Origin: Paucidesulfovibrio longus DSM 6739
Lineage (GTDB): Bacteria; Desulfobacterota; Desulfovibrionia; Desulfovibrionales; Desulfovibrionaceae
Direction: 5' to 3'
Assembly: GCF_000420485.1 (NCBI RefSeq)
Contig: NZ_ATVA01000002.1
Coordinates: 1 to 64,000 of the forward strand
DNA: 64,000 bases
The position numbers and the translations under genes were made by a program. Below, in pieces: positions 1-64,000 of the stretch (positions within the stretch are counted from its first letter, which is position 1; each line of letters starts with the position of its first letter). The notes under the pieces were generated by a model. It was not told the origin of the DNA. It did no database searches and worked only from the letters and a program-made list of their open reading frames with translations.

Positions 1-1085
1 AATAGTGTCTCTACGCCAGGGAAAGATCGTATCATATTTACATCATCTTTCGTAATTGGTTCATAGTCTCCGCACAGAAAGCAGTTTTCGGTACAAGTGT
101 TGTGGTTGCAATATATATTTTTGTCTCCACATTTTTCGGAGTTGTCTTTACATTCATAAAGCCCCTGCGGATCCCGCCCATTGACTGGATCATCCGAACA
201 ATACCCATACCAATCCGAATCCCCTCCAGCAGCGCCGATGGGGTCTTTGGCTGTGAAGCGTCCGGTATCCGGATCGTAATCCCGCCAGCCGAAGCGGACC
301 CGTCCCGTATCCCAGTCGTGCAGGCCGCCCGCAAATCCGAGGGGCGAGCGCAGGTATGGGTTGCCGTCCTTCACCACATTGCCGAAGGCGTCGTACAGGA
401 TTTCCTATACCATGCCTTCGGTCGGAAATTCAACCATACGCACACTGCCGATCTGGTCCGTATGCAGAAGAATTTCCGCGCCTTGCCCCTGACCTTGCCC
501 CTGATCTTTTGTAACCAGTCCCACGGGCCGACCATCCTGGCCGTAAGCCACTTCCCACCATTGCCCGCCCGCCATGTCCGCATGGGACCAGGCCGCCAGG
601 TGCGCCCGGTCATGCCAGCGGAATCGTTCCGTCAGCCTGCCGTCCACGTGCTTGGCGCTGCGCAGGCCGTGTTCGTCGTGCGCGTATTCCACGACCTTGC
701 CGTCCGGCAGTTCCACGGCCAGCAGGCGGTAGTCGGGCGCATAGTGGTAGCGCGTCTCGCCCTGGGGCGTAACCTTGCGGCTTCGGAACCCTCTGTCGTC
801 GTGCTCGTAGCGCGCGTCCCCGGCCTGAAGCAGGCGGTTGTCCGGGCCGTATCGGAAAGCACGGTCAGCTTGACCCCGCAGGGGCACATAGTCCTCGGCG
901 CGGCGGTCCTGCGCATCATAGAGATACAGCTCCACGCCCGTGCCGTCGCGATTCACGCAAGCCAGTCGGCCAGCAGCGTCATAGCGGTATTCCCAACGCA
1001 CGGACCAACCGTTTGCAAGCTCTTTTTTGGTGGTGATCCGACCCTGCCCGCCGCGCTCCAGTTGCAGTGAATATTTTTGTTCCAT
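1..1085 (-). pseudogene. RHS/YD-repeat protein, C-terminal part, interrupted by an in-frame TAG; runs off the window
   Basis: The reading frame encodes YD-type repeats (YRYDAAGRL, YLYDAQDRR, YRYDNRLL-like and YEHDDRG-like units) followed by an RHS core (DQIGSVRM, then EILYDAFGNV, RFGWRDYDPDTGRF, DPIG, DWYGY, DDPVNGRDPQG). I chose the ATG at 1085 because GGAGG lies 6 bases upstream; another ATG at 1091 touches that sequence. A TAG at 405-407 splits the core exactly where homologues usually carry Gln before EILYDAFG, and the frame stays open from there to base 1. This is probably a C-to-T nonsense change. After the core the sequence turns Cys-rich (NCF, CGDYEP) and less GC-rich, as variable RHS tips often are. 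RHS proteins are secreted or surface polymorphic toxins. The short N-terminus suggests a displaced or truncated RHS tip rather than a full-length gene. Confidence 0.8.
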
Positions 1086-1364
1086 CTCCATCCTCCTTGC
1101 GGTTGATTGCCCGCCGCGCACTTTCGGACGATCGGATGATGCGCGCGGCGGGATTTCCGCAAGGCTACCCCCGGTCTTAGGGGTGGGATGACAATGGAGG
1201 GAAAATGGAATGCAAAAGGACGAGAATTCCCTATTGACAGAGAGGAGGAATCCAGAATTCCGTCTCAATGCCCATCATGGTTCAAACTTGATTTGTGGCA
1301 GACGGAATGTCGGCTCTGAGCGGCAGACAGGGGCTTGGCGCGGCCGTTTCAGAGCAAGGCCGGG

Positions 1365-2692
<1,328 letters not shown>

Positions 2693-2696
<4 letters not shown>

Positions 2697-4156
2697 GCCC
2701 CGGCTCCTGCATGGGGATCGCTCGTCGTGGGCGCGTTTTCCGCTGCGCCCTCGACCGCTTCGGGCAGGGGCAGCCGGATGGAGAAGGTCGTGCCCTTGCC
2801 GGGCGTGCTTTCCGCGTCGATGCGGCCCAGGTGCTTCTCCACGATGCCGTAGACGATGAACAGGCCCAGGCCCGTGCCCTGGCCCACTTCCTTGGTGGAG
2901 AAGAAGGGATCGAAGATGCGTTCCAGCGTCCTGGCGTCCATGCCCGAACCGTCGTCCTCCACGGTGATCAGGGCGTGGTGCTGTTCGCGCTCGGCGCGGA
3001 TGCGGATGTGGCCCTCGTCCGGCTCGATGGCCTGGACCGCGTTGAGGATCAGGTTGATGAAGGCCTCCTGGAGCCGCTGCTGGTCGATGCGCAGCAGGAG
3101 GTCGTCCGGGATGTCCGAGGTCAGGGCGATGTTCGAGGGCAGCTGGCTGGAGACGAGGCGCATGGCTGAGCGCACCACCGCGGACAGGGGAAAGGGCGAG
3201 GGCGCGAAGTCCTGGTGGCGCGAGAATTCGAGCAGGCCCTTGACGATGTCGCGGGCGCGCAGCGTTTCCTGCTCGATGTTGCGCATCATCCGGTCCGCGA
3301 AGGCGTCCTTGCCGCCCTCGTTTTCCATGAGCAGCTGGCAGGAGGTGGAAATGTTGTTCAGCGGGTTGTTCAGCTGGTGGGCGATGCCGGAGGAGAGCGT
3401 GCCGATGGAGGAGAGCTTCTGGGCCTGGACCAGCTGGATCTGGCGCTTTTCCAGCTGCTCGACCATGGAGTTCAGCGCCACGAAGACCTGCTGGACCTCG
3501 TCGTGGTCGTTGCGGATGGGCAGCGGGGCGAAGGTGCCCTGGGCGATGTTGCGCGTGGCGACCTGCACGCGCCGCAGCGGCCGCAGGATGCCGGAGGAGA
3601 CGAAGAGCACGAGGGAGAGCATGACCGCCGCGATGACGCCCATGGAGACCACCAGGGTGGTGCGCAGCTCGCGGTTGATGTCCAGGATGCTCTGGCGTTC
3701 CAGGCGGGTCACGGCGCGGGAGTGCTCCACGAGGCGCTGGCCCGCCTCGCGCAGGAGCTGGGCGGCCTCGCGGTCCTGGGAGGCGCTGCCCGGAGTGCGG
3801 TCGATGCGGTCCAGGAGCGTGCGGTATTCGCGCAGGTCCGTGGCCAGGGTCGCGCCGTGGGCGCGGGCCGGGGCGTTCTTCATCTCCGGCATGATCGCGT
3901 CCAGCACGGAAGCGGCCTCGTCCACGTAGCGCACGCCCTGGGTGAACAGGGCCGGGTCGTTGTAGAGAAAGAAGTTCTTTTCCACGCGCCGCGCTTCCAG
4001 GATCAGGTTGCTGAGGTCGTCCGTGCGTTCCACGAGCTGGACCTCGTGCTCCAGCTGGTCGATGTTCGTGAACGAGAGCACGGCGATGCAGCCGAAGCAG
4101 ATGGTGAAGATGGCGATGCCGAAGACGATTTTCTGTCGGATGTTCGGTTTGAGCAT
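2693..4156 (-). CDS. Membrane sensor histidine kinase (NtrB/ZraS-like)
   Basis: A protein of 487 residues. TM1 (about 10-30) is followed by a helical periplasmic segment (31-165) of the four-helix-bundle type, TM2 (167-190), a HAMP linker, and a HisKA domain with His260 in the H-box GIAHQLNNPLNN. The HATPase domain has DDGSGMD, DPFFSTK and GTGLGLFIVYG. Start ATG at 4156; a GGGAA sequence upstream is only a weak ribosome site. The gene overlaps the sigma-54 regulator by ATGA and should phosphorylate it. The sensed signal is unknown: the periplasmic region has no recognisable PAS or Cache fold. Confidence 0.93.
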
Positions 4157-4309
4157 GTTTTTCCCGGAGCGCGTTTTTCGGGCGCAGGCCCGACCATGGG
4201 GCCAAGGGTAAGCCGCGGCTGCGCAAAAGGCAATAGAGCCGCTTCTCGCGTTGCGCTTCGGCCTTTGTTCGCCGCTATCCGGCATGGACAACGGACGTGA
4301 TTTTCTAGT

Positions 4310-4900
4310 ATGCGCGGAGGCATGGACAAAGAGCGGAAGGAATGCTGCGCGGGCTGCGGCTCCTGCGACGGCCTCGGCCGGGGAGTCTACTATTACGGCA
4401 AGCAGCTTTCCATGCGGGAGCGCACGGAAGGCTCCTGCTGCCGCACCAGGGAGGTCGTCACGGCCTTCGAGATCCAGGGCCGGGGGAGCGAAGCCGTCTG
4501 CGACGGCTGCGTGCGGCGGCGGCGACTGCTGCTCCTGCTTTCCGCGCTGCCCTGCCTGGGATTGATGGCTTTCGCGCTGGCCGCTCCCGGAGCGATTCCC
4601 CCGCAAGGCCCCGTGCGCCTGGCTTTCTTCGCGCTCATGGCCGCGAGCCTTTTCCCGGTCTGGATTTTCGGCCGCCGGGCCTTTTTCAGGGCGGACTGGC
4701 TGCGCGACGAGATCGCGGCGGCCCGCGCAAAGCGCCGTCTGCGCGGCAAGGTCGCCTACGAGCGGGTCAACCGGGCAGGGATCGACGGCGGGCCGGGCGC
4801 CGGGGAGGAATGGACCGGGACCACGACCCTGCGCAGCTATTCCTTCTTCACCCGGCGGGAGTATCGCCGCCTGGGCGGAACGGACCGGGGCACGCCATGA
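4310..4900 (+). CDS. Cys-rich small membrane protein upstream of LytTR regulator
   Basis: I do not recognise the family. The 196-residue protein starts with a Cys-dense segment (ECCAGCGSC, GSCCRT, CDGC in the first about 70 residues), consistent with one or two zinc or Fe-S sites. Two hydrophobic stretches follow (about 75-95 and 103-123), then a basic cytosolic tail. The start is uncertain: ATG at 4310 or ATG at 4322, neither with a well-spaced ribosome site. The stop overlaps the ATG of the LytTR regulator (ATGA), so it belongs to that regulatory operon and could be an accessory sensor. That role is inference only. Confidence 0.75.
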   Translation: MRGGMDKERKECCAGCGSCDGLGRGVYYYGKQLSMRERTEGSCCRTREVVTAFEIQGRGSEAVCDGCVRRRRLLLLLSALPCLGLMAFALAAPGAIPPQGPVRLAFFALMAASLFPVWIFGRRAFFRADWLRDEIAAARAKRRLRGKVAYERVNRAGIDGGPGAGEEWTGTTTLRSYSFFTRREYRRLGGTDRGTP

Positions 4901-5679
4901 AGATCCGGACCCTGCTCGTGGACGACGAACCCCCGGCGCGGGACGAGCTGGCCTACCTGCTGGCGAGCTTTCCGGACCTGGAAGTCTCCGAGGCCCGCAA
5001 CGCCAGCGAAGCCCTGAGCGCCATCCGCGAGACTACGCCCGACCTCGTTTTCCTCGACATCCAGATGCCCGGCCGCGACGGCTTTTACGTGCTCCGCGAA
5101 TCCCTCTGCCTGCCCGACCCGCCCCTGTTCGTCTTCGTCACCGCCTACAACGACTACGCCGTGCGCGCTTTCGAGGAAAACGCCGTGGACTACCTGCTCA
5201 AGCCCGTGGCGCGGGAGCGGCTGCAAAAGAGCGTGGAGCGCGTGCGCGGGCTGCTGCGCAGGAGCCGGGAATCCGGCCCGCTCCAGCCGGAGCTGGCCGC
5301 CCTGGTCCGGGACGCCGTTGCCGGACCTCCCTCCGGGGCGCTGGTCCGGCTGACCGTGGAGACGGGCGGGCGCATCCAGCTCCTGGACGCCTCGGAGGTC
5401 ACGCACTGCGAGCGGCAGGACAAGCACATCCTGGTCCATACGCGCACGGAGAGCTTTCCCTGCCACGGCACGGGAACCCTGGACGAGCTGGAGGAGCGCC
5501 TGCGCGGGCAGGCGTTTTTCCGGGCCAACCGGGGCACGCTGGTCAACCTGGAGCGGGTGCGCGAGTTCGCGCCCTGGACCGGGGGGAAATACAGCCTCGT
5601 GCTCGACGACGACGCCGGGACCGAGGTCACGCTGAGCCGCAGCCGCGTCAAGGACTTCAAGCAATGCCTCGGCATCTGA
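4897..5679 (+). CDS. LytTR-family response regulator (BtsR/YpdB/LytR-like)
   Basis: A protein of 260 residues. The receiver domain has acidic DDE at 9-11, Asp54 in FLDIQMPGRDG and Lys in LLKPVA. A LytTR DNA-binding domain fills about 150-255 (VEVTHCERQDKHILVHT-like beta-strand region, FFRANRGTLVNLERV). The ATG overlaps the preceding gene by four bases, and the LytS-type kinase starts 19 bases after the stop. The pair lies directly upstream of cstA. In Escherichia coli the related BtsSR and YpdAB pairs respond to pyruvate and control transporters, so this regulator probably drives the CstA gene (inference from family and context). Confidence 0.92.
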   Translation: MKIRTLLVDDEPPARDELAYLLASFPDLEVSEARNASEALSAIRETTPDLVFLDIQMPGRDGFYVLRESLCLPDPPLFVFVTAYNDYAVRAFEENAVDYLLKPVARERLQKSVERVRGLLRRSRESGPLQPELAALVRDAVAGPPSGALVRLTVETGGRIQLLDASEVTHCERQDKHILVHTRTESFPCHGTGTLDELEERLRGQAFFRANRGTLVNLERVREFAPWTGGKYSLVLDDDAGTEVTLSRSRVKDFKQCLGI

Positions 5680-5698
5680 GGCCGGGGAGCGGGGAGAG

Positions 5699-7411
5699 AT
5701 GACCTACTACATACTCAACCTGCTGCTCACGCTCATCGAGCGTTTCGGGGCCATGCTGGCCATGGGCCTGTTCGTGCTCTCGCTCACGCCCCTGGGCAAG
5801 CTCGGCGTGATCCGCAAGCCCGATCCGCGCTATCGGCTGGTCCTGGCCGTGATCTTCGGCTGTTTCGGCATTCTCGGCACCTACGGCGGGGACGTGGTCT
5901 ACGAGTCCTACGCCAACCTGCGCGGGGTTTCGGTGATCACCGCGGGGCTGCTCGGCGGTCCGGTCGTGGGCTTCGGAGCGGGGCTCATCGCGGGCGGCCA
6001 CCGCTTTCTCATCGATCCGTCCGGGTTCAGCTCCCTGCCCTGCGGGCTGGCGACCTTTCTCGAAGGCTGTTTCGCGGGCTGGGTGTTCCACCGCCTGCGC
6101 GGCAACAGCCTGAACTGGCGCGTGGCCCTGCTGGTGGGACTCGTGGGCGAGACCACCCACCAGATCATGGTCCTGACCATGGCCCAGCCGTTCGACCAGG
6201 CCCTGGCCCTGGTCAAGGTCATCGCCATTCCCATGATCTCGGTGAACACCTTCGGCGCGGTGCTCTTCGTGCAGTCCCTGCACATGCTCTTCGAGTACCG
6301 CAGCCGGCGCGACTCCAGCCGCATTCACCAGATCCTGGACATCGCCAACAAGACCGTGGGCCACCTGCGTTCCGGGCTGAACCGCGAATCGGCGCGGGCC
6401 ACGGCTTCCATCATCTGGGAGCGCGTGCCCGTGGCCGCCGTGGACATCGCGGACACGACCAAGGTGCTCGCCCACATCGGCGCGGGCGACGACCACCACG
6501 TCTCCGGCAAGGCCCTGCGCACGCGGGCCACCCGCAAGGTGCTGCGCACGGGCGCGCCCGTGTTCCTGGGCTCGCGCGAGGAGATCGGCTGCGACGAGCC
6601 GGGCTGTCCGCTGTCCGCCGCCATCATCGTGCCCATGCGCAAGGGCGGCCGCATCGTGGGCGCGCTCAAGCTCTACGGCACCGAGGACGTGCGCCTGGAC
6701 GAGGTGCATTTCGAGCTGGCCAAGGGCCTTGCGGATCTTTTTTCGACCCAGCTGGAACTGGAGGACATCCAGATCAAGAACCAGCTGCTGGCCAGGGCCG
6801 AGATCCGCCGCCTGCAAACCCAGATCAATCCCCATTTCCTGTTCAACGCCCTGAACACCATCGGCTCCTTCTGCCGGACCAAGCCGGAGCGCGCGCGGGC
6901 GCTGCTCTCGGAGCTGGCCCTGTACATGCGCCGCAACCTGGGCGCGGACGGCAGCTTCGCCCCGCTCCGGGCCGAGCTGGAGCAGGTCCGCTCCTACCTC
7001 GAGATCGAGAAGGCCCGCTTCGGCGAACGCATCAGGAGCGAGCTGGACGTGGCTCCCGATCTGGAGGACTGCTTCATCCCCAGCCTGATCATCCAGCCCC
7101 TGGTGGAGAACGGGGTCAAGCACGGCATCCTGGGCCGGGAGCAGGGCGGGCTGGTGCGGCTGCGCGTGCGCGGCGAGCACGACCTGCTCACCGTGGACGT
7201 GGAGGACGACGGCGTGGGCATCGAGCGCAGCCGTGTGGACGCGCTGCTCAACGGCGACGGCGAATACGCCGGAAACGACCACATCGGCGTGCGCAACTGC
7301 AACAGCCGCCTGGAGCAGATCTACGGGCCGGAGCACACCCTGCGCATCGAGAGCCGACCCGGCCAGGGCACGCGCGTCTCGTTCACGGTTCCCCGCCGCA
7401 GCGCGCTCTGA
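5699..7411 (+). CDS. LytS/BtsS-type membrane sensor histidine kinase
   Basis: A protein of 570 residues. The N-terminal about 190 residues form the multi-helix 5TMR-LYT sensor (LAMGLFVLSLTPLG, GGPVVGFGAGLIAGGHRF). A GAF-like domain (about 215-355) follows, then the His_kinase signature QTQINPHFLFNALNTIG with His379 and a HATPase domain (PSLIIQPLVENGVKHG, DDGVGI, GVRNCNSRL). The start ATG at 5699 has a GGGGAG site. BtsS of E. coli, a member of this family, binds pyruvate through its membrane domain; the same ligand is a reasonable guess here because cstA is next downstream. Confidence 0.93.
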   Translation: MTYYILNLLLTLIERFGAMLAMGLFVLSLTPLGKLGVIRKPDPRYRLVLAVIFGCFGILGTYGGDVVYESYANLRGVSVITAGLLGGPVVGFGAGLIAGGHRFLIDPSGFSSLPCGLATFLEGCFAGWVFHRLRGNSLNWRVALLVGLVGETTHQIMVLTMAQPFDQALALVKVIAIPMISVNTFGAVLFVQSLHMLFEYRSRRDSSRIHQILDIANKTVGHLRSGLNRESARATASIIWERVPVAAVDIADTTKVLAHIGAGDDHHVSGKALRTRATRKVLRTGAPVFLGSREEIGCDEPGCPLSAAIIVPMRKGGRIVGALKLYGTEDVRLDEVHFELAKGLADLFSTQLELEDIQIKNQLLARAEIRRLQTQINPHFLFNALNTIGSFCRTKPERARALLSELALYMRRNLGADGSFAPLRAELEQVRSYLEIEKARFGERIRSELDVAPDLEDCFIPSLIIQPLVENGVKHGILGREQGGLVRLRVRGEHDLLTVDVEDDGVGIERSRVDALLNGDGEYAGNDHIGVRNCNSRLEQIYGPEHTLRIESRPGQGTRVSFTVPRRSAL

Positions 7412-7468
7412 TCCGCGCCGGAAAGCCCCTCCTCTGCATTTCAGTTCGGCCTGAGTGCCGTTCATCCC

Positions 7469-7484
7469 CAAAAAGTGCTTTTTG
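7469..7484. promoter_or_regulatory. Perfect dyad CAAAAAG-TG-CTTTTTG upstream of cstA
   Basis: A perfect 7-base inverted repeat with a 2-base centre lies in the 201-base gap between the kinase stop and cstA. The spacer is too short for a stable RNA loop, so a DNA operator is more likely than a terminator. No good sigma-70 promoter was recognised nearby. It is a candidate site for the LytTR regulator or another factor. Confidence 0.35.
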
Positions 7485-7612
7485 CACCCTTCCTATTGAA
7501 AGGATGAAGGAATCCTCCGTAGGGTTCCGGCAATGTCCGGCCGGGAGGTGCGGCCCGCCGTGCGCGAGCGCCGCAGGGCCGGACGCAATGCAAACCTACT
7601 GGAGGGACGCGT

Positions 7613-9352
7613 ATGGACGCCTTGATCATGATGTTGGCCGCTTTTTTCGGCTACCTCATCATGTACCGCCTCTATGGCCGGTACATCGGCAAAAGGATTT
7701 TCGCCCTTTCCGCGGACGCGAAGACGCCGTCGGTGGAATTTGACGACGGGCACGACTTCGTGCCGACCAAGAAGGAAATCATCTTCGGTCACCACTTCAC
7801 CTCCATCGCGGGCACCGGACCCATCGTGGGCCCGGCCATCGCGGTCATCTGGGGCTGGGTGCCGGCCATGATCTGGATCTTCTTCGGAAGCATCATCATG
7901 GGCGCGGTGCACGACTTCGGCGCGCTGATCCTGTCCATGCGCAACCAGGGCAAGTCCGTGTCCGAGTTCACGGCCAAGTACATCAGCCCGCGCACCAAGA
8001 TCTTCTTCTTCGTGGTCGTCTTCCTCGACCTGCTGATCATCACCGCCATCTTCGGCCTGGTCATCGCGGTGATCTTCAACATGTACCCGGCCTCGGTCCT
8101 GCCCGTCTGGCTGGAAGTGCCCATCGCCATGCTCCTCGGCTACATGATCTACAAGAAGGGCGTGAACAGCCTGACCTGGTCCATCGGCGCGGTGGTCCTA
8201 ATGTACGTCACCGTGGTCATCGGCACCTACGTGCCCGTCAACCTGCCGACCATCGCGGGCATGCCCCCGACCGGTTCCTGGACCGTGGCGCTGCTGATCT
8301 ACGCCTTCATCGCCTCGACTCTGCCCGTGACCCTGCTGCTCCAGCCGCGCGACTTCATCAACTCGCACCAGCTCTTCGTGGCCCTGGCCCTGATGGTCGT
8401 GGGCGTGTTCGCGGCCTCCTTCGCGGGCGACGGCCTGACCTTCGTGGCCCCGGCCGTGCAGGCCACTCCCGAAGGCGCGCCGTCCATGATCCCGTTCCTG
8501 TTCATCACCATCGCCTGCGGGGCCATCTCCGGCTTCCACGCGCTGGTCTCCTCCGGCACCACCTCAAAGCAGGTGCGCAGCGAGGAGGACGCCCTCTTCG
8601 TGGGCTACGGCGGCATGCTCACCGAGGCCACCCTGTCCACCCTGGTCATCGTGGCCGTGGCCGCGGGCATCGGCCTGGGATACACCACCAAGGACGGCGT
8701 GGCCCTGACCGGCCTGGCCGCCTGGACCACCCACTACGCCTCCTGGGCCGCCGCCGCGGGCCTCGGCTCCAAGGTCGCGGCCTTCGTGGTCGGCGCGGCC
8801 AACATGATCGAAACCATCGGCATGCCGCATGGCGTGGCCATGGCCATCATGGGCGTGTTCGTGGCCTCCTTCGCCGGAACCACCATGGACACCGCCACCC
8901 GCATCGAGCGCTACGCCCTGACCGAGCTGTTCAGCTCCACCCCGCTGAGCGGCCTGTTCAACAACAAGTACTTCTCCACGGCCGTGGCCGTGTTCCTGGC
9001 GGGCTGCCTGGCCTTCAGCTCCGGCGCCAACGGCAAGGGCGCTCTCTCGCTCTGGCCCCTGTTCGGCTGCATCAACCAGATCCTCGCGGCCCTGGTGCTG
9101 ACCACCGTGACGGTCTATCTCAAGCGGCGCGGCGGCCTGACCTGGATCCTGTCGGGCATCCCGGCCCTGTTCCTGGCCTCCATGACCATCTGGGCGATCA
9201 TGATCAACCAGGGCATGTACGCGGCCAAGGACAACATGCTGCTGATGACCCTGAACATGCTCGTGCTCGGCGTGTCCATCTGGGTCATCGTCGAAGGCCT
9301 GCTCCGCTTCTTCAAGACGGACGGAACCGAAGCGCTTCACGACGCTCCCTAG
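7613..9352 (+). CDS. cstA: CstA-family carbon starvation protein / pyruvate (peptide) transporter
   Basis: A 579-residue polytopic inner-membrane protein, full length for the shorter CstA/BtsT type. Family motifs visible are DGHDFVPTKKEIIFGHHF, TGPIVGPAIAVIWGWVP, the SGTTSKQ region and a late AGTTMDTATRIERYALTE segment. CstA and BtsT are proton-coupled pyruvate carriers in E. coli and were earlier linked to peptide uptake. The start ATG at 7613 has a GGAGGG site. The position immediately after a LytS/LytTR pair supports pyruvate-responsive control (inference). Confidence 0.95.
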   Translation: MDALIMMLAAFFGYLIMYRLYGRYIGKRIFALSADAKTPSVEFDDGHDFVPTKKEIIFGHHFTSIAGTGPIVGPAIAVIWGWVPAMIWIFFGSIIMGAVHDFGALILSMRNQGKSVSEFTAKYISPRTKIFFFVVVFLDLLIITAIFGLVIAVIFNMYPASVLPVWLEVPIAMLLGYMIYKKGVNSLTWSIGAVVLMYVTVVIGTYVPVNLPTIAGMPPTGSWTVALLIYAFIASTLPVTLLLQPRDFINSHQLFVALALMVVGVFAASFAGDGLTFVAPAVQATPEGAPSMIPFLFITIACGAISGFHALVSSGTTSKQVRSEEDALFVGYGGMLTEATLSTLVIVAVAAGIGLGYTTKDGVALTGLAAWTTHYASWAAAAGLGSKVAAFVVGAANMIETIGMPHGVAMAIMGVFVASFAGTTMDTATRIERYALTELFSSTPLSGLFNNKYFSTAVAVFLAGCLAFSSGANGKGALSLWPLFGCINQILAALVLTTVTVYLKRRGGLTWILSGIPALFLASMTIWAIMINQGMYAAKDNMLLMTLNMLVLGVSIWVIVEGLLRFFKTDGTEALHDAP

Positions 9353-9381
9353 CCGAGGCTTTCGACGCGACAACGACAGAC

Positions 9382-9405
9382 CCCGGCCGGGTTCGCCCGG
9401 CCGGG
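9382..9405 (+). terminator. 10-bp GC hairpin with TTCG tetraloop after cstA
   Basis: CCCGGCCGGG, loop TTCG, then the exact complement. No T-run follows, so it may be an attenuator or an RNA-stabilising hairpin rather than a full intrinsic terminator. It lies between cstA and the next gene, 16 bases before that start codon. Confidence 0.5.
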
Positions 9406-9420
9406 CCTTCCGGAGAGAAC

Positions 9421-9951
9421 ATGCCCGCCGAGAACGACCCGAAAACCGCCGCCCACGGCGCCGAAAGCCGCGACATCCGCCGGACCCTGCTGCGCCATTA
9501 CCTGCTCCTGGTGGGGCCCGCCGCCGTGGTCGCGGCCCTCTGGGCGGGACTGAAGGCCCTGGCCCTGGTGAATCCCGTGCAGGGCGTTTCCGCGGCCGTG
9601 GCCGGGCCCGCGCTGTTCATCCTGGCCGCGGTGCTGGCCCTGGCCGCCCCGATCCCGCTGCGGGCGCGGTTCGTGAACCGGGTGGCCGGGAAGCGGAGCG
9701 TGGATCCCGAAGCGTTTCTGGAATTCGAAAAGCTGCTGCTCAGCGTGTCCCTGCCGTCGGTCTGGGCCGCTGTCGCGGCCTACGTGCTGGAGGCCAATCT
9801 CTTCCACGTGGCCGGAAGCCTGCTCGCGGCGCTGTACGCCGCGTATTACTACTATCCCTCGCCGCAGCGGGTCGCGCACGAGATGCGGCTCTTCCGCGTG
9901 GGCCGGTACGGCTCGGCTGCGGACGGCGCGGAACAGGGGCGTGCGGCGTGA
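9421..9951 (+). CDS. Small integral membrane protein, unknown function
   Basis: A protein of 176 residues that I do not recognise. It has a charged N-terminus, then about four hydrophobic segments (near 28-48, 57-78, 103-122 and 128-142), the last ending in AAYYYYPSP, and a short polar tail. The ATG at 9421 is preceded by GGAGAG. The stop overlaps the GTG of the next gene (GTGA), so it is translated together with the small protein and probably the ArsA-like ATPase that follow. Confidence 0.8.
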   Translation: MPAENDPKTAAHGAESRDIRRTLLRHYLLLVGPAAVVAALWAGLKALALVNPVQGVSAAVAGPALFILAAVLALAAPIPLRARFVNRVAGKRSVDPEAFLEFEKLLLSVSLPSVWAAVAAYVLEANLFHVAGSLLAALYAAYYYYPSPQRVAHEMRLFRVGRYGSAADGAEQGRAA

Positions 9952-10298
9952 GCGGCGCTTCGGGAAACGGCCCCAAGCGGGAAGCGGAGCAAAGCTTGGC
10001 CCGACATGCGGCCCGGCTGCCCGCCAGAATATGGGGCAAGCTGCGCGACGGCTGGAAACTGGCCGAGGAGATCCACAAGCATCAGGCCACGGACCGCCTC
10101 GAGTGGGAGACGCGCGAGCTGGAGAACATCTTCAGCCTGCTGACCCTGGGCGCGTTCGTGGGGCTTCAGGCCCCGCCCATGTATATTTCCCTGGAACTTC
10201 TGCCCGACATGGAAAAGGAGCTGGTACTCATGGCCAACCGGGCCTGCACGGCCCAGGATCCCCTGGCGGACCTCTTTTCCATGTTCGATTCCTTCTAG
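9948..10298 (+). CDS. Small soluble protein upstream of ArsA-like ATPase, unknown function
   Basis: A protein of 116 residues with GTG start overlapping the previous stop. It has a basic N-terminal helix (ARHAARLPARIWGKLRDGWK), a charged middle, and a hydrophobic stretch (FSLLTLGAFVGLQAPPMYISLELLPDMEKELVLMA-type) near 62-96. No family was recognised. It ends 18 bases before the ArsA/Get3-like ATPase, which suggests a partner or regulator of that enzyme. Confidence 0.75.
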   Translation: MSGASGNGPKREAEQSLARHAARLPARIWGKLRDGWKLAEEIHKHQATDRLEWETRELENIFSLLTLGAFVGLQAPPMYISLELLPDMEKELVLMANRACTAQDPLADLFSMFDSF

Positions 10299-10316
10299 CC
10301 GAGCCCCGGAGGCCCC

Positions 10317-11216
10317 ATGCAGCGGTATTACTTCCACGCGGGCAAGGGCGGCGTGGGCAAGTCCACCACCTCGTCGCTCACGGCCCTGCACCTGGCGCGC
10401 ACGGGCCGCAAGGTGCTGCTCGTCTCCCTGGACCCGGCCCACAACCAGGCGGACATCTTCGACATGGACTTCAAGGCCCGGCCCCGCGAAGTGGCGCCCG
10501 GCCTGAGCGTGGCCCAGGCGGACATCGACGCCTGGATCAAGGCCTGGCTGCACGGCATCGAGGAGCAGGTCCGGCGCACCTACACCTACCAGACGGCCTT
10601 CAACCTCGAAAACCGGATGAACGTGATCAAGCATTCGCCGGGACTGGAGGAATACGCGCTGCTTCTGGCCTTCAAGCATTATCGGGAGAAGAATCCGGAT
10701 CCGGACGTGATCATCTACGACATGCCGCCCACGGCCCTGACCATGAAGTTCTTCAGCCTGCCCGCGCTCTCGCTGCTCTGGCTGGAGCAGCTCCTGGCCC
10801 TGCGCTGCGAGATCATGGAAAAGAAGAAGATCATCACCAAGATCCACCTGGGCAAATGCGAGATCGAGTGCGACAAGATCAGCTCGCGCCTGGGCAAGCA
10901 GCAGAAGTTCTTCACGGAGCTGCGCGACGTGTTCCAGGACGGGGAGGCCTGCCGCGTGCACATCGTGGTCAACCCGGACCGGCTCTCCTTTGCCGAGGCC
11001 GGACGCATCTTCGAGGGGCTGGATGAAATGAGGATTCCCCTGGGGGGCGTGCTCATGAACAAGGTCGCCCCGGAGAGCACCTGGGACGAGGGCCACGCGG
11101 TCTTCCTGCGCGGCAAGGTCCACCCGCTGCCCCAGTCGCCCGCGCCGCTCATCGGCCTGGACGCGCTCCAGGCCTATCTCGACGCGAACGGCGCGGCCTT
11201 CGGCTTCGCGCTGTAG
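10317..11216 (+). CDS. ArsA/Get3-family anion-transporting ATPase
   Basis: A 299-residue single-copy ArsA-type ATPase. It starts with the deviant Walker A loop HAGKGGVGKST, has LVSLDPAHNQADIFD (switch I region, usually DPAHS) and YDMPPTALTMKF (switch II, usually DTAPTGHTLR). The ATG at 10317 follows GGAGG. In this family ATP hydrolysis drives arsenite export (ArsA with ArsB) or tail-anchored membrane-protein targeting (Get3). No arsB, arsR or arsD is present here and the metal-binding Cys triad of true ArsA is not evident, so an arsenic role is doubtful. The two small proteins upstream, one of them a membrane protein, are likely partners. Confidence 0.85.
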   Translation: MQRYYFHAGKGGVGKSTTSSLTALHLARTGRKVLLVSLDPAHNQADIFDMDFKARPREVAPGLSVAQADIDAWIKAWLHGIEEQVRRTYTYQTAFNLENRMNVIKHSPGLEEYALLLAFKHYREKNPDPDVIIYDMPPTALTMKFFSLPALSLLWLEQLLALRCEIMEKKKIITKIHLGKCEIECDKISSRLGKQQKFFTELRDVFQDGEACRVHIVVNPDRLSFAEAGRIFEGLDEMRIPLGGVLMNKVAPESTWDEGHAVFLRGKVHPLPQSPAPLIGLDALQAYLDANGAAFGFAL

Positions 11217-11222
11217 CGGGCC

Positions 11223-12671
11223 TCAGAGCAGGGTCGCCGGTTCCGGCAGGGCGCTGCCTGCGGCCTCTTCCAGAAGCCGGACCACCACGCCCAGGCCCCG
11301 GCGCAGCTCGCGGTCGTCCGCAGGCCCGGTGAGCGAGAGGCGAACCGCGCGCGGGGCGCGGGCGTCGCCCACGGTGAAGCGTTCGGCACCGAACAGGCTG
11401 ACCCCGGCCTCGCGCGCGCGGGCCTCGAATTCCCTTCCGGTCCAGCCCGCGTCCGGTCCCGCGTTTCCGTTCGCGTCCGAGCCCTGCGCCCCGGACGCCG
11501 CACCCGGCAATTCCAGCCAGAGGAAATAGCCCGACGGCTGCGCAGAGAAGCGCTGCCCGGCCAGGGCCGCCTCCGCGATGCGCATGCGCCGGGCCGCTTC
11601 CGTGCGCTTGGCCGCCACGGTGCGGTCCGCGGTGCCGTCCTTGATCCAGTGCGCGGCCAGCTCCACGCTCAGCGGGGGAGCCATCCAGACCGTGTTCAGC
11701 ACGGCCCCGGCCAGGGCGGGCACCAGGCGTTTCGGCGCGGCCAGGAAGGCCACGCGCAGCCCCGGAGCCAGGGCCTTGGACAGCCCGGCCACGTAGACGC
11801 CGGTTTCGGGCAGGCGCGCGGCCACGGGCCGCTGTCGGTCCGGCGCGGTCAGGTCGTAGGCGTCGTCCTCGATCACGGTCAGGCCGTGGCGCAGGGCCGT
11901 TTCCGCGATGCGGTCCCGGCGGCGTTCGGACATGCGCACCGAGGTGGGATTGTGCACGCCGGGCATGAGGTAGAGCCCCTTGATTTCCTCGCGGCGGCAG
12001 GCCGCGTCCAGCGCTTCCGGAAGCATGCCCCCGGCGTCCATCTCCACGGGGGCGAGGCGCAGGCCGAGCTGCGCGGCCAGGGTCTTGACCCCCGGATAGG
12101 TCAGGGCGTCCACGGCGATGCGCTCGCCGGGCCGCAGCAGGCCCGAAAGGCAGCAGGCCAGGGCGTGCTGCGCCCCGGCGCAGACCAGGACGTTGTCCGG
12201 GCTGGCTTCCAGCCCGTAGCGCGAGGCCCAGTCCGCTCCGGCGGCGCGGTGTTCCGGCAGGCCGCGCGGGTCGCCGTAGCGCATCAGCGCGGCGGGGTCG
12301 CGCCGGGCGAGCACCCTGCGCATGCCTTCGGAAACGTCCGGGTCGAGGTGGTAGAGCGGGGTGATCAGGCCCATCTCCACGGTGCCGGGCAGATGCGGCT
12401 CCAGGGATACGATGGCCGAGGAGCCCGCCGCGTCCGAGGAGACGAAGGTGCCCCGGCCCACGGTGCCGGAGACGAGCCCGCGCTGTTCGGCCGCGCGGTA
12501 CCCCCGCGTGACCGTGGTCACGTTCAGGCCGAGCTGGTCCGCCAGCTCGCGGTGCGTGGGCAGGCGCTGGCCCGGCCGCAGTTCGCCGGAGGCCACGTCC
12601 CGTTCCAGGGCGTCCGCCAGGGCGAGATACTTGGGACCGCCGCTTTCCAGGAGAGGGTTCCATATTGTCAT
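11223..12671 (-). CDS. MocR/PdxR-type regulator: GntR helix-turn-helix fused to aminotransferase domain
   Basis: A protein of 482 residues. The N-terminal GntR winged helix (YLALADALERDVASGELRPG, LPTHRELADQLGLNVTTVTRGY) is followed by a fold-type I PLP aminotransferase domain, with GVYVAGLSKALAPGLRVAF carrying the PLP-binding Lys. The start ATG at 12671 reads MTIWNP; upstream sequence up to 12815 is open but lies in the shared promoter. It is divergent from a LysE exporter, a common arrangement in which MocR proteins control the neighbouring gene in response to PLP or an amino acid. Confidence 0.92.
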   Translation of the reverse strand: MTIWNPLLESGGPKYLALADALERDVASGELRPGQRLPTHRELADQLGLNVTTVTRGYRAAEQRGLVSGTVGRGTFVSSDAAGSSAIVSLEPHLPGTVEMGLITPLYHLDPDVSEGMRRVLARRDPAALMRYGDPRGLPEHRAAGADWASRYGLEASPDNVLVCAGAQHALACCLSGLLRPGERIAVDALTYPGVKTLAAQLGLRLAPVEMDAGGMLPEALDAACRREEIKGLYLMPGVHNPTSVRMSERRRDRIAETALRHGLTVIEDDAYDLTAPDRQRPVAARLPETGVYVAGLSKALAPGLRVAFLAAPKRLVPALAGAVLNTVWMAPPLSVELAAHWIKDGTADRTVAAKRTEAARRMRIAEAALAGQRFSAQPSGYFLWLELPGAASGAQGSDANGNAGPDAGWTGREFEARAREAGVSLFGAERFTVGDARAPRAVRLSLTGPADDRELRRGLGVVVRLLEEAAGSALPEPATLL

Positions 12672-12674
12672 GCG

Positions 12675-12703
12675 TACAATAATTCCATTGAATCCATACA
12701 ATG
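12675..12703. promoter_or_regulatory. Candidate MocR operator: TACAAT direct repeat and CATTG/CAATG dyad
   Basis: TACAAT occurs at 12675-12680 and 12697-12702, 22 bases apart (about two helical turns), and CATTG-N8-CAATG lies at 12686-12703. The region is AT-rich compared with its surroundings and lies between the start codons of the MocR regulator and the LysE exporter. MocR proteins commonly bind direct repeats in such shared promoters. Confidence 0.5.
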
Positions 12704-12806
12704 TCAATGCTACCTCTGGGACAATCAAGCCGATCGGCGCAACAGGCATTGGCCGCGCAGCGCCCCGTCCCGGCCAGGCGGGGAGCGGAGTCGCGGAGGA
12801 GGAAGC

Positions 12807-13397
12807 ATGTCCCACCAGTTTTTACCGTTTCTCGTTTTCGTCGTCGTCATGACCGGCACGCCCGGCATGGGCAACCTTTCCATGCTGGCCATCGGCCAGA
12901 CCGCGGGCTTCGCAAGGGCCGTGCCCTTCCTGGCCGGAAGCTCGCTGGGATTCGTCTCGCTCGGAGTGCTCGTGGCCCTGGGCCTGGGCGGCGTGTTCGC
13001 GGCCTCGCCCGCGGCCCGGCTGGTCATGCGCGTGGCGGGCACCGCCTACATCGTCTATCTGGCCGTGAAGATCCTGCGCATGCAGCTGGCCGAGCCGGAC
13101 CTGCGCAAGGGCTTCGGCTTTGCCGAGGGGCTGGTGCTGCACCCGTTGAACCCGAAAAGCTGGGCCATGCTCGTGGTCGGTTTCAGCCAGTTCTCGGACC
13201 CGTCCCAGCCCCTGGCGGTCCAGGCCCTGGTTTTCGTGGGCACCTTCATGGTCTTCCAGATCAGCTTCCACAGCCTCTGGGGGCTGGCCGGGGCCGGGCT
13301 GCTCCGGGCGCTGGGACGGGGCCGGGCGCTTCTGGCCGTGAACGGCGCGCTCGTGAGCGTCATGGTCGGCGCGACTCTCTACGCCTTGTTTCTGTGA
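12807..13397 (+). CDS. LysE/RhtB-family amino-acid exporter
   Basis: A 196-residue inner-membrane protein with five or six hydrophobic segments and family-type motifs: TGTPGMGNLSMLAIGQTAGF near the N-terminus, then YIVYLAVKILR and LHPLNPKSWAMLVVG. The ATG at 12807 is preceded by GGAGGA at good spacing; upstream open sequence is antisense to the MocR gene. LysE/RhtB proteins export amino acids such as lysine, threonine or homoserine by proton antiport. The substrate cannot be read from the sequence. Regulation by the divergent MocR protein is likely. Confidence 0.9.
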   Translation: MSHQFLPFLVFVVVMTGTPGMGNLSMLAIGQTAGFARAVPFLAGSSLGFVSLGVLVALGLGGVFAASPAARLVMRVAGTAYIVYLAVKILRMQLAEPDLRKGFGFAEGLVLHPLNPKSWAMLVVGFSQFSDPSQPLAVQALVFVGTFMVFQISFHSLWGLAGAGLLRALGRGRALLAVNGALVSVMVGATLYALFL

Positions 13398-13404
13398 TTC
13401 GCGC

Positions 13405-13430
13405 GGGGAGGGCGGTCCGCCGTCCTCCCC
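13405..13430 (+). terminator. 11-bp hairpin after lysE-like gene
   Basis: GGGGAGGGCGG and CCGTCCTCCCC pair with one G-T wobble around a TCCG loop, starting 8 bases after the stop. The following tract (CCTTTCC) is pyrimidine-rich but not a clean T-run. Confidence 0.55.
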
Positions 13431-13554
13431 CCTTTCCGCCTTCCCGGTGTGCCCGGTTTTCCTCTTTTCCCATCCGTCTCGTCTGCGTCCGGCCCATTCC
13501 GCAAAGCTCCCCTGCCGAACCGTTTGGCGGTTACGGTCCCGGAGTGAAGAAGCC

Positions 13555-13582
13555 TTGTCATTCCCAGTCCGAATCGTATAGG
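13555..13582 (+). promoter_or_regulatory. Sigma-70-type promoter of the partner-switching operon
   Basis: TTGTCA, 16-base spacer, TATAGG; it lies 24 bases upstream of the start codon and of a clear AAGGAG site. It would drive the long gene run to about 22.7 kb. Confidence 0.5.
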
Positions 13583-13605
13583 TTGGGTCGTGAAAAGGAG
13601 CGGTG

Positions 13606-14772
13606 ATGGAGCTGAAAACGGTTCGAGTCCTGACTGCGCTGTGCCTGGCCCTGCTTTGCGCGGCGCTGCCCGGCGGCGCGCCCGCGGCATTTGCGCAGGA
13701 CGACTTCCCTCTGCGTCCGTTCTACCCGTCCGTGCAGGTGATCGACACCGAAACCCTGCTCGGCATCTACGCCGACGCCATCATCGTGGACGTGCGCAGC
13801 AATTTCGAGTTCGACGTGGCGCGCATCAACAAGGCCGTGAACGCGCCCCTGGCCTACGGCGGCATCCTGCGCATCCTGGAGCGCCTGCGGACCCGGGACG
13901 GCTCGGCCCCGCTGGTCTTCTACTGCAACGACCCGGCCTGCTCGCGGGCCTTCCGGGCGGCCCAGGAGGCCGTCGGCGAGGGCTGGAAGAACGTCTTCGT
14001 CTACGACGCGGGCGTTTTCGCCTGGATCGCGGCGGCGCCGGACAAGGCTACGCTCATGGGCAACTCGCCCGCGAGCCTGGAACGGGTCATCTCTCCGTCG
14101 CTCTACCGCAAGCACCTGCTGGAATACCCCGATTTCGAGCTGGCCGCCTATGATTCCAGCGCCCTGGTCATCGACATCCGCGACGTCTATCACCGCGACT
14201 ACGAGCCCAAGCTCCAGGGCATCCGCAACATTCCCATGGAGTCCCTGCTGGAGGCCGTGACCAACCGCATCTGGACCGAGAAACGGCTGCTGATCTTCGA
14301 TTCGGATGGAAGCCAGTCCCGCTGGCTGCAATATTTCCTCCAGGCCAACGGCTATACCGATTACCATTTCCTCAACGGGGGGGTGGAGTCCCTGGACCAC
14401 GCCCGCCAGACCCGCCGGGTGGAGGTGGACAGCGCCTCCGTGACCTTCAGCCAGCACCAGTTGCAGGCCCTGCTCACGGACGACGGTTTCGGCGACCTGG
14501 AACGGCGGCTGGCCTGCTTCGTGGCCGGGCGCATCCGTTTCGACAACTACGCCATGCTCGACCGCGAGGAGGCCGAGGCCCTGCTCGGAGTGGACCAGGC
14601 GCGGCTCTTCGCCGCCTCGGACAGGCTCGCGGAAAAGGGCTGGCTGCTCTACACCCGCGTGAACGGCTCGCTGGTCTATCGCATCAATCCCCGTCTGGCC
14701 TGGAAGGGCGAGATGGCGGGCAAGGTCTGGATGGGCCGCGTGCGTGAATTTGAAAAGGCTCTGGGGAGGTAG
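13606..14772 (+). CDS. Exported tandem rhodanese-domain protein
   Basis: A protein of 388 residues. The start is ATG at 13606, 5 bases after AAGGAG; a GTG at 13603 is also possible. A signal peptide (about 1-30, ending AAFA) is followed by a rhodanese fold with strand IIVDVRSNFEFDVARI and active-loop Cys in FYCNDPACSRAF. A second rhodanese-like fold (LVIDIRDVYHRDYEP) has Asp where the catalytic Cys would be (LLIFDSDGSQSRWLQ). The C-terminal about 100 residues resemble no family I know. Rhodanese domains carry sulfane sulfur; a periplasmic sulfur or redox sensing role feeding the downstream phosphatase is possible (inference). Confidence 0.8.
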   Translation: MELKTVRVLTALCLALLCAALPGGAPAAFAQDDFPLRPFYPSVQVIDTETLLGIYADAIIVDVRSNFEFDVARINKAVNAPLAYGGILRILERLRTRDGSAPLVFYCNDPACSRAFRAAQEAVGEGWKNVFVYDAGVFAWIAAAPDKATLMGNSPASLERVISPSLYRKHLLEYPDFELAAYDSSALVIDIRDVYHRDYEPKLQGIRNIPMESLLEAVTNRIWTEKRLLIFDSDGSQSRWLQYFLQANGYTDYHFLNGGVESLDHARQTRRVEVDSASVTFSQHQLQALLTDDGFGDLERRLACFVAGRIRFDNYAMLDREEAEALLGVDQARLFAASDRLAEKGWLLYTRVNGSLVYRINPRLAWKGEMAGKVWMGRVREFEKALGR

Positions 14773-14777
14773 GCGGG

Positions 14778-15812
14778 ATGCGCGGATTCATGACGTTCCC
14801 GTTTTCCGGCGCCGCCCGCGCAGCGATCCGGCTGGCTGCGCCGCTGCTTTGCCTCTGCCTGCTGGCCTGGGCTGCGCTGCCGGGACCGGCGCGGGCCGGG
14901 CAGAGGCTGGAGCGCGCCTCGCTGATCCTCCAGTGGACGCCCCAGGCCCAGTTCGCCGGGTTCTACATGGCCCGGGAAAAAGGCTTTTACGAGGCGCGCG
15001 GGGTGAACATGATGCTCATTCCGGGCGGCCCGGACCGGGTGGCCTCGGACTGGCTCGACTCCCGCAACGCGGACTTCTGCACCATGTTTCTCTCCACGGC
15101 CCTGGAGCGCTACGATTCGGGAATGCCCCTGGTCAACGTGGGACAGTTCCTGCACCATTCCGCGTTGATGATCATCACCCGTAAGGGCATGGGCATCCGC
15201 AAGCCCGCGGACCTGGACCGCCGCAAGCTCTCCATGTGGGCCAACGAGTTCCAGATCCAGCCCCGGGCGCTCTTCCGCAGCCTGGGGGTGAATCCGGTCT
15301 ACGTGCCGCTGGGCGCGTCCATGGACCTCTTCCTGCGCGGGGCCGTGCATGCCACCTTGGGCATGTGGTACAACGAGTACCACACCATCCTCTCCGCCGG
15401 GCTGCGGGAGAACGAGCTGGAGCCCATCTTCTTCCGCGACACGGATTTCGACTTTCCGGAGGACGGCATCTACTGCCTGCGCTCCACCGCGGAGCAGCGG
15501 CCCGAGGTCGTGCGCGCCGTGGTCGAGGCCACCCGCGAGGGCTGGCAATACGCCTTCGCGCACGAGCAGGAAACCCTGGACGTGATCATGGCCAAGATGG
15601 AGGAGGCGGGGCTGCCCGCCACCCGCGTGCACCAGCTTTGGATGCTGCGGCGCATGAAGGACGTCATCGAGCCTTCCGGGAGCGGCGGGATCAGCGCGGT
15701 GCTCGATCCGGAGACCTTCCGCCACGTGGTCGGAGTGCTCAAGGATTCCGACGTGATCCGGCAGGCGCCGCTGTACGAGGACTTCTACAAGGGACCGGAA
15801 AATGACCGGTAA
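14778..15812 (+). CDS. THI5/NMT1-like periplasmic solute-binding protein
   Basis: A 344-residue exported protein: signal peptide with hydrophobic core about 16-35 ending ARAG, then the family opening LILQWTPQAQFAGFYMAREKGFYEARG and GGPDRVASDWL. NMT1/THI5-like proteins are periplasmic binding proteins of ABC importers for pyrimidine or sulfonate-type compounds. No permease or ATPase lies nearby. It sits 5 bases after the rhodanese gene and overlaps the start of the membrane phosphatase by 11 bases, so it probably acts as a ligand sensor for that phosphatase rather than in import (inference from context). Confidence 0.88.
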   Translation: MRGFMTFPFSGAARAAIRLAAPLLCLCLLAWAALPGPARAGQRLERASLILQWTPQAQFAGFYMAREKGFYEARGVNMMLIPGGPDRVASDWLDSRNADFCTMFLSTALERYDSGMPLVNVGQFLHHSALMIITRKGMGIRKPADLDRRKLSMWANEFQIQPRALFRSLGVNPVYVPLGASMDLFLRGAVHATLGMWYNEYHTILSAGLRENELEPIFFRDTDFDFPEDGIYCLRSTAEQRPEVVRAVVEATREGWQYAFAHEQETLDVIMAKMEEAGLPATRVHQLWMLRRMKDVIEPSGSGGISAVLDPETFRHVVGVLKDSDVIRQAPLYEDFYKGPENDR

Positions 15813-17754
15813 ACGGCTCGACAGACACAGCCTCGCCTTCCGGCTGGCCGGTCTCGTGCTCGGCGTTTCCGTGCTGCTCTTCGGCGCGGTGCTGGGCTAC
15901 AACTATTTCTTCGCGCGCGGGATCATCGTGCGCCAGGCCGAGGAAAACAGCCGCTCCCTGGGCCGCGAGGTGGCCAACCACATCGCCTCCGAGGTCAAGC
16001 CCATCGAGGAGGTCGTGCGCAACATCGCCTTGGCCCTGGAGGACGCCTCCCTGACCAGCGGCGAAATCACCTCCCTGGCGCGGCGCGTGGTCGAGGGCAA
16101 CGAGGACATCTTCGGCATGGCCATCGCCTTCGAGCCTTTCGGCATGACCAAGGACCGGCTCTTCTTCGCGCCCTACAGCTACCGCGACAAGGACGGGGTC
16201 CGCACCACCGAGCTGGGCGGACCGGGCTACCGCTATTTCTACATGGACTGGTACCAGCTGGCCAAGGAGCTGGACGCCCCGACCTGGACCGAGCCGTATT
16301 TCGACGAGGGCGGCGGCGGGGTGATCATGACCACCTACGCGGCCCCGTTCTACCGGCTGGTGGACGGCCAGCGCCGCTTCGCCGGGGTCGTCACGGCGGA
16401 CATCCCGCTCTCCTGGATGCAGAAGATCGCCTCGGAGGTGAAGCTCTACGATTCGGGCTATTCCTTCATCATCTCCCGCAACGGCACCTTCATCTACCAC
16501 CCGCTCAAGAAGCTGATGCTCAACTATACGATCTTCTCCCTGGCCGAGGAGCGCGGCGAGCAGGCGCTCTGGGATCTGGGCCGGGACATGACCGAGGGCG
16601 GCACGGCCTTCATGGATCGCGTCAGCGTCAAGGGCAACAAGGACAGCTTTCTTTTCTACACGCCGCTGCCCGTGGGCGGCTGGTCCCTGGGCTTCCTCTT
16701 TCCCAAGGACGAAGTCCTGCGCGACGCGACCGTGCTCTCGCGCAACCTCCTGATCATGGGCGGCGTGGGCTTTCTGCTCATGGCGGGCGGTGTCTTCTGG
16801 GTCGCGGGGAGCATCACCCGGCCCCTGCGCGAGCTTTCGGGCGCGGCCATGGAGATCGCCGGGGGCAACCTCGGCGCGGCAGTGCCGGAAATCGACTCGG
16901 CGGACGAGGTCGGCGAGCTGGCCGAGTCCTTCGCGCACATGCGCGATTCCCTGCGCCGCTACATCAGCAGCCTGACCGAGACCACCGCCCAGAAGGAGCG
17001 CATCGAATCCGAGCTGCGCATCGCCCGCGACATCCAGATGGGCATCTTGCCGAAGCTTTTCCCCGCGTTCCCGGAGCATGAGGAATTCGACGTCTACGCC
17101 TCCATCGAGCCGGCCAAGGAGGTCGGAGGCGACCTCTACGACTTCTTCTTCATCGACGAGCGGCATTTCTGCTTCCTCGTGGGCGACGTTTCGGACAAGG
17201 GCGTGCCCGCGGCCTTCTTCATGGCCGTGACCAAGACCCTGCTCAAGGCCGTGGCCCCGCAGAGCGAAAGCCCCGGCGAGATTCTCCGCAAGGTCAACGA
17301 CGACCTGGCCGAGGACAACGACTCCTGCATGTTCGTGACGCTGTTCCTGGCCATCCTGGACATCGCCACGGGCGAGGTCCGCTACGCCAGCGCCGGGCAC
17401 AACCCGCCCGTGATCCTGGACGCGGAGGGCGTCCGCTTCGTGCCGCCGCTGAACGAGCCCATGGCCGGGGCCATGCCGGGCATGAGCTACACCACGCGGA
17501 CCATGACCCTGGCGCACGGGGACATGCTCTTCCTCTACACCGACGGCGTGACCGAGGCCATGAACCGTTCCAAGGAGCTGTATTCCGAAGAGCGTCTGCT
17601 GGAGCTGCTCGAAGGGATGCGGCAGCAGGGCGTGGACGTCGTGGTGCGCACGGTGGACGAGTCCATCAAGAAATTTACGGGCGGAGCCCAGCAGTCCGAC
17701 GACATCACCATGCTGGCCTTCAAGTTCACGGGCAATAAGCCGAAACAGGATTAA
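15802..17754 (+). CDS. Membrane SpoIIE/RsbU-type serine phosphatase with Cache sensor and HAMP
   Basis: A protein of 650 residues. TM1 (about 13-33), a periplasmic dCache-type region (45-300; YRYFYMDWYQLAKELDAPTWTEPYF), TM2 (312-335), HAMP, a short coiled linker, then a PP2C/SpoIIE domain (about 400-645) beginning RIARDIQMGILPKLFP and containing GGDLYDFFFI, VGDVSDKGVPAAFFMA and YTDGVTEAMN. RsbU-like phosphatases dephosphorylate STAS anti-sigma antagonists. The STAS protein follows directly, so signal, phosphatase and substrate are adjacent. Confidence 0.95.
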   Translation: MTGKRLDRHSLAFRLAGLVLGVSVLLFGAVLGYNYFFARGIIVRQAEENSRSLGREVANHIASEVKPIEEVVRNIALALEDASLTSGEITSLARRVVEGNEDIFGMAIAFEPFGMTKDRLFFAPYSYRDKDGVRTTELGGPGYRYFYMDWYQLAKELDAPTWTEPYFDEGGGGVIMTTYAAPFYRLVDGQRRFAGVVTADIPLSWMQKIASEVKLYDSGYSFIISRNGTFIYHPLKKLMLNYTIFSLAEERGEQALWDLGRDMTEGGTAFMDRVSVKGNKDSFLFYTPLPVGGWSLGFLFPKDEVLRDATVLSRNLLIMGGVGFLLMAGGVFWVAGSITRPLRELSGAAMEIAGGNLGAAVPEIDSADEVGELAESFAHMRDSLRRYISSLTETTAQKERIESELRIARDIQMGILPKLFPAFPEHEEFDVYASIEPAKEVGGDLYDFFFIDERHFCFLVGDVSDKGVPAAFFMAVTKTLLKAVAPQSESPGEILRKVNDDLAEDNDSCMFVTLFLAILDIATGEVRYASAGHNPPVILDAEGVRFVPPLNEPMAGAMPGMSYTTRTMTLAHGDMLFLYTDGVTEAMNRSKELYSEERLLELLEGMRQQGVDVVVRTVDESIKKFTGGAQQSDDITMLAFKFTGNKPKQD

Positions 17755-17773
17755 CCGGATCAAGGAGATGGAT

Positions 17774-18103
17774 ATGGAGTTCAAGAGCGAGAAGCTGGGC
17801 GATTACGTTGTGCTGAGCGTTGCCGGACGCATGGACGCGCTGACCGCCGGGGAGTTCGAGAAGCAGTGCTGCCAGTGCATGGATGCCGGGGACGCCAAGA
17901 TCGTGGCGGACATGGGCGGCGTGGACTACATCAGCTCCGCGGGCCTGCGCAGCATTCTTTCCGCGGCCAAGAAGCTCCGGGGCTCCCAGGGCGAAATCCG
18001 CTTCTGCGGCCTGAGCGGCATGGTCAACGACGTGTTCACGGTTTCCGGCTTCGCGGCCATGTTCAAGATCTTCGACACCGCAGCGGACGCGACCAAGGCC
18101 TAG
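17774..18103 (+). CDS. STAS-domain anti-sigma factor antagonist (RsbV/SpoIIAA-like)
   Basis: A 109-residue single STAS domain with the phosphorylation loop GGVDYISSAGLRSIL (Ser54/Ser55). The ATG at 17774 lies 6 bases after AAGGAG; an ATG at 17768 is adjacent to it. It is the expected substrate of the upstream phosphatase and of the downstream HATPase kinase. In its unphosphorylated form it should bind the kinase and free a sigma factor or another target. Confidence 0.93.
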   Translation: MEFKSEKLGDYVVLSVAGRMDALTAGEFEKQCCQCMDAGDAKIVADMGGVDYISSAGLRSILSAAKKLRGSQGEIRFCGLSGMVNDVFTVSGFAAMFKIFDTAADATKA

Positions 18104-18109
18104 CCGCGC

Positions 18110-18529
18110 ATGGCCGAAACCCTGCGTCTTCAGGCCGAGATGGCCAATCTCGAAGCCTTCCTGGGCTTCGCCCTGGAACAGGCGGACGCGCTCGGCGCGC
18201 CTCCGGCTCTCGGCGGCAAGCTCCAGCTCGTGCTGGAGGAGCTGCTGGTCAACGTCTTTCACTATGCCTACGGCGACGGGGAGGGCGACGCGGAGCTGGA
18301 ATGCCGCACCGAGGGAGCCGCCGGGGAGCAGCGCCGCTTCTGCGTGGTTCTCCGCGACTGGGGCGCTCCCTTCGACCCGCTGGCCAAGGAGGCTCCCGAC
18401 ACCAGCGCCGACGTGGACGAGCGGCCCATCGGCGGGCTGGGCATCCTGCTTGCCGTGCAGATGTCCGACCGCATCGGCTACGCGCGCAAGCAGGACGCCA
18501 ACGTGCTCACCGCCTGCTTCAACATCTGA
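18110..18529 (+). CDS. Anti-sigma serine kinase (RsbW/SpoIIAB-like HATPase)
   Basis: A 139-residue HATPase_c_2 protein with N-box LQLVLEELLVNVFHYAY, LRDWGAPFDP and GGLGILLAVQMSD. It starts 6 bases after the STAS gene. By family it phosphorylates the STAS protein and binds the partner sigma factor. No sigma factor is encoded in the window, so the final target lies elsewhere, or output runs through another protein such as the transporter downstream. Confidence 0.92.
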   Translation: MAETLRLQAEMANLEAFLGFALEQADALGAPPALGGKLQLVLEELLVNVFHYAYGDGEGDAELECRTEGAAGEQRRFCVVLRDWGAPFDPLAKEAPDTSADVDERPIGGLGILLAVQMSDRIGYARKQDANVLTACFNI

Positions 18530-18577
18530 ACGGGACGTCGCGGGACGCCGTTCCGCATCCGCAATGACGGGGACAGT

Positions 18578-20242
18578 ATGCTGACGGAAATAACGGGTCC
18601 GCTGCTGGGGGGCATCGGCATTTTCTTCGTGGGCGCGACCATGCTCGGAAGCAACCTGAAGATGATGACCACGCGCAGGCTGCGCATGCTCTTCGCACGA
18701 TTCACGAGCAGGGACTGGCAGTCCGCCCTGCTGGGGCTGGCTTCGGGGATGATCACCCAGAGCACGTCCGTGGCCGCGTTCATCGTGGCCGGGCTTTCGG
18801 CCAGCGGGCTGATGCGCGTGCGCAACGCCCTGCCCGTGGTCTTCTGGGCCAACGCGGGCTGCTCCCTGCTGGTCATCGTGGCGGTCATGGACATCCGCTA
18901 TCTGGTGTTCCTGCTGCTCTTCGTCTCCGGCGTGAGCGTGGCCTTCGAGAAACCCTACGCCCTGCGTTTTCTGGCCCGCGCCCTGTTCGGCGTGGGCATG
19001 CTTTTTTTCGGGCTCCAGCTCATCAAGCAGGGCGCCTCGCCCCTGGCCGAAATGCCCTGGGTGCGCGAGGTGCTGGCCTCGTCCCACGGCTCGACCCTGC
19101 TGGCCTTCGCTCTGGGCGCGGTCATGACGGTGATCACCCAGACGGCCCTGGGCGTGATCCTCATCGCCATGACCATGACCAAGTCCGGCCTGTTCACGGT
19201 GGAGCAGTCCTTCATGCTCGTGTACGGCGTGCATATCGGCTCCAGCGTCGTGACCTGGATCCTCGCCGCGGGCCTGCGCGGCACCTCCAAGCAGCTGGTC
19301 ATGGCCCAGGCCGTGTTCAACGTTCTGGGCACGCTGCTCATGGTCGCGCTCTTCTACGCGGAAACGGTTTTCCGCGTTCCCCTGGTCATCGCGGGCGTGA
19401 CCTCGCTCAGCCCGGTGCTCGACCAGCAGGTCGCCTACCTCGTGGTCCTTTTCAACTTCACCGTGCCCGTGGTCAGCCAGTTTCTCTACGCGCCGCTGGT
19501 GCGCGTGCTGGAGCGCTTCTGGCCGCCCACCAGCGAGGAGTCCCTGGCCCAGATCCGGTTCATCAAGGACCATACCCTGGACGTGCCCGAAGCGGCGCTG
19601 CTCCTGGTGGAAAAGGAGCAGATGCGGCTGGTGGAGCGCCTGCCCGCGTATGTCGCCCGCGCGCGGCACAAGGCCGGGCTGGACGGCGGCGCGGCCATGC
19701 CCGAGGCGTCCCGCGCCGAATCCCTGGCTTCCTACCATGCGGCCTTCGAGGCCATCAGCAAGGAGATCGGGCATACCCTGGGCGGCATTTCCGGACGCGA
19801 CCTCGACGAAACGGCCAGCGCCCGGCTGCTGGCGCTGCTGAACCTGCACGAACTGGTGGTGGCCCTGGAGGAGAACGTCACGGCGTTTTGCCGGGCCGTG
19901 GCCGAATCCGCGGGGCCGGGGGCGTCCGAGCCGCTGCGGCGCTTCGCTTCGGTCCTGCTCGAAAGCCAGGAGTTCCTGCTCATGCAGACGGCGGACGCCC
20001 TGGCCGGAGGCGAACCCGAGGAACTGGCCCTGCTCGCGGCGCTGACCTCGGACAGCGGCGGCATGGTCGAGAAGGTCCGCAAGCAGTATCTCGACGCGGA
20101 ACAGGGACTCGGCTTCCAGGACAAGGCCCTGCTGCACCGGAATTCGGGCCTGTTTGAGCGCAGCGCCTGGCTCGTGAACCGGCTGGGTTCGGTTCTCGGC
20201 CAGGGCGAAACAGGCCGGACGAAACTCCAGGAGGCGACGTGA
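18578..20242 (+). CDS. Na/Pi-cotransporter family protein with C-terminal PhoU-like domain
   Basis: A 554-residue protein. The N-terminal about 330 residues are polytopic with paired motifs of the NptA/PNaS family (GMITQSTSVAAFIVAGLSASG and AVMTVITQTALGVILIAM). The C-terminal about 200 residues are helical and soluble, like PhoU. Family members import phosphate with sodium; some bacterial members serve regulation. The ATG at 18578 follows GGGGACAG. The stop overlaps the next ATG by one base (TGATG). Confidence 0.9.
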   Translation: MLTEITGPLLGGIGIFFVGATMLGSNLKMMTTRRLRMLFARFTSRDWQSALLGLASGMITQSTSVAAFIVAGLSASGLMRVRNALPVVFWANAGCSLLVIVAVMDIRYLVFLLLFVSGVSVAFEKPYALRFLARALFGVGMLFFGLQLIKQGASPLAEMPWVREVLASSHGSTLLAFALGAVMTVITQTALGVILIAMTMTKSGLFTVEQSFMLVYGVHIGSSVVTWILAAGLRGTSKQLVMAQAVFNVLGTLLMVALFYAETVFRVPLVIAGVTSLSPVLDQQVAYLVVLFNFTVPVVSQFLYAPLVRVLERFWPPTSEESLAQIRFIKDHTLDVPEAALLLVEKEQMRLVERLPAYVARARHKAGLDGGAAMPEASRAESLASYHAAFEAISKEIGHTLGGISGRDLDETASARLLALLNLHELVVALEENVTAFCRAVAESAGPGASEPLRRFASVLLESQEFLLMQTADALAGGEPEELALLAALTSDSGGMVEKVRKQYLDAEQGLGFQDKALLHRNSGLFERSAWLVNRLGSVLGQGETGRTKLQEAT

Positions 20243-21573
20243 TGCGAGCGGACGCGCGAACTCCCTCGGCGGGAGCGGAAGAGCAGGCCGCGGCGGTCCT
20301 GACGCTGAACGCTTCGGCGCAATGGATTCCCACGGCCCAGGCCGTGGCCGAGAACGGGGCCAAGGCGCTGGGGCTGCCGCAGGAAAAGGCCCTGGTCCTG
20401 ACCATGGCCGTGGAGGAGGTCGTCGCGCATCTGGCTCTGGCCGCACCGGACGAGCGGCTGGAAATGCGCCTCTTGCCGGAAAGCACGGGCGTGGCCGTGG
20501 AATTTCTCTTTCGCGCGGACGCGGCGGACCTTTCGGCCCTGAACGTCACGGGCGGTCCGGATTCCGGGGATTTCATGGAAGGCATGGGCCTTTTGCTCGC
20601 CTCCCGGCTGACGGATTCCTTCAGCATCGCCGCGGAAGGAAGGCTGATCCGGCTGCGGCTGCGGCTGGACAGGCCCTATGCCGAGGCCGCTCCGGACGGG
20701 GCGGCGCGCCGCGAGCCGCAAGGAGCCGCGCGCATGGTCCCGGACCCGGAGCCGAGCCTGCTGCGCGCGGCCTGCGTCCAGGCCCTGGGCCTCTATCCCG
20801 ACCATGAGCTGGCCTCCTGGCTGCGCACGCCGGGCAAGGTCGCGGACATGGTCGCGGGCGGGACGCTGGAATGCGCCGTGTCCGCGGACGAGGCGGGCGG
20901 GCTTTGCGGCGTGCTCTTCTGGCACCGGCCCTCGTCGCAGAGCGTGGCCTTTTTCGGGCCGTACGATTTCACCCCGGACAGGGAGGCGGCCGGCCCGCTG
21001 ACGCGGGAGATGATCCGCCGCGTGGCGCGCAGCAGCGCCCTGGGCGTGTTCAGCGAGATCGCTTCCTCGGACCTGCCCGAAGAGGAGTTCGAGCGGCTGG
21101 CGATCGTTCCGGCCTGCGGCGCGGACGGCGCCTGCCTGGAGCGCACTGCCTGGTACCGCCACCTGCGCGAGGACACGGGCGGCGTGGTCTGGGCGCACCC
21201 GTCCATGCGCCATTTCCTGGAACACGCCTATGGCGACCTCGTGCTCATGCGCGAGATCCGCGAGGTGGAGGAGCCCGAAGGGCGCAGGCCGGAGCGTTCC
21301 GTCTTCGCCGCGCGTCTGCGCCGCGACATTTCCGAGGCCGTGCTCACGCCCATGCTCGACGGCAAGGACGCCGCCGAGAACCTGCGGCGGCACGTGCATG
21401 CCCTCAGCGGCGAGGGGCTGCGCAACATCTTCGTTCACCTGGACCTGGCTTCCGGCTGGCGCGCGGCCCTGGCCGGACCACTCCTGAACTGCGGATTCCA
21501 AGCCCGCCTCGTGCTGCCCCACGCCGGGCAGGCCGACGTGGCCGTGTTGCAATATGACGAACTTCTCGCTTGA
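20242..21573 (+). CDS. RsbW-like HATPase domain fused to a possible GNAT-type domain
   Basis: A protein of 443 residues (GTG at 20239 is an alternative start; AGGAGG precedes both). The N-terminal about 135 residues look like an anti-sigma kinase HATPase (ALVLTMAVEEVVAHLAL for the N-box, DSGDFMEGMGLLLASRLTDSF for the G-box). A linker of about 30 residues leads to a second region that could be an N-acyltransferase fold (GGLCGVLFWHRPSSQSVAFFGPYDF as strands 4-5); this second call is tentative. It overlaps hisC by 20 bases. It may be a second partner-switch kinase acting on the same STAS protein. Confidence 0.75.
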   Translation: MRADARTPSAGAEEQAAAVLTLNASAQWIPTAQAVAENGAKALGLPQEKALVLTMAVEEVVAHLALAAPDERLEMRLLPESTGVAVEFLFRADAADLSALNVTGGPDSGDFMEGMGLLLASRLTDSFSIAAEGRLIRLRLRLDRPYAEAAPDGAARREPQGAARMVPDPEPSLLRAACVQALGLYPDHELASWLRTPGKVADMVAGGTLECAVSADEAGGLCGVLFWHRPSSQSVAFFGPYDFTPDREAAGPLTREMIRRVARSSALGVFSEIASSDLPEEEFERLAIVPACGADGACLERTAWYRHLREDTGGVVWAHPSMRHFLEHAYGDLVLMREIREVEEPEGRRPERSVFAARLRRDISEAVLTPMLDGKDAAENLRRHVHALSGEGLRNIFVHLDLASGWRAALAGPLLNCGFQARLVLPHAGQADVAVLQYDELLA

Positions 21574-22669
21574 GCGGCTTGTCCCGGCCCATATCCAGCG
21601 CTTCGAGCCGTATTATCCGAGCAAGCCGGACCCGGAGCTGATGCGCGCCTACGGCGTCGAGCATCTGCACCGCCTGAACAACAACGAGAACGCCCTGGGG
21701 CCTGCTCCCGGCCCCGCGGCCGTGGTGGCGGGCTTTCCCTCGGACCTGGCTCCGGTCTATCCCAACGGAGATTGCCACTACCTGCGCGCGGCCCTGGCCC
21801 GCAAATTCGGAAAGCATCCGGACCAATTTCTCGTGGGCAACGGCTCCTGCGAGGTCATCTCCAGCGTGATCAAGGCCTTCTGCGAGGAGGGCGACAACAT
21901 CGTCACGGCGGACCGGACCTTCGCGGTCTATGAATGGGTCGCGGAATTCTCCGGATACGAGGCCCGGCTGATCCCTCTGCGCGGCTACGGCTTCGACTCC
22001 GAAGCCATGCTGGCGGCCATGGACGAGCGGACCAAGATCCTTTTCGTCTGCAACCCGAACAACCCCACGGGAACCTATTGGGACCGGGCGACCATGGAGG
22101 ACTTTCTGGAGCGGGTCGCGGGCCGGGCCGTGGTGGTCGTGGACGAAGCCTACTTCGAGTACGTGGACCGTCCCGATTTTCCCGACGGCATGGACCTCCT
22201 GGAGCGGCACCCCAACGTGGTCGTCTTCCGGACCTTTTCCAAGATGTACGCCCTGGCCGCGCTGCGCGTGGGCTATCTCTGCGGTTCGGCCGAAGTGGTG
22301 GACATGGTCCGGCGCGCGCACATCGTCTATTCCGTGAACGCCCTGGCCCAGGCCGCGGCCGCGGCCGCCCTGGAGGACGACGCCGGGCACATCGCGGCCA
22401 CGCGGCGCATGGTGGCCGAGGCCCGCGCCCTGCTCGAAGCCTGTTTCGACGACCTGGGCTTCGAATACGTCAGCGGCGAGGGCAACTACATCATGGTCCG
22501 CACCCCCATGCCGGACACGCTGCTCTACCGCAGGCTGATGAAGCACGGGGTCATGGTCCGGACCATGACGGGGTTTCGTTTTCCGGGATGGATACGGGTC
22601 AGTCTTGTCCAGCTTCCGGCCATGCGGGCGTTTTGCGAGGCGTTCCGTTCCGTTTTCGATGGAAAATGA
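21554..22669 (+). CDS. hisC: Histidinol-phosphate aminotransferase-like PLP enzyme
   Basis: A 371-residue fold-type I aminotransferase of HisC size: NNNENALGPAP near the start, VCNPNNPTGTY, DEAYFEYV, PLP Lys230 in FRTFSKMYALAALRVGYL and a late FRFPGWIRVS with the carboxylate-binding Arg. HisC converts imidazole-acetol phosphate to histidinol phosphate. The gene overlaps the upstream regulatory gene by 20 bases, an unexpected partner for histidine biosynthesis. Another aromatic or phosphonate substrate is possible, because HisC-like enzymes vary. Confidence 0.82.
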   Translation: MTNFSLERLVPAHIQRFEPYYPSKPDPELMRAYGVEHLHRLNNNENALGPAPGPAAVVAGFPSDLAPVYPNGDCHYLRAALARKFGKHPDQFLVGNGSCEVISSVIKAFCEEGDNIVTADRTFAVYEWVAEFSGYEARLIPLRGYGFDSEAMLAAMDERTKILFVCNPNNPTGTYWDRATMEDFLERVAGRAVVVVDEAYFEYVDRPDFPDGMDLLERHPNVVVFRTFSKMYALAALRVGYLCGSAEVVDMVRRAHIVYSVNALAQAAAAAALEDDAGHIAATRRMVAEARALLEACFDDLGFEYVSGEGNYIMVRTPMPDTLLYRRLMKHGVMVRTMTGFRFPGWIRVSLVQLPAMRAFCEAFRSVFDGK

Positions 22670-22703
22670 CGGCATGGACAAGGCGATGCCGCGCCTGCGA
22701 CCG

Positions 22704-22728
22704 GGAAGGCCGCCTTCCGGAAGGTTTT
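22704..22728 (+). terminator. Weak intrinsic terminator after hisC
   Basis: GGAAGG-CCG-CCTTCC, extendable by CC/GG, followed shortly by GGTTTT. It lies 35 bases past the hisC stop. Confidence 0.35.
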
Positions 22729-22744
22729 CAGCGCCGTCGGTCAT

Positions 22745-22773
22745 TTGACCCCGCTTCGGCACTGGGCTAAAAA
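22745..22773 (+). promoter_or_regulatory. Sigma-70-type promoter of the diguanylate cyclase gene
   Basis: TTGACC, 17-base spacer, TAAAAA, about 45 bases upstream of the ATG at 22817. Confidence 0.5.
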
Positions 22774-22816
22774 TAGACCCGCCTATCCGCTCCAAACCAC
22801 ATACCGCAGAGAGCCG

Positions 22817-24325
22817 ATGCCCAGCGCCACGCACCAACGCATATCCTCCGCAGAACTGCTCAACGCCGTGGCCTCCGGCGCCGAGGAGCTGCTCTCGGAG
22901 CAGGGCTGGCCCGACGGGGTGAACACCCTGCTGGCGGGGCTCGGCAAGGTCACGGGAGTGAGCCGCGTCTGGATTTTCCAGAAGATCGAGCTGCGGGACA
23001 ACTACATCGTCCAGGACTACGTCTTCGAGTGGGCCTCGCATCCGCGCCACGTCCAGCTCGGCATGGCCATGTTCAGCATGTTCCGCACCGAGCGCAATAA
23101 CCCCGAATACGACGAATTGATCCAAAGCCGGTTGCGCGGCGAGCACCAGGTCGTGATGACGAACGCGCTGCCCCGCTGCTGGCTGCGCGCCAACCAGCGC
23201 AAGCAGAACATCCTCTCCATGCTGACCTTGCCGATCATGGTGGACGGCGAGTGGTGGGGCATCCTGGGGTTCGACGACTGCGAGCGCGAGTACGAGTGGT
23301 CCGAAACCGAGGTCGCCCTCTTGCGCACGGCGGCCAGCCTGATCTCCGGGGCCATCGTCCGCAGCCGCCTCAGCGCCCGCGTGAAGCAGTTCAACATCCT
23401 GCGCAAGCTGACGGACAGCGCGGCCTGGGCCATTGACCTGCGCCGCGGCCGGATGTGGTGTTCGGGCGAGCTGGCGGGGCGCAAGGGCGTGGGGCCGGAA
23501 GGCTGCTACTTCACCATGCGCGGGGCCTTGCGCGAAGTGCATCCCGCCGACCGGGCCGGGCTTCTGGAATCCATACGCGGGGCCATGCGCGACGGGAAGG
23601 GACCGTTGCGCTGCGACCTGCGCGTGCGCATGAGCGACGGCAACTACCGCTGGGTGGAGCTGATCGGCGAAGTCGTCCTGGACAGCGATTCGAGGCCGCT
23701 GCAACTGTCCGGCATCGCCGTGGACATCCGCCACCGCAAGCGCACGGAGCGGCATCTGCGCAGGCAGGCGGTGACGGATCCCCTCACGGGAACCAACAAC
23801 CGGCGCACCTTCATGGAAGAGCTGGACTACTGCTTCGCGCGTGCGGCGGAGGAAGGGCGGCCTCTTTCCATGCTGGTCATGGACCTGGACCATTTCAAGC
23901 GCATCAACGACACCTGGGGGCATCCCGCCGGAGACGCCGCGCTGAGGATGTTCGCGGAATATTGCCGCCAGAGTCTGCGCGAGGGCGACCTGCTGGCGCG
24001 CATCGGCGGCGAGGAATTCGCCGTGCTCCTGCCGGACACCGAGGCGGAAAGTGCCGTGGCCGCCGGGGAGCGCATCCGGCGCTCGGTCTGCAAAGGCCCG
24101 GTGGACGCGGGAGGCGTTTGCGTGCCCCTGACCGTGAGCCTGGGCTGCGCCACGTTCCCGGACGATTTTCCGGAAGGCCATGCCGCGACTCCCTCGGAGC
24201 GCAAGGGGGAGGAGCTCTTCGCCCTTGCGGACGGGGCCTTGTACGAAGCCAAGCGGAGCGGGCGCAATCGCCTCATGCGCGCCGCGAATTTCAAGGATCA
24301 AGCCTGGACGGAGCGCAGCGCCTGA
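22817..24325 (+). CDS. Diguanylate cyclase with GAF and PAS sensor domains
   Basis: A 502-residue soluble protein. A GAF domain (about 17-180), a PAS/PAC domain (about 195-330; DGNYRWVELIGEV, GIAVDIRHRKR) and a GGDEF domain (about 335-490) with active GGEEF at 397-401 and an inhibitory RxxD site (REGD, 388-391) five residues before it. The start ATG at 22817 was chosen over an open extension to 22745, which overlaps the promoter. It should make cyclic di-GMP, with product inhibition. Confidence 0.93.
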   Translation: MPSATHQRISSAELLNAVASGAEELLSEQGWPDGVNTLLAGLGKVTGVSRVWIFQKIELRDNYIVQDYVFEWASHPRHVQLGMAMFSMFRTERNNPEYDELIQSRLRGEHQVVMTNALPRCWLRANQRKQNILSMLTLPIMVDGEWWGILGFDDCEREYEWSETEVALLRTAASLISGAIVRSRLSARVKQFNILRKLTDSAAWAIDLRRGRMWCSGELAGRKGVGPEGCYFTMRGALREVHPADRAGLLESIRGAMRDGKGPLRCDLRVRMSDGNYRWVELIGEVVLDSDSRPLQLSGIAVDIRHRKRTERHLRRQAVTDPLTGTNNRRTFMEELDYCFARAAEEGRPLSMLVMDLDHFKRINDTWGHPAGDAALRMFAEYCRQSLREGDLLARIGGEEFAVLLPDTEAESAVAAGERIRRSVCKGPVDAGGVCVPLTVSLGCATFPDDFPEGHAATPSERKGEELFALADGALYEAKRSGRNRLMRAANFKDQAWTERSA

Positions 24326-24360
24326 AGCCCGCCACCAGGCCAAGGACCGAAGGAGTGCAC

Positions 24361-25245
24361 ATGCTGGCCGATGAAATTTCCGGCCTGGAATATCGACTGG
24401 CGGACGTGTTCGCCGTGGGACCGCTTTCCGGAAACGGCTTGGCCGTGTTCTTCGACTGCGCGGAACTGAGCAGCGAAACCATGCAGGCCCTGACGCGCGA
24501 GATGCGCCAGTTCGAGTCCATCTTCCTCATGCCGGGCAGCGGCCCCCGGAACGTCCGGGCGCGGCTCTTCACCATGGAAGAGGAGCTGGATTTCGCCGGG
24601 CATCCCGTGCTCGGCGCGGCCTGCGCCCTGCACGCCCGCCTCGGCGGCCCGGACGAGCAGGACTGGACCCTGGAGCTGAACGTCAAAAGCGTGCCCGTGA
24701 TCACCCGCAGGAACGGCGACGCCTTCGAGGCGGAGATGGATCAGGGCGTGGCGGAAATCGCCCCCCCCCTGACGCCGGAACAGGCGGCTCCCTTTCTGAA
24801 GGCCATGAACATCGGCCACGCGGATCTGGCTCCGGGCCTGCCTGCGCAGGTCGTCTCCACGGGCCTGCCGTACCTGATCCTGCCTGTTTCCGGCGGGTTG
24901 GAGCGAATTCGCCAGGCGCATGAGCATTTCGAGGAACTGCTCGCGAAGATCGGCGCGAAGTTCGCCTACGTGCTGGACGCGGCAGGGCTGGAAGGGCGCA
25001 CCTGGGACAACGCGGGCCTGGTGGAGGACGTGGCCACGGGCAGCGCGGCCGGACCCGTGGGGGCCTATCTCGCGGCGCATGGCCGGATTGCGCCCGGCAG
25101 GGAATTCACCCTGCGGCAAGGTCGTTTCGCCCATCGGCCGAGCGAGCTGCGCGTCGTCGCGGACAAGCGCGGGGACGGCTGGGCGGTTCGGGTTTCCGGC
25201 AGCGTGGTCATGGTGGCGTCGGGACGCTTCGACAAGCGCGGATGA
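24361..25245 (+). CDS. PhzF-family isomerase/epimerase-like protein
   Basis: A 294-residue protein with the two-domain PhzF layout: VFAVGPLSGNGLAVF at the start, the catalytic Glu region QFESIFL (Glu52), RLFTMEEELDFAGHPVLGAA and the C-terminal EDVATGSAAGPVGAYL. The ATG at 24361 follows GGAG at good spacing. PhzF isomerises a phenazine precursor, but most family members have unknown substrates; no phenazine genes are present here. Confidence 0.9.
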   Translation: MLADEISGLEYRLADVFAVGPLSGNGLAVFFDCAELSSETMQALTREMRQFESIFLMPGSGPRNVRARLFTMEEELDFAGHPVLGAACALHARLGGPDEQDWTLELNVKSVPVITRRNGDAFEAEMDQGVAEIAPPLTPEQAAPFLKAMNIGHADLAPGLPAQVVSTGLPYLILPVSGGLERIRQAHEHFEELLAKIGAKFAYVLDAAGLEGRTWDNAGLVEDVATGSAAGPVGAYLAAHGRIAPGREFTLRQGRFAHRPSELRVVADKRGDGWAVRVSGSVVMVASGRFDKRG

Positions 25246-25271
25246 GACCGGGGAGAGCGGTAAATGGGGGC

Positions 25272-26030
25272 ATGGAAATGAGGATCGGGAAAACGTTGCT
25301 GCTCCTGCTGGTCGTCTGCTCCTGCTGCCCGGCAGCCGCTCGGGCCGGGGACGCCGCGCTCGACGTGGCCTACATCGAGTATCCGCCCTACTACTATACC
25401 GCACCGGACGGCTCGCCCGACGGTTTTCTGCTGTTTCGCGGGGAGAGGATCTTCCGGGAGGCCGGAGTGTCGCCCCGGTTTCAATCCATGCCCGCCCAGC
25501 GCATCCTGGAGCTCATCCGCTCCGGGGAGCGGCTCTGCTCCCTGGGCTGGTTTTCCACTCCGGAGCGCCGGAGCTACGCGCGCTACACCCGTCCCATCTA
25601 TCGGGGCCGCCCGTTGGCCGTGGTCGCGCTCGGCTCCAACGGCTCCCGCATCCGCCATCCGGGAAGCCTGCGCGCGCTTCTGAAAGACCGCAGCATGCGC
25701 ATCGGGCTGATCGACGGCCACTCCGAAGGAAACGAAGTGGACGAGATGATCCGGGAAACCGGGCCTTCCGTCGTGCGCATCACGGGCAGCGAGGCGCAGC
25801 GGCTGCAAATGCTCGCGCTGGGGCGCGTGGACTACCTTCTCCAGGCTCCGGAAGAGCTGGAATCGCTGGCGCGATCGGCGGGATTGGATCCAGCGCTGTT
25901 CGTTCTCGTCGACATGCCGGACATCCCCCCGGGCAACCTCCGCTACATCATCTGCGGCAAGGCCGTTTCCTCCGAGCAGATCCAGCGGCTCGACGATGCG
26001 ATTTTGAAGCTTTTCGACGAACTTCGCTGA
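25272..26030 (+). CDS. Periplasmic solute-binding protein (SBP_bac_3-like)
   Basis: A 252-residue exported protein (ATG at 25272 or 25278; an open extension reaches 25242). The signal peptide, with core LLLLLVVCSCCPAAARAG, is followed by YIEYPPYYYTAPDGSPDGFL, GERIFREAG and RSYARYTRPIYRGRPLAVVA, typical of type II binding proteins for amino acids. No transporter genes follow, so it may be an orphan binding or sensing protein, as is common in Desulfovibrio-type genomes. Confidence 0.83.
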   Translation: MEMRIGKTLLLLLVVCSCCPAAARAGDAALDVAYIEYPPYYYTAPDGSPDGFLLFRGERIFREAGVSPRFQSMPAQRILELIRSGERLCSLGWFSTPERRSYARYTRPIYRGRPLAVVALGSNGSRIRHPGSLRALLKDRSMRIGLIDGHSEGNEVDEMIRETGPSVVRITGSEAQRLQMLALGRVDYLLQAPEELESLARSAGLDPALFVLVDMPDIPPGNLRYIICGKAVSSEQIQRLDDAILKLFDELR

Positions 26031-26112
26031 CTTCTTTGGCCGGGCACCGCGTTTTGCGTGCCATGTCGAGGCGATGAAGAACGCCGGAGAATTTTGTTTC
26101 GAAATACTACCT

Positions 26113-26141
26113 TTGTCTGATTGACTTGCTATTTCTATAAA
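26113..26141 (+). promoter_or_regulatory. Sigma-70-type promoter of the VPLPA-CTERM gene
   Basis: TTGTCT, 17-base spacer, TATAAA, in an AT-rich stretch about 60 bases upstream of the start codon. Spacing and -10 box are close to consensus. Confidence 0.65.
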
Positions 26142-26201
26142 GAAGTGTATGCTCACATCGTCGGAGCAGTACCGTCTTCGACAGGACAAGGGGGGAATCC
26201 T

Positions 26202-26870
26202 ATGAGAAAGCTGATTATTCTTGCCAGTACAGCGGTGATGGTCCTTTGGGCCGCGGCGTCTTTCGCCACGCCGTTCAGCATCACCTATACGGCCGACAAC
26301 GCCCTGACCGACTTCACCTTCAGCGTGGACGGCGGCGCGGCCGCTTCGGTTCCCGGCTTCGTGGACGAAGGCGCTTACGGCGATTGGAAGAACGCCGCGT
26401 CCCTGAGCTTCAACATGGCCAAGGGCAGCACCTACCAGCTGGTCTGGCGGGTGCAGAACTACGGCGGCGCGCCCGGCACGGGCGGCAACAACCCCATGGC
26501 CTTCCTGGCGGACGTTTCCGGGCTGTTCGGCAGCGCCGTGACCTCGGCCTCCTGGGAAGTGGCCCTCGACGTCGGCGGCAAGACTCCCGGCGCGTGGCAG
26601 TCCGCCACGGAATACGCCCTGAACAGCGGCGCGTGGCTCACCGGAGCCAGCGGCGACAGCATCTGGTACACGGCCAACAGCGGTTCCATTGCGGGCATTT
26701 CCGGCGACGCCAGGTGGATCGGCTTTGACGCGTACCCCGGCTCGCCGAGTTCCGACGGCATGTTCGTCCGCCTGACCTACACGGCGACTCCGCTGCCCGC
26801 AGCGGTCTGGCTGCTCGGCGGCGGATTGATCAGCCTGCTGGGCTTCCGCAGAATGTCCCGGAACAGCTGA
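26202..26870 (+). CDS. VPLPA-CTERM (PEP-CTERM type) exported protein
   Basis: A 222-residue protein. The signal peptide (about 1-22, ending SFA) leads to a Gly/Ser/Ala-rich, beta-type, Cys-free domain. The C-terminus has the sorting signal TPLPAAVWLLGGGLISLLGF followed by basic RRMSRNS, the VPLPA variant of the PEP-CTERM tripartite signal cut by exosortases. Start ATG at 26202 after GGGGGGAA. Such proteins are exported and often linked to exopolysaccharide or biofilm. No exosortase is in the window. It has its own promoter and a strong terminator, so it is monocistronic. Confidence 0.88.
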   Translation: MRKLIILASTAVMVLWAAASFATPFSITYTADNALTDFTFSVDGGAAASVPGFVDEGAYGDWKNAASLSFNMAKGSTYQLVWRVQNYGGAPGTGGNNPMAFLADVSGLFGSAVTSASWEVALDVGGKTPGAWQSATEYALNSGAWLTGASGDSIWYTANSGSIAGISGDARWIGFDAYPGSPSSDGMFVRLTYTATPLPAAVWLLGGGLISLLGFRRMSRNS

Positions 26871-26895
26871 GTTTCGCCAAACCTCGCTTTCGTGA

Positions 26896-26923
26896 GCGGA
26901 GCCTTCGGGCTCCGCTTTTTTTT
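26896..26923 (+). terminator. Strong intrinsic terminator of the VPLPA-CTERM gene
   Basis: GCGGAGCC, loop TTCG, GGCTCCGC, then eight T residues, 26 bases after the stop codon. Confidence 0.95.
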
Positions 26924-27014
26924 GCGTTTTGGGTCAGGTCGGAGCGCTGCGGGCTGTACAAAAATCCAGAAAAGATTATCATTCCTTTTCCATTCATAAC
27001 CAAGGAGAACAGCC

Positions 27015-27530
<516 letters not shown>

Positions 27531-27554
27531 GCGCATTTCTTGCGAGTGCGACAA

Positions 27555-27590
27555 CACGAAAAAGCCGGCGTCCGCGCCGGCTTTTTCGTG
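27555..27590. terminator. Bidirectional terminator between tpx and the FmdE-fusion gene
   Basis: A perfect 16-bp stem (CACGAAAAAGCCGGCG and its complement) around a TCCG loop, with A-run and T-run on the two arms. It serves tpx on the plus strand. Confidence 0.9.
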
Positions 27591-27677
27591 CCCAGCGCGG
27601 GCCACGGAAAACGCGGGATTGCTTTTCCGCCGCAGCACTCGCGAATGCACTCATGGCGGAGAGGTCGCCGGACGCAG

Positions 27678-27717
27678 AAAAGGGCAGGGCGCCGCATCGG
27701 TGCGGCGGGCCCTGCCC
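27678..27717 (-). terminator. Intrinsic terminator of the FmdE-fusion / fdh accessory operon
   Basis: On the minus strand GGGCAGGGCCCGCCGCA pairs with TGCGGCGCCCTGCCC (two-base bulge) and is followed by TTTT, 41 bases past the stop of the gene ending at 27759. Confidence 0.75.
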
Positions 27718-27758
27718 CTGAGTCGTCGGATTCCGCCGCAGTGACGGCGGTCAGGCCC

Positions 27759-29411
27759 CTACTTGCCGAAGGGGCACTTGGGGAAGGTGCAGGTCTTGCA
27801 GCCCAGGCAGTAGCCGCCTTCGGCCAGATCCGCGAGGTCGCGGCGGGTCAGTTCCTGCCCGGCCAAAAGGCGCGGCAGGAGCAGGTCCAGGCTGGTGGTC
27901 TTGTGGAACAGCGCGCAGGCGGGCACGCCCAGCACGGGCACGCCGCTTCCTTCGCGTTGCAGCCTGCCCACCAGGGTCATGGCGCCGGGCAGCACGGGCA
28001 TGCCGTAGAACATGTCCGTCAGGCCGGCGTCCACCAGGCCTGCGCGGGTCACGTCGTCCGGGTCCACGGAAAGCCCTGCCGTGGTCACGATCATGTCGCA
28101 GCCTTCGTCCAGCAGTTCGCGCACTCCGGCGGTGATGGCGGCCCTGTCGTCCGGGGTGATGCGCGCGGCCGTGACCCTCGCGCCGAGGGCTTCGGCCTTG
28201 GAGCGGATCACCGGCTCGAACTTGTCCTGGATCAGCCCCTTGAAGACTTCGGTTCCGGTGACGAGCACGCCGATGGCCAGGTCGCGCAGGGGCAGAACCT
28301 CGAAGAGCGGGCGCTCGCCGAGCACGGCCAGGGCGCGGTTCAGGTTCTGGCGGGAAATGTAGAGCGGGATGGCCCGGCAGGCGGCGAATCCCTTGCCCTC
28401 TTCCACGAGCATGTCGCCTCGGCGCGAGGTGCACATCACGTCCGGCACGAGGTTGAAGGCCAGCAGGGCCTCGCGGTTGAGCGAGAGCAGGCCCCTGTAT
28501 GCGGCCGTGAAATTCAGCTTGCCCTCGCTTGGCGCGTCGTCGAAGGTCACGCCCTTTCCGGCCATGCGTCTGGCAAAGGCGAGCACCGCGTCGTTTTCGT
28601 GGACCCAGTCCTCGCCGGGCAGGGCGTCCTCGGCCACGAAGACGCGGCTGCGGCCCATCTGGTGCAGGCGGCAGAGGTCGCCCACGCCGAAGGTCTGTCC
28701 GGCCTTGAATTCCGGCCCCTTGGACTTGCCGGGCTCGATGCGGGTCATGTCGTGCAGGGCGGTCTTGCCCACGGCCTCTTCCACGGGAATGGCCCGCAGG
28801 GGCGGCAGGGTGCGGTCGTCGCCGTCCCCGCCGGGCTCCTGCCAGGAGCCGAGATACGGGGCTTCGCCCTGGCAGCCGCGGCAGATGCCGCCGTCGCTGG
28901 CGGGGTAGGCCTCGTTGCAGCCCGGACAGACGCGGATTTCGCGCATGCCGTGCTTGTGCATGAACCGTTTGGGAATGGTCACGGGGTGCGTGGAGCAGAT
29001 GGTGTGTCCGGCTGCCTCGATTTCGGCGAAAAGCCGGTCCGAGTCCTGTTCCTTCTTGGGCTTGAGCTTCAGGAACCAGGCCTTGATTTCCGGCCAGTCT
29101 TCCAGCAGGGCCGTATCCACGAAAACGCGGTGGCCTTCGCCGGTGTATTTGTCGTAGAGCGAAAGCGCGTAGCGTCCGAGGTTGACGACCTTCATCCAGC
29201 TGTTGCCCGTGGAGAGGGGCGTCAGGATCTGGACTGCGTCGGGCAGGCATTTGCCCGTCTCGACCACTGCTTCGAACAGGATGTCCTTGGGCAAGAGGCT
29301 GCGCGCGGCTTCGACCATGTAGCCGCCGATGAGCAGCCCCGGAGCTGGATAGCCGTGAAAATCTTTCGCTTTCTGCTTAAATTCCTCGAAGGTGTACGGT
29401 CCGATGTTCAT
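27759..29411 (-). CDS. FmdE-domain / molybdopterin-binding (MoeA/MogA-like) fusion protein
   Basis: A protein of 550 residues. The N-terminal FmdE domain (about 1-150; FHGYPAPGLLIGGYMV, GKCLPDAVQ) leads to a zinc-ribbon (CPGCNEAYP, CRGCQG), then a molybdopterin-binding segment (HDMTRIEPGKSKGPEFKAGQ) and a MoCF-type domain (LVTGTEVFKGLIQD, DMIVTTAGLSVDPDD, PVLGVPACALF). It ends in a Cys cluster CLGCKTCTFPKCPF. MoCF domains insert or adenylate molybdopterin. Its start overlaps the end of fdhD by 35 bases, so it probably helps make or insert the cofactor of the neighbouring formate dehydrogenase. Confidence 0.87.
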   Translation of the reverse strand: MNIGPYTFEEFKQKAKDFHGYPAPGLLIGGYMVEAARSLLPKDILFEAVVETGKCLPDAVQILTPLSTGNSWMKVVNLGRYALSLYDKYTGEGHRVFVDTALLEDWPEIKAWFLKLKPKKEQDSDRLFAEIEAAGHTICSTHPVTIPKRFMHKHGMREIRVCPGCNEAYPASDGGICRGCQGEAPYLGSWQEPGGDGDDRTLPPLRAIPVEEAVGKTALHDMTRIEPGKSKGPEFKAGQTFGVGDLCRLHQMGRSRVFVAEDALPGEDWVHENDAVLAFARRMAGKGVTFDDAPSEGKLNFTAAYRGLLSLNREALLAFNLVPDVMCTSRRGDMLVEEGKGFAACRAIPLYISRQNLNRALAVLGERPLFEVLPLRDLAIGVLVTGTEVFKGLIQDKFEPVIRSKAEALGARVTAARITPDDRAAITAGVRELLDEGCDMIVTTAGLSVDPDDVTRAGLVDAGLTDMFYGMPVLPGAMTLVGRLQREGSGVPVLGVPACALFHKTTSLDLLLPRLLAGQELTRRDLADLAEGGYCLGCKTCTFPKCPFGK

Positions 29412-30264
29412 GCGTTGGTTCCGATGCTTGGTTGGAGGATTGGTTTGCCAGCGACGCGAGGCGCCAGGGGTGCGTGTAGATGTTCATGCCGCGGCTGCGC
29501 AGCCTGCCGATGAGGGTTATGCCCCTGGCCGCGGCCAGTTCCACGGAGGAGCAGGTGGCCACGGAGAGTCCGGCCAGGACCGTGATCCCGGCCACGGCGG
29601 CCTTCATGGTCAGCTCCAGCGCCAGGCGGGAGGAGAGCAGCGCGATTTCCGTCCGGTGGAGCGCGCCGCGCAGCAAGGCCTCGCCGATGACCTTGTCGAA
29701 GGCGTTGTGCCGTCCGATGTCCTCGGCAAAGGCAAGCATGTCTCCCTGGCCGTCGAACAGGGCCGCTCCGTGCATGGCGCCGGTGACGCGGTAGATGCGC
29801 TGCCGGGCCTCGAAGGCCTCGCGCAGCCGGAAAATCCGTTCCGCTCCCAGGCCCATCTCCTGCTCGCCCGCCTCCATGCCCGGCGTCGCGGCGGCGACAA
29901 GCGAAAGCCTGCAAGGTTCCTGAGGCTTGATCGCGGCCTGGGCTCTGGTTCGCGAACCATACTCCGAAAAGTTGAGCGCATCAATATCTTCAGGCTTGCG
30001 GATCAGTCCGCGTGTGAACAGCGAGCCCACGACAAGCTGCATATCCTGTCCCGGAGTGCGGCTGAGCAGGATGGATTCGTGCCCGGACACGCAAATTTCG
30101 ATTTCCTCTTCCACGCCGACGTTGTCCTGGACGACGGAGAGGCGACCGTCCTCGTAGCGGTGCAGGACGCGGAATTCCGTGCGCGGCTTGGGGGACGACG
30201 AAGGGACCGCCCGCCCTGTTTCCGATACGGTTGCTTGCGGAGCCGTGGTGTTTTTCGTGCTCAT
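29377..30264 (-). CDS. fdhD: FdhD-family formate dehydrogenase accessory protein lacking the CxxC motif
   Basis: A 295-residue protein with FdhD features: HESILLSRTPGQDMQLVVGSL, RVTGAMHGAALFDGQG, EDIGRHNAFDKVIGEAL, SSRLALELTMKAAVAGI and GLSVATCSSVELA. FdhD passes sulfur from IscS to the bis-MGD cofactor and is needed for active formate dehydrogenase. In E. coli FdhD this uses Cys121 and Cys124; the matching stretch here (before TGAMH) has no Cys pair. The ATG at 30264 follows GAGGAAGG. The position between the FdhE-like gene and the FmdE fusion supports the role. Confidence 0.87.
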   Translation of the reverse strand: MSTKNTTAPQATVSETGRAVPSSSPKPRTEFRVLHRYEDGRLSVVQDNVGVEEEIEICVSGHESILLSRTPGQDMQLVVGSLFTRGLIRKPEDIDALNFSEYGSRTRAQAAIKPQEPCRLSLVAAATPGMEAGEQEMGLGAERIFRLREAFEARQRIYRVTGAMHGAALFDGQGDMLAFAEDIGRHNAFDKVIGEALLRGALHRTEIALLSSRLALELTMKAAVAGITVLAGLSVATCSSVELAAARGITLIGRLRSRGMNIYTHPWRLASLANQSSNQASEPTHEHRTVHLRGI

Positions 30265-30317
30265 GGCCTTCCTCGGCGGGTGCGGACGGTTTTCGGGCCG
30301 ATATGCTTCCGGGCCGC

Positions 30318-31229
30318 TTATCTCAAGGTGTTCCAGGTGTTCCCGGCCAGGGGGCGAAGCGACTTGCCCTGGGCCAGGATGTCGAGGTGCAGGAGTCCGA
30401 GGGGCACGGTGTCCAGCGCGGGCGGAGTGTCATACTCGCGCAGGTCGATGCAGAGGCTGTAGCTCTTGCAGTAGTGGCAGGCCTCAATGCGTTCGCGCGG
30501 GGCATCCTCGGCGAAAAGCAGCTCGCGCTTCTCCGTTTCGGCCGTGCCGCAACTGGGGCAGGCGTCGCGGCGCACGCGCCAGTCGTGGCCGCAAAGGCCG
30601 CAATGCAGGTATTTGCGGCCGCCTCCGCTGACGAGCTGATCGGTGTGCGCGGGTTCGCGCAGGGAGAGGTAGGCGAAGGCGGGCAGGGAGCCGCAGACCG
30701 GGCATACGGACTGGGTCCAGTCGCCCCAGCCCGAACCTTCCTCCACGTGGGCTGCCACGGCGGAAAGCACCGGAGCGAGGATGTTTTCCAGCACGAAGCC
30801 GAGGGAAGGAACAGGCAGGTTCATGGCTTTGGCCGCGCGGCGCATGGATTCCTCGTCCCCTTCCAGGCGCAGCAGCGCCATCTTGGTCAGATCGGAATCT
30901 TCCTTGGCCAGATGGCCGCGCACGACCCCGGCCAGGTCCGATACGTTGAGGAGCTTGCCGAGCACGGGGAACAGTTCGTCCGCAGCCCGTTCCAGCAGAG
31001 AACTCCAGGAGCGCAGGTTGTTGCCGGCGAGCAGATGCACTCCCTGCTTTCTGGCCGTGGCCGTGTGGTCCGGGGGAGCGGAGCAGGCGGCCGCGAACTC
31101 GGACGCGATTTTTTCGCGGGTGCGCAGCAGCGGTCCGAAGAGGTCGATGATTTCGGCGTAGGCAGGGCGGTCCTTGCGCAGCGTTTCAAGGCTGGCTTCG
31201 ACGGAGGCGGTGGTGAACGGGCGGGGCAT
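30318..31229 (-). CDS. fdhE: FdhE-like formate dehydrogenase formation protein
   Basis: A 303-residue protein. The N-terminal half is helical; the C-terminal half has zinc/iron-binding CxxC pairs CPVCGSLPAF, CGLCGHDW, CPSCGT and CHYCKSYS, then LDTVPLGLLHLDILAQ, the standard FdhE arrangement. FdhE is a cytosolic iron-binding chaperone needed for the assembly of exported formate dehydrogenases. The ATG at 31229 follows AGGAAGGA. It is followed 53 bases later by fdhD. Confidence 0.9.
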   Translation of the reverse strand: MPRPFTTASVEASLETLRKDRPAYAEIIDLFGPLLRTREKIASEFAAACSAPPDHTATARKQGVHLLAGNNLRSWSSLLERAADELFPVLGKLLNVSDLAGVVRGHLAKEDSDLTKMALLRLEGDEESMRRAAKAMNLPVPSLGFVLENILAPVLSAVAAHVEEGSGWGDWTQSVCPVCGSLPAFAYLSLREPAHTDQLVSGGGRKYLHCGLCGHDWRVRRDACPSCGTAETEKRELLFAEDAPRERIEACHYCKSYSLCIDLREYDTPPALDTVPLGLLHLDILAQGKSLRPLAGNTWNTLR

Positions 31230-31398
31230 CTCGATCCTTCCTGTTTCTGGTCGGGTTGCAGGGGAAGTCCCCTGAATCTGGTGCGTTCCCTCGGACGCGA
31301 CCGGAGCTGCTTGCGCGGTCCGGTCCGGATTGTCCGGCGGAGCAGCCGGGCCGGATCCGTTCGGGCCTTGCGCCGAGAGGGCGCGGCAAGGCCTGGTT

Positions 31399-31424
31399 AT
31401 TATGCCTATTCCGGCATGATTATG
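31399..31424 (-). promoter_or_regulatory. Site A: ATTATG-N14-ATTATG pair upstream of fdhE-like operon
   Basis: Read on the minus strand the site is CATAAT-N14-CATAAT, starting CATAATCATG. It lies 170 bases before the ATG at 31229. The same 26-base layout, identical at 19 positions by my alignment, occurs upstream of the ModE-like gene. CATAAT is also a good -10 box, so the site could be a promoter element, an operator, or both. Confidence 0.5.
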
Positions 31425-31571
31425 AGTATGCCACAAGCTGGCGAGGCGCAATAGGCGCTCATTTAGGCGAGGTTTGACACCTGAAAGCGGCCGCTCCGGG
31501 CGCTGAAGGCCGCGCAAATGCCGAAAGAAGGGATTTTCGGGCGAGCCTGCTTTCCGATGCGCGTCCCCTGG

Positions 31572-31596
31572 GGGCGCGGCCGCAAGGGCCGCGCCC
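31572..31596 (-). terminator. GC hairpin downstream of the formate dehydrogenase beta gene
   Basis: GGGCGCGGCC, 5-base loop, GGCCGCGCCC, 22 bases past the stop at 31619. No T-run follows on the minus strand, so this is a possible terminator or RNA-protecting end. Confidence 0.45.
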
Positions 31597-31618
31597 GGCA
31601 GGGTTTCGACAGTCCGGC

Positions 31619-32365
31619 CTAGGCCAGTCTGTCGGCGATCCGCTTGAAGGGTCTGCCCAGCGCGGCCAGGAACTCCTTGCGGTCCAGGGGCCGCACCGGC
31701 GTGAGCGCGGCCACGGCGTAGTCGTGGTAGTTCTTGGGTTCGTCGATGAGCAGGAAGATCACGTTCACGTCTTCCGGGTCCGCGAGCATGGCCTGGGGGA
31801 AGCTCTGCTTCACCGTGGCCAGCCGCTCTTCTGCGAGCTTCAGCATGTCCGCGCGCTCCCCGAAGTTCATGGTCCCGGTGGGACAGGCCTTGACGCAGGC
31901 GGGCAGCATGCCCTTGAGCACGCGCTCGTTGCACATGGTGCACTTAGAGATCAGCCCGGTTTCCGCGTTGCGGCGCGGAATGTTGTAGGGGCAGGCGTCG
32001 CGGATGTCCTCGAAGTCCGATGCGCTGTACTTCCTGGTCTTGTCCGTAAAGATCACGGCGCCGGTCTTCTTGTCCTGGACGATGGCGTTTTCCACGGTCA
32101 TGTCGCCGACCTGCTTGCAGGGCGGGGACACGCAGTGGCGGCACTGGTCCGGGAAGAAGTTCCAGCGGATCACTTCGCCGTCCAGGTGCTCGCTGAAGCG
32201 CACGAGCTTATAGTTGAAGGGGTTGAGATCCTGCGGGTTCTGGTGGCTCCCCCAACCGGACTGGGTGGTCTTGTTGGCGGGCAGCTCGTTCCATTCCTTG
32301 CAGGCGACCTGGCAACCCCGGCACGCCGTGCAGCGCGAGGTGTCGATCAGAAACGACTTCGGCAT
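31619..32365 (-). CDS. fdhB: Formate dehydrogenase beta subunit, four-cluster ferredoxin
   Basis: A 248-residue iron-sulfur protein with four Cys groups: CTACRGCQVACKEW, CRHCVSPPCKQ, CPYNIPRRN with CTMCNERV, and CVKACPTG. It transfers electrons from the alpha-subunit to a periplasmic acceptor such as cytochrome c3. It has no signal peptide, so it would be exported with the Tat-bearing alpha-subunit. The start ATG at 32365 follows AAAGGAG, 49 bases after the alpha stop. No membrane gamma subunit or cytochrome follows, matching the soluble FdhAB type. Confidence 0.95.
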   Translation of the reverse strand: MPKSFLIDTSRCTACRGCQVACKEWNELPANKTTQSGWGSHQNPQDLNPFNYKLVRFSEHLDGEVIRWNFFPDQCRHCVSPPCKQVGDMTVENAIVQDKKTGAVIFTDKTRKYSASDFEDIRDACPYNIPRRNAETGLISKCTMCNERVLKGMLPACVKACPTGTMNFGERADMLKLAEERLATVKQSFPQAMLADPEDVNVIFLLIDEPKNYHDYAVAALTPVRPLDRKEFLAALGRPFKRIADRLA

Positions 32366-32383
32366 GGTGGTCTCCTTTCTGGA

Positions 32384-32406
32384 CCGGGCGGGCAATGCCC
32401 GCCCGG
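32384..32406 (-). other. Intercistronic hairpin between formate dehydrogenase alpha and beta genes
   Basis: CCGGGCGGGC, loop AAT, GCCCGCCCGG fills the short gap between the two subunit genes. Without a T-run it more likely tunes mRNA stability or subunit ratio than ends transcription. Confidence 0.5.
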
Positions 32407-32414
32407 GTCACACG

Positions 32415-35400
32415 TTAGCTTGCAAGCTCGGTGAGCTTGTCGGCCTTGCGGATGTTCACGCAGCAGGCCTTGTATTCCGGGATGGTGGTGTTCGGGTCGC
32501 CGACCGAGGGCGTGAGCCTGTTGGTCGAGTCGCCCGTACCGGGGGTGGTCCATCCGAAACAGAAAGGCATGCCGATTTCGTGAATGATCCTGCCGTGCAC
32601 CTTGAGGGGACGCATGCGCACCGTGACCATGGCGAAGGCTTCCACGCGGCCGCGGATGCTCTCGATGATCACGCCTTCGCCGTTCTTGATGCCCTTTTCC
32701 TCGGCCAGTTCCGGGCTCAGTTCCACGTAGAGCTGGGGCTCGGTTTCCAGGAGGTTGGGCACGTTGCGGGTTTCGCCGCCGCCGCACCAGTGCTCCGTGA
32801 CGTTGTAGGTCGTGAGCACGATGGGGTAGCGCGGGTCCGCCGGAGCCGCGAGCAGGTCCATGTCGCTGTTCACGGACTTGTAGCACGGGCTGCTGAGCTG
32901 CTTCGAGAACAGGTTGCTGTCCACCGGAGTCTCGACGGGCTCGTAGTGTTCGGAGAACGGTCCGTCCTGGCGTCCCGGCCCGAAGACCTGGCCGTAGCCG
33001 TGCTTGGACATGATGAAGGGGTTTCTGCCCTTGCCCGTGGACAGGGGCGGCCAGCCGCCGTCGGGCACGTCGCCGACCCACTTGCCGTCCTTCCATTCGA
33101 TGACGGCCTTGGCCGGGTTGTACGGCTTGCCGTTTTCGTCCACGGAGGCGCGGTTGTAGAGGATGCGGCGGTTGACGGGCCAGGACCAGGACCAGTTCGG
33201 GTAGAGCCCGATGTTGGCCTGCATTTCGGTCTGCTCCGCGCTGCGGCGCTTGGACTTGTTCCCGTCTTCCTCGGTGTAGCTGCCCGCGTAGAGCCAGTTC
33301 AGGCTGGCGGTGGAGCCGTCGTCCGCCAGCGCCGTGAACGAGGGCACCTGCTGTCCGGCCTTGTAGAGCTTGTCCTTCACCATGGTGTCCTTGGTGAAGT
33401 GGCCGTTGATGCGCTTGCAGACGTCGTCCGGGTCGTAGGTCGCGGGCCAGTCGAGCTTGAGCACGGCTTCGGGCAGGGTTCCGCCTTCCTTCTTGTACAG
33501 GCCGCGGACGTTGTTGACGATGTCCACGAACATCTGGCCGAAGTTGCGGGCCTCGAACTGCGGCTTGATGGCCTGGTAGTGCCAGAGCAGCCAGCGGCCG
33601 GAGTTGGTCACGGAGCCTTCCTTCTCCAGGCGGTGGGCCGAAGGCAGCAGGAATACCTCGGTCTTGACCTTTTTCGGGTCCACGCCGGGTCGGCGCCAGT
33701 TGTCCGTGGTCTCGGAGTGGTGCAGTTCCGCGGTCACGAGCCAGTCCAGGTTGTCCAGGGCCTTGCGGATCTTGTTCGAGTTCGGCACCGAGTTCATGGG
33801 GTTCAGTCCGATGATGATGCCGCCCTTGATCTTGCCCTGATACATGCGGTCGAAGAGGAACATATAGGAATAGTCCTCGCCCTTTTCGATCTTGGGCAGC
33901 AGCTCGTAGCAGAAGCCGTTGTCCTTGGTGGCGTTCTCGCCGAACCAAGCCTTGAGCAGGCTGGCGAAGTACTTGGGCTTGTTTTGCCACCAGTTGGCCG
34001 AGAGCGGGTCGTGGCTGACCGGGGTGTTGGCCTTGTTGTAGTCCTCGAAGGTCTGCCAGCCGTTGTGCGGCATGGCCATGTATCCGGGGATGATGTGGTA
34101 GAGCAGGGTGTGGTCCGTGGAGCCCTGGACGTTGGGCTCGCCGCGCAGCGCGTTGATGCCGCCGCCGGCCACGCCGATGTTGCCGAGCAGGAGCTGGATG
34201 ATGGCTGCGGAACGGATGTTCTGCACGCCCACGGTGTGCTGGGTCCAGCCCAGGGCGTACATGATGGTTCCGGCCTTGTCCGCCTTGCCCGTGGCCGCGA
34301 AGGCTTCGTACACGCGCCTGAGGTTCTTCTCGGATACGCCCGTGGTGGCGGAGACGTCCGCCAGGGTGTAGCGCGAGTAGTGCTTCTTCATCAGCTGGAA
34401 CACGCAGCGGGGATTCTTCAGGCTGGCGTCGCGCACGGGCACGCCGTCCGCGTCCATCTCGAACTCCCACTTGCTCTTGTCGTAGAGCCGGGTCTTGGGG
34501 TCATACCCCGAGAACAGGCCGTCCTTGAAGTCGTAGCCCTTGCCCACGACCAGGGCCGCGTTGGTGTATTCGGCCACGTACTTCTTGAAGTAGGACTCGG
34601 TTTCGAGGATGTGGTGGATCATGCCGCCGAGAAAGGCGATGTCCGTGCCGGAGCGCAGGGGAACGTGGAAATCCGAGCGGGCCGAGGTCCGCGAGAACTT
34701 CGGGTCCACGTGCATGACCACTGCGCCCTTGTCCTTGGCGCGCAGAACCCACTTGAAAGAGATTGGATGGTGCTCGGCAGCATTGCTGCCCATGATCAGG
34801 ATGGCATCGGCATTCTTGATGTCGATCCAGTGATTCGTCATCGCGCCGCGTCCGAACGACTCTCCCAGAGCCGCAACAGTGGCGCTGTGTCAAATACGAG
34901 CCTGGTGGTCCATGTGGACGACGCCCAGGCCGCGCATGGCCTGGTGGGCGAGCGCGCATTCCTCGTTGTCCGCGTGGGACGTTCCGAGGAGGAACATGGA
35001 TTCGAGGCGGTTGACCGTGTCGCCCTTTTCGTTCTTGAGGATCAGATCCTTGTCGCGGGTGTCCTTGACGCGCCTTGCGATGCGCTCCAGGGTCCACTCC
35101 CAGCTCTTCTCTTCCCACTTGTCGCTGAAGGGCGCGCGGTAGAGCGGCTTCTTCACGCGATGGTGGCTGGTGGTCATGGTGAACATGGCCGCGCCCTTGG
35201 CGCAGAGCGATCCCTCGTTGACGGGGTAGTCCGGGTCGCCTTCGGTGTTCACCAGCTTGCCGTCCTTCACGTAGCCGATGGCGTTGCAGCTCACCGAGCA
35301 GAACGGGCAGACCGTGAAGATTTCCTTGGCGCCGTCGATCTTGAGATCGGCGGCATACGCCTCCACCGGCGTGAGGTCCACGCCGAGCTGGACCAGCCCG

Positions 35401-35456
35401 AAGCCGGCAGCCCCGGCTCCGGCCAGCTTGAGGAAACTCCTCCGATTACATTGCAT
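32415..35456 (-). CDS. fdhA: Formate dehydrogenase alpha subunit with selenocysteine and Tat signal
   Basis: A protein of 1013 residues read through TGA at 34890-34892 as selenocysteine 189 (context DHQARI-Sec-HSATVAALG, the conserved active-site segment). The Tat signal RRSFLKLAGAGAAGFG is followed by a [4Fe-4S] site (CPFCSVSC, SLCAKG) and the bis-pterin-guanine-dinucleotide folds (NADAILIMGSNAAEHHP, YALGWTQHTVGVQ, GLNPMNS). The C-terminal domain has WCGGGETRNVPNLLETEPQL. It oxidises formate or reduces CO2 in the periplasm with Mo or W. The ATG at 35456 lies 6 bases after AAAGGAGG. Translation needs SelB/SelC encoded elsewhere. Confidence 0.96.
34856..34892 (-). promoter_or_regulatory. Selenocysteine UGA codon with SECIS-like hairpin
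   Basis: The in-frame TGA (34890-34892) is followed after 15 bases by GCGGCTCT, loop GGG, AGAGTCGT (34856-34874), which can pair over 8 bp with G-U pairs. A hairpin at this distance within the coding region is what SelB needs in bacteria. The start of the codon context (TGACAC) matches that of E. coli fdhF. Confidence 0.75.
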
Positions 35457-35528
35457 CAATGGCCTCCTTTGCTTGGCCCGTCAGCGATTTGCGGGCCGTA
35501 TGGATAGACAGGGTCGATACTGGAGGCC

Positions 35529-35556
35529 AGGATACAATAAAATTCTTTTATTTCAA
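35529..35556 (-). promoter_or_regulatory. Promoter of the formate dehydrogenase operon
   Basis: On the minus strand TTGAAA, 16-base spacer, TATCCT, with the expected start about 65 bases before the ATG at 35456. The -35 box overlaps the first bases of the dyad at 35554-35577, so binding there should affect RNA polymerase. Confidence 0.5.
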
Positions 35557-35577
35557 CATGTTATATTTAACATGTTG
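35554..35577. promoter_or_regulatory. Perfect 10-bp dyad operator at the formate dehydrogenase promoter
   Basis: CAACATGTTA, TATT, TAACATGTTG is a perfect inverted repeat in an AT-rich island between the ModE-like gene and fdhA. The size suits a dimeric winged-helix regulator. The adjacent ModE-like protein is the obvious candidate to bind it. Confidence 0.65.
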
Positions 35578-35586
35578 GAAGCCGGA

Positions 35587-36003
35587 CTACTTCCGCCCGG
35601 AGAATGGTTGCGTCTTTATCGGCAGGATATCGCAGCTTTTTTGGAAGGCGAAACTCTCCACGGCGCGGAACCATTCCTCGAAGCGTGCGGAAAGCGTTTC
35701 TCCGAACGGCGTGAGCCGATACCCGGAACGGCGGCAGCCATTTCTTTCAATGAGCTGCTCGCCGAGCAGTTCCTCTGTCTTCTTGATCTTGCCCCAGGCG
35801 CCCCGGTAGGACATGCCCAGGTTGGCCGCCGCGGCGGTCAGGGAGCCGCTGTTCCTGATCTCGCGCAGGAGCAGCAGCCGTCCCATGCCGAAGAGCACGC
35901 CGTCCGGCGATTCGAGCCAGAGATGCATGCGGATCACGGCGTTGCGGCTGGATGGGCGCTGCCGTCCCGTTGCGGCGGTTCTGTTCTGGTCGTCGTGGTC
36001 CAT
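35587..36003 (-). CDS. Short ModE-like winged-helix regulator without molybdate-binding domain
   Basis: A 138-residue protein (ATG at 36003 after GGAGAA; the frame is open up to 36105). It has a ModE/LysR-type helix-turn-helix: LLLLREIRNSGSLTAAAANLGMSYRGAWGKIKKTEELLGEQLI, then RSGYRLTPFGETLSARFEEW. E. coli ModE is about twice as long, with C-terminal molybdate-binding domains that are absent here. It is immediately upstream of the formate dehydrogenase operon on the same strand and is likely its regulator. How it senses metal, if at all, is unclear. Confidence 0.85.
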   Translation of the reverse strand: MDHDDQNRTAATGRQRPSSRNAVIRMHLWLESPDGVLFGMGRLLLLREIRNSGSLTAAAANLGMSYRGAWGKIKKTEELLGEQLIERNGCRRSGYRLTPFGETLSARFEEWFRAVESFAFQKSCDILPIKTQPFSGRK

Positions 36004-36052
36004 GCGTTCTCCGGCGGGGTGTGGGACCGTCCGTGCCCGGTGATCCGGATTG

Positions 36053-36078
36053 ATTATGCTCAAAAAGACATGATTATG
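36053..36078 (-). promoter_or_regulatory. Site B: ATTATG-N14-ATTATG pair upstream of ModE-like gene
   Basis: The layout is the same as site A (minus strand CATAAT-N14-CATAAT, beginning CATAATCATG), 50 bases before the ATG at 36003. A second small dyad AGACAT-GATT-ATGTCT (36067-36082) overlaps it. The CATAAT nearest the gene would suit a -10 box with TAGACA 18 bases upstream. Confidence 0.5.
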
Positions 36079-36194
36079 TCTAGGAGATGCTCCGGGGCGG
36101 GGCAACGGCCTTTTACTGTACCTCGGTTTGGCACTCGGCGCGCTGCGGCAAAGGAATGGGGCCGCAAAAAAGGAGCCGATAAGGAAAGGATCGC

Positions 36195-36234
36195 AAAAAA
36201 AGGGGGCCGATCCGGAGAGCTGCCGGATCGGCCC
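36195..36234 (-). terminator. Strong terminator of the molybdopterin oxidoreductase gene
   Basis: On the minus strand GGGCCGATCCGG, 7-base loop, CCGGATCGGCCC is followed by CC and seven T residues, 43 bases past the stop at 36278. Confidence 0.93.
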
Positions 36235-36277
36235 GAAGGGGTTCGCGGGCTGTCGCAGAACAGCCGCGGGGAGAGAG

Positions 36278-38368
36278 CTAGACCTTGCGCACCTCGATGA
36301 AGTGCTCCTGCATGGAGATGGCTCCGCCGGCCTTGTCGTACTTGCCGATGCCCTTGGGCATGAGCTGGTTGTCGGCGACGCCCTTGCCGCGCGCGCGGCT
36401 CTCGCAGGGCAGGGTATGTCCGAATCCGTGGATCATGAAGACGCATTCGGGATGGATGAACGGGGTCACGAAGGCCTTGATGCGGCCCCTGTGTCCGTTG
36501 CTGCCCACTTCCACGTAGTCGCCGTCCGCGATGCCGAGCTTTTCGGCTTCGGTCGTGTTGATCCAGAGCAGGTTCTCCGGCATGCGCTCGTGCAGCAGCG
36601 GGTTGTTGACCGTATGGCCCTGGGTGTGCAGAGCGCAGCGTCCGAAGGCGATGCGGTAGCGGCCCTGGGGCGGGCGTTCCGGGGACTTGTAGGGCGGGAG
36701 CGAGGGCAGCCCGTCCGCGTCCAGCTTGGGCGAGTGGACCTCGATCTTGCCGGAGGCGGTCTTGAACTTGAACTCGTCCATGTTCCGGTAGAGCGGCTTG
36801 TCCGCGAGGCCGACAGAGCCCTTGGCCTCGAAGTCCTCGATGCTCACGCCGGTTCCGTCGAGCTGGAAGTTCCAGACGTCCTCGATCTTGTCGTAGGCCA
36901 GTTCATCGATGCCCATCTTCTTGGCCAGCATGGCGTAGATTTCCCAGATGGCCTTGGTGTCGTGGAGCGGCTCCATGACGCGCTTGCGCATGATGAACGA
37001 GGGCTTCAGGCCGTTCTTGGTGGCCAGGATCGAATCGCGCTCCAGGTAGGGCGAGATGGGCAGGACCACGTCCGCGAACCAGGCCGTGTCGGACCAGGAG
37101 AAGGTCACGGCCACGAGCAGGTCGAGGTTGGCCCACTTCTTCTTCACGTCCTCCACGTCCGGGAAGGCCATGAGGGGGTCGTGGCGGTGGGCGATGTAGG
37201 CCTTGATGGGATACGGCTCGCCCGTGACGATGGCCTCGTAGGCGAGGTTCACCAGTCCGGGACCGGCGTCGTAGTGGGTGCGGCCTTCCATCCAGCCCAC
37301 GCCGTCGGCGCGCTTGGCCTTGGGCTTGGGGAAGAGTTCCATGAAGCTCTTCAGGCCCTTGCGGCCGAAGTCGTCGGGCTTGTTCATGATCGGCAGTCCG
37401 CCCTTGGCCCCGATGCTGCCCAGCAGGGCGTTGATCAGGTAGGCGGTGCGCGACATGTAGAACGAGTCGGAATAGCGGGCGGTCATCCAGCCGGGATGCC
37501 AGATCACGGCGGGGGCGGCTTCGGAAAGCTCGCGGCAGAAGGCGCGGAGCTTTTCGGCGGGCACGCCGGTTTCCTGCTCGGCCCATTCCGGGGTGTAGGG
37601 CTTGACGAACTCCGCGAGCACTTCGAAGTCGTTGAAGTGCTTTTTCACAAAGTCCGCGTCGTAGAGCTTGGCTTCGATCAGCTCGTTGATGACGGCCAGG
37701 TTGAATCCGTAGTCGGTGCCGGGGCGGACCATGAAGAAGTTGTCCGCCTTGGCCGCGGTCACGCTGGCCCGGATGTCGATGCTGGTGATCTTGGCGCCGT
37801 TGGCCACGGCGTCCAGGGTGTTGTTGACCTCGGCGACGTTCACGGCCTCGAAGATGTTCCTGGTCTGGACCACGAGGTGCTTGGTGTTCTTGAGGTCGTA
37901 GGCCACGCCCTTGCGTCCGAATCCGAACACGGACAGGGCCGCGTTCTGCACGTTGCGCGCGCAGGCGGAGTCGTGGTTGTTGTAGTTCGGGGTACCGATG
38001 GCGCGCAAAAACGCCCGGTAGAAGTCGCGGAAGGGACCGCCCCGGTCCGAGAAGAGCACGGCTTCGTCGCCGTATTTCTCGCGGACCGCGTTCAGTTTGG
38101 CGGCCACGTAGTCCAGGGCCTCGTCCCAGCTCACCGCGCGCCACTTTCCTTCGCCCCGTTCGCCCTCGCGGATGAGCGGGGTTTGAGGACGTTCGTTGTC
38201 CTCGGTCAGGGCCACACCCGCCGCACCGCGCGGACAGAGCGCGCCGTTGAGTCCCGGCGCGTGGGGGTTGCCCTGGATATAGACGCAGCGACCGTCCTCG
38301 ACCTCCGCCTCGATGGGACAGCGGACCGAACACATGCCGCAAATGCTGAAAACTTTCTTTCTCGCCAT
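36278..38368 (-). CDS. Cytoplasmic molybdopterin oxidoreductase (DMSO-reductase family, PhsA/PsrA-like)
   Basis: A 696-residue protein with a [4Fe-4S] site (CGMCSVRC, ALCPRG) and the family folds: HDSACARNVQNAALSVFG, where Cys is the likely metal ligand, WHPGWMTARYSDSFYMSR, IYAMLAKKMGIDELAY and a C-terminal pterin domain (GRCALHTQGHTVNNP, DGDYVEVGSNGHRG). No Tat signal: the ATG at 38368 (after GGAGGA) is followed directly by ARKKVFSICG. The relatives reduce thiosulfate, polysulfide or similar; the substrate is not determined. The divergent polyferredoxin is its probable electron-transfer partner. Confidence 0.9.
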   Translation of the reverse strand: MARKKVFSICGMCSVRCPIEAEVEDGRCVYIQGNPHAPGLNGALCPRGAAGVALTEDNERPQTPLIREGERGEGKWRAVSWDEALDYVAAKLNAVREKYGDEAVLFSDRGGPFRDFYRAFLRAIGTPNYNNHDSACARNVQNAALSVFGFGRKGVAYDLKNTKHLVVQTRNIFEAVNVAEVNNTLDAVANGAKITSIDIRASVTAAKADNFFMVRPGTDYGFNLAVINELIEAKLYDADFVKKHFNDFEVLAEFVKPYTPEWAEQETGVPAEKLRAFCRELSEAAPAVIWHPGWMTARYSDSFYMSRTAYLINALLGSIGAKGGLPIMNKPDDFGRKGLKSFMELFPKPKAKRADGVGWMEGRTHYDAGPGLVNLAYEAIVTGEPYPIKAYIAHRHDPLMAFPDVEDVKKKWANLDLLVAVTFSWSDTAWFADVVLPISPYLERDSILATKNGLKPSFIMRKRVMEPLHDTKAIWEIYAMLAKKMGIDELAYDKIEDVWNFQLDGTGVSIEDFEAKGSVGLADKPLYRNMDEFKFKTASGKIEVHSPKLDADGLPSLPPYKSPERPPQGRYRIAFGRCALHTQGHTVNNPLLHERMPENLLWINTTEAEKLGIADGDYVEVGSNGHRGRIKAFVTPFIHPECVFMIHGFGHTLPCESRARGKGVADNQLMPKGIGKYDKAGGAISMQEHFIEVRKV

Positions 38369-38389
38369 GGCTTCCTCCAGAATGCCGTC

Positions 38390-38668
38390 TGTGCCCGAAA
38401 CAGCGGCTTTCTTCTCCTTATACAGCAAAAGCGCGGGGAATCCACGTTTTCGAGGTATTTTGGAGACGACACGATTTCGCTTGATTTACAGGATGTTTCG
38501 CTCAGGCAAAAGACATGTGAAAAAAATAACGTGAGAATGCGGCCCAAGGGGCATTTCCTCCTCTTTTGGGTCGTCAAGCAATGGGAAAAAAATAACGAGG
38601 CCGCATCGACATTGACACATGGGAGGCGATATGGTTCTAGACTGGACTATAGAAGTGTGCCCGAAACA
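38390..38668. repeat. 13-base direct repeat TGTGCCCGAAACA near both divergent start codons
   Basis: Copies lie at 38390-38402 and 38656-38668, 22 and 28 bases from the two start codons. The reverse core TGTTTCG appears once between them. The right copy is inside the GTGTG-N7-CACAC dyad. Probable binding sites of a shared regulator. Confidence 0.6.
38519..38597. repeat. 13-base direct repeat GAAAAAAATAACG
   Basis: Identical copies at 38519-38531 and 38585-38597, 66 bases apart, in the centre of the divergent promoter region. They could be regulator sites or UP-like elements. Confidence 0.6.
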
Positions 38669-38695
38669 CACGGTTAAAGCCTGTCGAGGTGATAA

Positions 38696-39142
38696 ATGGC
38701 CGCTTACAGGATCAAATTGGACAAGAGTCGCTGCATCGCCTGCATGGCCTGCCTGGTTCATTGCAAGCAGAAGAACCGGGTGCCGCAGGGACTTTCTTTG
38801 AACAAGCTTTTCGCGGAGCTGGAAGACAAGGACGGCAAGCCCGTGCTCAAGGTCAAATACCAGCCCTGCCTGATGTGCAAGAACCCGGAATGCGTTCCCG
38901 CCTGCCCCACCGGGGCCATGCAGAAGCGCGAGTCCGACGGTCTCGTGTTCATCGACGAAGAGCTTTGCATCGGCTGCGGAGAGTGCATCGAGGCCTGCCC
39001 CTGGGACGTGCCCGTCCTGGACGAGGCGCGGGGCAAGGCCATCAAGTGCGACTACTGCATGGACCGCATCAAGGAAGGCCGCGACCCGGCCTGCGTCACG
39101 GGCTGCACCGCCCACGCGCTCTCCTTCCTGCGTCCGGAATAA
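38696..39142 (+). CDS. Polyferredoxin-like electron-transfer subunit (PhsB/DmsB type)
   Basis: A 148-residue protein with Cys groups CIACMACLVHC, CLMCKNPECVPACPTG, CIGCGECIEACPWD and CDYCMDRIKEGRDPACVTGC, enough for four [4Fe-4S] clusters. No signal peptide. ATG at 38696 follows GAGG. It is divergent from the molybdopterin oxidoreductase, which lacks an electron-transfer subunit on its own strand, so the two likely form a cytosolic complex. A TSUP transporter follows 64 bases later on the same strand. Confidence 0.92.
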   Translation: MAAYRIKLDKSRCIACMACLVHCKQKNRVPQGLSLNKLFAELEDKDGKPVLKVKYQPCLMCKNPECVPACPTGAMQKRESDGLVFIDEELCIGCGECIEACPWDVPVLDEARGKAIKCDYCMDRIKEGRDPACVTGCTAHALSFLRPE

Positions 39143-39206
39143 CCGAATCGGACGGCCGGAACACGGCCGACAACCGTAAGAGCATCACAAGTCCAAGGAG
39201 GAAGGG

Positions 39207-40349
39207 ATGAAATCCAAGAGGCTGTATCTTCTTCTGGCGCTGGCCGTTCTGGCCGTGTGCCTGTTCGCCATGCCCGCGTGGGCCAACGAACGTCTGGTCA
39301 AGGCCATTGCCGAGGCCCAGGCCAACATGCCCGACAAGGTCACCGGCGAAGCCGGCTACCTGGGCATTCCCGGCGGTCCGCAGCTGCAGTGGTGGTGGGG
39401 CCTGCTCTGGGCGATCTGGGTCGGCTGGATCTTCTCCACGGTCGGCGCGTTCGGCGGCATCATGGCCGGCGTCGGCCACATCACCATCTACGGCCTGGGC
39501 GACTACGCCAAGGGCTTCGGCAAGGACGCCAAGCTGAACAAGGTCGTCACCGACTCCATCCGCGTGTCCAACCAGTGGCTGGTGGGCTGCTCCGCGGGTC
39601 TGTCCACCTTCAACTACTGGAAGGCCGGACGCCTCGTGCTGCCCCTGGGCATCGCCCTGGCCATCGGTTCCGTGGCCGGTTCCTGGCTGGTGCCCTGGCT
39701 CACCGCGGGCAAGATCAGCCTGAAGGCCTACCTCGGCTACTTCGGCCTGTTCGTGCTCTTCCTGGGCTGCTACCTCTTCTATGAAACCACCCCGGCCGGC
39801 CAGGGCAAGAAAAAGGCCGCCAAGGCCGCTGCCCAGGCTTTCCAGGAGAGTGTGAAGAAGCAGCGCGAGGGCGGCGAAGTGAACATGGCCGAGATGGGCG
39901 TGAAGGTTCAGAAGTTCACCCCCACCAGCTGCGAGTTCACCTTCTTCGGCGTCGAGTTCAATTTCAACCCGGTCATCCCGGTCATCGGCGGCTTCTTCAT
40001 CGCGGCCCTGGCGTCCTTCCTGGGCGTGGGCGGCGGCTTCCTGCTGGTGCCGTTCCTGACCTCCGTGGCCGGACTGCCCATGTACCTCGTGGCCGGCACC
40101 TCCGCCGCCGCGGTCTTCGTGGGCATGGTCAACTCCATCGCCTCCTACATGGTCCTCAAGGGCACCCCGGTGGAATGGTCCCTCATCGGCGCCGAGCTGG
40201 TGGGCATCGTCATCGGCTCCCTGATCGGCCCGCGCACCTCCAAGTACATCCCGGACATCTGGCTGAAGCGCCTCTTCATCGTCCTGGCCGTGTACGTGGG
40301 CATGCGCTACACCCTCAAGGGCTTCTTCGGCATCAGCATCTGGCCGTAA
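39207..40349 (+). CDS. TSUP (TauE/SafE) family transporter
   Basis: A 380-residue inner-membrane protein. The N-terminal hydrophobic segment (ending AWA) may be a signal or TM helix. Two half-repeats are typical of TSUP: VGWIFSTVGAFGGIMAGVGHI and ALASFLGVGGGFLLVPFLTSVAGLP, the latter near-diagnostic. A polar cytosolic insert (about 195-235; Lys/Glu-rich) separates them. The ATG at 39207 follows AAGGAGGA. TSUP proteins move sulfite, sulfonates, sulfoacetate or, in sulfate reducers, are linked to molybdate/tungstate homeostasis. A substrate related to the adjacent Mo enzyme is plausible. Confidence 0.9.
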   Translation: MKSKRLYLLLALAVLAVCLFAMPAWANERLVKAIAEAQANMPDKVTGEAGYLGIPGGPQLQWWWGLLWAIWVGWIFSTVGAFGGIMAGVGHITIYGLGDYAKGFGKDAKLNKVVTDSIRVSNQWLVGCSAGLSTFNYWKAGRLVLPLGIALAIGSVAGSWLVPWLTAGKISLKAYLGYFGLFVLFLGCYLFYETTPAGQGKKKAAKAAAQAFQESVKKQREGGEVNMAEMGVKVQKFTPTSCEFTFFGVEFNFNPVIPVIGGFFIAALASFLGVGGGFLLVPFLTSVAGLPMYLVAGTSAAAVFVGMVNSIASYMVLKGTPVEWSLIGAELVGIVIGSLIGPRTSKYIPDIWLKRLFIVLAVYVGMRYTLKGFFGISIWP

Positions 40350-40390
40350 GCCTCCCGAGTCCAACGCCGCAAGGCGATACCGTCACCTTC

Positions 40391-40423
40391 GCGGGGCCGT
40401 CCGGGTTGTCCGGGCGGCCCCGC
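40391..40423 (+). terminator. 14-bp hairpin after the TSUP gene
   Basis: GCGGGGCCGTCCGG, loop GTTGT, CCGGGCGGCCCCGC pairs with one G-T wobble, followed by CCTCTTC. No true T-run; a likely but not ideal terminator. Confidence 0.6.
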
Positions 40424-40532
40424 CCTCTTCGGGGAGGAGGCCCTCTCCGCCGGATTCCGCCGAAACGCAAGACTTGGTTTGCCGTCCGCTTCAGGGTAGG
40501 ATGCACGAAATCTTGAAACGAGGAACCGCCCG

Positions 40533-41180
40533 ATGCTGAGCGAATTCTATTCCTTCATCGACCCCGCGCTGATCGCGCCCTTCCGCTGGCCCGGCAACGA
40601 ATACGCCGGCTTCGCCCTGGGCCTGTTCTGGGTCGCGCTGGTGGCCACGGTCATCGGCGAGCTGTGCATGGCCGGGGTGTATTTCTTCAACCGCGACCAC
40701 TTCGCGGAGATGCGCCGGGAAATGGTCCGGCACAACAATCTTTCCATCCGCGCCCTGGGCTTCAAGGACAAGGCCAGCTACAAGGCGTGCAACTCCATCG
40801 CCAACGAGGAGTTCGGCCGCAATTTCTTCGCGGGCATCGCGCTCTTCGCCTCCTCGGTCTGGCCCGCGTTCTTCGCCATGGGCTGGTTCGACTTCCGCTT
40901 CCGCGGCGTGGAATTCGAGTTGCCCCTGTTCGGCGTCGTGGGCACCGGGTTTCTCTTCGTGCCGATCTACATCCTCACCCGCTACGGCTTCCACAAGGCC
41001 AAGCCCTGGCTGCCGCTCTTCTCCTGGATCAAGAAGAAGGTCGCGGAGAACGAGGCGGGCGAGGAGATGATCACCTATATGGATATCGTCAAGAAGCCGG
41101 AAGAGGAGGGCGCTCCCTCCGAGACGGAAAAGACGAGGAGCAAGAACACCGCCTCGGAAGAGGCAGCGGCCTCGCGCTGA
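40533..41180 (+). CDS. Integral membrane protein of unknown function
   Basis: A 215-residue protein with three hydrophobic segments (about 24-48, 97-117 and 128-150). A charged loop between the first two holds EMRREMVRHNN and GFKDKASYKACNSIANEEFGRNFFAG. The C-terminus is long, polar and Glu/Lys-rich. The layout (TM, basic helical loop, two TMs) loosely recalls the DUF106/EMC3 insertase-like fold, but I cannot support this by motifs. The ATG at 40533 is weakly supported by GAGGAA upstream. It is a single gene between terminators. Confidence 0.75.
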   Translation: MLSEFYSFIDPALIAPFRWPGNEYAGFALGLFWVALVATVIGELCMAGVYFFNRDHFAEMRREMVRHNNLSIRALGFKDKASYKACNSIANEEFGRNFFAGIALFASSVWPAFFAMGWFDFRFRGVEFELPLFGVVGTGFLFVPIYILTRYGFHKAKPWLPLFSWIKKKVAENEAGEEMITYMDIVKKPEEEGAPSETEKTRSKNTASEEAAASR

Positions 41181-41230
41181 CGTTTGTTTCCGCTGCTTCG
41201 TTCCGCAACGGCTTCGGAGCAAAAACGTCG

Positions 41231-41267
41231 AAAGCCGCCGCACGCGAGCAACGTGCGGCGGCTTTTT
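41231..41267. terminator. Terminator between the membrane protein and the PH-like gene
   Basis: AAAGCCGCCGCACG, 7-base loop, CGTGCGGCGGCTTT with TT following: a perfect 14-bp stem between convergent genes, best oriented for the plus strand. Confidence 0.88.
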
Positions 41268-41301
41268 GCGTCCGGCGGCTGTCGGGGAATCGGCCCGGCG
41301 G

Positions 41302-41811
41302 CTAGCTCGCGTGCTCCTGGACGGCCAGGAGCAGCTCGTCCGGCTTGTCCGGAGCCAGGAGCAGCCGCACCTCGCCCGCGTCCACGAACACGGCCTCGTT
41401 GCTGTTGCCGAGCACGAAGGCCTCTCCGCCGCCCACCAGGGTGAAGGTTCCGCAGCGATACTGGCCGAACTTCATGCCGCGTTTGGTGGATTTGACGGCC
41501 AGCAGGGGGTCGGTCTTCAGGTCGGCGCGGCTGACGCGGGCGACGTCGCTCCAGGGCAGGGCCAAATCCAGGAAAGGAGGGCCGCTGAGCAGCAGGCCGT
41601 CGGCGTCCGCCGTGATCTCGGCGCGGGCGGGGTTGACCAGGAGCATGTACCAGTAGAGCAGGGCCAGGGGACCGGCCACGGCGATGAGGCAGATGCCCGT
41701 CCAGGTCAGGCCCGACCGGAACGACCAGGCCGTGATCGCGGCCACGACCGCCACCGCCAGGATGAAGCCGATGATCACCCAGCGGTTCATGGGTATCCGG
41801 AATACGCGCAT
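41302..41811 (-). CDS. Small membrane protein with bacterial PH-like domain
   Basis: A 169-residue protein (ATG at 41811, 7 bases after GGAGGT; the frame is open further upstream). Two TM helices (about 10-30 and 38-58) are followed by a beta-rich domain (ITADADGLLLSGPPFLDLALPWSDVARVSR, VFVDAGEVRLLLAPDKPDEL) of the PH-like type common in bacterial membrane proteins. No function is apparent. Its neighbours are unrelated. Confidence 0.72.
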   Translation of the reverse strand: MRVFRIPMNRWVIIGFILAVAVVAAITAWSFRSGLTWTGICLIAVAGPLALLYWYMLLVNPARAEITADADGLLLSGPPFLDLALPWSDVARVSRADLKTDPLLAVKSTKRGMKFGQYRCGTFTLVGGGEAFVLGNSNEAVFVDAGEVRLLLAPDKPDELLLAVQEHAS

Positions 41812-41966
41812 TGTACGGACCTCCGCAGTGTCTTTATGGATGCGGAACATAGTACGTTTCCGGCGCGCGGTCAAAAATACGTTGGAATGGTGCGGCCGTT
41901 GGGGTAGACTCGCGGCGGCTGCCCGCGCGTCGCGCTGCGCGGCCAAAAGGGGATCAAGGGGGCTGA

Positions 41967-42938
41967 ATGCAGCGAAAACGGAATGCGGCCTGGGCCGCCC
42001 GCTGGCTTTTCCTCGCCTTGGCGCTCTTCGCGCTGGCAGGGGCTTCGGGCTGCGGCGAGGACGAGCCCTCGGTGCGCGTGAATCTGGCGCACCGCGAGGA
42101 ACTGACGGCCCAACCTCGGCAGGACGCCGTGACCTACGCCTACCTGCCGCAATATTCCCACGCCGTATCCTACGAGCGCCACCGCCAGTTGCTCGAATAT
42201 CTCCGCCGCGAGACCGGCCTGCCCCTGCGCCAGATCTTCCCGGACACCTTCGACGAGCATATCGAGATGGTCCGGCGCGGCGAGATCGACATCTCCTTTT
42301 CCAACCCCTTCGTCTACATTCAGCTCGCCGAGGACGGCGCGCGCGCCTTCGCCCGCATCGTGGAGCCGGACGGCAGGCCCTATTTCCGGGGCCAGATCAT
42401 CTGCCGCGCGGACAACCGCTCCATAAAATCCCTGAAGGACTGCCGGGGCAAGCGCTGGATCGCCGTGGACGCCAACTCCGCGGGCGGCTACCTCTTTCCC
42501 CTGGGTCTTTTTCTGGACAACGGCATCCGCAGGAACGACTTCGCCCAGCTGGCCTTTGCGCCCGGACCGGGCGGCAAGCAGGAGAAGGTCGTGCTTTCGG
42601 TGCATTCCGGCGCCTACGACCTCGGCTCCATCCGCAAGGGAACGCTGGACATTCTCGCTGGCAAGGTGGACCTCTCCAAGATCCGGGTGCTGGCCGAGAC
42701 GCCGGACTATCCCGGCTGGGTCTATTCCGCGCGCAAGGGGCTCGACCCGGCCATCGTCAAGAAGGTGGCCAGGGCCATGTTCGCCCTGGATCCGGGCAGG
42801 CCCGACGACGCGCGCATCCTCTCTGCCGCCGGGGTGCGGGGCATCGTCCCCGCGACGGACGACGACTACGACGCCGTGCGCGAGCTGGCCAGCAAGCTCG
42901 CCGAGGACGGCGCCCTTCCCAGCGTGGTGACGGAATGA
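41967..42938 (+). CDS. PhnD-like periplasmic binding lipoprotein
   Basis: A 323-residue protein with a lipoprotein signal (LALFALAGASGC, Cys29) followed by a PhnD-type fold: VTYAYLPQYSHAVSYERHRQ, HIEMVRRGEIDISFSNPFVYIQLAEDGARA, GKRWIAVDANSAGGYLFPLG and SVHSGAYDLGSIRKG. PhnD proteins bind phosphonate, phosphite or phosphate for ABC import, yet no transporter is adjacent. Its stop overlaps the ATG of a membrane kinase (ATGA), so it likely presents a ligand to that kinase. Confidence 0.9.
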   Translation: MQRKRNAAWAARWLFLALALFALAGASGCGEDEPSVRVNLAHREELTAQPRQDAVTYAYLPQYSHAVSYERHRQLLEYLRRETGLPLRQIFPDTFDEHIEMVRRGEIDISFSNPFVYIQLAEDGARAFARIVEPDGRPYFRGQIICRADNRSIKSLKDCRGKRWIAVDANSAGGYLFPLGLFLDNGIRRNDFAQLAFAPGPGGKQEKVVLSVHSGAYDLGSIRKGTLDILAGKVDLSKIRVLAETPDYPGWVYSARKGLDPAIVKKVARAMFALDPGRPDDARILSAAGVRGIVPATDDDYDAVRELASKLAEDGALPSVVTE

Positions 42939-45091
42939 GGCTCGTGTCGCGTCTGCGGTTCCGTTCCAAGCTGGTGCTGGGCATTTCGGCCATCGTGGTC
43001 TGCACCACCGTGATGCTCACCCCGCTGGTGGCGCGCATGACCGCCACGGCCCTGCTGGACGAGAGCAAGAAGCGCGGCTCCGCCGTGGCCGAGAGCCTTG
43101 CCGCGCGCGCCGTGGACCCGCTGCTCTCCGGCGACCTCCTGCGGCTCAAGAACATGGTCGACGAGGCCGAAAAGCTGGGGGACGAGGTCATCTACGCCTT
43201 CATCCTCGACCAGACCGGCTATGTTCTGGCCCAGACCTTCAAGGGCGGATTTCCCGTGGAGCTGCTCGGCGCGAACCGGGCGGGACCGGATTCCAAGGCG
43301 CGCATCCAGCTCCTGGAAACCGACCAGGGCCGCATCGACGATTTCGCGGCTCCGGTGCGCGTGGGCGGGGCCAATTTCGGCGAGGTCCGCCTGGGGCTTT
43401 CGCGCAAGCCCATCCAGGCCCGCGTCAACGATCTCGTCCTGACCATGAGCACGCTTTCCGGCGGAGCCCTGGCCCTGGCCATCGCCCTTTCCACCATCTT
43501 CGCCAACAAGGTCACCAGCCGCATCGGCCGATTGCGCGAGCACGCCGAGAACATGGTCAAGGGCGACCTGGACCTGCACTCGGCCCCGCCCGCGAACAGG
43601 AACTGCTGGGAGATCATGAACTGCGGGCTGAAGGCCTGCCCGGCCTACAAGGACAGGGACCGGCGCTGCTGGTATCTCGCCGGGACGCTCTGCCCGGACT
43701 GCGCCCACCCGGACGCCTCGAACTATCGCGACTCCTGCCGCCACTGCCCGGTCTATCATGAAAACGCGGGCGACGAGATTCAGGATCTGGCCGAAACCTT
43801 CGACGTCATGGCCCTGAGCCTGAAGACCTACATCAGCGAGCTCAAGGACGCCGAGCGCGTGCTCTCCAACCAGGAGCGGCTCATGCGCACGATCCTCAAC
43901 GTGACCCCGGACCTCGTCTCCCTGGTGGACACCCGCATGATCTACCAGGCCGCGAACACGGCCTTCGCCTCGTTCGTGGGCCGCGACGTGCGCGACATCC
44001 GGGGCAAGACCGACTTCGACCTCTTTCCGGAAGAGATGGCCGAGCAGCGCCACCTGGAGAGCCGCGACATCCTCCAGACGGGCCGCCGCCTGGACCGCCA
44101 GGACTGGATCGTCTCGTCCAAGGGCACCCGCTGGTTCCACACCGTGAGCATCCCCGTGCGCGACCAGGAGGGCCGCATCACCGGCCTGCTGCGCACGGAC
44201 CGCGACCTCACGGACCTGAAACGCTACCAGGAACAGCTCATCCAGTCCCAGAAGATGGAATCCGTGGGCAAGCTCGCGGGCGGCGTGGCCCACGAGATCA
44301 ACACCCCCCTGGGCGTGATCCTGGGCTATTCCCAGCTGCTCATGGAAGACGTGGAGGAGGATTCCCAGATTCACCAGGATCTGGCCACCATCGCCAAGCA
44401 GGCCAAGGTCTGCCGCAAGATCGTGGCCGACCTGCTCGGGTTTTCCCGCCAGGCCGAGAGCGTCAAGCGCGAGATGTGCTTCAACAACTCCGTCATGGAG
44501 GCCGTGAGCCTCGTTCGCCACACGTTCGAGATGGACAAGGTGGAGATCGAGGAACGGCTCGACGATCGGATGCCGATCATTTACGGTGATCCCGAAAAGC
44601 TCAAGCAAGTCTGGATCAACCTGCTCAACAACGCCCGAGACGCCATGCCCGAGGGCGGGCGCATCGTGGTCAAGACCAAGCTGGACACCCCGGCCCAAAA
44701 AGTGACACTCTGGCTGGCGGATACGGGCACGGGCATCGGCGAAGAGGACATGCGGCTGGTTTTCGACCCGTTTTTCACCACCAAACCCGTAGGCAAGGGC
44801 ACGGGCCTGGGGCTTTCCGTTTCTTTCGGCATCATAGAGGACCACGGCGGCGAGATTCGCGCCGAGAGCCCCGCGCCGGAGGAGTTCGCGGACCATTCGC
44901 GGCCGGAGGCCGGGCCGGGCACCCTGTTCATCGTGGACCTGCCCCTGGACCACGCCAGCATGGTCGAGGCGGGGAGTCCCGCCCTGCGGCAGGGGGCGCC
45001 GGGACCGTGGACCGCCGGAACCGTCCGCACAGGAACCACCAAAACGCACATCGCGCGCGAGGCAGAGGAGCAGAAGGGATACAATGGCTGA
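42935..45091 (+). CDS. Membrane sensor histidine kinase with Cys-rich 'two-CW' segment and PAS
   Basis: A protein of 718 residues. TM1 (about 14-34), a periplasmic sensor region (35-165), TM2 (168-190), HAMP, then eight Cys at 224-271 (NCWEIMNCG, CPAYK, RRCWYLAG, CPDC, CRHCP), the 'two-CW' pattern often seen in Desulfovibrio-type signalling proteins and suitable for an Fe-S cluster. A PAS domain (about 312-435) and HisKA with His453 (GGVAHEINTPLG) follow, then HATPase (DTGTGIGEED, DPFFTTK, GTGLGLSVS). The start overlaps the lipoprotein stop (ATGA); the end overlaps the response regulator by 8 bases. Likely sensing: periplasmic ligand plus cytosolic redox. Confidence 0.93.
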   Translation: MRLVSRLRFRSKLVLGISAIVVCTTVMLTPLVARMTATALLDESKKRGSAVAESLAARAVDPLLSGDLLRLKNMVDEAEKLGDEVIYAFILDQTGYVLAQTFKGGFPVELLGANRAGPDSKARIQLLETDQGRIDDFAAPVRVGGANFGEVRLGLSRKPIQARVNDLVLTMSTLSGGALALAIALSTIFANKVTSRIGRLREHAENMVKGDLDLHSAPPANRNCWEIMNCGLKACPAYKDRDRRCWYLAGTLCPDCAHPDASNYRDSCRHCPVYHENAGDEIQDLAETFDVMALSLKTYISELKDAERVLSNQERLMRTILNVTPDLVSLVDTRMIYQAANTAFASFVGRDVRDIRGKTDFDLFPEEMAEQRHLESRDILQTGRRLDRQDWIVSSKGTRWFHTVSIPVRDQEGRITGLLRTDRDLTDLKRYQEQLIQSQKMESVGKLAGGVAHEINTPLGVILGYSQLLMEDVEEDSQIHQDLATIAKQAKVCRKIVADLLGFSRQAESVKREMCFNNSVMEAVSLVRHTFEMDKVEIEERLDDRMPIIYGDPEKLKQVWINLLNNARDAMPEGGRIVVKTKLDTPAQKVTLWLADTGTGIGEEDMRLVFDPFFTTKPVGKGTGLGLSVSFGIIEDHGGEIRAESPAPEEFADHSRPEAGPGTLFIVDLPLDHASMVEAGSPALRQGAPGPWTAGTVRTGTTKTHIAREAEEQKGYNG

Positions 45092-45443
45092 AATCATAGT
45101 TGTGGACGACATTTCCGACGCCGGGATTCTGGTCAAGCGCATTCTGGAACGCAAGGGGCACACGGTGTTCGCCTTCACCGAAGAGGAGGAGGCCATTGCC
45201 CACGCCGCGACCAGCAAGCCCGACCTCGCCATCCTGGACATCAAGCTCAAGAAGATGACCGGGGTGGAGGTGCTCGAGGAACTCAAGAAGGTCAATCCCG
45301 ACATCAAGGCCATCATGCTCACCGGCTACCCCACGCTGGAAACGGCGCGCGAGTCCCTGCGCCTGGGCGCGAGCGAGTATTGCGTCAAGCCCATCGACAA
45401 GGACGAGCTGGAGGCCAAGGTTGCCGAAGTCCTGGAAGGCTAG
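45084..45443 (+). CDS. Single-domain response regulator
   Basis: A 119-residue receiver with acidic DD at 8-9, phosphoacceptor Asp52 (LAILDIKLKKMTG), Thr in MLTGYPT and Lys in YCVKPID. No output domain. It overlaps the kinase end by 8 bases and is followed 21 bases later by the PEP-synthase-like gene, so it may relay phosphate or signal to that enzyme or to the phosphatase beyond. Confidence 0.94.
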   Translation: MAEIIVVDDISDAGILVKRILERKGHTVFAFTEEEEAIAHAATSKPDLAILDIKLKKMTGVEVLEELKKVNPDIKAIMLTGYPTLETARESLRLGASEYCVKPIDKDELEAKVAEVLEG

Positions 45444-45464
45444 CCGGGAGGCGGGTGCGCGCGC

Positions 45465-47924
45465 GTGATCATCGCCGAACTCTTCAAGCACTGGACCTAC
45501 CAGGTCTTTGCGCCCGGAGCGCTCCTGCGCAGCAAGTACAACGCCTTCAAGGAGCTGCTGGAGTACGACGACCGCTGCCTGGAGGGCATCGCCGACCTTG
45601 AGGAGATCGCCTACGGGCGGGAAAAGGCGGACTGGGCGCGCATGAGCCGGCTGAGCCGCCAACTGACACGCGACGTGGGCGAAATGGTCCGGCGGCTGAA
45701 GATCATGGGCCCCTCGCGCTACGTGGGCCTGCCCGACTACTACAACAAATTCCGCTTTTACGTGAGCATGGGCATGGACATGCCCGACCCGGCCATTGCC
45801 CCGCCCCATGTCATCGGGCTGGAGGAGGCCGCGGACGTGCCCCTGCTCGCAGGGGGCAAGGCGCGCAACGCCGGGCTCATGGCCGCCGAAACCTATCTCA
45901 ACGTGCCGCCGGGCTTCGTGGTCACGTCCAACGCCTTCAACTACTATCTTGAAGCCAACGGGCTGCGCCCGGAGCTGGACGAGCTGCTCGGCAGGGTCGA
46001 GCTGTCCCGCCCGGCCGAGCTGGAGCGGCTCTGCGCCGAGATGCGCACGCTGGTGCTGTCCGGCTCGGTGCCGCCCCCCATCGCTTCGGAAATGGAGCGC
46101 CGCGCGCACGAGCTCGCGGGCGAGGGCGGCGCGCTGGCGGTGCGCTCCAGCGCCGTGGCCGAGGACGGCGAACTCTCCTTTGCCGGGCAGTACGAGAGCA
46201 TCCTGCCCGTGGACCCGGCCCTGACCCTGGAAGCCTACAAGCGCGTGCTGGCCGGGAAATACGCGCCCCGCGCCGTGACCTACCGCATTCTCAACGGCCT
46301 CAGCGACGTGGAGACGCCCATGGCCGTGCTGGTCATGCCCGTTGTCGAGGCGCGGGCCGCCGGCGTGGTCTACACCCTGGACATGGACCGCACCCAGGCC
46401 GTCTGCGGCATGCTCTCCATCTACGCCGTGCCCGGAGTGGGCGAAAATCTCGTGGGCGGCAAGTCCGTTCCGCAAATCTACTGCCTGACCCGCGAGGCGG
46501 ACCCGCTGCTCGTGCAGGAGCCCGGCGAGTCCGCAGTGCTCGACCCGGAGCAGGCGGCCGAGGTGGCCAAGGCGGCCCTGGAGCTGGAGCAGATGTTCGG
46601 CGAGCCCCAGGACGTGGAATGGGCCATGGACCAGCAGGGCAAGCTGCACATCCTGCAATCCCGGCCCCTGGGCGGGGGACACAGGATCGCCTCCGCACCG
46701 GAAAGGCCGGCCCCGCCCGACGCCCGGCTTCTGCTCGCGGACGCCAGCCGCGCTTCCGCGGGCGCGGCCCATGGCCGGGTCTTTCATTTCGTTCCGCCGG
46801 GCCACACCCTGGAGGACATCCCCCGCGACGCCGTGCTCGTGGTCGGCGCGCTGGACCCGGCCCTGGCCGGAGCCGTGGGCAAGATCCGCGGCGTCATCGC
46901 CGAGGCGGGCAGCCGGGCCAGCCACTTCGCCTCGGTGGCGCGCGAATTCGGCCTGCCCGTGCTCGTGGGCGTGGAGGACGCCTTCGAGCGCTTTTCCGCC
47001 GGGGGCGAGGTCACGATGGACGCGGACACCGGCTCGGTCTACGAGGGGCTGGTGGAGAGCCTGCTCCTCGCGGAGGAAAAGGCCCCGCGTTCCAGCCCGG
47101 CCCTGGAGCGGCTGCGGCAGGTCATGCCGCACATCGCCCGGCTCACGCTCACGGATCCGGAATCCCCTGAGTTTTCACCTGAAAAGTGCCATTCCCTGCA
47201 CGACATCGTGCGCTTCTGCCACGAGAAGGCCGTTTCGGAGATGTTTCTGCTCGTGGGCAGGGGCGGGCGCGGCCTGGGCGCGGCGCGCAAGCTGGAGTCC
47301 GGCCTGCCGCTGGTCATGTACCTGCTGGACGTGGGGGGCGGCTTTTTCGACCAGGCCAAGGACAAGGACACGGTCACGCCGGACGACATCAAAAGCCCGC
47401 CCATGTGGTCGCTCTGGCAGGGGCTTTCGGACAAGGAAGTGGTCTGGCACGACGGGCTCACGCACATGGACTGGGAGGAGTTCGACCGGGTCAGCGCGGG
47501 CATCTTCAAGCACGACTCCGCGCTCCTGGCGAGCTACGCCGTGGTGGCCGAGGACTACGCCCATCTCATGGTCCGCTTCGGCTATCATTTTTCCCAGGTG
47601 GACGCGCTCTGCGGGCCGGACGCGCGCAAGAACTACGTCAATTTCCGCTTCAAGGGCGGCGGCGGGCTGATGCACCAGCGCGAGCTGCGCCTGCTCTTCC
47701 TGCAGCGCGTGCTGGAGGCCGAGGGCTGGAAGGTGCGCGTGCGCGGCGACCTGCTCGACGCGGCCACCGGGGGCCGGAGCGAAGCCGCGACCCAGAAGCA
47801 GCTCTTCCTGCTCGGCCGTATTCTTGGCCGCACCCGGCTCATGGACATGGGCCTGGAGGACGAGCGCCACGTGGAGCGGCTGGTGGAGGAATTTCTGAAT
47901 CCGCCCGCAGGGAACGAATACTGA
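45465..47924 (+). CDS. PEP-synthase-like protein: ATP-grasp and phosphohistidine domains, novel C-terminus
   Basis: An 819-residue protein with GTG start after GGGAGGCGGG. An N-terminal helical region (1-105) is followed by a PPDK_N/ATP-grasp domain (about 110-405): VPLLAGGKARNAGL, LAVRSSAVAEDGELSFAGQYES, EWAMDQQGKLHILQSRP. Then comes a PEP-utilizers swivel domain (about 440-530) with catalytic His487 in EAGSRASHFASVAREFGLPVLVG. The PEP-binding TIM barrel of PpsA and PPDK is missing; the last about 290 residues match nothing I know. ATP-dependent phosphorylation of the His is likely, but the acceptor cannot be PEP/pyruvate in the usual way; compare rifampin phosphotransferase, which also lacks that barrel. 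Confidence 0.85.
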   Translation: MIIAELFKHWTYQVFAPGALLRSKYNAFKELLEYDDRCLEGIADLEEIAYGREKADWARMSRLSRQLTRDVGEMVRRLKIMGPSRYVGLPDYYNKFRFYVSMGMDMPDPAIAPPHVIGLEEAADVPLLAGGKARNAGLMAAETYLNVPPGFVVTSNAFNYYLEANGLRPELDELLGRVELSRPAELERLCAEMRTLVLSGSVPPPIASEMERRAHELAGEGGALAVRSSAVAEDGELSFAGQYESILPVDPALTLEAYKRVLAGKYAPRAVTYRILNGLSDVETPMAVLVMPVVEARAAGVVYTLDMDRTQAVCGMLSIYAVPGVGENLVGGKSVPQIYCLTREADPLLVQEPGESAVLDPEQAAEVAKAALELEQMFGEPQDVEWAMDQQGKLHILQSRPLGGGHRIASAPERPAPPDARLLLADASRASAGAAHGRVFHFVPPGHTLEDIPRDAVLVVGALDPALAGAVGKIRGVIAEAGSRASHFASVAREFGLPVLVGVEDAFERFSAGGEVTMDADTGSVYEGLVESLLLAEEKAPRSSPALERLRQVMPHIARLTLTDPESPEFSPEKCHSLHDIVRFCHEKAVSEMFLLVGRGGRGLGAARKLESGLPLVMYLLDVGGGFFDQAKDKDTVTPDDIKSPPMWSLWQGLSDKEVVWHDGLTHMDWEEFDRVSAGIFKHDSALLASYAVVAEDYAHLMVRFGYHFSQVDALCGPDARKNYVNFRFKGGGGLMHQRELRLLFLQRVLEAEGWKVRVRGDLLDAATGGRSEAATQKQLFLLGRILGRTRLMDMGLEDERHVERLVEEFLNPPAGNEY

Positions 47925-47931
47925 GGCGCGC

Positions 47932-49020
47932 ATGGCCGAGAACAAGCCCGCATACAAGCTCGACTGGGTCACGGACCATCTGGCCGTGGGATATGCGCCC
48001 ATGTCCGTGGCGCAGCTCGACTCCCTGCACGAGCAGGGCGTGGACGCCATTTTGAATCTCTGCGGCGAGTTCTGCGACCTGCACGACATCGAGGCCGGGC
48101 ACGGCTTCGAGGTCTACTACATGCCCCTGCACGACGAGGAGGCCCCGGACCTGGCCGAGCTGGAAAAAGCCCTGGAATGGCTGGACGAGTCCATCTACCT
48201 GGACAAGCGCGTGCTGATCCACTGCCGCCACGGCATCGGCCGCACCGGCACGGTGCTCAACGCCTACCTGCTGCGCCGGGGCCTGGGCCACAAGCTCGCG
48301 GGCCGCACCCTGCGGGGGCTGCGCTCCAAGCCGGCCAACTTCGACCAGTGGTGGGCCATCCGCAAGTACGGCCGCAAGAGCGGCAAGCTGACCCTGCGCG
48401 AGCCTTCCCTGGAGTTCAAGCATCTCGTGGATCTCGCCCCGTACTTCCAGGACTACGAGGCGCTGGTGCGGCGGGCCGAGGATCTCTTCGACTACGAGGC
48501 GTCGGAATCCGCCGAGCGCAAGGCCCAGGGCCGCTGCGGCCTGAACCACGACCGCTGCTGCCATACTCCGGTCCGGCTGAGCCTTGTGGAGGCGGTCTAT
48601 GTGGCGCACAAGATCAACGCGCAGCTGACCAGCCAGGAGCGGCTCGACGCCATCGGCCGGGCCGTGGCCACCGCGGGCAAGGAGCGCGCCGAACAGGCCC
48701 GGCACGAGGGCCGCGAGGTCTGCCTCGCCGAGGCCGGGGCGCTCTGCCCCCTTTCGGTGGACGGGCAGTGCTCCATCTTCCCGTACCGCCCGCTGCAATG
48801 CCGCTCGTTCGAGCTTTCCGAGGAGGTCGCGAACGAGCTGTGGGAAGACCTGCTCGCGCCGGAGCTGGACAAAGGCTCCCGCGACCTGTTCTTCTCCTTC
48901 ACGTCCGAGTTCCCGGCGGAGGCGGCCATGTTCTTCGCCCTGCCGGACGTGGTCTCCGGCCGCTACGTCCAGACCTTCTTCCATTACATGATGCAAAAGA
49001 GCAAGAAACAGCCCGCATGA
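47932..49020 (+). CDS. Dual-specificity phosphatase fused to YkgJ-type Cys cluster domain
   Basis: A 362-residue protein. A dual-specificity protein phosphatase domain (about 8-150) has the signature HCRHGIGRTG with nucleophile Cys98 and Arg104, and Asp68 as possible general acid. The C-terminal half (about 190-350) has a YkgJ/CxxCxxCC-like metal cluster: CGLNHDRCCH, then CPLSVDGQCSIFPYRPLQCRSF. YkgJ proteins bind zinc or an Fe-S cluster. The gene starts 7 bases after the PEP-synthase-like gene and overlaps the next (ATGA). It may remove a phosphate placed by its neighbour, gated by metal or redox state (inference). Confidence 0.88.
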   Translation: MAENKPAYKLDWVTDHLAVGYAPMSVAQLDSLHEQGVDAILNLCGEFCDLHDIEAGHGFEVYYMPLHDEEAPDLAELEKALEWLDESIYLDKRVLIHCRHGIGRTGTVLNAYLLRRGLGHKLAGRTLRGLRSKPANFDQWWAIRKYGRKSGKLTLREPSLEFKHLVDLAPYFQDYEALVRRAEDLFDYEASESAERKAQGRCGLNHDRCCHTPVRLSLVEAVYVAHKINAQLTSQERLDAIGRAVATAGKERAEQARHEGREVCLAEAGALCPLSVDGQCSIFPYRPLQCRSFELSEEVANELWEDLLAPELDKGSRDLFFSFTSEFPAEAAMFFALPDVVSGRYVQTFFHYMMQKSKKQPA

Positions 49021-49709
49021 CGTCGGCACGCCCCCTTTCCGAAAAGATCGACGCGGCCCTGAACCTTCTGAACGGGCTTTGCCGCGCGCATGGGCCGCAG
49101 CGGGTGGCCGTGGCCTGGACCGGGGGCAAGGATTCCACCGTGGCCCTGGATCTCTGGCGGCGGACGCTCGCCGGGTGCGGCGCTGGTGCGGCCGCGCGCG
49201 TCCTTTCCGTGGATACCGGGCTGAAGTTTCCGGAGGTGGTCGCGTTCCGGGACCGCTGGGCGCGGGAGTGGAAACTGGATCTGACCGTGGCCCGGCCGGA
49301 AATGGAGCTGCGGGGCTATGCCGTGGCCGTGGACAAGGTGGCCTGCTGCCGCGACCTCAAGGTGCTGCCTCTGCAACGGGTCGTGCGGGAGCAGGGGCTG
49401 GCCGTTCTGATTTCCGGATTGCGGAGCGACGAGCATCCCAGCCGGGCCGCGCGCGCGGCCCTGGAGCCGCGCGAGGCGGGGCAAGGATGCGTCTATGCGC
49501 AGTGCAATCCGCTCCTGGACTGGAGCGAGATGGAAATCTGGGCCTACCTGACCGGCCGGAACCTGCCTTTCTGCGAGCTGTACGCCCAGGGCTACCGCTC
49601 CCTGGGCTGCGTGCCCTGCACCTCGCGTTCGGGCCGGGGCGAACGCTCTGGCCGCGCCGCGGACAAGGAAGCCCAGCTCGATACCCTGCGTTCGCTGGGG
49701 TACTTCTAG
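49017..49709 (+). CDS. PAPS-reductase-family (ATP pyrophosphatase fold) protein
   Basis: A 230-residue protein with PP-loop AWTGGKDSTVAL, then LSVDTGLKFPEVVAFRD, a CC pair (VDKVACCRDLKVLPL), the ISGLRSDEHPSRA motif and a late CVPCTSRSGRGERSG. This is the PAPS/APS reductase fold. True assimilatory APS reductases carry CC...CXXC with Fe-S, and a similar pattern (CC and CVPC) is seen here, so an APS-reductase-like or related adenylyl-sulfur role is possible. It overlaps the phosphatase fusion by ATGA and closes the operon. Confidence 0.87.
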   Translation: MTSARPLSEKIDAALNLLNGLCRAHGPQRVAVAWTGGKDSTVALDLWRRTLAGCGAGAAARVLSVDTGLKFPEVVAFRDRWAREWKLDLTVARPEMELRGYAVAVDKVACCRDLKVLPLQRVVREQGLAVLISGLRSDEHPSRAARAALEPREAGQGCVYAQCNPLLDWSEMEIWAYLTGRNLPFCELYAQGYRSLGCVPCTSRSGRGERSGRAADKEAQLDTLRSLGYF

Positions 49710-49737
49710 CCCCCCATCCACGCCCCGGAGCGGTGCG

Positions 49738-50676
49738 TCAGCGCGCCGCGCCCGGTCCGGCGAAGAGCAGGCGCAGGGCCTGGCTGCGTTCCTCCAGCGG
49801 AAGCTTCATGATTTCCTCGTAAAAGCTGATGGCCACGTCCGCGACCACGGCGTGGTCGGCCTTGGGCATCAGGCGCGGGTCGGACATGGCCGCGAAGGCC
49901 GCGACAACGGGTTCGCGGCCCTTGTAGCGCGCTTCCAGCCGGGGCAGCAGCGTGTTCAGGGTCCGGCTGAGGGCCTCGTTGGCCCGTTCCCTGGACGGCG
50001 GGGCCTGGGGTTCGTGCAGGGCGCTGTCCATGACCTCGGCCAGCACGTCGAGAACGCGCTTGTTGTCCAGGCCGGAGATGTTCGGAGGCACGCGCTCCCC
50101 GGCAAAGGCCTGGGGAAAGAGGAACAGCAGGCAATATTTGGGATCCTGGTCGCGCAGGGCGTGCATCTGCTCCAGAGCCACCTCGGCGAAGTGGGACACG
50201 GAGAGGTCCGAGGCCTTGTCGATCAGAGGCATGGCGGCCTCGGCCGCAGTCTCGCCGATCAAGGCCATGTCCGTGACCAGGAATTCGCCGCCGGTTTCCA
50301 GGGCGTGGCGGGCCATGTCGGCCAGCCGGGCGCGGACCCTGTCCGCCGCGGCCGGGTCGGCCTCTTCGAGCAGGGCGAAGAAGCGGTGCTTGGACCAGGC
50401 CTTGTCCACCTCGGCCCGGATGCGGCGGTCGAGTTCGTTGCCGCCGTCTTCCGTTCCCGGCTCGCTTTGGTTCGTCTGAATGGAGGAGCCGCCGGAGAAC
50501 AGGGGCACGACGTACTTGAGCCCGCCCACGGCGAGAACCGCTCCGAGCAGCAGGCAGAGCGCGCTGATGCCCAGGCGTTTGGCGCGGCTCTCCGTGCCGG
50601 TGAGCAGCACGCGGGAAAGGCCCATGCAGACGGCGGAACTGGCCAGGATCACGGCGACGACGATGAAGGTGTTCAT
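49738..50676 (-). CDS. Membrane-anchored protein of unknown function
   Basis: A 312-residue protein, ATG at 50676 after a perfect AGGAGG site. Two N-terminal hydrophobic helices (about 1-22 and 33-55) are followed by a long, mostly helical, soluble region (acidic linker at about 65-80, then repeats of amphipathic helices; NKRVLDVLAEVMDSALHE, ALSRTLNTLLPRLEARYKG). No family was recognised. It is convergent with the PAPS-reductase-like gene and divergent from the exported protein at 50.9 kb. Confidence 0.78.
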   Translation of the reverse strand: MNTFIVVAVILASSAVCMGLSRVLLTGTESRAKRLGISALCLLLGAVLAVGGLKYVVPLFSGGSSIQTNQSEPGTEDGGNELDRRIRAEVDKAWSKHRFFALLEEADPAAADRVRARLADMARHALETGGEFLVTDMALIGETAAEAAMPLIDKASDLSVSHFAEVALEQMHALRDQDPKYCLLFLFPQAFAGERVPPNISGLDNKRVLDVLAEVMDSALHEPQAPPSRERANEALSRTLNTLLPRLEARYKGREPVVAAFAAMSDPRLMPKADHAVVADVAISFYEEIMKLPLEERSQALRLLFAGPGAAR

Positions 50677-50692
50677 GATTCCTCCTGCCCGC

Positions 50693-50721
50693 CCCATATC
50701 CCGTATTCTCGGACATGGCAA
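50693..50721 (-). promoter_or_regulatory. Possible sigma-70 promoter of the membrane-anchored protein gene
   Basis: Minus strand TTGCCA, 17-base spacer, TATGGG; the predicted start is only a few bases before the AGGAGG site, so the leader would be very short. It overlaps the left arm of the dyad at 50707-50760. Confidence 0.35.
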
Positions 50722-50760
50722 TTTTTGCAATGTTCACGGAGAGGTGGTCCATGTCCGAGA
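50707..50760. repeat. Perfect 12-bp inverted repeat with 30-base spacer in divergent promoter region
   Basis: TCTCGGACATGG (50707-50718) and CCATGTCCGAGA (50749-50760) are exact complements, 42 bases centre to centre (about four helical turns), between two divergent genes of unknown function. It suits a looping or two-site regulator. Confidence 0.65.
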
Positions 50761-50885
50761 CGGAATCGAAATGCGGGCGGCAAAGCGCATCAAGGGTTTG
50801 ACGCTTTTCCCGGCGCGCGCTAATCCACATGGTCGGGGGGACGGAAAACGAATCCGGGCCTTGCGGTCCTTTGGGGAGGCGTGCC

Positions 50886-51917
50886 ATGCGTCGAATCGGC
50901 GTTCTTGTGCTGCTTTGCTGTCTTTGGATTCTTCCGCCTGCGCCGGCGGGAGCGGCGAGTCCCGTGCTGGAGCTTTGGCAGGGGCCGGGCTTCCAGCTCA
51001 GCAAACCCCAGGGCTGGAAGGTGCTCGTCAGCGGGCAGTGCTCGGAATTGGGATTTCTGGTCTACGACCCGACTGCCCCAGCCCGGCAATTCTTTTTTTT
51101 CGGTTCCGTGGGACCGTTCTACATGAGCGGGGATCAGAAGCAGCTCGACCAGCAGGTGGCAGGCTATTACCAGGGCATGCTCAACTGGCTGGACATGCCC
51201 GTGGTCGCGCCGCTGACGCCGGAGAATCTTTTCCGCAACTTCGAAGGCATCGCCGCGTCCGGGCTTGCCCGTCAATACGTCCCCCATTTTCCGCCCCTGC
51301 GCGGGTTCGAGCCGGTCTGGGCCGCGCCGCTGCAAAGCCAGGTGCAGGGCGGGCGGACCGGGCTTGTGCGCGGTCTCTTCGTGCAGGGAAACGTCCTGGC
51401 CGAGGGACTTTTCCAGGCCACGGTGGCTCCGTTCGCGCCTTTCACGGGCTCGCCGGGGGGCGGCACGGGCGTGGGGCTGATGGTCATGGGCCTGAGCGCG
51501 GCCAAGGATGAGTTCGCCTTCTGGCAGCCCGTGCTGACCCGGTGCCTGAGCAGTTTCGACGTGAATCCGGACTACGCCCGCCAGTGCATGCAGGCCTCGG
51601 GCCAGGCATGGGGCGCGGTGGCCTCGGCCGGGCGGACCCTCGCCGAAAGCTCGGACATGATCATGCAGGGCTGGGAGAGCCGCAACCGGAGCTACGACAT
51701 CATGGCCGAGAAGCGCAGCGACGCGATTCTCGAACGCGACCGGGTCTACAACCCGGAAACGGACGAGGTCTACGAGGTCGGCCCGCGGTTCTGGGAGCAT
51801 TACAGGCTCAATCGCCAGCAGTACAAGCAGAAGGAGCTGGAGCAATTGCCGGACGGCGACCACCGGCTCTGGGACAAGCCGCTTCTGCCCGGCGACCAGT
51901 ACATTCAGCCGGAATAG
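50886..51917 (+). CDS. Exported protein of unknown function
   Basis: A 343-residue protein, ATG at 50886 after GGGAGG. The signal peptide (MRRIGVLVLLCCLWILPPAPAG-type, about 1-24) leads to a domain with hydrophobic strands (LELWQGPGFQLSKPQGWKVLV, ELGFLVYDPTAPARQFFFFGSVGPFYMSG), which resemble a PsbP/DcrB-like stress-protein fold only superficially. The acidic and Tyr-rich C-terminus (VYNPETDEVYEVGPRFWEHYRLN) repeats Tyr and Asp. I cannot assign a function. It is divergent from the membrane-anchored protein and shares its promoter region. Confidence 0.78.
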   Translation: MRRIGVLVLLCCLWILPPAPAGAASPVLELWQGPGFQLSKPQGWKVLVSGQCSELGFLVYDPTAPARQFFFFGSVGPFYMSGDQKQLDQQVAGYYQGMLNWLDMPVVAPLTPENLFRNFEGIAASGLARQYVPHFPPLRGFEPVWAAPLQSQVQGGRTGLVRGLFVQGNVLAEGLFQATVAPFAPFTGSPGGGTGVGLMVMGLSAAKDEFAFWQPVLTRCLSSFDVNPDYARQCMQASGQAWGAVASAGRTLAESSDMIMQGWESRNRSYDIMAEKRSDAILERDRVYNPETDEVYEVGPRFWEHYRLNRQQYKQKELEQLPDGDHRLWDKPLLPGDQYIQPE

Positions 51918-52008
51918 GCCGACAGCGGCGGGGCTGCGCCCGATCCGCCGATCCGGAGTGCGCATTCCGAGGTTTTACCCTTGTCCAAGTCGTGGTATGG
52001 GGATCGCC

Positions 52009-53433
52009 ATGCCCACGATACTCACCGTTGCCGAGCTGACCCGCGCCGTCAAGGACGTCCTGGAGACGGAATTCCCGTTCGTCTGGGTGCGCGGACAGGT
52101 GGCCAACGTCTCGCGCCCGGCCAGCGGGCATCTCTACTTCACCCTGACGGACGGCGACTGCGTGCTCGGCGTGGTCTGGTTCAAGTCCGCCCAGTGGAAG
52201 CGCGGGGAGGACGGCGGCGCCGTGAACCCGGCCACGGGCGAGGTGCTGGAGGCGGGTGCGGGCGAGAGCGCGCCCCGGCTGGAGGAGGGCCGCGAGGTGC
52301 TCTGCGCCGGGCGGCTCAACGTCTACGAGCGGCGCGGCGTGTACCAGCTCGTGGCGGAACTGGTCCAGGAAGAGGGCGTGGGCGATCTGCACATGGCCTT
52401 CGAGGCGCTCAAGCGCGACCTGGAGGCGCGGGGCTGGTTCGATCCTTCCCGCAAGAAGCCGCTGCCGCGCCACCCCTGGCGCGTGGCCGTGGTCACGTCG
52501 CCTCGCGGCGCGGCCGTGCGCGATTTTCTCCGCCTTGCGGGCGAGCGCGGCTGGGGCGCGGAAATCCGCATCCACCCGACCCTCGTGCAGGGCGAGCAGG
52601 CTCCGGCCCAGATCGCCGAGGCCCTGGCCCGCGTCAAGGCGGACGGCTGGGCCGAAGTCGCGGTCCTGGTGCGCGGGGGCGGCTCCCTGGAGGATCTCTG
52701 GGCCTTCAACACCGAAGAGGTGGCCGCCGCCATCGTGGGCATGTACATTCCCGTGGTCACGGGCGTGGGCCACGAGCCGGACGTGAGCATCGCGGACTAC
52801 GTGGCCGACCGCCGGGCCGCCACGCCGAGCCATGCGGCGGAATTGCTCTGGCCCCGGCGCAGCAGCCTCGTCCAGGAGGTGGACGGGCTGGAGATGCGCC
52901 TTGGCCGGGCCTTCGGAGCGCTCCTGACCGCGCGGGACGAACGGCTGGCCGGGCTGCGAAAGGCCCTGGCCTGGCTTTCTCCGGCGCAGCGTCTGGAGCG
53001 GCTGTCCCAGGGATTCGAGCAGGCCGGGCGGCGTCTGGATCAGGCCGGGGAACGTTTTTTCAAGCTGCGCGGGGAACGGCTGCGCGCCGTGGCCCTGCGC
53101 CTGGAGCGCGCCCAGGGCGACCAGCGGCTGCGCGAGCGCGGGCGGCCCCTGCGGGAGACGGTCCTGCGGCTGGAACGCGCGGCCGAAGGGCTGCTCGCCC
53201 AGCGGAGCCGCGAGCGGGACGTGCTCCAGGCGCGGCTGGCGGCCCTGGACCCGGAAAAGCCCCTGGAACGGGGCTACAGCCTGGTGCGGATGCAAAAGGA
53301 CGGACGGTTTCTGCGTTCCTGGCGCGAGGTCGCGCCTGGGGACCGGCTGGAAATCCGCGTACGCGACGGCGTGGTCCTGGCCGAGGCCGAACAGGCCGGA
53401 CCAGAACAGAAAAAGGACACGGGCGGCGAGTGA
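52009..53433 (+). CDS. xseA: Exodeoxyribonuclease VII large subunit
   Basis: A 474-residue protein. The start ATG at 52009 (after GGGGAT) gives MPTILTVAELTRAVKDVLE, the usual XseA opening; an ATG at 51997 is possible. The OB-fold domain (about 1-110; FVWVRGQVANVSRPASGHLYF) is followed by the nuclease domain (VAVVTSPRGAAVRDF, VLVRGGGSLEDLWAFN, VVTGVGHEPDVSIADYVADRRAATPSHAAEL) and a long coiled region. It degrades single-stranded DNA with XseB, encoded 1 kb downstream. Confidence 0.97.
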   Translation: MPTILTVAELTRAVKDVLETEFPFVWVRGQVANVSRPASGHLYFTLTDGDCVLGVVWFKSAQWKRGEDGGAVNPATGEVLEAGAGESAPRLEEGREVLCAGRLNVYERRGVYQLVAELVQEEGVGDLHMAFEALKRDLEARGWFDPSRKKPLPRHPWRVAVVTSPRGAAVRDFLRLAGERGWGAEIRIHPTLVQGEQAPAQIAEALARVKADGWAEVAVLVRGGGSLEDLWAFNTEEVAAAIVGMYIPVVTGVGHEPDVSIADYVADRRAATPSHAAELLWPRRSSLVQEVDGLEMRLGRAFGALLTARDERLAGLRKALAWLSPAQRLERLSQGFEQAGRRLDQAGERFFKLRGERLRAVALRLERAQGDQRLRERGRPLRETVLRLERAAEGLLAQRSRERDVLQARLAALDPEKPLERGYSLVRMQKDGRFLRSWREVAPGDRLEIRVRDGVVLAEAEQAGPEQKKDTGGE

Positions 53434-53493
53434 CGCGCCCCTTGAAACGGAATTCGCAAGGCCGCGCGTTGCGGCCATGAGGAGATTGACGCG

Positions 53494-54450
53494 GTGCGAC
53501 ATTTTTTGAAATCGCTGTTGTTCCTGCTTGTTGCGCTGGCGCTGCCCGTCTGGGCGGGAGCCGCGGAAGAGCCCGTCCCGGCTGCCGACACGGCCCAGAC
53601 CCCGGCCCCGGCTTCGGCCGCCGCGCAGGAAGAGATTTTCGTCCTGGCCCATCCGACCGACGTGGCCCTGGGCCAGCCCTTTGCCGTGCGCCTGACGTCC
53701 AGCCGCCCCCTGGACCAGGTCGAGGTCCGCTGGCAGGGCAAGACCGTGCATCCCTCGGTGGGCGTCTGGAACGGCAAGTACGTGGCCCTGGCCCTGCTCG
53801 GCACGGACGTGCTGCATTCCAAGCCGGGCATGCAGGAGCTCGAGGTTTCGGCGCGGGTGGACGGCGAGGTGCGCGAATTCAAGCGGCCCGTGGCCGTGAA
53901 GAGCAAGAAATATCCGGAACAGCGCCTGACCCTGGAGCAGAAGATGGTCACGGCGCCGTCCACGGAGGGCGCGCGTATCGCCCAGGACCGCAAGCACGTG
54001 GCCGCGGCCCTGGCGACCATGAGCCCGGAGCGGCGCTGGGCCTTGCCCATGCTCAGCCCCGTGCCCGGCATCGTCACCAGCCAATACGGCTACCGGCGCA
54101 TCCTCAACGGCCAGCCCAAGAACCCGCACCGGGGGCTGGACATGCGCGCCGCCCTGGGCGAGCCCGTGCACGCCTGCGCGGACGGCGTCGTCGTGCTCGC
54201 GGAGGAGCACTACTACGCGGGCAATAGCGTCTACGTCGATCACGGCAACGGGGTGGTCTCCATGTACTTTCATCTTTCCAAGCTAAAGGTTACTGTGGGC
54301 CAAACCGTGCAGCGCGGCGACGTGGTCGGGCTGGCCGGGGCCACGGGCCGGGCCACCGGGCCGCATCTGCACTTCGGCGTGGCCGTGCAGGGACTCATGG
54401 TGGATCCGCAGACCCTGGTTTCGTCCGACGCGGACGCGCTGCTGGAATAG
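53494..54450 (+). CDS. Exported M23 (LytM) family metallopeptidase
   Basis: A 318-residue protein with GTG start after GAGGAG. Signal peptide (about 1-22), Ala/Pro-rich linker, an Ig-like region (about 45-130), then the LytM domain (about 175-310) with zinc ligands in HRGLDMRAA and GPHLHFGV and a strand HYYAGNSVYVDHGNGV. It cleaves peptidoglycan cross-links or activates amidases in the periplasm. It is placed inside the xseA-xseB-ispA-dxs run, separated by a small GGCCGC hairpin after xseA. Confidence 0.92.
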   Translation: MRHFLKSLLFLLVALALPVWAGAAEEPVPAADTAQTPAPASAAAQEEIFVLAHPTDVALGQPFAVRLTSSRPLDQVEVRWQGKTVHPSVGVWNGKYVALALLGTDVLHSKPGMQELEVSARVDGEVREFKRPVAVKSKKYPEQRLTLEQKMVTAPSTEGARIAQDRKHVAAALATMSPERRWALPMLSPVPGIVTSQYGYRRILNGQPKNPHRGLDMRAALGEPVHACADGVVVLAEEHYYAGNSVYVDHGNGVVSMYFHLSKLKVTVGQTVQRGDVVGLAGATGRATGPHLHFGVAVQGLMVDPQTLVSSDADALLE

Positions 54451-54460
54451 GGGAACGGGC

Positions 54461-54697
54461 ATGGCGAAAGCGAAAGCGACCTACGAAGACAAGCTCGCAA
54501 GGCTCACGGCCATTGTCGAGGAGCTGGAACAAGGCGACGCCGCGCTGGAACGCGGGGTGGAGCTTTACAAGGAAGGGCTGGCCCTGGCGCGCGACTGCTC
54601 GGCGCGGCTGGAAGCGGCCCGCAACGAGGTCCGGCTGGTGGGGCGGGAGCTTCTGACGACTTTCGACGAAAACGCGGACAGCGGGGACGGCGAATGA
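54461..54697 (+). CDS. xseB: Exodeoxyribonuclease VII small subunit
   Basis: A 78-residue protein, the normal XseB size, with the family core YEDKLARLTAIVEELEQGDAAL and LYKEGLALARDCSARLE. It forms the complex with XseA, whose gene is 1 kb upstream. It overlaps the ispA start by four bases (ATGA). Confidence 0.95.
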   Translation: MAKAKATYEDKLARLTAIVEELEQGDAALERGVELYKEGLALARDCSARLEAARNEVRLVGRELLTTFDENADSGDGE

Positions 54698-55599
54698 GCA
54701 AGCAGAACGGCATCAAGGACAAGCTGGCCGCGCGGGCCAGGGAAGTGGACGGATTCCTTTGCGGATGCCTGGAGGGGCGCGGCTTTCCGGCGCGTCTGCG
54801 GGAATCTATGGAATACAGCCTCATGGCGGGCGGCAAGCGGCTGCGGCCCGTGCTGCTGCTTTCCTTCGTGCGCCTGCTGGGCGGGGACGCGGACGCTGCC
54901 TTGCCCTTTGCGGCCAGCCTGGAAATGATCCACACCTACTCGCTGATCCACGACGACCTGCCCGCCATGGACGACGACGACCTGCGGCGCGGACGGCCCT
55001 CGAACCACAAGCGCTTCGACGAGGCCACGGCCATTCTCGCCGGGGACGGCCTGCTCACGGAGTCCTTCGGCTTCATGCTCGACGCGGCCCTGGAACGGGG
55101 CCTGCCTTCCACGGTCGTGCTCCAGGCCATGCGCATGATGGTCCGTTCCGCAGGCTGCGAAGGCATGGTCGGCGGGCAGGCGCTGGACATGCAGATGACC
55201 GGCGGGAAGGACACGGGGCTGGACGAGCTGCGCGCCATGCACGCCATGAAGACCGGGGCGCTGCTCACGGCTTCCTGCGCCTGCGGCGCGATCCTCGCGG
55301 GCGCGCCCCTGGAGGATCTGCGCCGGGCAACGGCCTACGGCAAGGAAATCGGCGTGGCCTTCCAAATCGTGGACGACGTGCTCGACGTGGTCGGGGACGA
55401 GGCCAGCCTGGGCAAGCCCGTGGGCAGCGACGAGGCCAACGGCAAGATCACCTATCCGAGCCTCGTGGGCCTGGACCGCAGCCGCGCCATGGCCGGGGAC
55501 CACATTGCCGAGGCCCTGCGCCAGTTGGAGCCCTATGCCGGGCCGGAACGCGAATTTCTAGAGGAGCTGGCCCGTTACATCGTCGAACGGGTCCAGTGA
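54694..55599 (+). CDS. ispA: Polyprenyl (farnesyl/geranyl) diphosphate synthase
   Basis: A 301-residue protein with the first Asp-rich motif DDLPAMDDDDLRRGRPS, the second QIVDDVLDVVGDE, and MAGGKRLRP and GGQALDM. It condenses IPP with DMAPP/GPP to C15 (or C20) in isoprenoid biosynthesis. Overlaps xseB and is followed 17 bases later by dxs, the classic xseB-ispA-dxs order. Confidence 0.95.
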   Translation: MSKQNGIKDKLAARAREVDGFLCGCLEGRGFPARLRESMEYSLMAGGKRLRPVLLLSFVRLLGGDADAALPFAASLEMIHTYSLIHDDLPAMDDDDLRRGRPSNHKRFDEATAILAGDGLLTESFGFMLDAALERGLPSTVVLQAMRMMVRSAGCEGMVGGQALDMQMTGGKDTGLDELRAMHAMKTGALLTASCACGAILAGAPLEDLRRATAYGKEIGVAFQIVDDVLDVVGDEASLGKPVGSDEANGKITYPSLVGLDRSRAMAGDHIAEALRQLEPYAGPEREFLEELARYIVERVQ

Positions 55600-55616
55600 C
55601 AGAGCAGCGGAGCCCC

Positions 55617-57515
55617 ATGAGCCATTTCAAGAATCTCAAGCTGTTGCCGGGCGTGAAACGTCCGTCGGACGTGCGCCGGCTTTCCCTGTCCGAGCTGGAC
55701 GTCATGGCCGCCGAGCTTCGGGAGGTGATCATCTCCCAGGTTTCCCAGTCCGGCGGCCACCTCGCCCCGAACCTGGGCACCGTGGAGCTGACCCTGGCGC
55801 TTTTCCGGGCCTTTGATTTCGAGAAAGACAAGATCGTCTGGGACGTGGGCCATCAGGCCTACGCCCACAAGATCCTCTCCGGCAGGCTGGAGCGGTTCCA
55901 CACCCTGCGCCAGTTCGGCGGCATCAGCGGGTTTCCGCGCATGGCCGAAAGCCCCTACGACCATTTCGGGGTCGGCCATTCCTCCACGTCCATCTCCGCA
56001 GGCCTGGGCATCGCCACGGCGCGCGACCTCGCAGGGGAGGACTACAACGTCGTCTCGGTCATCGGGGACGGCTCCCTCACGGCCGGGCTGGCCTTCGAGG
56101 GCCTGAACCAGGCGGGCGACCTGGAGCGCCCCTTCATCGTGGTGCTCAACGACAACGAGATGTCCATCTCCACCAACGTGGGCGCGCTCTCGCGCTTCCT
56201 CTCGCGCACGGTCTCGGCCCCTATGTTCGTGCGCTGGAAGGACTACGTGGAGCGGCGCATCAAGGACATTCCGCGCATCGGCGACGAGCTGCACCACTGG
56301 GCCAAGCGCGGCAAGGACTCGGTCAAGAGCTTCTTCACGCCGGGCATGCTCTTCGAGGCCTTCCGCTTCAACTACGTCGGCCCCATCGACGGGCACGACA
56401 TCGGCGCGCTCGTGGACACCTTCGAGCAGGTCCAGCGCATCAACACGCCCGTGCTGGTGCACGTGATGACCAAGAAGGGCAAGGGCTACAAGCCCGCCGA
56501 GGACAACCCGACCTATTTCCACGGCGTGGGCCGGTTCATGCCCGAAACAGGGCTCGCCCCCAAGCCCGCGCCCGGCGGCTGGGCCTCCTACACGGAGGTC
56601 TTCGGCGCGACGCTCTGCGCCCTGGCCCAGAAGGACGAGAAGATCGTGACCATCACGGCGGCCATGCCCGAAGGCACGGGCACGGACTGCTTCCGCAGCC
56701 GCTTTCCGGAACGGTTCGTGGATGTGGGCATCTGCGAGCAGCACGCCGTGACCTTTGCCGCGGGCCTGGCCACGCGCGGGTTCAAGCCCGCCGTGTCCAT
56801 CTATTCCACCTTCCTTCAGCGCTCCTACGACCAGATCGTGCACGACGTCTGCCTCCAGAACCTGAACGTGAAGTTCTTCATGGACCGGGGCGGGCTCGTG
56901 GGCGCGGACGGCGCCACCCACCACGGGGCCTTCGACCTCTCCTTCCTGCGGCACATCCCGAACATGGTGCTCATGGCCCCCAAGGACGAGAACGAACTGG
57001 CCCGGATGATGGCCACGGCCTTTGCCGTGCAGGGGCCGGTGGCCGTGCGCTACCCGCGCGGCACCGGAGCGGGCGTTGCCGTCGAGCCGGAGATGCGGCC
57101 CCTGGAGCTGGGACGCGGAGAACTGGAACGCGACGGCAGGGACGGCCTGATCGTGGCCCTCGGCTCGCGCGTCTACCCCTCGCTGGAAGCGGCCTTGGAG
57201 CTGGCCGAGAACGGCGGGCCGGACATGGCCGTGTTCAACGCCCGCTTCGTCAAGCCGCTGCCCGTGGAGCAGCTTCTCGAGCTGGCCGCGCGCTTCAAGC
57301 GCATCGTCATCGTGGAAGAGAACGCGGCCCAGGGCGGCTTCTCCTCGGCCGTGCTCGAAGCCCTGGCCGACAACGACATGCTGGACGGCCTGCGCATCAA
57401 GCGGCTGGCCCTGCCCGATCATTTCGTGGAGCACGGAACCCAGAAGGAACTGCGCGCCATGCTCGGCATCGACAAGAACGGCATCAAGAAGGCCGCGCAG
57501 GAAATCACCGCGTGA
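55617..57515 (+). CDS. dxs: 1-deoxy-D-xylulose-5-phosphate synthase
   Basis: A 632-residue thiamine-diphosphate enzyme. It has SGGHLAPNLGTVELT, WDVGHQAYAHKIL, the ThDP motif GDGSLTAGLAFEGLNQAG through LNDNEMSIS, the transketolase pyrimidine part (DVGICEQHAVTFAAGLA, DRGGLVGADGATHHGAFDLS) and C-terminal RFVKPLP. It makes DXP from pyruvate and glyceraldehyde 3-phosphate for the MEP pathway. The start ATG at 55617 was chosen over a longer open frame in ispA. Its stop overlaps the GTG of the next gene. Confidence 0.97.
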   Translation: MSHFKNLKLLPGVKRPSDVRRLSLSELDVMAAELREVIISQVSQSGGHLAPNLGTVELTLALFRAFDFEKDKIVWDVGHQAYAHKILSGRLERFHTLRQFGGISGFPRMAESPYDHFGVGHSSTSISAGLGIATARDLAGEDYNVVSVIGDGSLTAGLAFEGLNQAGDLERPFIVVLNDNEMSISTNVGALSRFLSRTVSAPMFVRWKDYVERRIKDIPRIGDELHHWAKRGKDSVKSFFTPGMLFEAFRFNYVGPIDGHDIGALVDTFEQVQRINTPVLVHVMTKKGKGYKPAEDNPTYFHGVGRFMPETGLAPKPAPGGWASYTEVFGATLCALAQKDEKIVTITAAMPEGTGTDCFRSRFPERFVDVGICEQHAVTFAAGLATRGFKPAVSIYSTFLQRSYDQIVHDVCLQNLNVKFFMDRGGLVGADGATHHGAFDLSFLRHIPNMVLMAPKDENELARMMATAFAVQGPVAVRYPRGTGAGVAVEPEMRPLELGRGELERDGRDGLIVALGSRVYPSLEAALELAENGGPDMAVFNARFVKPLPVEQLLELAARFKRIVIVEENAAQGGFSSAVLEALADNDMLDGLRIKRLALPDHFVEHGTQKELRAMLGIDKNGIKKAAQEITA

Positions 57516-58021
57516 AGCTCCTGCCGCGGCAAGGCTCGGCCCGGCGGGCGGCCTCGCGTGGGCCGCGCGCGGCTGCCCAATACGGCTTTTCCCTTTTTCG
57601 GCGCTCCTGCGGCGTGCTGGTCCCGCTCCTGCTCTGCTGGCTGGCCACGGGCTGCGCCCAGCGCTACGCGCCCGGCGACTCGGCCTGCCCCGCGCAGACC
57701 TGGCAGGACGTGGCCGAGATCGTGCGCAGCGAGCCAGCGCCGCCGAACAGCGGCGGCAGTCCCGGCGGCGCAGGGGCGCGGCCGTTCGTGGTCGAGTTCC
57801 GCATCGTGGGCGACGCAGCCCCGGAAAACAGCGCGGTGCGGCGGCGCACCACCCCCTTCATGCTGACGCTGGGCGCGGGCGGCCTGCCGGACGAGGAATA
57901 CGTCCGGCGCAACGGCCTGAGCCTGGGTGCCAAGCTGCCCGTGCGCATCACCGAAGGATTTCCCGAAGACCGCTGGACCTACTGCGGAGGCGTGCAGATC
58001 CGCTTCGAGGGGCTGCGCTAG
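57512..58021 (+). CDS. Small lipoprotein of unknown function
   Basis: A 169-residue protein with GTG start overlapping the dxs stop (GTGA). A long basic N-terminus precedes the hydrophobic core and lipobox LLLCWLATGC (Cys48). The mature part is a small beta-rich domain (PFVVEFRIVGDAAPEN, RRTTPFMLTLGAGGLPDEEYV). I do not recognise it. The GTG start gives an unusually long signal N-region, so a later internal start is possible. Confidence 0.72.
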   Translation: MKLLPRQGSARRAASRGPRAAAQYGFSLFRRSCGVLVPLLLCWLATGCAQRYAPGDSACPAQTWQDVAEIVRSEPAPPNSGGSPGGAGARPFVVEFRIVGDAAPENSAVRRRTTPFMLTLGAGGLPDEEYVRRNGLSLGAKLPVRITEGFPEDRWTYCGGVQIRFEGLR

Positions 58022-58038
58022 GGCGCGGGAGCGCATGC

Positions 58039-58073
58039 AAAAGGCCGGGAAGCGTGTCGCTTCCCGGCCTTTT
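58039..58073. terminator. Bidirectional terminator between the lipoprotein and YchJ-like genes
   Basis: AAAAGGCCGGGAAGCG, loop TGT, CGCTTCCCGGCCTTTT: perfect 16-bp stem with A-run and T-run arms, between convergent genes. Confidence 0.93.
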
Positions 58074-58096
58074 CGCTTTCTGTTCCGGTCCGTCGG

Positions 58097-58582
58097 CTAC
58101 TTTCCGCAGCACTTCTTGTACTTTTTGCCGCTGCCGCAGGGGCAGGGCTCGTTGCGGCCGACCTTGGGCTCGGCCCGGCGCTGGGGCTCGCCGCGCACCT
58201 CGCCGTCCACGTAGATCCACTTGCCTTCCAGCTTGCGGAAGGTGCCCAGCTCGCGGTGGGCCTGGCGCATGCCGGACTGGGTGTAGCGGGCGATGAAATC
58301 CACCTTCCCGGCCTCGTCGCTCTCGCCGCCGTCTTCGGTGGCCACGATCTCAAGGCCGTCCCACTGTGCGCTTTCGGACCATTTCCGGGCCGAGTCGATG
58401 TCGAACTGTTCCCGCTCTTCGGGCAGCAGGGTGTCGCGCAGGTATTCGAGCTTTCCCGTGGCGTAGGCCGTGTACCGGGAGCGCATCAGGGCCTCGGCCG
58501 TGGGGGCGTCGGCAGCGCCTTCGATGTAGGGTCCGCAGCATTCGGCAAGGGCTTTGCCGCTTCCGCAGGCGCAATTGCTCAT
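58097..58582 (-). CDS. YchJ-like protein with SEC-C zinc motifs at both ends
   Basis: A 161-residue protein. An N-terminal SEC-C motif ([15 protein letters not shown]), a NTF2-like YchJ middle domain ([56 protein letters not shown]) and a C-terminal SEC-C motif ([17 protein letters not shown]). SEC-C motifs bind zinc and often contact ribosomes or SecA-type partners. The exact role of YchJ is unknown. Start ATG at 58582 after GGAGGA. Confidence 0.9.
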
Positions 58583-58757
58583 ATCTTTTTCCTCCGTCGC
58601 TCAAGGCGCGTGTGGTTTTGCGCGGTTGTAGCGGATTCCGCGCCGGATGGAAAGCGCGCGCCGCGCTCCCCGCGCAGTGCGGCATCCGTTTTCTGCCGCC
58701 GGAGGCATGCCTTTTCCAGGCTTATCAATCGCCGGGGAATCTGGTATCCCTGCGGCC

Positions 58758-59183
58758 ATGCTGTACGTTTCCGAAGGGCTCTCCATTCCTCTCAAGGAGA
58801 TCAGGATATCGGCGGTGCGCTCGTCCGGGCCGGGAGGCCAGCACGTGAACACCACGGCCACCAAGGCGGTGCTGCGTTTCGACCTGGAGCGCAGCGGCGC
58901 CTTGACCCCGTTTCAGAAAATGATCCTGAAGGGCAAGCTGCGCAGGCGCATCGGCAAGGACGGTTGCCTGACCCTGAGCTGCCAGGTGCACCGCAGCTTC
59001 GAACAGAACCGCGAGGAAGTGCTGCGCCGTTTCGCACGCCTTGTGGACGAGGCCCTGACCCCGGTGCTGGAGCGAATCCGGCCCCGCGTCCCCGGCGGCC
59101 AGCGCCGCAAGCGGGTGGAAGCCAAGAAACGCCGCGCCTCCATCAAGAAGACGCGCGGCCCCGTGCGCGGCGAGGACCATTGA
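58758..59183 (+). CDS. arfB: ArfB-like peptidyl-tRNA hydrolase (GGQ domain)
   Basis: A 141-residue protein with the release-factor GGQ loop RSSGPGGQHVNTT (GGQ at 26-28) and a basic C-terminal tail (RRKRVEAKKRRASIKKTRG) that binds the mRNA channel. ArfB rescues stalled ribosomes by hydrolysing peptidyl-tRNA. The ATG at 58758 gives the standard opening; the frame is open further upstream to 58647. Confidence 0.93.
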   Translation: MLYVSEGLSIPLKEIRISAVRSSGPGGQHVNTTATKAVLRFDLERSGALTPFQKMILKGKLRRRIGKDGCLTLSCQVHRSFEQNREEVLRRFARLVDEALTPVLERIRPRVPGGQRRKRVEAKKRRASIKKTRGPVRGEDH

Positions 59184-59273
59184 TCCTTGCCCCGACGAGA
59201 ATCCGGAACCTGACCCGACCCGACGGCAACCCCTTCCGGCGCATCGCCGCCGACCAAACGGAGCATCCCGCCC

Positions 59274-59807
59274 ATGGCGCCTGAGTTCGATCTCTTTCTT
59301 CTGGAGGACATGGACAAGTACCAGGTCCGCGAATACGTCTCGACCCTGCTCTGGCAGATCCGCATCTGCGACGCCTTCTGGTTCCTGAACGTGGAGCAGC
59401 GCCACGGCCTGGCCGAGGCCGAGAAGATCAACGAGCTGGTCTGGGACAAGGTCGGCGCTCTGGCCGCGCGCGACATCGTGGAACGGTTCGGCCCGTTCGA
59501 GGACTCGCCTCGCGGCTTCTGGGAAGCCTACGAATATCTTTGCTGGTCGCCCATGGTCGAGTATCAGGTCGAGGAAGAGGAGGACGCGCTCACGGTCACG
59601 GTGCGTTCCTGCCCGGCCCAGGCGGGCCGCCGCAAGCACGGCCTGGGACCGTATGCCTGCCGGGAGATGCACGGCGGGGAATACCGCCGCTTCGCCGAGC
59701 TGGCCGCGCCTTCCGTGCGGGTGGAATGCGTGCATGCGCCCCCGGACGACACGGAGCGCGACTACGACTGCCGCTGGCGGTTCGCGGCCCGCAAATCCGG
59801 GGACTAG
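59274..59807 (+). CDS. Conserved small protein of unknown function
   Basis: A 177-residue soluble protein. The N-terminal half is helical (MDKYQVREYVSTLLWQIRICDAFWFLNVEQRHGLAEAEKIN), followed by ARDIVERFG. The C-terminal half has strands (EEEEDALTVTVRSCPAQ) and three Cys, ending CRWRF. The layout resembles the family formerly linked to L-2-amino-thiazoline-4-carboxylate hydrolase, but this is a weak impression. It overlaps by four bases the 3' end of the convergent isomerase-like gene. Confidence 0.8.
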   Translation: MAPEFDLFLLEDMDKYQVREYVSTLLWQIRICDAFWFLNVEQRHGLAEAEKINELVWDKVGALAARDIVERFGPFEDSPRGFWEAYEYLCWSPMVEYQVEEEEDALTVTVRSCPAQAGRRKHGLGPYACREMHGGEYRRFAELAAPSVRVECVHAPPDDTERDYDCRWRFAARKSGD

Positions 59808-60628
59808 CCCCGGTCCCAGGGCCAGACCGGGCCGAGCGTCTTCAGGCTCGTTTCCACATCCCTCTCGAAATTCACTTCCAGGGTGACCACGGGACGCGGC
59901 GTGTCCGGATGGCTGCGCAGCAGCGCGTCGAAGAGCCGGGCGAAATCGATGCGCCCCTGGCCCACTCCCTTGTGCTGGTCCGCCGTGCCGTCGTTGTCGT
60001 GCAGGTGCATCTGGCCCAGGCGCGCGCCCAGCCGCCGCACCCAGTCCTCCGGCGGCGTCCTGCCGAAGACGTGCATGTGTCCGGCGTCCAGGCACCAGCC
60101 CGCCTTGCCGTCCAGCGCCTCGAGGAGCGGGGCGAGCTGGCCGGGGCGTTCGTGGCAGATGTTCTCCAGCATGATCCTCGTACCCTGGTCCCGCGCGGTC
60201 CGGGCCGTCCAATCCATCAGCGGCAGCGCCCGCTCGTTCCAGGCCGCGTACTGCGCATCCGTCATGTATTCGGGCTGCCCGCCGTGGACCACCACGCAGA
60301 CGGGCCGCAGCGTTTCGCAGAGCCGCAGGGTCCGCTCCAGGGCCGTGCGGGCCCGGCTGCGCTCGCGTTCGTCCTGCGATCCGAAGTTCAGGCCGAGAAA
60401 GGGCGCGTGCACCGTGCAGGGCAGTCCGCGTTTTGCCAGGGCCTCGGCTGCGGGGCGCAGGTCGGAAGGTTCGAGCTGCTCGGCCTGGGCGGCGTCGAAG
60501 CATATTTCCGGCCGCATGCCGCGCTGGACGAAGAGTTCCAGCGCTCCCTTGATCAACCGGGAGTAGGGGAGCTTGACGAAGAAACGGTCCAGGGGAAGTC
60601 CGGGAAGGGTGGGGGAGGAAGAATTCAT
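59804..60628 (-). CDS. Sugar phosphate isomerase/epimerase-like TIM-barrel protein
   Basis: A 274-residue xylose-isomerase-like (AP endonuclease 2) TIM barrel. It has TVHAPFLGLNFGSQD, VVHGGQPEYM, IMLENICHE, GWCLDAGHMHVFG, MHLHDNDGT and VTLEVNFER, with metal-binding Glu, His and Asp at the strand ends. The substrate is unknown. It is convergent with and overlaps the previous gene by four bases. A -10 box TATAAT (minus strand, 60740-60745) lies 112 bases upstream but without a good -35. Confidence 0.88.
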   Translation of the reverse strand: MNSSSPTLPGLPLDRFFVKLPYSRLIKGALELFVQRGMRPEICFDAAQAEQLEPSDLRPAAEALAKRGLPCTVHAPFLGLNFGSQDERERSRARTALERTLRLCETLRPVCVVVHGGQPEYMTDAQYAAWNERALPLMDWTARTARDQGTRIMLENICHERPGQLAPLLEALDGKAGWCLDAGHMHVFGRTPPEDWVRRLGARLGQMHLHDNDGTADQHKGVGQGRIDFARLFDALLRSHPDTPRPVVTLEVNFERDVETSLKTLGPVWPWDRG

Positions 60629-60739
60629 GCCCGCAGGCTAGCGCGGGGGAGCCGCGCAGGCAAGCGCATTCCTCTGCTGCCGGACGGGCTCCATCCGGGC
60701 AGCTGCGAATGGTGAAAGCGGCGGCGCGCTTTAAATATG

Positions 60740-60745
60740 ATTATA
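60740..60745 (-). promoter_or_regulatory. Consensus -10 box TATAAT upstream of the isomerase-like gene
   Basis: A perfect TATAAT on the minus strand in an AT-rich stretch (60730-60770) between the MlaA gene and the isomerase-like gene. No convincing -35 hexamer at 16-18 bases. Confidence 0.4.
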
Positions 60746-60816
60746 TGTCTATGTATTGATTTTCTTTGCCGCCGGGCCGCAGCGGACTATTCCGGTCAGA
60801 CCCGGCAGGAGAGCAG

Positions 60817-61686
60817 CTATTTCTCCACGTCCAGGTCGCGTTTCTTGGAGTAGAGGAAGCGCAGGAAATCGTACTCGAAGGGCGTGCCCGTGCTGTGGTA
60901 GCGGAAGGGCATCCGCGCGCGCTTGTCCACGGCGCGGACCACGGTGTTCGCCTGGCGCACGGGGTTGCGGTCGCCCGCGTCCGCGGCGTCGTAGATCATC
61001 TCCATCTCGTAATAGCTGAAGACCATGTCCACGGCGGTTCCGAGGGTATCGCGCGCGTTGGACGGGCCGTACACCGGCAGGACCACGTATGGCCCCTTGC
61101 CCATGCCCCAGACGCCGAGGGTCTGGCCGAAGTCTTCGTCCTGGCGGGCAATGCCCATGTCCGAGGCCGGGTCCAGGAAGCCGGCGACCCCCAGGGTGGA
61201 GTTCATCACGAAGCGTCCCAGGGTGACGCCGCTCTTGCGCAGCTTGCCCTGGAGCAGGCAGTTCAGCAGGGTCGGCACCTCGTTGAGGTTGTCGATGGCG
61301 TTGGATACGCCGTCGCGCACGCCCTGGGGCAGCACGAATTCGTAGCTGCGCACCAGGGGCAGGAACACGGCTTCGTCGAAGTTCGCGTTGAATTCGTAGA
61401 TGGCCCGGTTCATCCGTTCCAGGGGGTCGGGAACGTAGAGGAAGGAATCCCGCGTTGGATGCTGCGCGGCCTGCTCCGAAACCACGTGGGAAACGGGCGT
61501 GCGGAAGGGGGCGCGGTCTTGTGTTCCGCTCTGCGCGGCCGGGCCGGGAGCCAGCTCCGGAACCTGGACCCGCGCGGCGCAGCCCGCGCACAGAAGGACC
61601 GCCAGGAGCAGCGCCGCACGGAGCAGGCCGGGCCGGGGCCGGACCGGGGAAGGGCTGGGCATGGTCAGGCGGACGCGGCTAGACAC
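60817..61686 (-). CDS. mlaA: MlaA (VacJ) family outer-membrane lipoprotein
   Basis: A 289-residue protein. The GTG start at 61686 has GGAGG 6 bases upstream; an ATG at 61662 is a weaker choice. Lipobox LLLAVLLCAGC, then MlaA features: DPLERMNRAIYEFNANFDEAVFLP, GVRDGVSNAIDNLNEVPTLLNCLLQGK, RFVMNSTLGVAGFLDPASDMG, FGQTLGVWGMGKGPYVVLPVYGPS. MlaA removes phospholipid from the outer leaflet of the outer membrane. The start overlaps the stop of the exported hydrolase gene by eight bases, so the two are translated together. Confidence 0.96.
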   Translation of the reverse strand: MSSRVRLTMPSPSPVRPRPGLLRAALLLAVLLCAGCAARVQVPELAPGPAAQSGTQDRAPFRTPVSHVVSEQAAQHPTRDSFLYVPDPLERMNRAIYEFNANFDEAVFLPLVRSYEFVLPQGVRDGVSNAIDNLNEVPTLLNCLLQGKLRKSGVTLGRFVMNSTLGVAGFLDPASDMGIARQDEDFGQTLGVWGMGKGPYVVLPVYGPSNARDTLGTAVDMVFSYYEMEMIYDAADAGDRNPVRQANTVVRAVDKRARMPFRYHSTGTPFEYDFLRFLYSKKRDLDVEK

Positions 61687-63022
61687 GGCTCGCCTCCTTG
61701 CCCGCTTCGGCGTTCCCGCTGCGTGCCTGCGGCGTTTTCGCCGCCTTGCCGGGCGCGCCCATCATTTCCTGCATGCGCCGCGCAAAGGGCGCGTACTGGA
61801 AATTGCCGCAATGGCCGCCATGCTTGAAGAATTCCGCGCGTCCCGCGAATGTGGCCTTGAGAAAGTCCAGCTCGTCCGGGTCCAGAATGGGATCGTCCTC
61901 CGTGCCGAGCACGAAGACGTTGTCCGCTGCGCGCAGGAAACGGGCAATGCTCCGCAGGCTGCACTCGTGCAGCACCGTGGCCAGCGTGGCCGCTGGATCG
62001 ACGTATTGCACGTAGGGCAGGAGGAACTCCTTGACGTACTGCTCGAACGTCAGGCGGCTGGCCGCGTCGAAGTAGGGCAGCAGCGGGTCGTACAGGGACA
62101 GCTCCCTGTCCGGGGGCACCAGATAGCCCGCGCGCAGGAGCACGTCCGAGGTGAAGGACATGGAAGCGCAGGTCAGCCGGAAGCTGGAGCTGATCAGGGC
62201 CTGGAGCTGCTCCTCGCTCATGTGCAGCGTGTCGAAGAAGCGGAACAGGGCTTCGCTGTCCAGGTCGCCGAGGTCGTTGGCCTTGTAGAACTCCGTGAAC
62301 TCGCGGATGAAGGTTCCTATGGCCGCCTCGGCCTTGGCCATGCCCGCTTCGCCGTTTCCCAGCCAGGAGTCGAAGTTCAGGGCCGAGCTGTAGAGATCCA
62401 CGGGCGGATTGAGCATCAGCACGCGCTCGAAATCATAGACATGCGCGTGGGAGTCGCGCTCGGCCAGAAAGGCCGCGTGCAGCGCGCCCAGGCTGTAGCC
62501 CGCCAGCCGGTAGCCCGTGACCTGTCGCCGCGACTCCGCCTCGGTCCGGATCAGGCCCATGACCCGCCAGAGGTCGTCCACGTCCCAGGGCACGTAGCCC
62601 GCGATGCCGCGCCTGGAAGCGCTGACCAGAAACTGGAACTGCGTGGGCGAGTCGATGCAGGCCGTATGGAACCCCGCGTCGAAGAAAAGCTGTTGCAGGA
62701 ACTGCATCTTGGATTCGTCGTAGCGCCCGCCCGTGCCCGCGATGAGGAAGACCAGCGGCGCGGGGCCGTCCTGCAGGAGCAGCGAATATTCCATGGCCGC
62801 GCTGTAGGAGAATACGTCCGGGATGACCCTGCCCTCGGCGCGGATCGAGAGCGTTTCGGGCCGTGGCGTTTCGCCCAGGTCGTAGCGCAGCTCCGGCGGC
62901 GTGCCGAAGATCGTGGCCTCGTAGGGACTGGCATAGGGGTAGGGAGCCTGCTCCGCAAAAACGGGCAAAGCCTGGAACAGGGCGAGCAGCAGAAGCGGCA
63001 CAACGGCGACGTGTCGCAACAT
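61679..63022 (-). CDS. Exported alpha/beta-hydrolase-fold protein paired with MlaA
   Basis: A 447-residue protein. Signal peptide (LLLLALFQALPVFA), then an alpha/beta fold: FLIAGTGGRYDESKMQFLQQLFFDAGFHT, nucleophile elbow GYSLG (Ser177) in YRLAGYSLGALHAAFLAE, possible acid Asp in VLGTEDDPILDPDEL and His in FFKHGGHCGNF. It is probably a periplasmic esterase or lipase. Its end overlaps the mlaA start by eight bases; a role in lipid handling at the outer membrane is the natural inference, but is not shown by sequence alone. Confidence 0.85.
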   Translation of the reverse strand: MLRHVAVVPLLLLALFQALPVFAEQAPYPYASPYEATIFGTPPELRYDLGETPRPETLSIRAEGRVIPDVFSYSAAMEYSLLLQDGPAPLVFLIAGTGGRYDESKMQFLQQLFFDAGFHTACIDSPTQFQFLVSASRRGIAGYVPWDVDDLWRVMGLIRTEAESRRQVTGYRLAGYSLGALHAAFLAERDSHAHVYDFERVLMLNPPVDLYSSALNFDSWLGNGEAGMAKAEAAIGTFIREFTEFYKANDLGDLDSEALFRFFDTLHMSEEQLQALISSSFRLTCASMSFTSDVLLRAGYLVPPDRELSLYDPLLPYFDAASRLTFEQYVKEFLLPYVQYVDPAATLATVLHECSLRSIARFLRAADNVFVLGTEDDPILDPDELDFLKATFAGRAEFFKHGGHCGNFQYAPFARRMQEMMGAPGKAAKTPQARSGNAEAGKEASRV

Positions 63023-63182
63023 CGAACATCCTTGGGTCGGGTGAGTGAAACGCGTGTTTACTGGCTACACGAATCGGGCGGGGGGAACAAGAGAGGCGAA
63101 CGATTCGGCGGCGGGAGTCCGGGGAAGGATGCAGCCGCAGGGCGGCCTGGGCCGCGCGCGGGAGACGGTTTTGAAAAAGGGT

Positions 63183-63221
63183 CCGGGGAAAACCTTTTCT
63201 TGCAGAAAAGGTTTTCCCCGG
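63183..63221. terminator. 18-bp perfect hairpin terminator of the exonuclease gene
   Basis: CCGGGGAAAACCTTTTCT, loop TGC, AGAAAAGGTTTTCCCCGG; on the minus strand it is followed by ACCCTTTTT. It lies 36 bases past the stop of the exonuclease gene and is the strongest hairpin in the window. Confidence 0.88.
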
Positions 63222-63256
63222 TCGCTTCGTCCCGGCGGTCCGGGATCGAGTCTCGG

Positions 63257-63880
63257 CTAGAAAACGCCGAGTTTCTGGAAGGCGACGTAGAGTTCGCGGC
63301 TGATCCAGGCGTCGGTGGCCGCGTAGTCGATCTGCTTGGACGAGAGCGGGTCGCGCGCCCAGTTGGAGCACTGCGCGCCCTTGGAAACCCGGAAGCCGAG
63401 CAGGTTTGCCGAGAGGTTGCGCAGCCCGTGGGTCTGCATCTTGAGCTGCTGGGAGATCTGTCCCAGGTCCACAAATCCTTTCGGCGTGAATTTGTAGATT
63501 TTCTTCAGCCCGACAAGGTCGTCGTGCACGGCCACGCCGGACTTGATCACTTCCGGGTCGGCGAGCAGCTTGGCGAGGCCTTTGTCCAGGCCCACATGCT
63601 GGAGCTGGATCACGAAAACGCGGTCCGCCGTGGCGAGCTGGAGCAGGTTGGGCGGTCCGGGCGTGTGGCCCTTTTTGAAAACGGGCCGGGTTTCCGTGTC
63701 GAACCCGATCAGCTCTTCGCCTTCCATGCGCGCGAGCGCCCATTCGAGCTGCTTCTTGTTGCGAATAACGCGGGTTTCACCTTCCCATTTGCGGATGGGC
63801 AATTCATTGATTTCGTCATTGGGGTACGGTCGCAGATGTTCTTCGGATATCTCGACGGCTTCGTTGATCTGTATTTTCAT
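63257..63880 (-). CDS. DEDDy 3'-5' exonuclease (RNase D/WRN-like)
   Basis: A 207-residue single-domain protein. ExoI motif FDTETRP (Asp61, Glu63), ExoII HDDLVGLKKIY (Asp in SGVAVHDD) and ExoIII YAATDAWISRELY with the Tyr of the DEDDy class. There is no HRDC domain. It should degrade RNA or DNA from 3' ends with two metal ions. The start ATG at 63880 lies 18 bases after the partial gene's stop, so the two may share a transcript. Confidence 0.92.
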   Translation of the reverse strand: MKIQINEAVEISEEHLRPYPNDEINELPIRKWEGETRVIRNKKQLEWALARMEGEELIGFDTETRPVFKKGHTPGPPNLLQLATADRVFVIQLQHVGLDKGLAKLLADPEVIKSGVAVHDDLVGLKKIYKFTPKGFVDLGQISQQLKMQTHGLRNLSANLLGFRVSKGAQCSNWARDPLSSKQIDYAATDAWISRELYVAFQKLGVF

Positions 63881-63898
63881 GCGTTGTCGTTCGTGGTC

Positions 63899-64000
63899 CT
63901 ATTTCAGCCCCCAGGCCCGCCAGATGTCGTCGCGCCAGGCGTTGAAGTTGGTGATGAAGTCATCGAGGGGCAGTTCGGCGCGTTCGCCGGTTCTGCGGTC
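63899..64000 (-). CDS. C-terminal end of a gene cut by the window edge
   Basis: An open frame of 33 residues ends in TAG at 63899-63901. It reads DRRTGERAELPLDDFIT then NFNAWRDDIWRAWGLK. The opening RRTGE...LPLDDF resembles the end of anticodon-binding domains of class II aminoacyl-tRNA synthetases, but this is too short to be sure. Confidence 0.55.
   Translation of the reverse strand, partial: DRRTGERAELPLDDFITNFNAWRDDIWRAWGLK

Follow-up and report, generated by a model that had tools for sequence, protein, structure and literature searches.

The 64,000-nucleotide stretch of Paucidesulfovibrio longus DSM 6739 DNA analysed here (the window) carries a run of genes with predicted roles in oxyanion transport, sensing and phosphotransfer (Table 1). 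Six of them, labeled A to F, had been singled out in an earlier note as spaced by at most 28 bases, and open reading frame coordinates place all six where that note put them, with spacing inside its bound: A and B overlap by 4 bases, B and C by 8, and E and F by 4, with gaps of 21 bases between C and D and 7 bases between D and E. Pfam likewise bears out the domain labels proposed there for all six products (Phosphonate-bd, kinase, receiver, PPDK_N/PEP-utilizers, DSP, and PAPS_reduct, respectively).

Table 1. Genes at the locus, their coordinates in the window and the basis of assignment
Gene product	Coordinates	Strand	Basis or remark
PhsA/PsrA-type molybdopterin oxidoreductase	36278..38428	-	Divergent from remaining genes; NCBIfam and solved-structure matches
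4Fe-4S electron-transfer subunit (PhsB/DmsB-like)	38696..39142	+	DMSO_dmsB 115 bits (cut-off 214); Fer4_11
TauE/SafE (TSUP) anion permease	39207..40349	+	PF01925; DVU0251/Dde_0598 counterpart by order and domain
mem215, small conserved membrane protein	40533..41180	+	DVU0250/Dde_0600 counterpart by position
A, PhnD/PtxB-type periplasmic binding lipoprotein, probable oxyanion sensor	41967..42938	+	PF12974, 213 bits
B, sensor histidine kinase	42935..45091	+	sCache_3, HAMP, two-CW, PAS, HisKA, HATPase
C, stand-alone receiver, 119 aa, without output domain	45084..45443	+	PF00072 only
D, PEP-synthase-like phosphotransferase, GTG start	45465..47924	+	Pfam PPDK_N and PEP-utilizers
E, dual-specificity phosphatase plus helical Cys-rich CxxCxxCC-like domain	47932..49020	+	Pfam DSP
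F, PAPS-reductase-family protein	49017..49709	+	PF01507, 130 bits

Across sulfate-reducing bacteria, genes A to E are conserved as a unit. The order A-B-C-D-E occurs in 13 of 16 loci hand-picked across the order, and D adjoins E in 16/16 of these and in 74/80 named loci. Among the 80, the whole A-B-C block lies upstream of D-E in 33, downstream on the same strand in 3, and downstream on the other strand in 3. Because the same order recurs in many genera, it is not a product of chance; the loci share descent, and P values on such loci overstate their independence. This neighbor comparison across sulfate reducers rejects a gene order unique to the P. longus genome, assigns D and E no separate, unrelated partners, and upholds the treatment of A to E as a single unit, with the A-B-C block accompanying D-E in several arrangements. 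The unit also reaches upstream to the TauE/SafE permease and mem215, and sometimes to the PhsA/PsrA-type molybdoenzyme. mem215 occurs together with TauE in 10/16 hand-picked loci, and TauE is recognized in 32/80 named window-type loci (21/36 when flanks of 9.5 kb or more are required on each side). E matches at an E-value up to 0.001 are present in 182/199 genomes, the weaker ones being partial and mostly confined to the Cys-rich half, and matches above 250 bits in 111/199. Of 394 genomes of the phylum, 47 have E matches exceeding 200 bits (counted from the matches listed); dsrA is present in 46/47 of these, vs. 204/394 overall.

F is a genus-level neighbor that lies outside the conserved unit. 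In the window and in two further genomes of the genus (G001 and G002) it comes next after E, and it is present in 46/61 genomes of the order. F and E are on different contigs or more than 100 kb apart in all 22 compared genomes outside the genus, and F stands beside E in 1/80 named loci (L072, apparently the same record as G002). The neighbor census thus rejects F as a core member. The pathway as first read, with six genes and F as its sulfur/adenylate step, draws on the 4-base overlap with E and on their adjacency within the genus; given their separation everywhere else that was compared, it is now highly improbable. Of the original grouping, A to E stand, while F lies elsewhere in the other genera compared and the unit begins further upstream.

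Gene order and domains identify the locus as what is called the "nitrate cluster" in D. vulgaris (DVU0251-DVU0245) and D. alaskensis (Dde_0598-Dde_0605; Korte et al. 2014, PMC4001038). All seven genes recur there with matching order and domains (TauE, small protein, PtxB-like protein, kinase, receiver, PPDK-like protein, and dual-specificity phosphatase). DVU0251, 0250, 0247, 0246, and 0245 measure 963, 588, 360, 2235, and 1110 bp, against 1143, 648, 360, 2460, and 1089 bp in the window, which differs in appending F and in having the PhsA-like enzyme and Fe-S subunit directly upstream. The earlier note knew of no described pathway with this set; the set has in fact been described as the Desulfovibrio nitrate cluster, though with no mechanism attached (PMC4001038). 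In the same source, loss of the permease, receiver, or PEP-synthase-like gene leads to nitrate resistance, and isolated insertion mutants of DVU0251, 0250, 0247, and 0246 grow in 100 mM nitrate as they do without it, although pool (−5.82) and isolate results for DVU0250 are opposite. The DVU0245 (E) mutant is still inhibited by nitrate, whereas the D. alaskensis E mutant has a positive nitrate fitness of +2.08. The D. vulgaris kinase gene is annotated as a pseudogene and its insertion mutant has little or no advantage (PMC4001038), so B may be dispensable in that species. Those authors also remarked, from unpublished work, on a mild growth defect of G20 mutants on thiosulfate, and suspected a thiosulfate transporter (PMC4001038); putative thiosulfate transporters are mentioned elsewhere as well (PMC9723548). 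The set was therefore already known by phenotype, and what is new here is the distinctness of the D family and its link to permeases. From neighbor evidence, a testable pathway emerges for a mutant cluster that had lacked an explanation, with a bearing on two open practical questions: how sulfate reducers import and sort sulfur oxyanions, and why anti-souring nitrate treatment can fail through simple mutations.

The upstream genes would serve anion transport and, where the PhsA-like enzyme adjoins, perhaps anion reduction. The permease scores 96.2 bits against PF01925 (gathering threshold 32.6), and mem215 matches nothing in Pfam at E up to 0.01. For the PhsA-like enzyme, the best NCBIfam model is PhsA (PRK15488; 544.8 bits, cut-off 694; next family 256.9) and the closest solved structure is the thiosulfate reductase 2vpw (379.6 bits; next 164.5). 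The enzyme is predicted to be cytoplasmic since our reading contains no twin-arginine signal. It is recognized in 18/80 named loci, in 7 of which it immediately follows a relative of B or C, a different arrangement (L117, L123, L130, L142, L143, L144, and L146); it is unrecognized in the other 62, many of them incomplete.

The sensor side resembles known oxyanion-sensing modules. Among solved relatives of A, PtxB ranks first with 77 bits, followed by ArrX (43) and AioX (28), with HtxB also among the matches, and 37 listed A relatives show lipobox-like N-termini as judged by eye. In B, the Cys-rich part corresponds to a two-CW domain (NF045718, 37.4 bits, cut-off 35), six cysteines of which are kept in 38/38 sequences. 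Asp52 of C is kept in 59/59, a count that, like those for His487 of D and Cys98 of E below, includes the window's own sequence. From the cysteines one might guess at an Fe-S redox input to B. AioXSR and ArrXSR likewise comprise a PhnD/PtxB-family binding protein followed by a kinase and a receiver beside a molybdoenzyme, and ArrX and AioX bind the substrate of their own molybdoenzyme (PMC5908839). However, the AioXSR regulator has an output acting at a sigma-54 promoter (PMC5908839), whereas Pfam finds no such output domain in the 119-aa C, after which come the PEP-synthase-like protein and the phosphatase.

D belongs to a distinct family with no PEP/pyruvate barrel, a conserved His487, and a C-terminal domain without family assignment. 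It comprises a helical N-terminus (1-112), an ATP domain (112-403), a swiveling His domain (420-533), and a C-terminal domain (~543-819) that is strongly conserved, with His586 and His708 invariant; His487 is kept in 64/64 sequences. Family searches at E up to 1 yielded no family reaching its cut-off for the N-terminus, the C-terminus, or mem215. Scores against curated PEP synthase models (213 bits for TIGR01418, cut-off 740; 231 bits for PRK06464, cut-off 598) are far below threshold, and together with the profile gap and the restriction of Pfam matches to PPDK_N and PEP-utilizers they reject D as an ordinary PEP synthase; rifampin phosphotransferase NF041857 gives 160 bits against a cut-off of 999. 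When residues 113-542 of the structure predicted for whole D were searched by fold, the top match was rifampin phosphotransferase 5hv3 (Z 37.0, 397 aligned, rmsd 3.2). D thus shares its ATP domain and swiveling phospho-histidine domain with PEP synthase, pyruvate phosphate dikinase, and rifampin phosphotransferase, but lacks the PEP/pyruvate barrel. Rifampin phosphotransferase is ordered ATP, substrate, His; in D, by contrast, the His domain directly follows the ATP domain and the extra domain comes last. The genome also holds a separate classical PEP-synthase-type match at C12:375237-376646, spanning profile positions 114-564 only.

D-family genes commonly neighbor anion permeases. TauE or SLC13 permeases lie within ~7 kb of D-family genes in 27/40 sampled loci, compared with 0/20 classical PEP-synthase loci and 0/20 histidine-kinase loci, and all D-family members of the P. 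longus genome (5/5) are near one; 13/40 loci have neither in reach, two of these on very short contigs (L177 and L193). The 40 loci are the best-scoring profile matches, excluding the window genome and near duplicates (6/40 are shorter than 13 kb). The classical controls are lower-scoring rows of the D profile search (one matched the E profile), and the kinase controls are, for each of 10 of the same genomes, the first two listed kinase matches situated more than 7 kb into the contig and not close to D. The first permease profile had been rebuilt with hits from the sampled loci; when it was seeded only with sequences of the window genome, the counts were unchanged at each of three thresholds. 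The neighbor census found A, E, and mem215 in none of the 40, so the 27/40 statistic concerns D paralogues. Many receivers also accompany the family. A role for the D family in anion transport is thus likely, though the link to permeases could instead reflect shared metabolism; our literature search of open-licence papers found no description of such a role for PEP-synthase-like proteins of this family.

These neighborhoods also bear on whether D acts on a small molecule. Like rifampin phosphotransferase, D could phosphorylate one, such as the anion brought in or a compound derived from it, with E as a phosphatase for recycling and the two-component genes only tuning the reaction. The structural match to 5hv3 is consistent with this, and the conserved C-terminal domain with its invariant histidines could hold a substrate. 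Yet the occurrence of the family with two permease families and many receivers fits a protein partner better than a single substrate, and we know of no phosphorylated sulfur anion of such a kind. We consider a metabolic enzyme distinctly unlikely.

E combines a dual-specificity phosphatase (~5-150, with Cys98) and a Cys-rich helical domain (~169-360). Its HCRHGIGRTG loop is invariant or nearly so and fits HCxxGxGRTG, Cys98 is kept in 78/78 sequences, and residues 3-155 of the structure predicted for whole E match the Tk-PTP fold (5z5a: Z 20.7, 144 aligned, rmsd 1.9); by loop and fold, E is a dual-specificity phosphatase. The Cys domain scores 17.9 bits against the YkgJ-type CxxCxxCC family (PF03692, gathering cut-off 23), and each of six cysteines in it is conserved in 72 to 78 of 78 sequences. 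That it holds a metal cluster would be a guess from these residues.

Building on the conserved gene set, its domains and invariant catalytic residues, the D-permease link, and the published mutant phenotypes of relatives, we propose that sulfur-oxyanion sensing by A and B acts via C on D and thereby enables the permease, with E opposing D; we put this a little short of an even chance. The periplasmic ligand of A would be a sulfur oxyanion, which we infer is most likely thiosulfate. Bound A would drive kinase B, in the manner of AioX and ArrX and their kinases, and B would phosphorylate the lone receiver. Phosphorylated C, having no DNA-binding domain, would dock on D and switch it on, and D would move phosphate from ATP to His487 and then via its C-terminal domain to an acceptor. 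The acceptor would let TauE, together with mem215, import the anion, and the PhsA-like enzyme, where adjoining, may reduce it in the cytoplasm. Nitrate would enter through the same permease, so that loss of TauE, C, or D would give nitrate resistance; E would undo the step made by D, so that its loss would leave uptake unblocked.

The substrate and the level of control could each differ from this proposal. Sulfite, sulfate, or another oxyanion might be the one carried, in or out, with nitrate as a side substrate: sulfite export gave the permease family its name, the proteins nearest to A are phosphite binders, and the impaired growth on thiosulfate is a mild effect from unpublished work (PMC4001038). 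The PhsA/PsrA-type enzyme adjoins the unit in several lineages, however, and nitrate resistance upon loss speaks for entry rather than exit, which makes a substrate other than thiosulfate somewhat unlikely. Alternatively, the A-E pathway could control gene expression, its target being a transcription factor from another locus that is phosphorylated or titrated. D and E would then determine how much of a phosphorylated protein or metabolite this factor reads, and TauE would be merely one controlled gene. The closest sensor modules, AioXSR and ArrXSR, act on transcription (PMC5908839), nine D. vulgaris sigma-54 operons carry TSUP or PSE transporters (PMC4641369), and one D paralogue in the genome lies beside a sigma-54 activator (L053). 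With C lacking an output domain and D being the partner found with permeases (in a census of permease neighbors), transcriptional control seems rather unlikely.

Returning to permease control through D, a bolder extension is that the whole family does in general, with ATP as its source of charge, what Enzyme I does in the sugar phosphotransferase system: phospho-histidine proteins switched by lone receivers would phosphorylate or otherwise energize the inorganic-anion permeases TauE/SafE and SLC13 in sulfate reducers, with a dedicated phosphatase as the off switch in the window type. We regard this as a long shot; if true, it would amount to a phosphotransferase system for anions. D matches Enzyme I in its phospho-histidine domain (Z ~11-16, 101-121 aligned) and carries an ATP domain where Enzyme I has its PEP barrel.

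The earlier note proposed a new system of six closely spaced genes, and both the presence of the six reading frames (A to F, see table) and their spacing are borne out in the window sequence. Domain searches found no PEP/pyruvate barrel in D and left both its ends without family assignment. Upstream of the six lie a TauE/SafE permease (TauE), a small membrane protein (mem215), and a molybdoenzyme of the PhsA/PsrA type together with its Fe-S subunit. Because a small divergent gene and a hairpin intervene between mem215 and A, TauE-mem215 is probably transcribed separately from A-F.

Features of the window, with domains of A to F from domain searches
Feature	Position	Strand	Description
Formate-dehydrogenase-like gene	32415-35456	-	Assigned by eye; twin-arginine start
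PhsA-like gene	36278-38428	-	Molybdoenzyme
Fe-S subunit	38696-39142	+	Subunit of the molybdoenzyme
TauE	39207-40349	+	Permease
mem215	40533-41180	+	Small conserved membrane protein
Hairpin	41231-41265	-	Terminator-like, 15 pairs, at end of small divergent gene
Small gene	41302-41946	-	Divergent from A
A	41967-42938	+	PhnD/PtxB-type binding protein, lipoprotein start
B	42935-45091	+	Kinase: sCache, HAMP, two-CW Cys domain, PAS, HisKA, ATPase
C	45084-45443	+	Receiver, no other domain
D	45465-47924	+	ATP domain and phospho-histidine domain, PEP synthase type
E	47932-49020	+	Dual-specificity phosphatase and Cys-rich half
F	49017-49709	+	PAPS-reductase-family protein

Conserved neighbours support A-E as a recurring unit. 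Among 16 hand-picked loci, including two from the window's genus, 13 carry the gene order A-B-C-D-E; of the other three, L066 has a divided block, L064 has D-E alone recognised, and in L063 D-E is accompanied only by distant kinase (35%) and receiver (28%) matches. TauE and the small membrane protein were each recognised in 10/16. Across 80 named loci (the best 80 of 224, many with short flanks), D and E are adjacent in 74, two are too short for D-E and four lack the adjacency (L122, L130, L135 and L136). Genes recognised in these 80 were A (40), B (53), C (59), any TauE (32), PhsA-like (18) and F (1); restricting the tally to the 36 loci whose flanks reach at least 9.5 kb in each direction gave A 24, B 29, C 32, D 34, any TauE 21 and PhsA-like 13. 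Of the 80, 33 have the whole A-B-C block upstream of D-E, 3 have it downstream on the same strand and another 3 downstream on the opposite strand; the association has thus outlived rearrangement. The small divergent gene has relatives in 7 of the same best 80 (38-65% identity), four of them in Pseudodesulfovibrio. In L060 (= L083) and L102 the match to B is split in two pieces, as if interrupted (compare the pseudogene annotation in D. vulgaris). At E values up to 0.001, E has relatives in 182/199 genomes of the order (>250 bits in 111) and 238/394 of the phylum (>200 bits in 47; bit-score classes counted from the list). Of the 88 order genomes without a match >250 bits, 71 have a weaker one, and the listed rows are mostly to the Cys-rich half alone (e.g., G000:C15:260999-261442); this half thus also exists as separate proteins.

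F, which the earlier note counted as a member, lies outside the conserved unit and has moved next to E in the window genus. It was recognised beside E in 1/80 named loci (best 80 of 224). F is present in 46/61 genomes of the order (E value up to 1e-15); in the 22 F-bearing genomes outside the genus whose places were compared, F sits >100 kb from E or on another contig. Its CC and CxxC cysteines have the spacing of assimilatory APS reductases; the C-terminal catalytic cysteine motif was not seen in its reading.

The seven window genes from TauE to E share order and domains with the nitrate cluster, DVU0251-DVU0245 in D. vulgaris and Dde_0598-Dde_0605 in D. alaskensis (Korte et al. 2014, PMC4001038), and are almost certainly that cluster. 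The idea that no pathway with this set had been described is therefore wrong for the gene set, already in print by phenotype, though without a mechanism. D. vulgaris isolates with insertions in the permease, small protein, receiver or PPDK-like gene grew at 100 mM nitrate as without nitrate, while the phosphatase isolate was inhibited like the control (PMC4001038). In D. alaskensis pools, mutants in all seven genes, phosphatase included, gained (2.08 to 3.51); phosphatase (-6.04) and small-protein (-5.82) mutants lost in the D. vulgaris pool, the small-protein value contradicting the isolate result (PMC4001038). The D. vulgaris kinase carries a pseudogene annotation, and its disruption by insertion brought little or no benefit (PMC4001038).

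D belongs to a family associated with anion permeases. A profile seeded with D, two orthologues and four paralogues of the window genome is matched by full-length relatives to about position 853 of 862 and by classical PEP synthases only over about 114-566, and so separates the two. All five full-length members in the window genome have a TauE or SLC13 permease in their neighbourhood: window D (TauE) and the paralogues at L052 (TauE and SLC13, also an NhaB-like antiporter), L053 (TauE), L054 (TauE, with an Alph_Pro_TM protein between it and D) and L055 (SLC13), all four with receivers nearby. Within about 7 kb of 40 D loci in other genomes we found TauE/SLC13 at 27, a receiver at 30 and a kinase at 27, compared with 0, 8 and 3 at 20 classical PEP synthase loci and no TauE/SLC13 at 20 kinase loci chosen in ten of those other genomes (permease enrichment P about 2e-11 against each control, uncorrected for kinship). 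The permease counts were identical at three thresholds with a profile seeded from the window genome alone, and the median D-to-permease gap is 1074 bases. None of the 40 loci has A, E or mem215, so their D genes are paralogues of window D. Thirteen of the 40 have no TauE/SLC13 in reach, two of them on very short contigs. One D gene pair without TauE/SLC13 (L169, 10235-15152) has cobalt/nickel-transport-like neighbours (CbiM-like start, by eye), and the family may serve other transporters as well.

Several observations suggest that the anion handled by the unit is likely a sulfur oxyanion, probably thiosulfate. dsrA (E value up to 1e-60) is present in 46/47 phylum genomes with an E match >200 bits, G463 being the sole exception, against 204/394 overall (Fisher's exact P about 2e-13, uncorrected for kinship). 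With the PhsA model the PhsA-like enzyme reaches 545 bits, below the cut-off of 694, the next family giving 257. No twin-arginine signal was seen by eye in its reading, so its anion would need import. The enzyme recurs in distant genera, where the arrangement differs and it directly follows a relative of B or C (L117, L123, L130, L142, L143, L144 and L146). Relatives of A include ArrX and AioX, sensors whose ligand is the substrate of their molybdoenzyme (PMC5908839), although the closest relatives of A with a solved structure, PtxB and HtxB, bind phosphite. Korte et al. proposed a leaky thiosulfate transporter because mutants were mildly sick on thiosulfate (unpublished; PMC4001038), and a later paper writes of "putative thiosulfate transporters" (PMC9723548). 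PhsAB of D. alaskensis at another locus (Dde_1076:1075) was slightly important on thiosulfate (Price et al. 2014, PMC4215793).

Fold searches with the predicted structures covered residues 113-542 of D, the ATP and His part between its N-terminal helices and C-terminal domain, and residues 3-155 of E, the phosphatase part ahead of its helical half. In the D model (mean pLDDT 88.6, pTM 0.77), residues 112-528 align with rifampin phosphotransferase 5hv3 (Z 37.0, 397 aligned, rmsd 3.2). PEP synthase and PPDK are further matches, and Enzyme I matches the His domain. Residues 5-150 of the E model (pLDDT 91.4, pTM 0.83) form a Tk-PTP-like phosphatase (Z 20.7, 144 aligned, rmsd 1.9).

In the working we consider likeliest, A and B would sense the oxyanion, B would signal to C, and C would activate D, which would pass phosphate from ATP via His487 to an acceptor that would enable the TauE permease; E would reverse the step made by D. 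We infer that D acts on the permease post-translationally because C has no output domain, TauE, C and D mutants share a phenotype, and neighbour statistics link the D family to permeases. Against this working stand mainly the opposite outcome for E mutants in D. alaskensis, the doubtful part played by B in D. vulgaris and the D loci that lack a permease.

The formate-dehydrogenase-like gene of the window has an in-frame TGA at residue 189 of its reading (context RIUHS), and its product is probably a selenoprotein.
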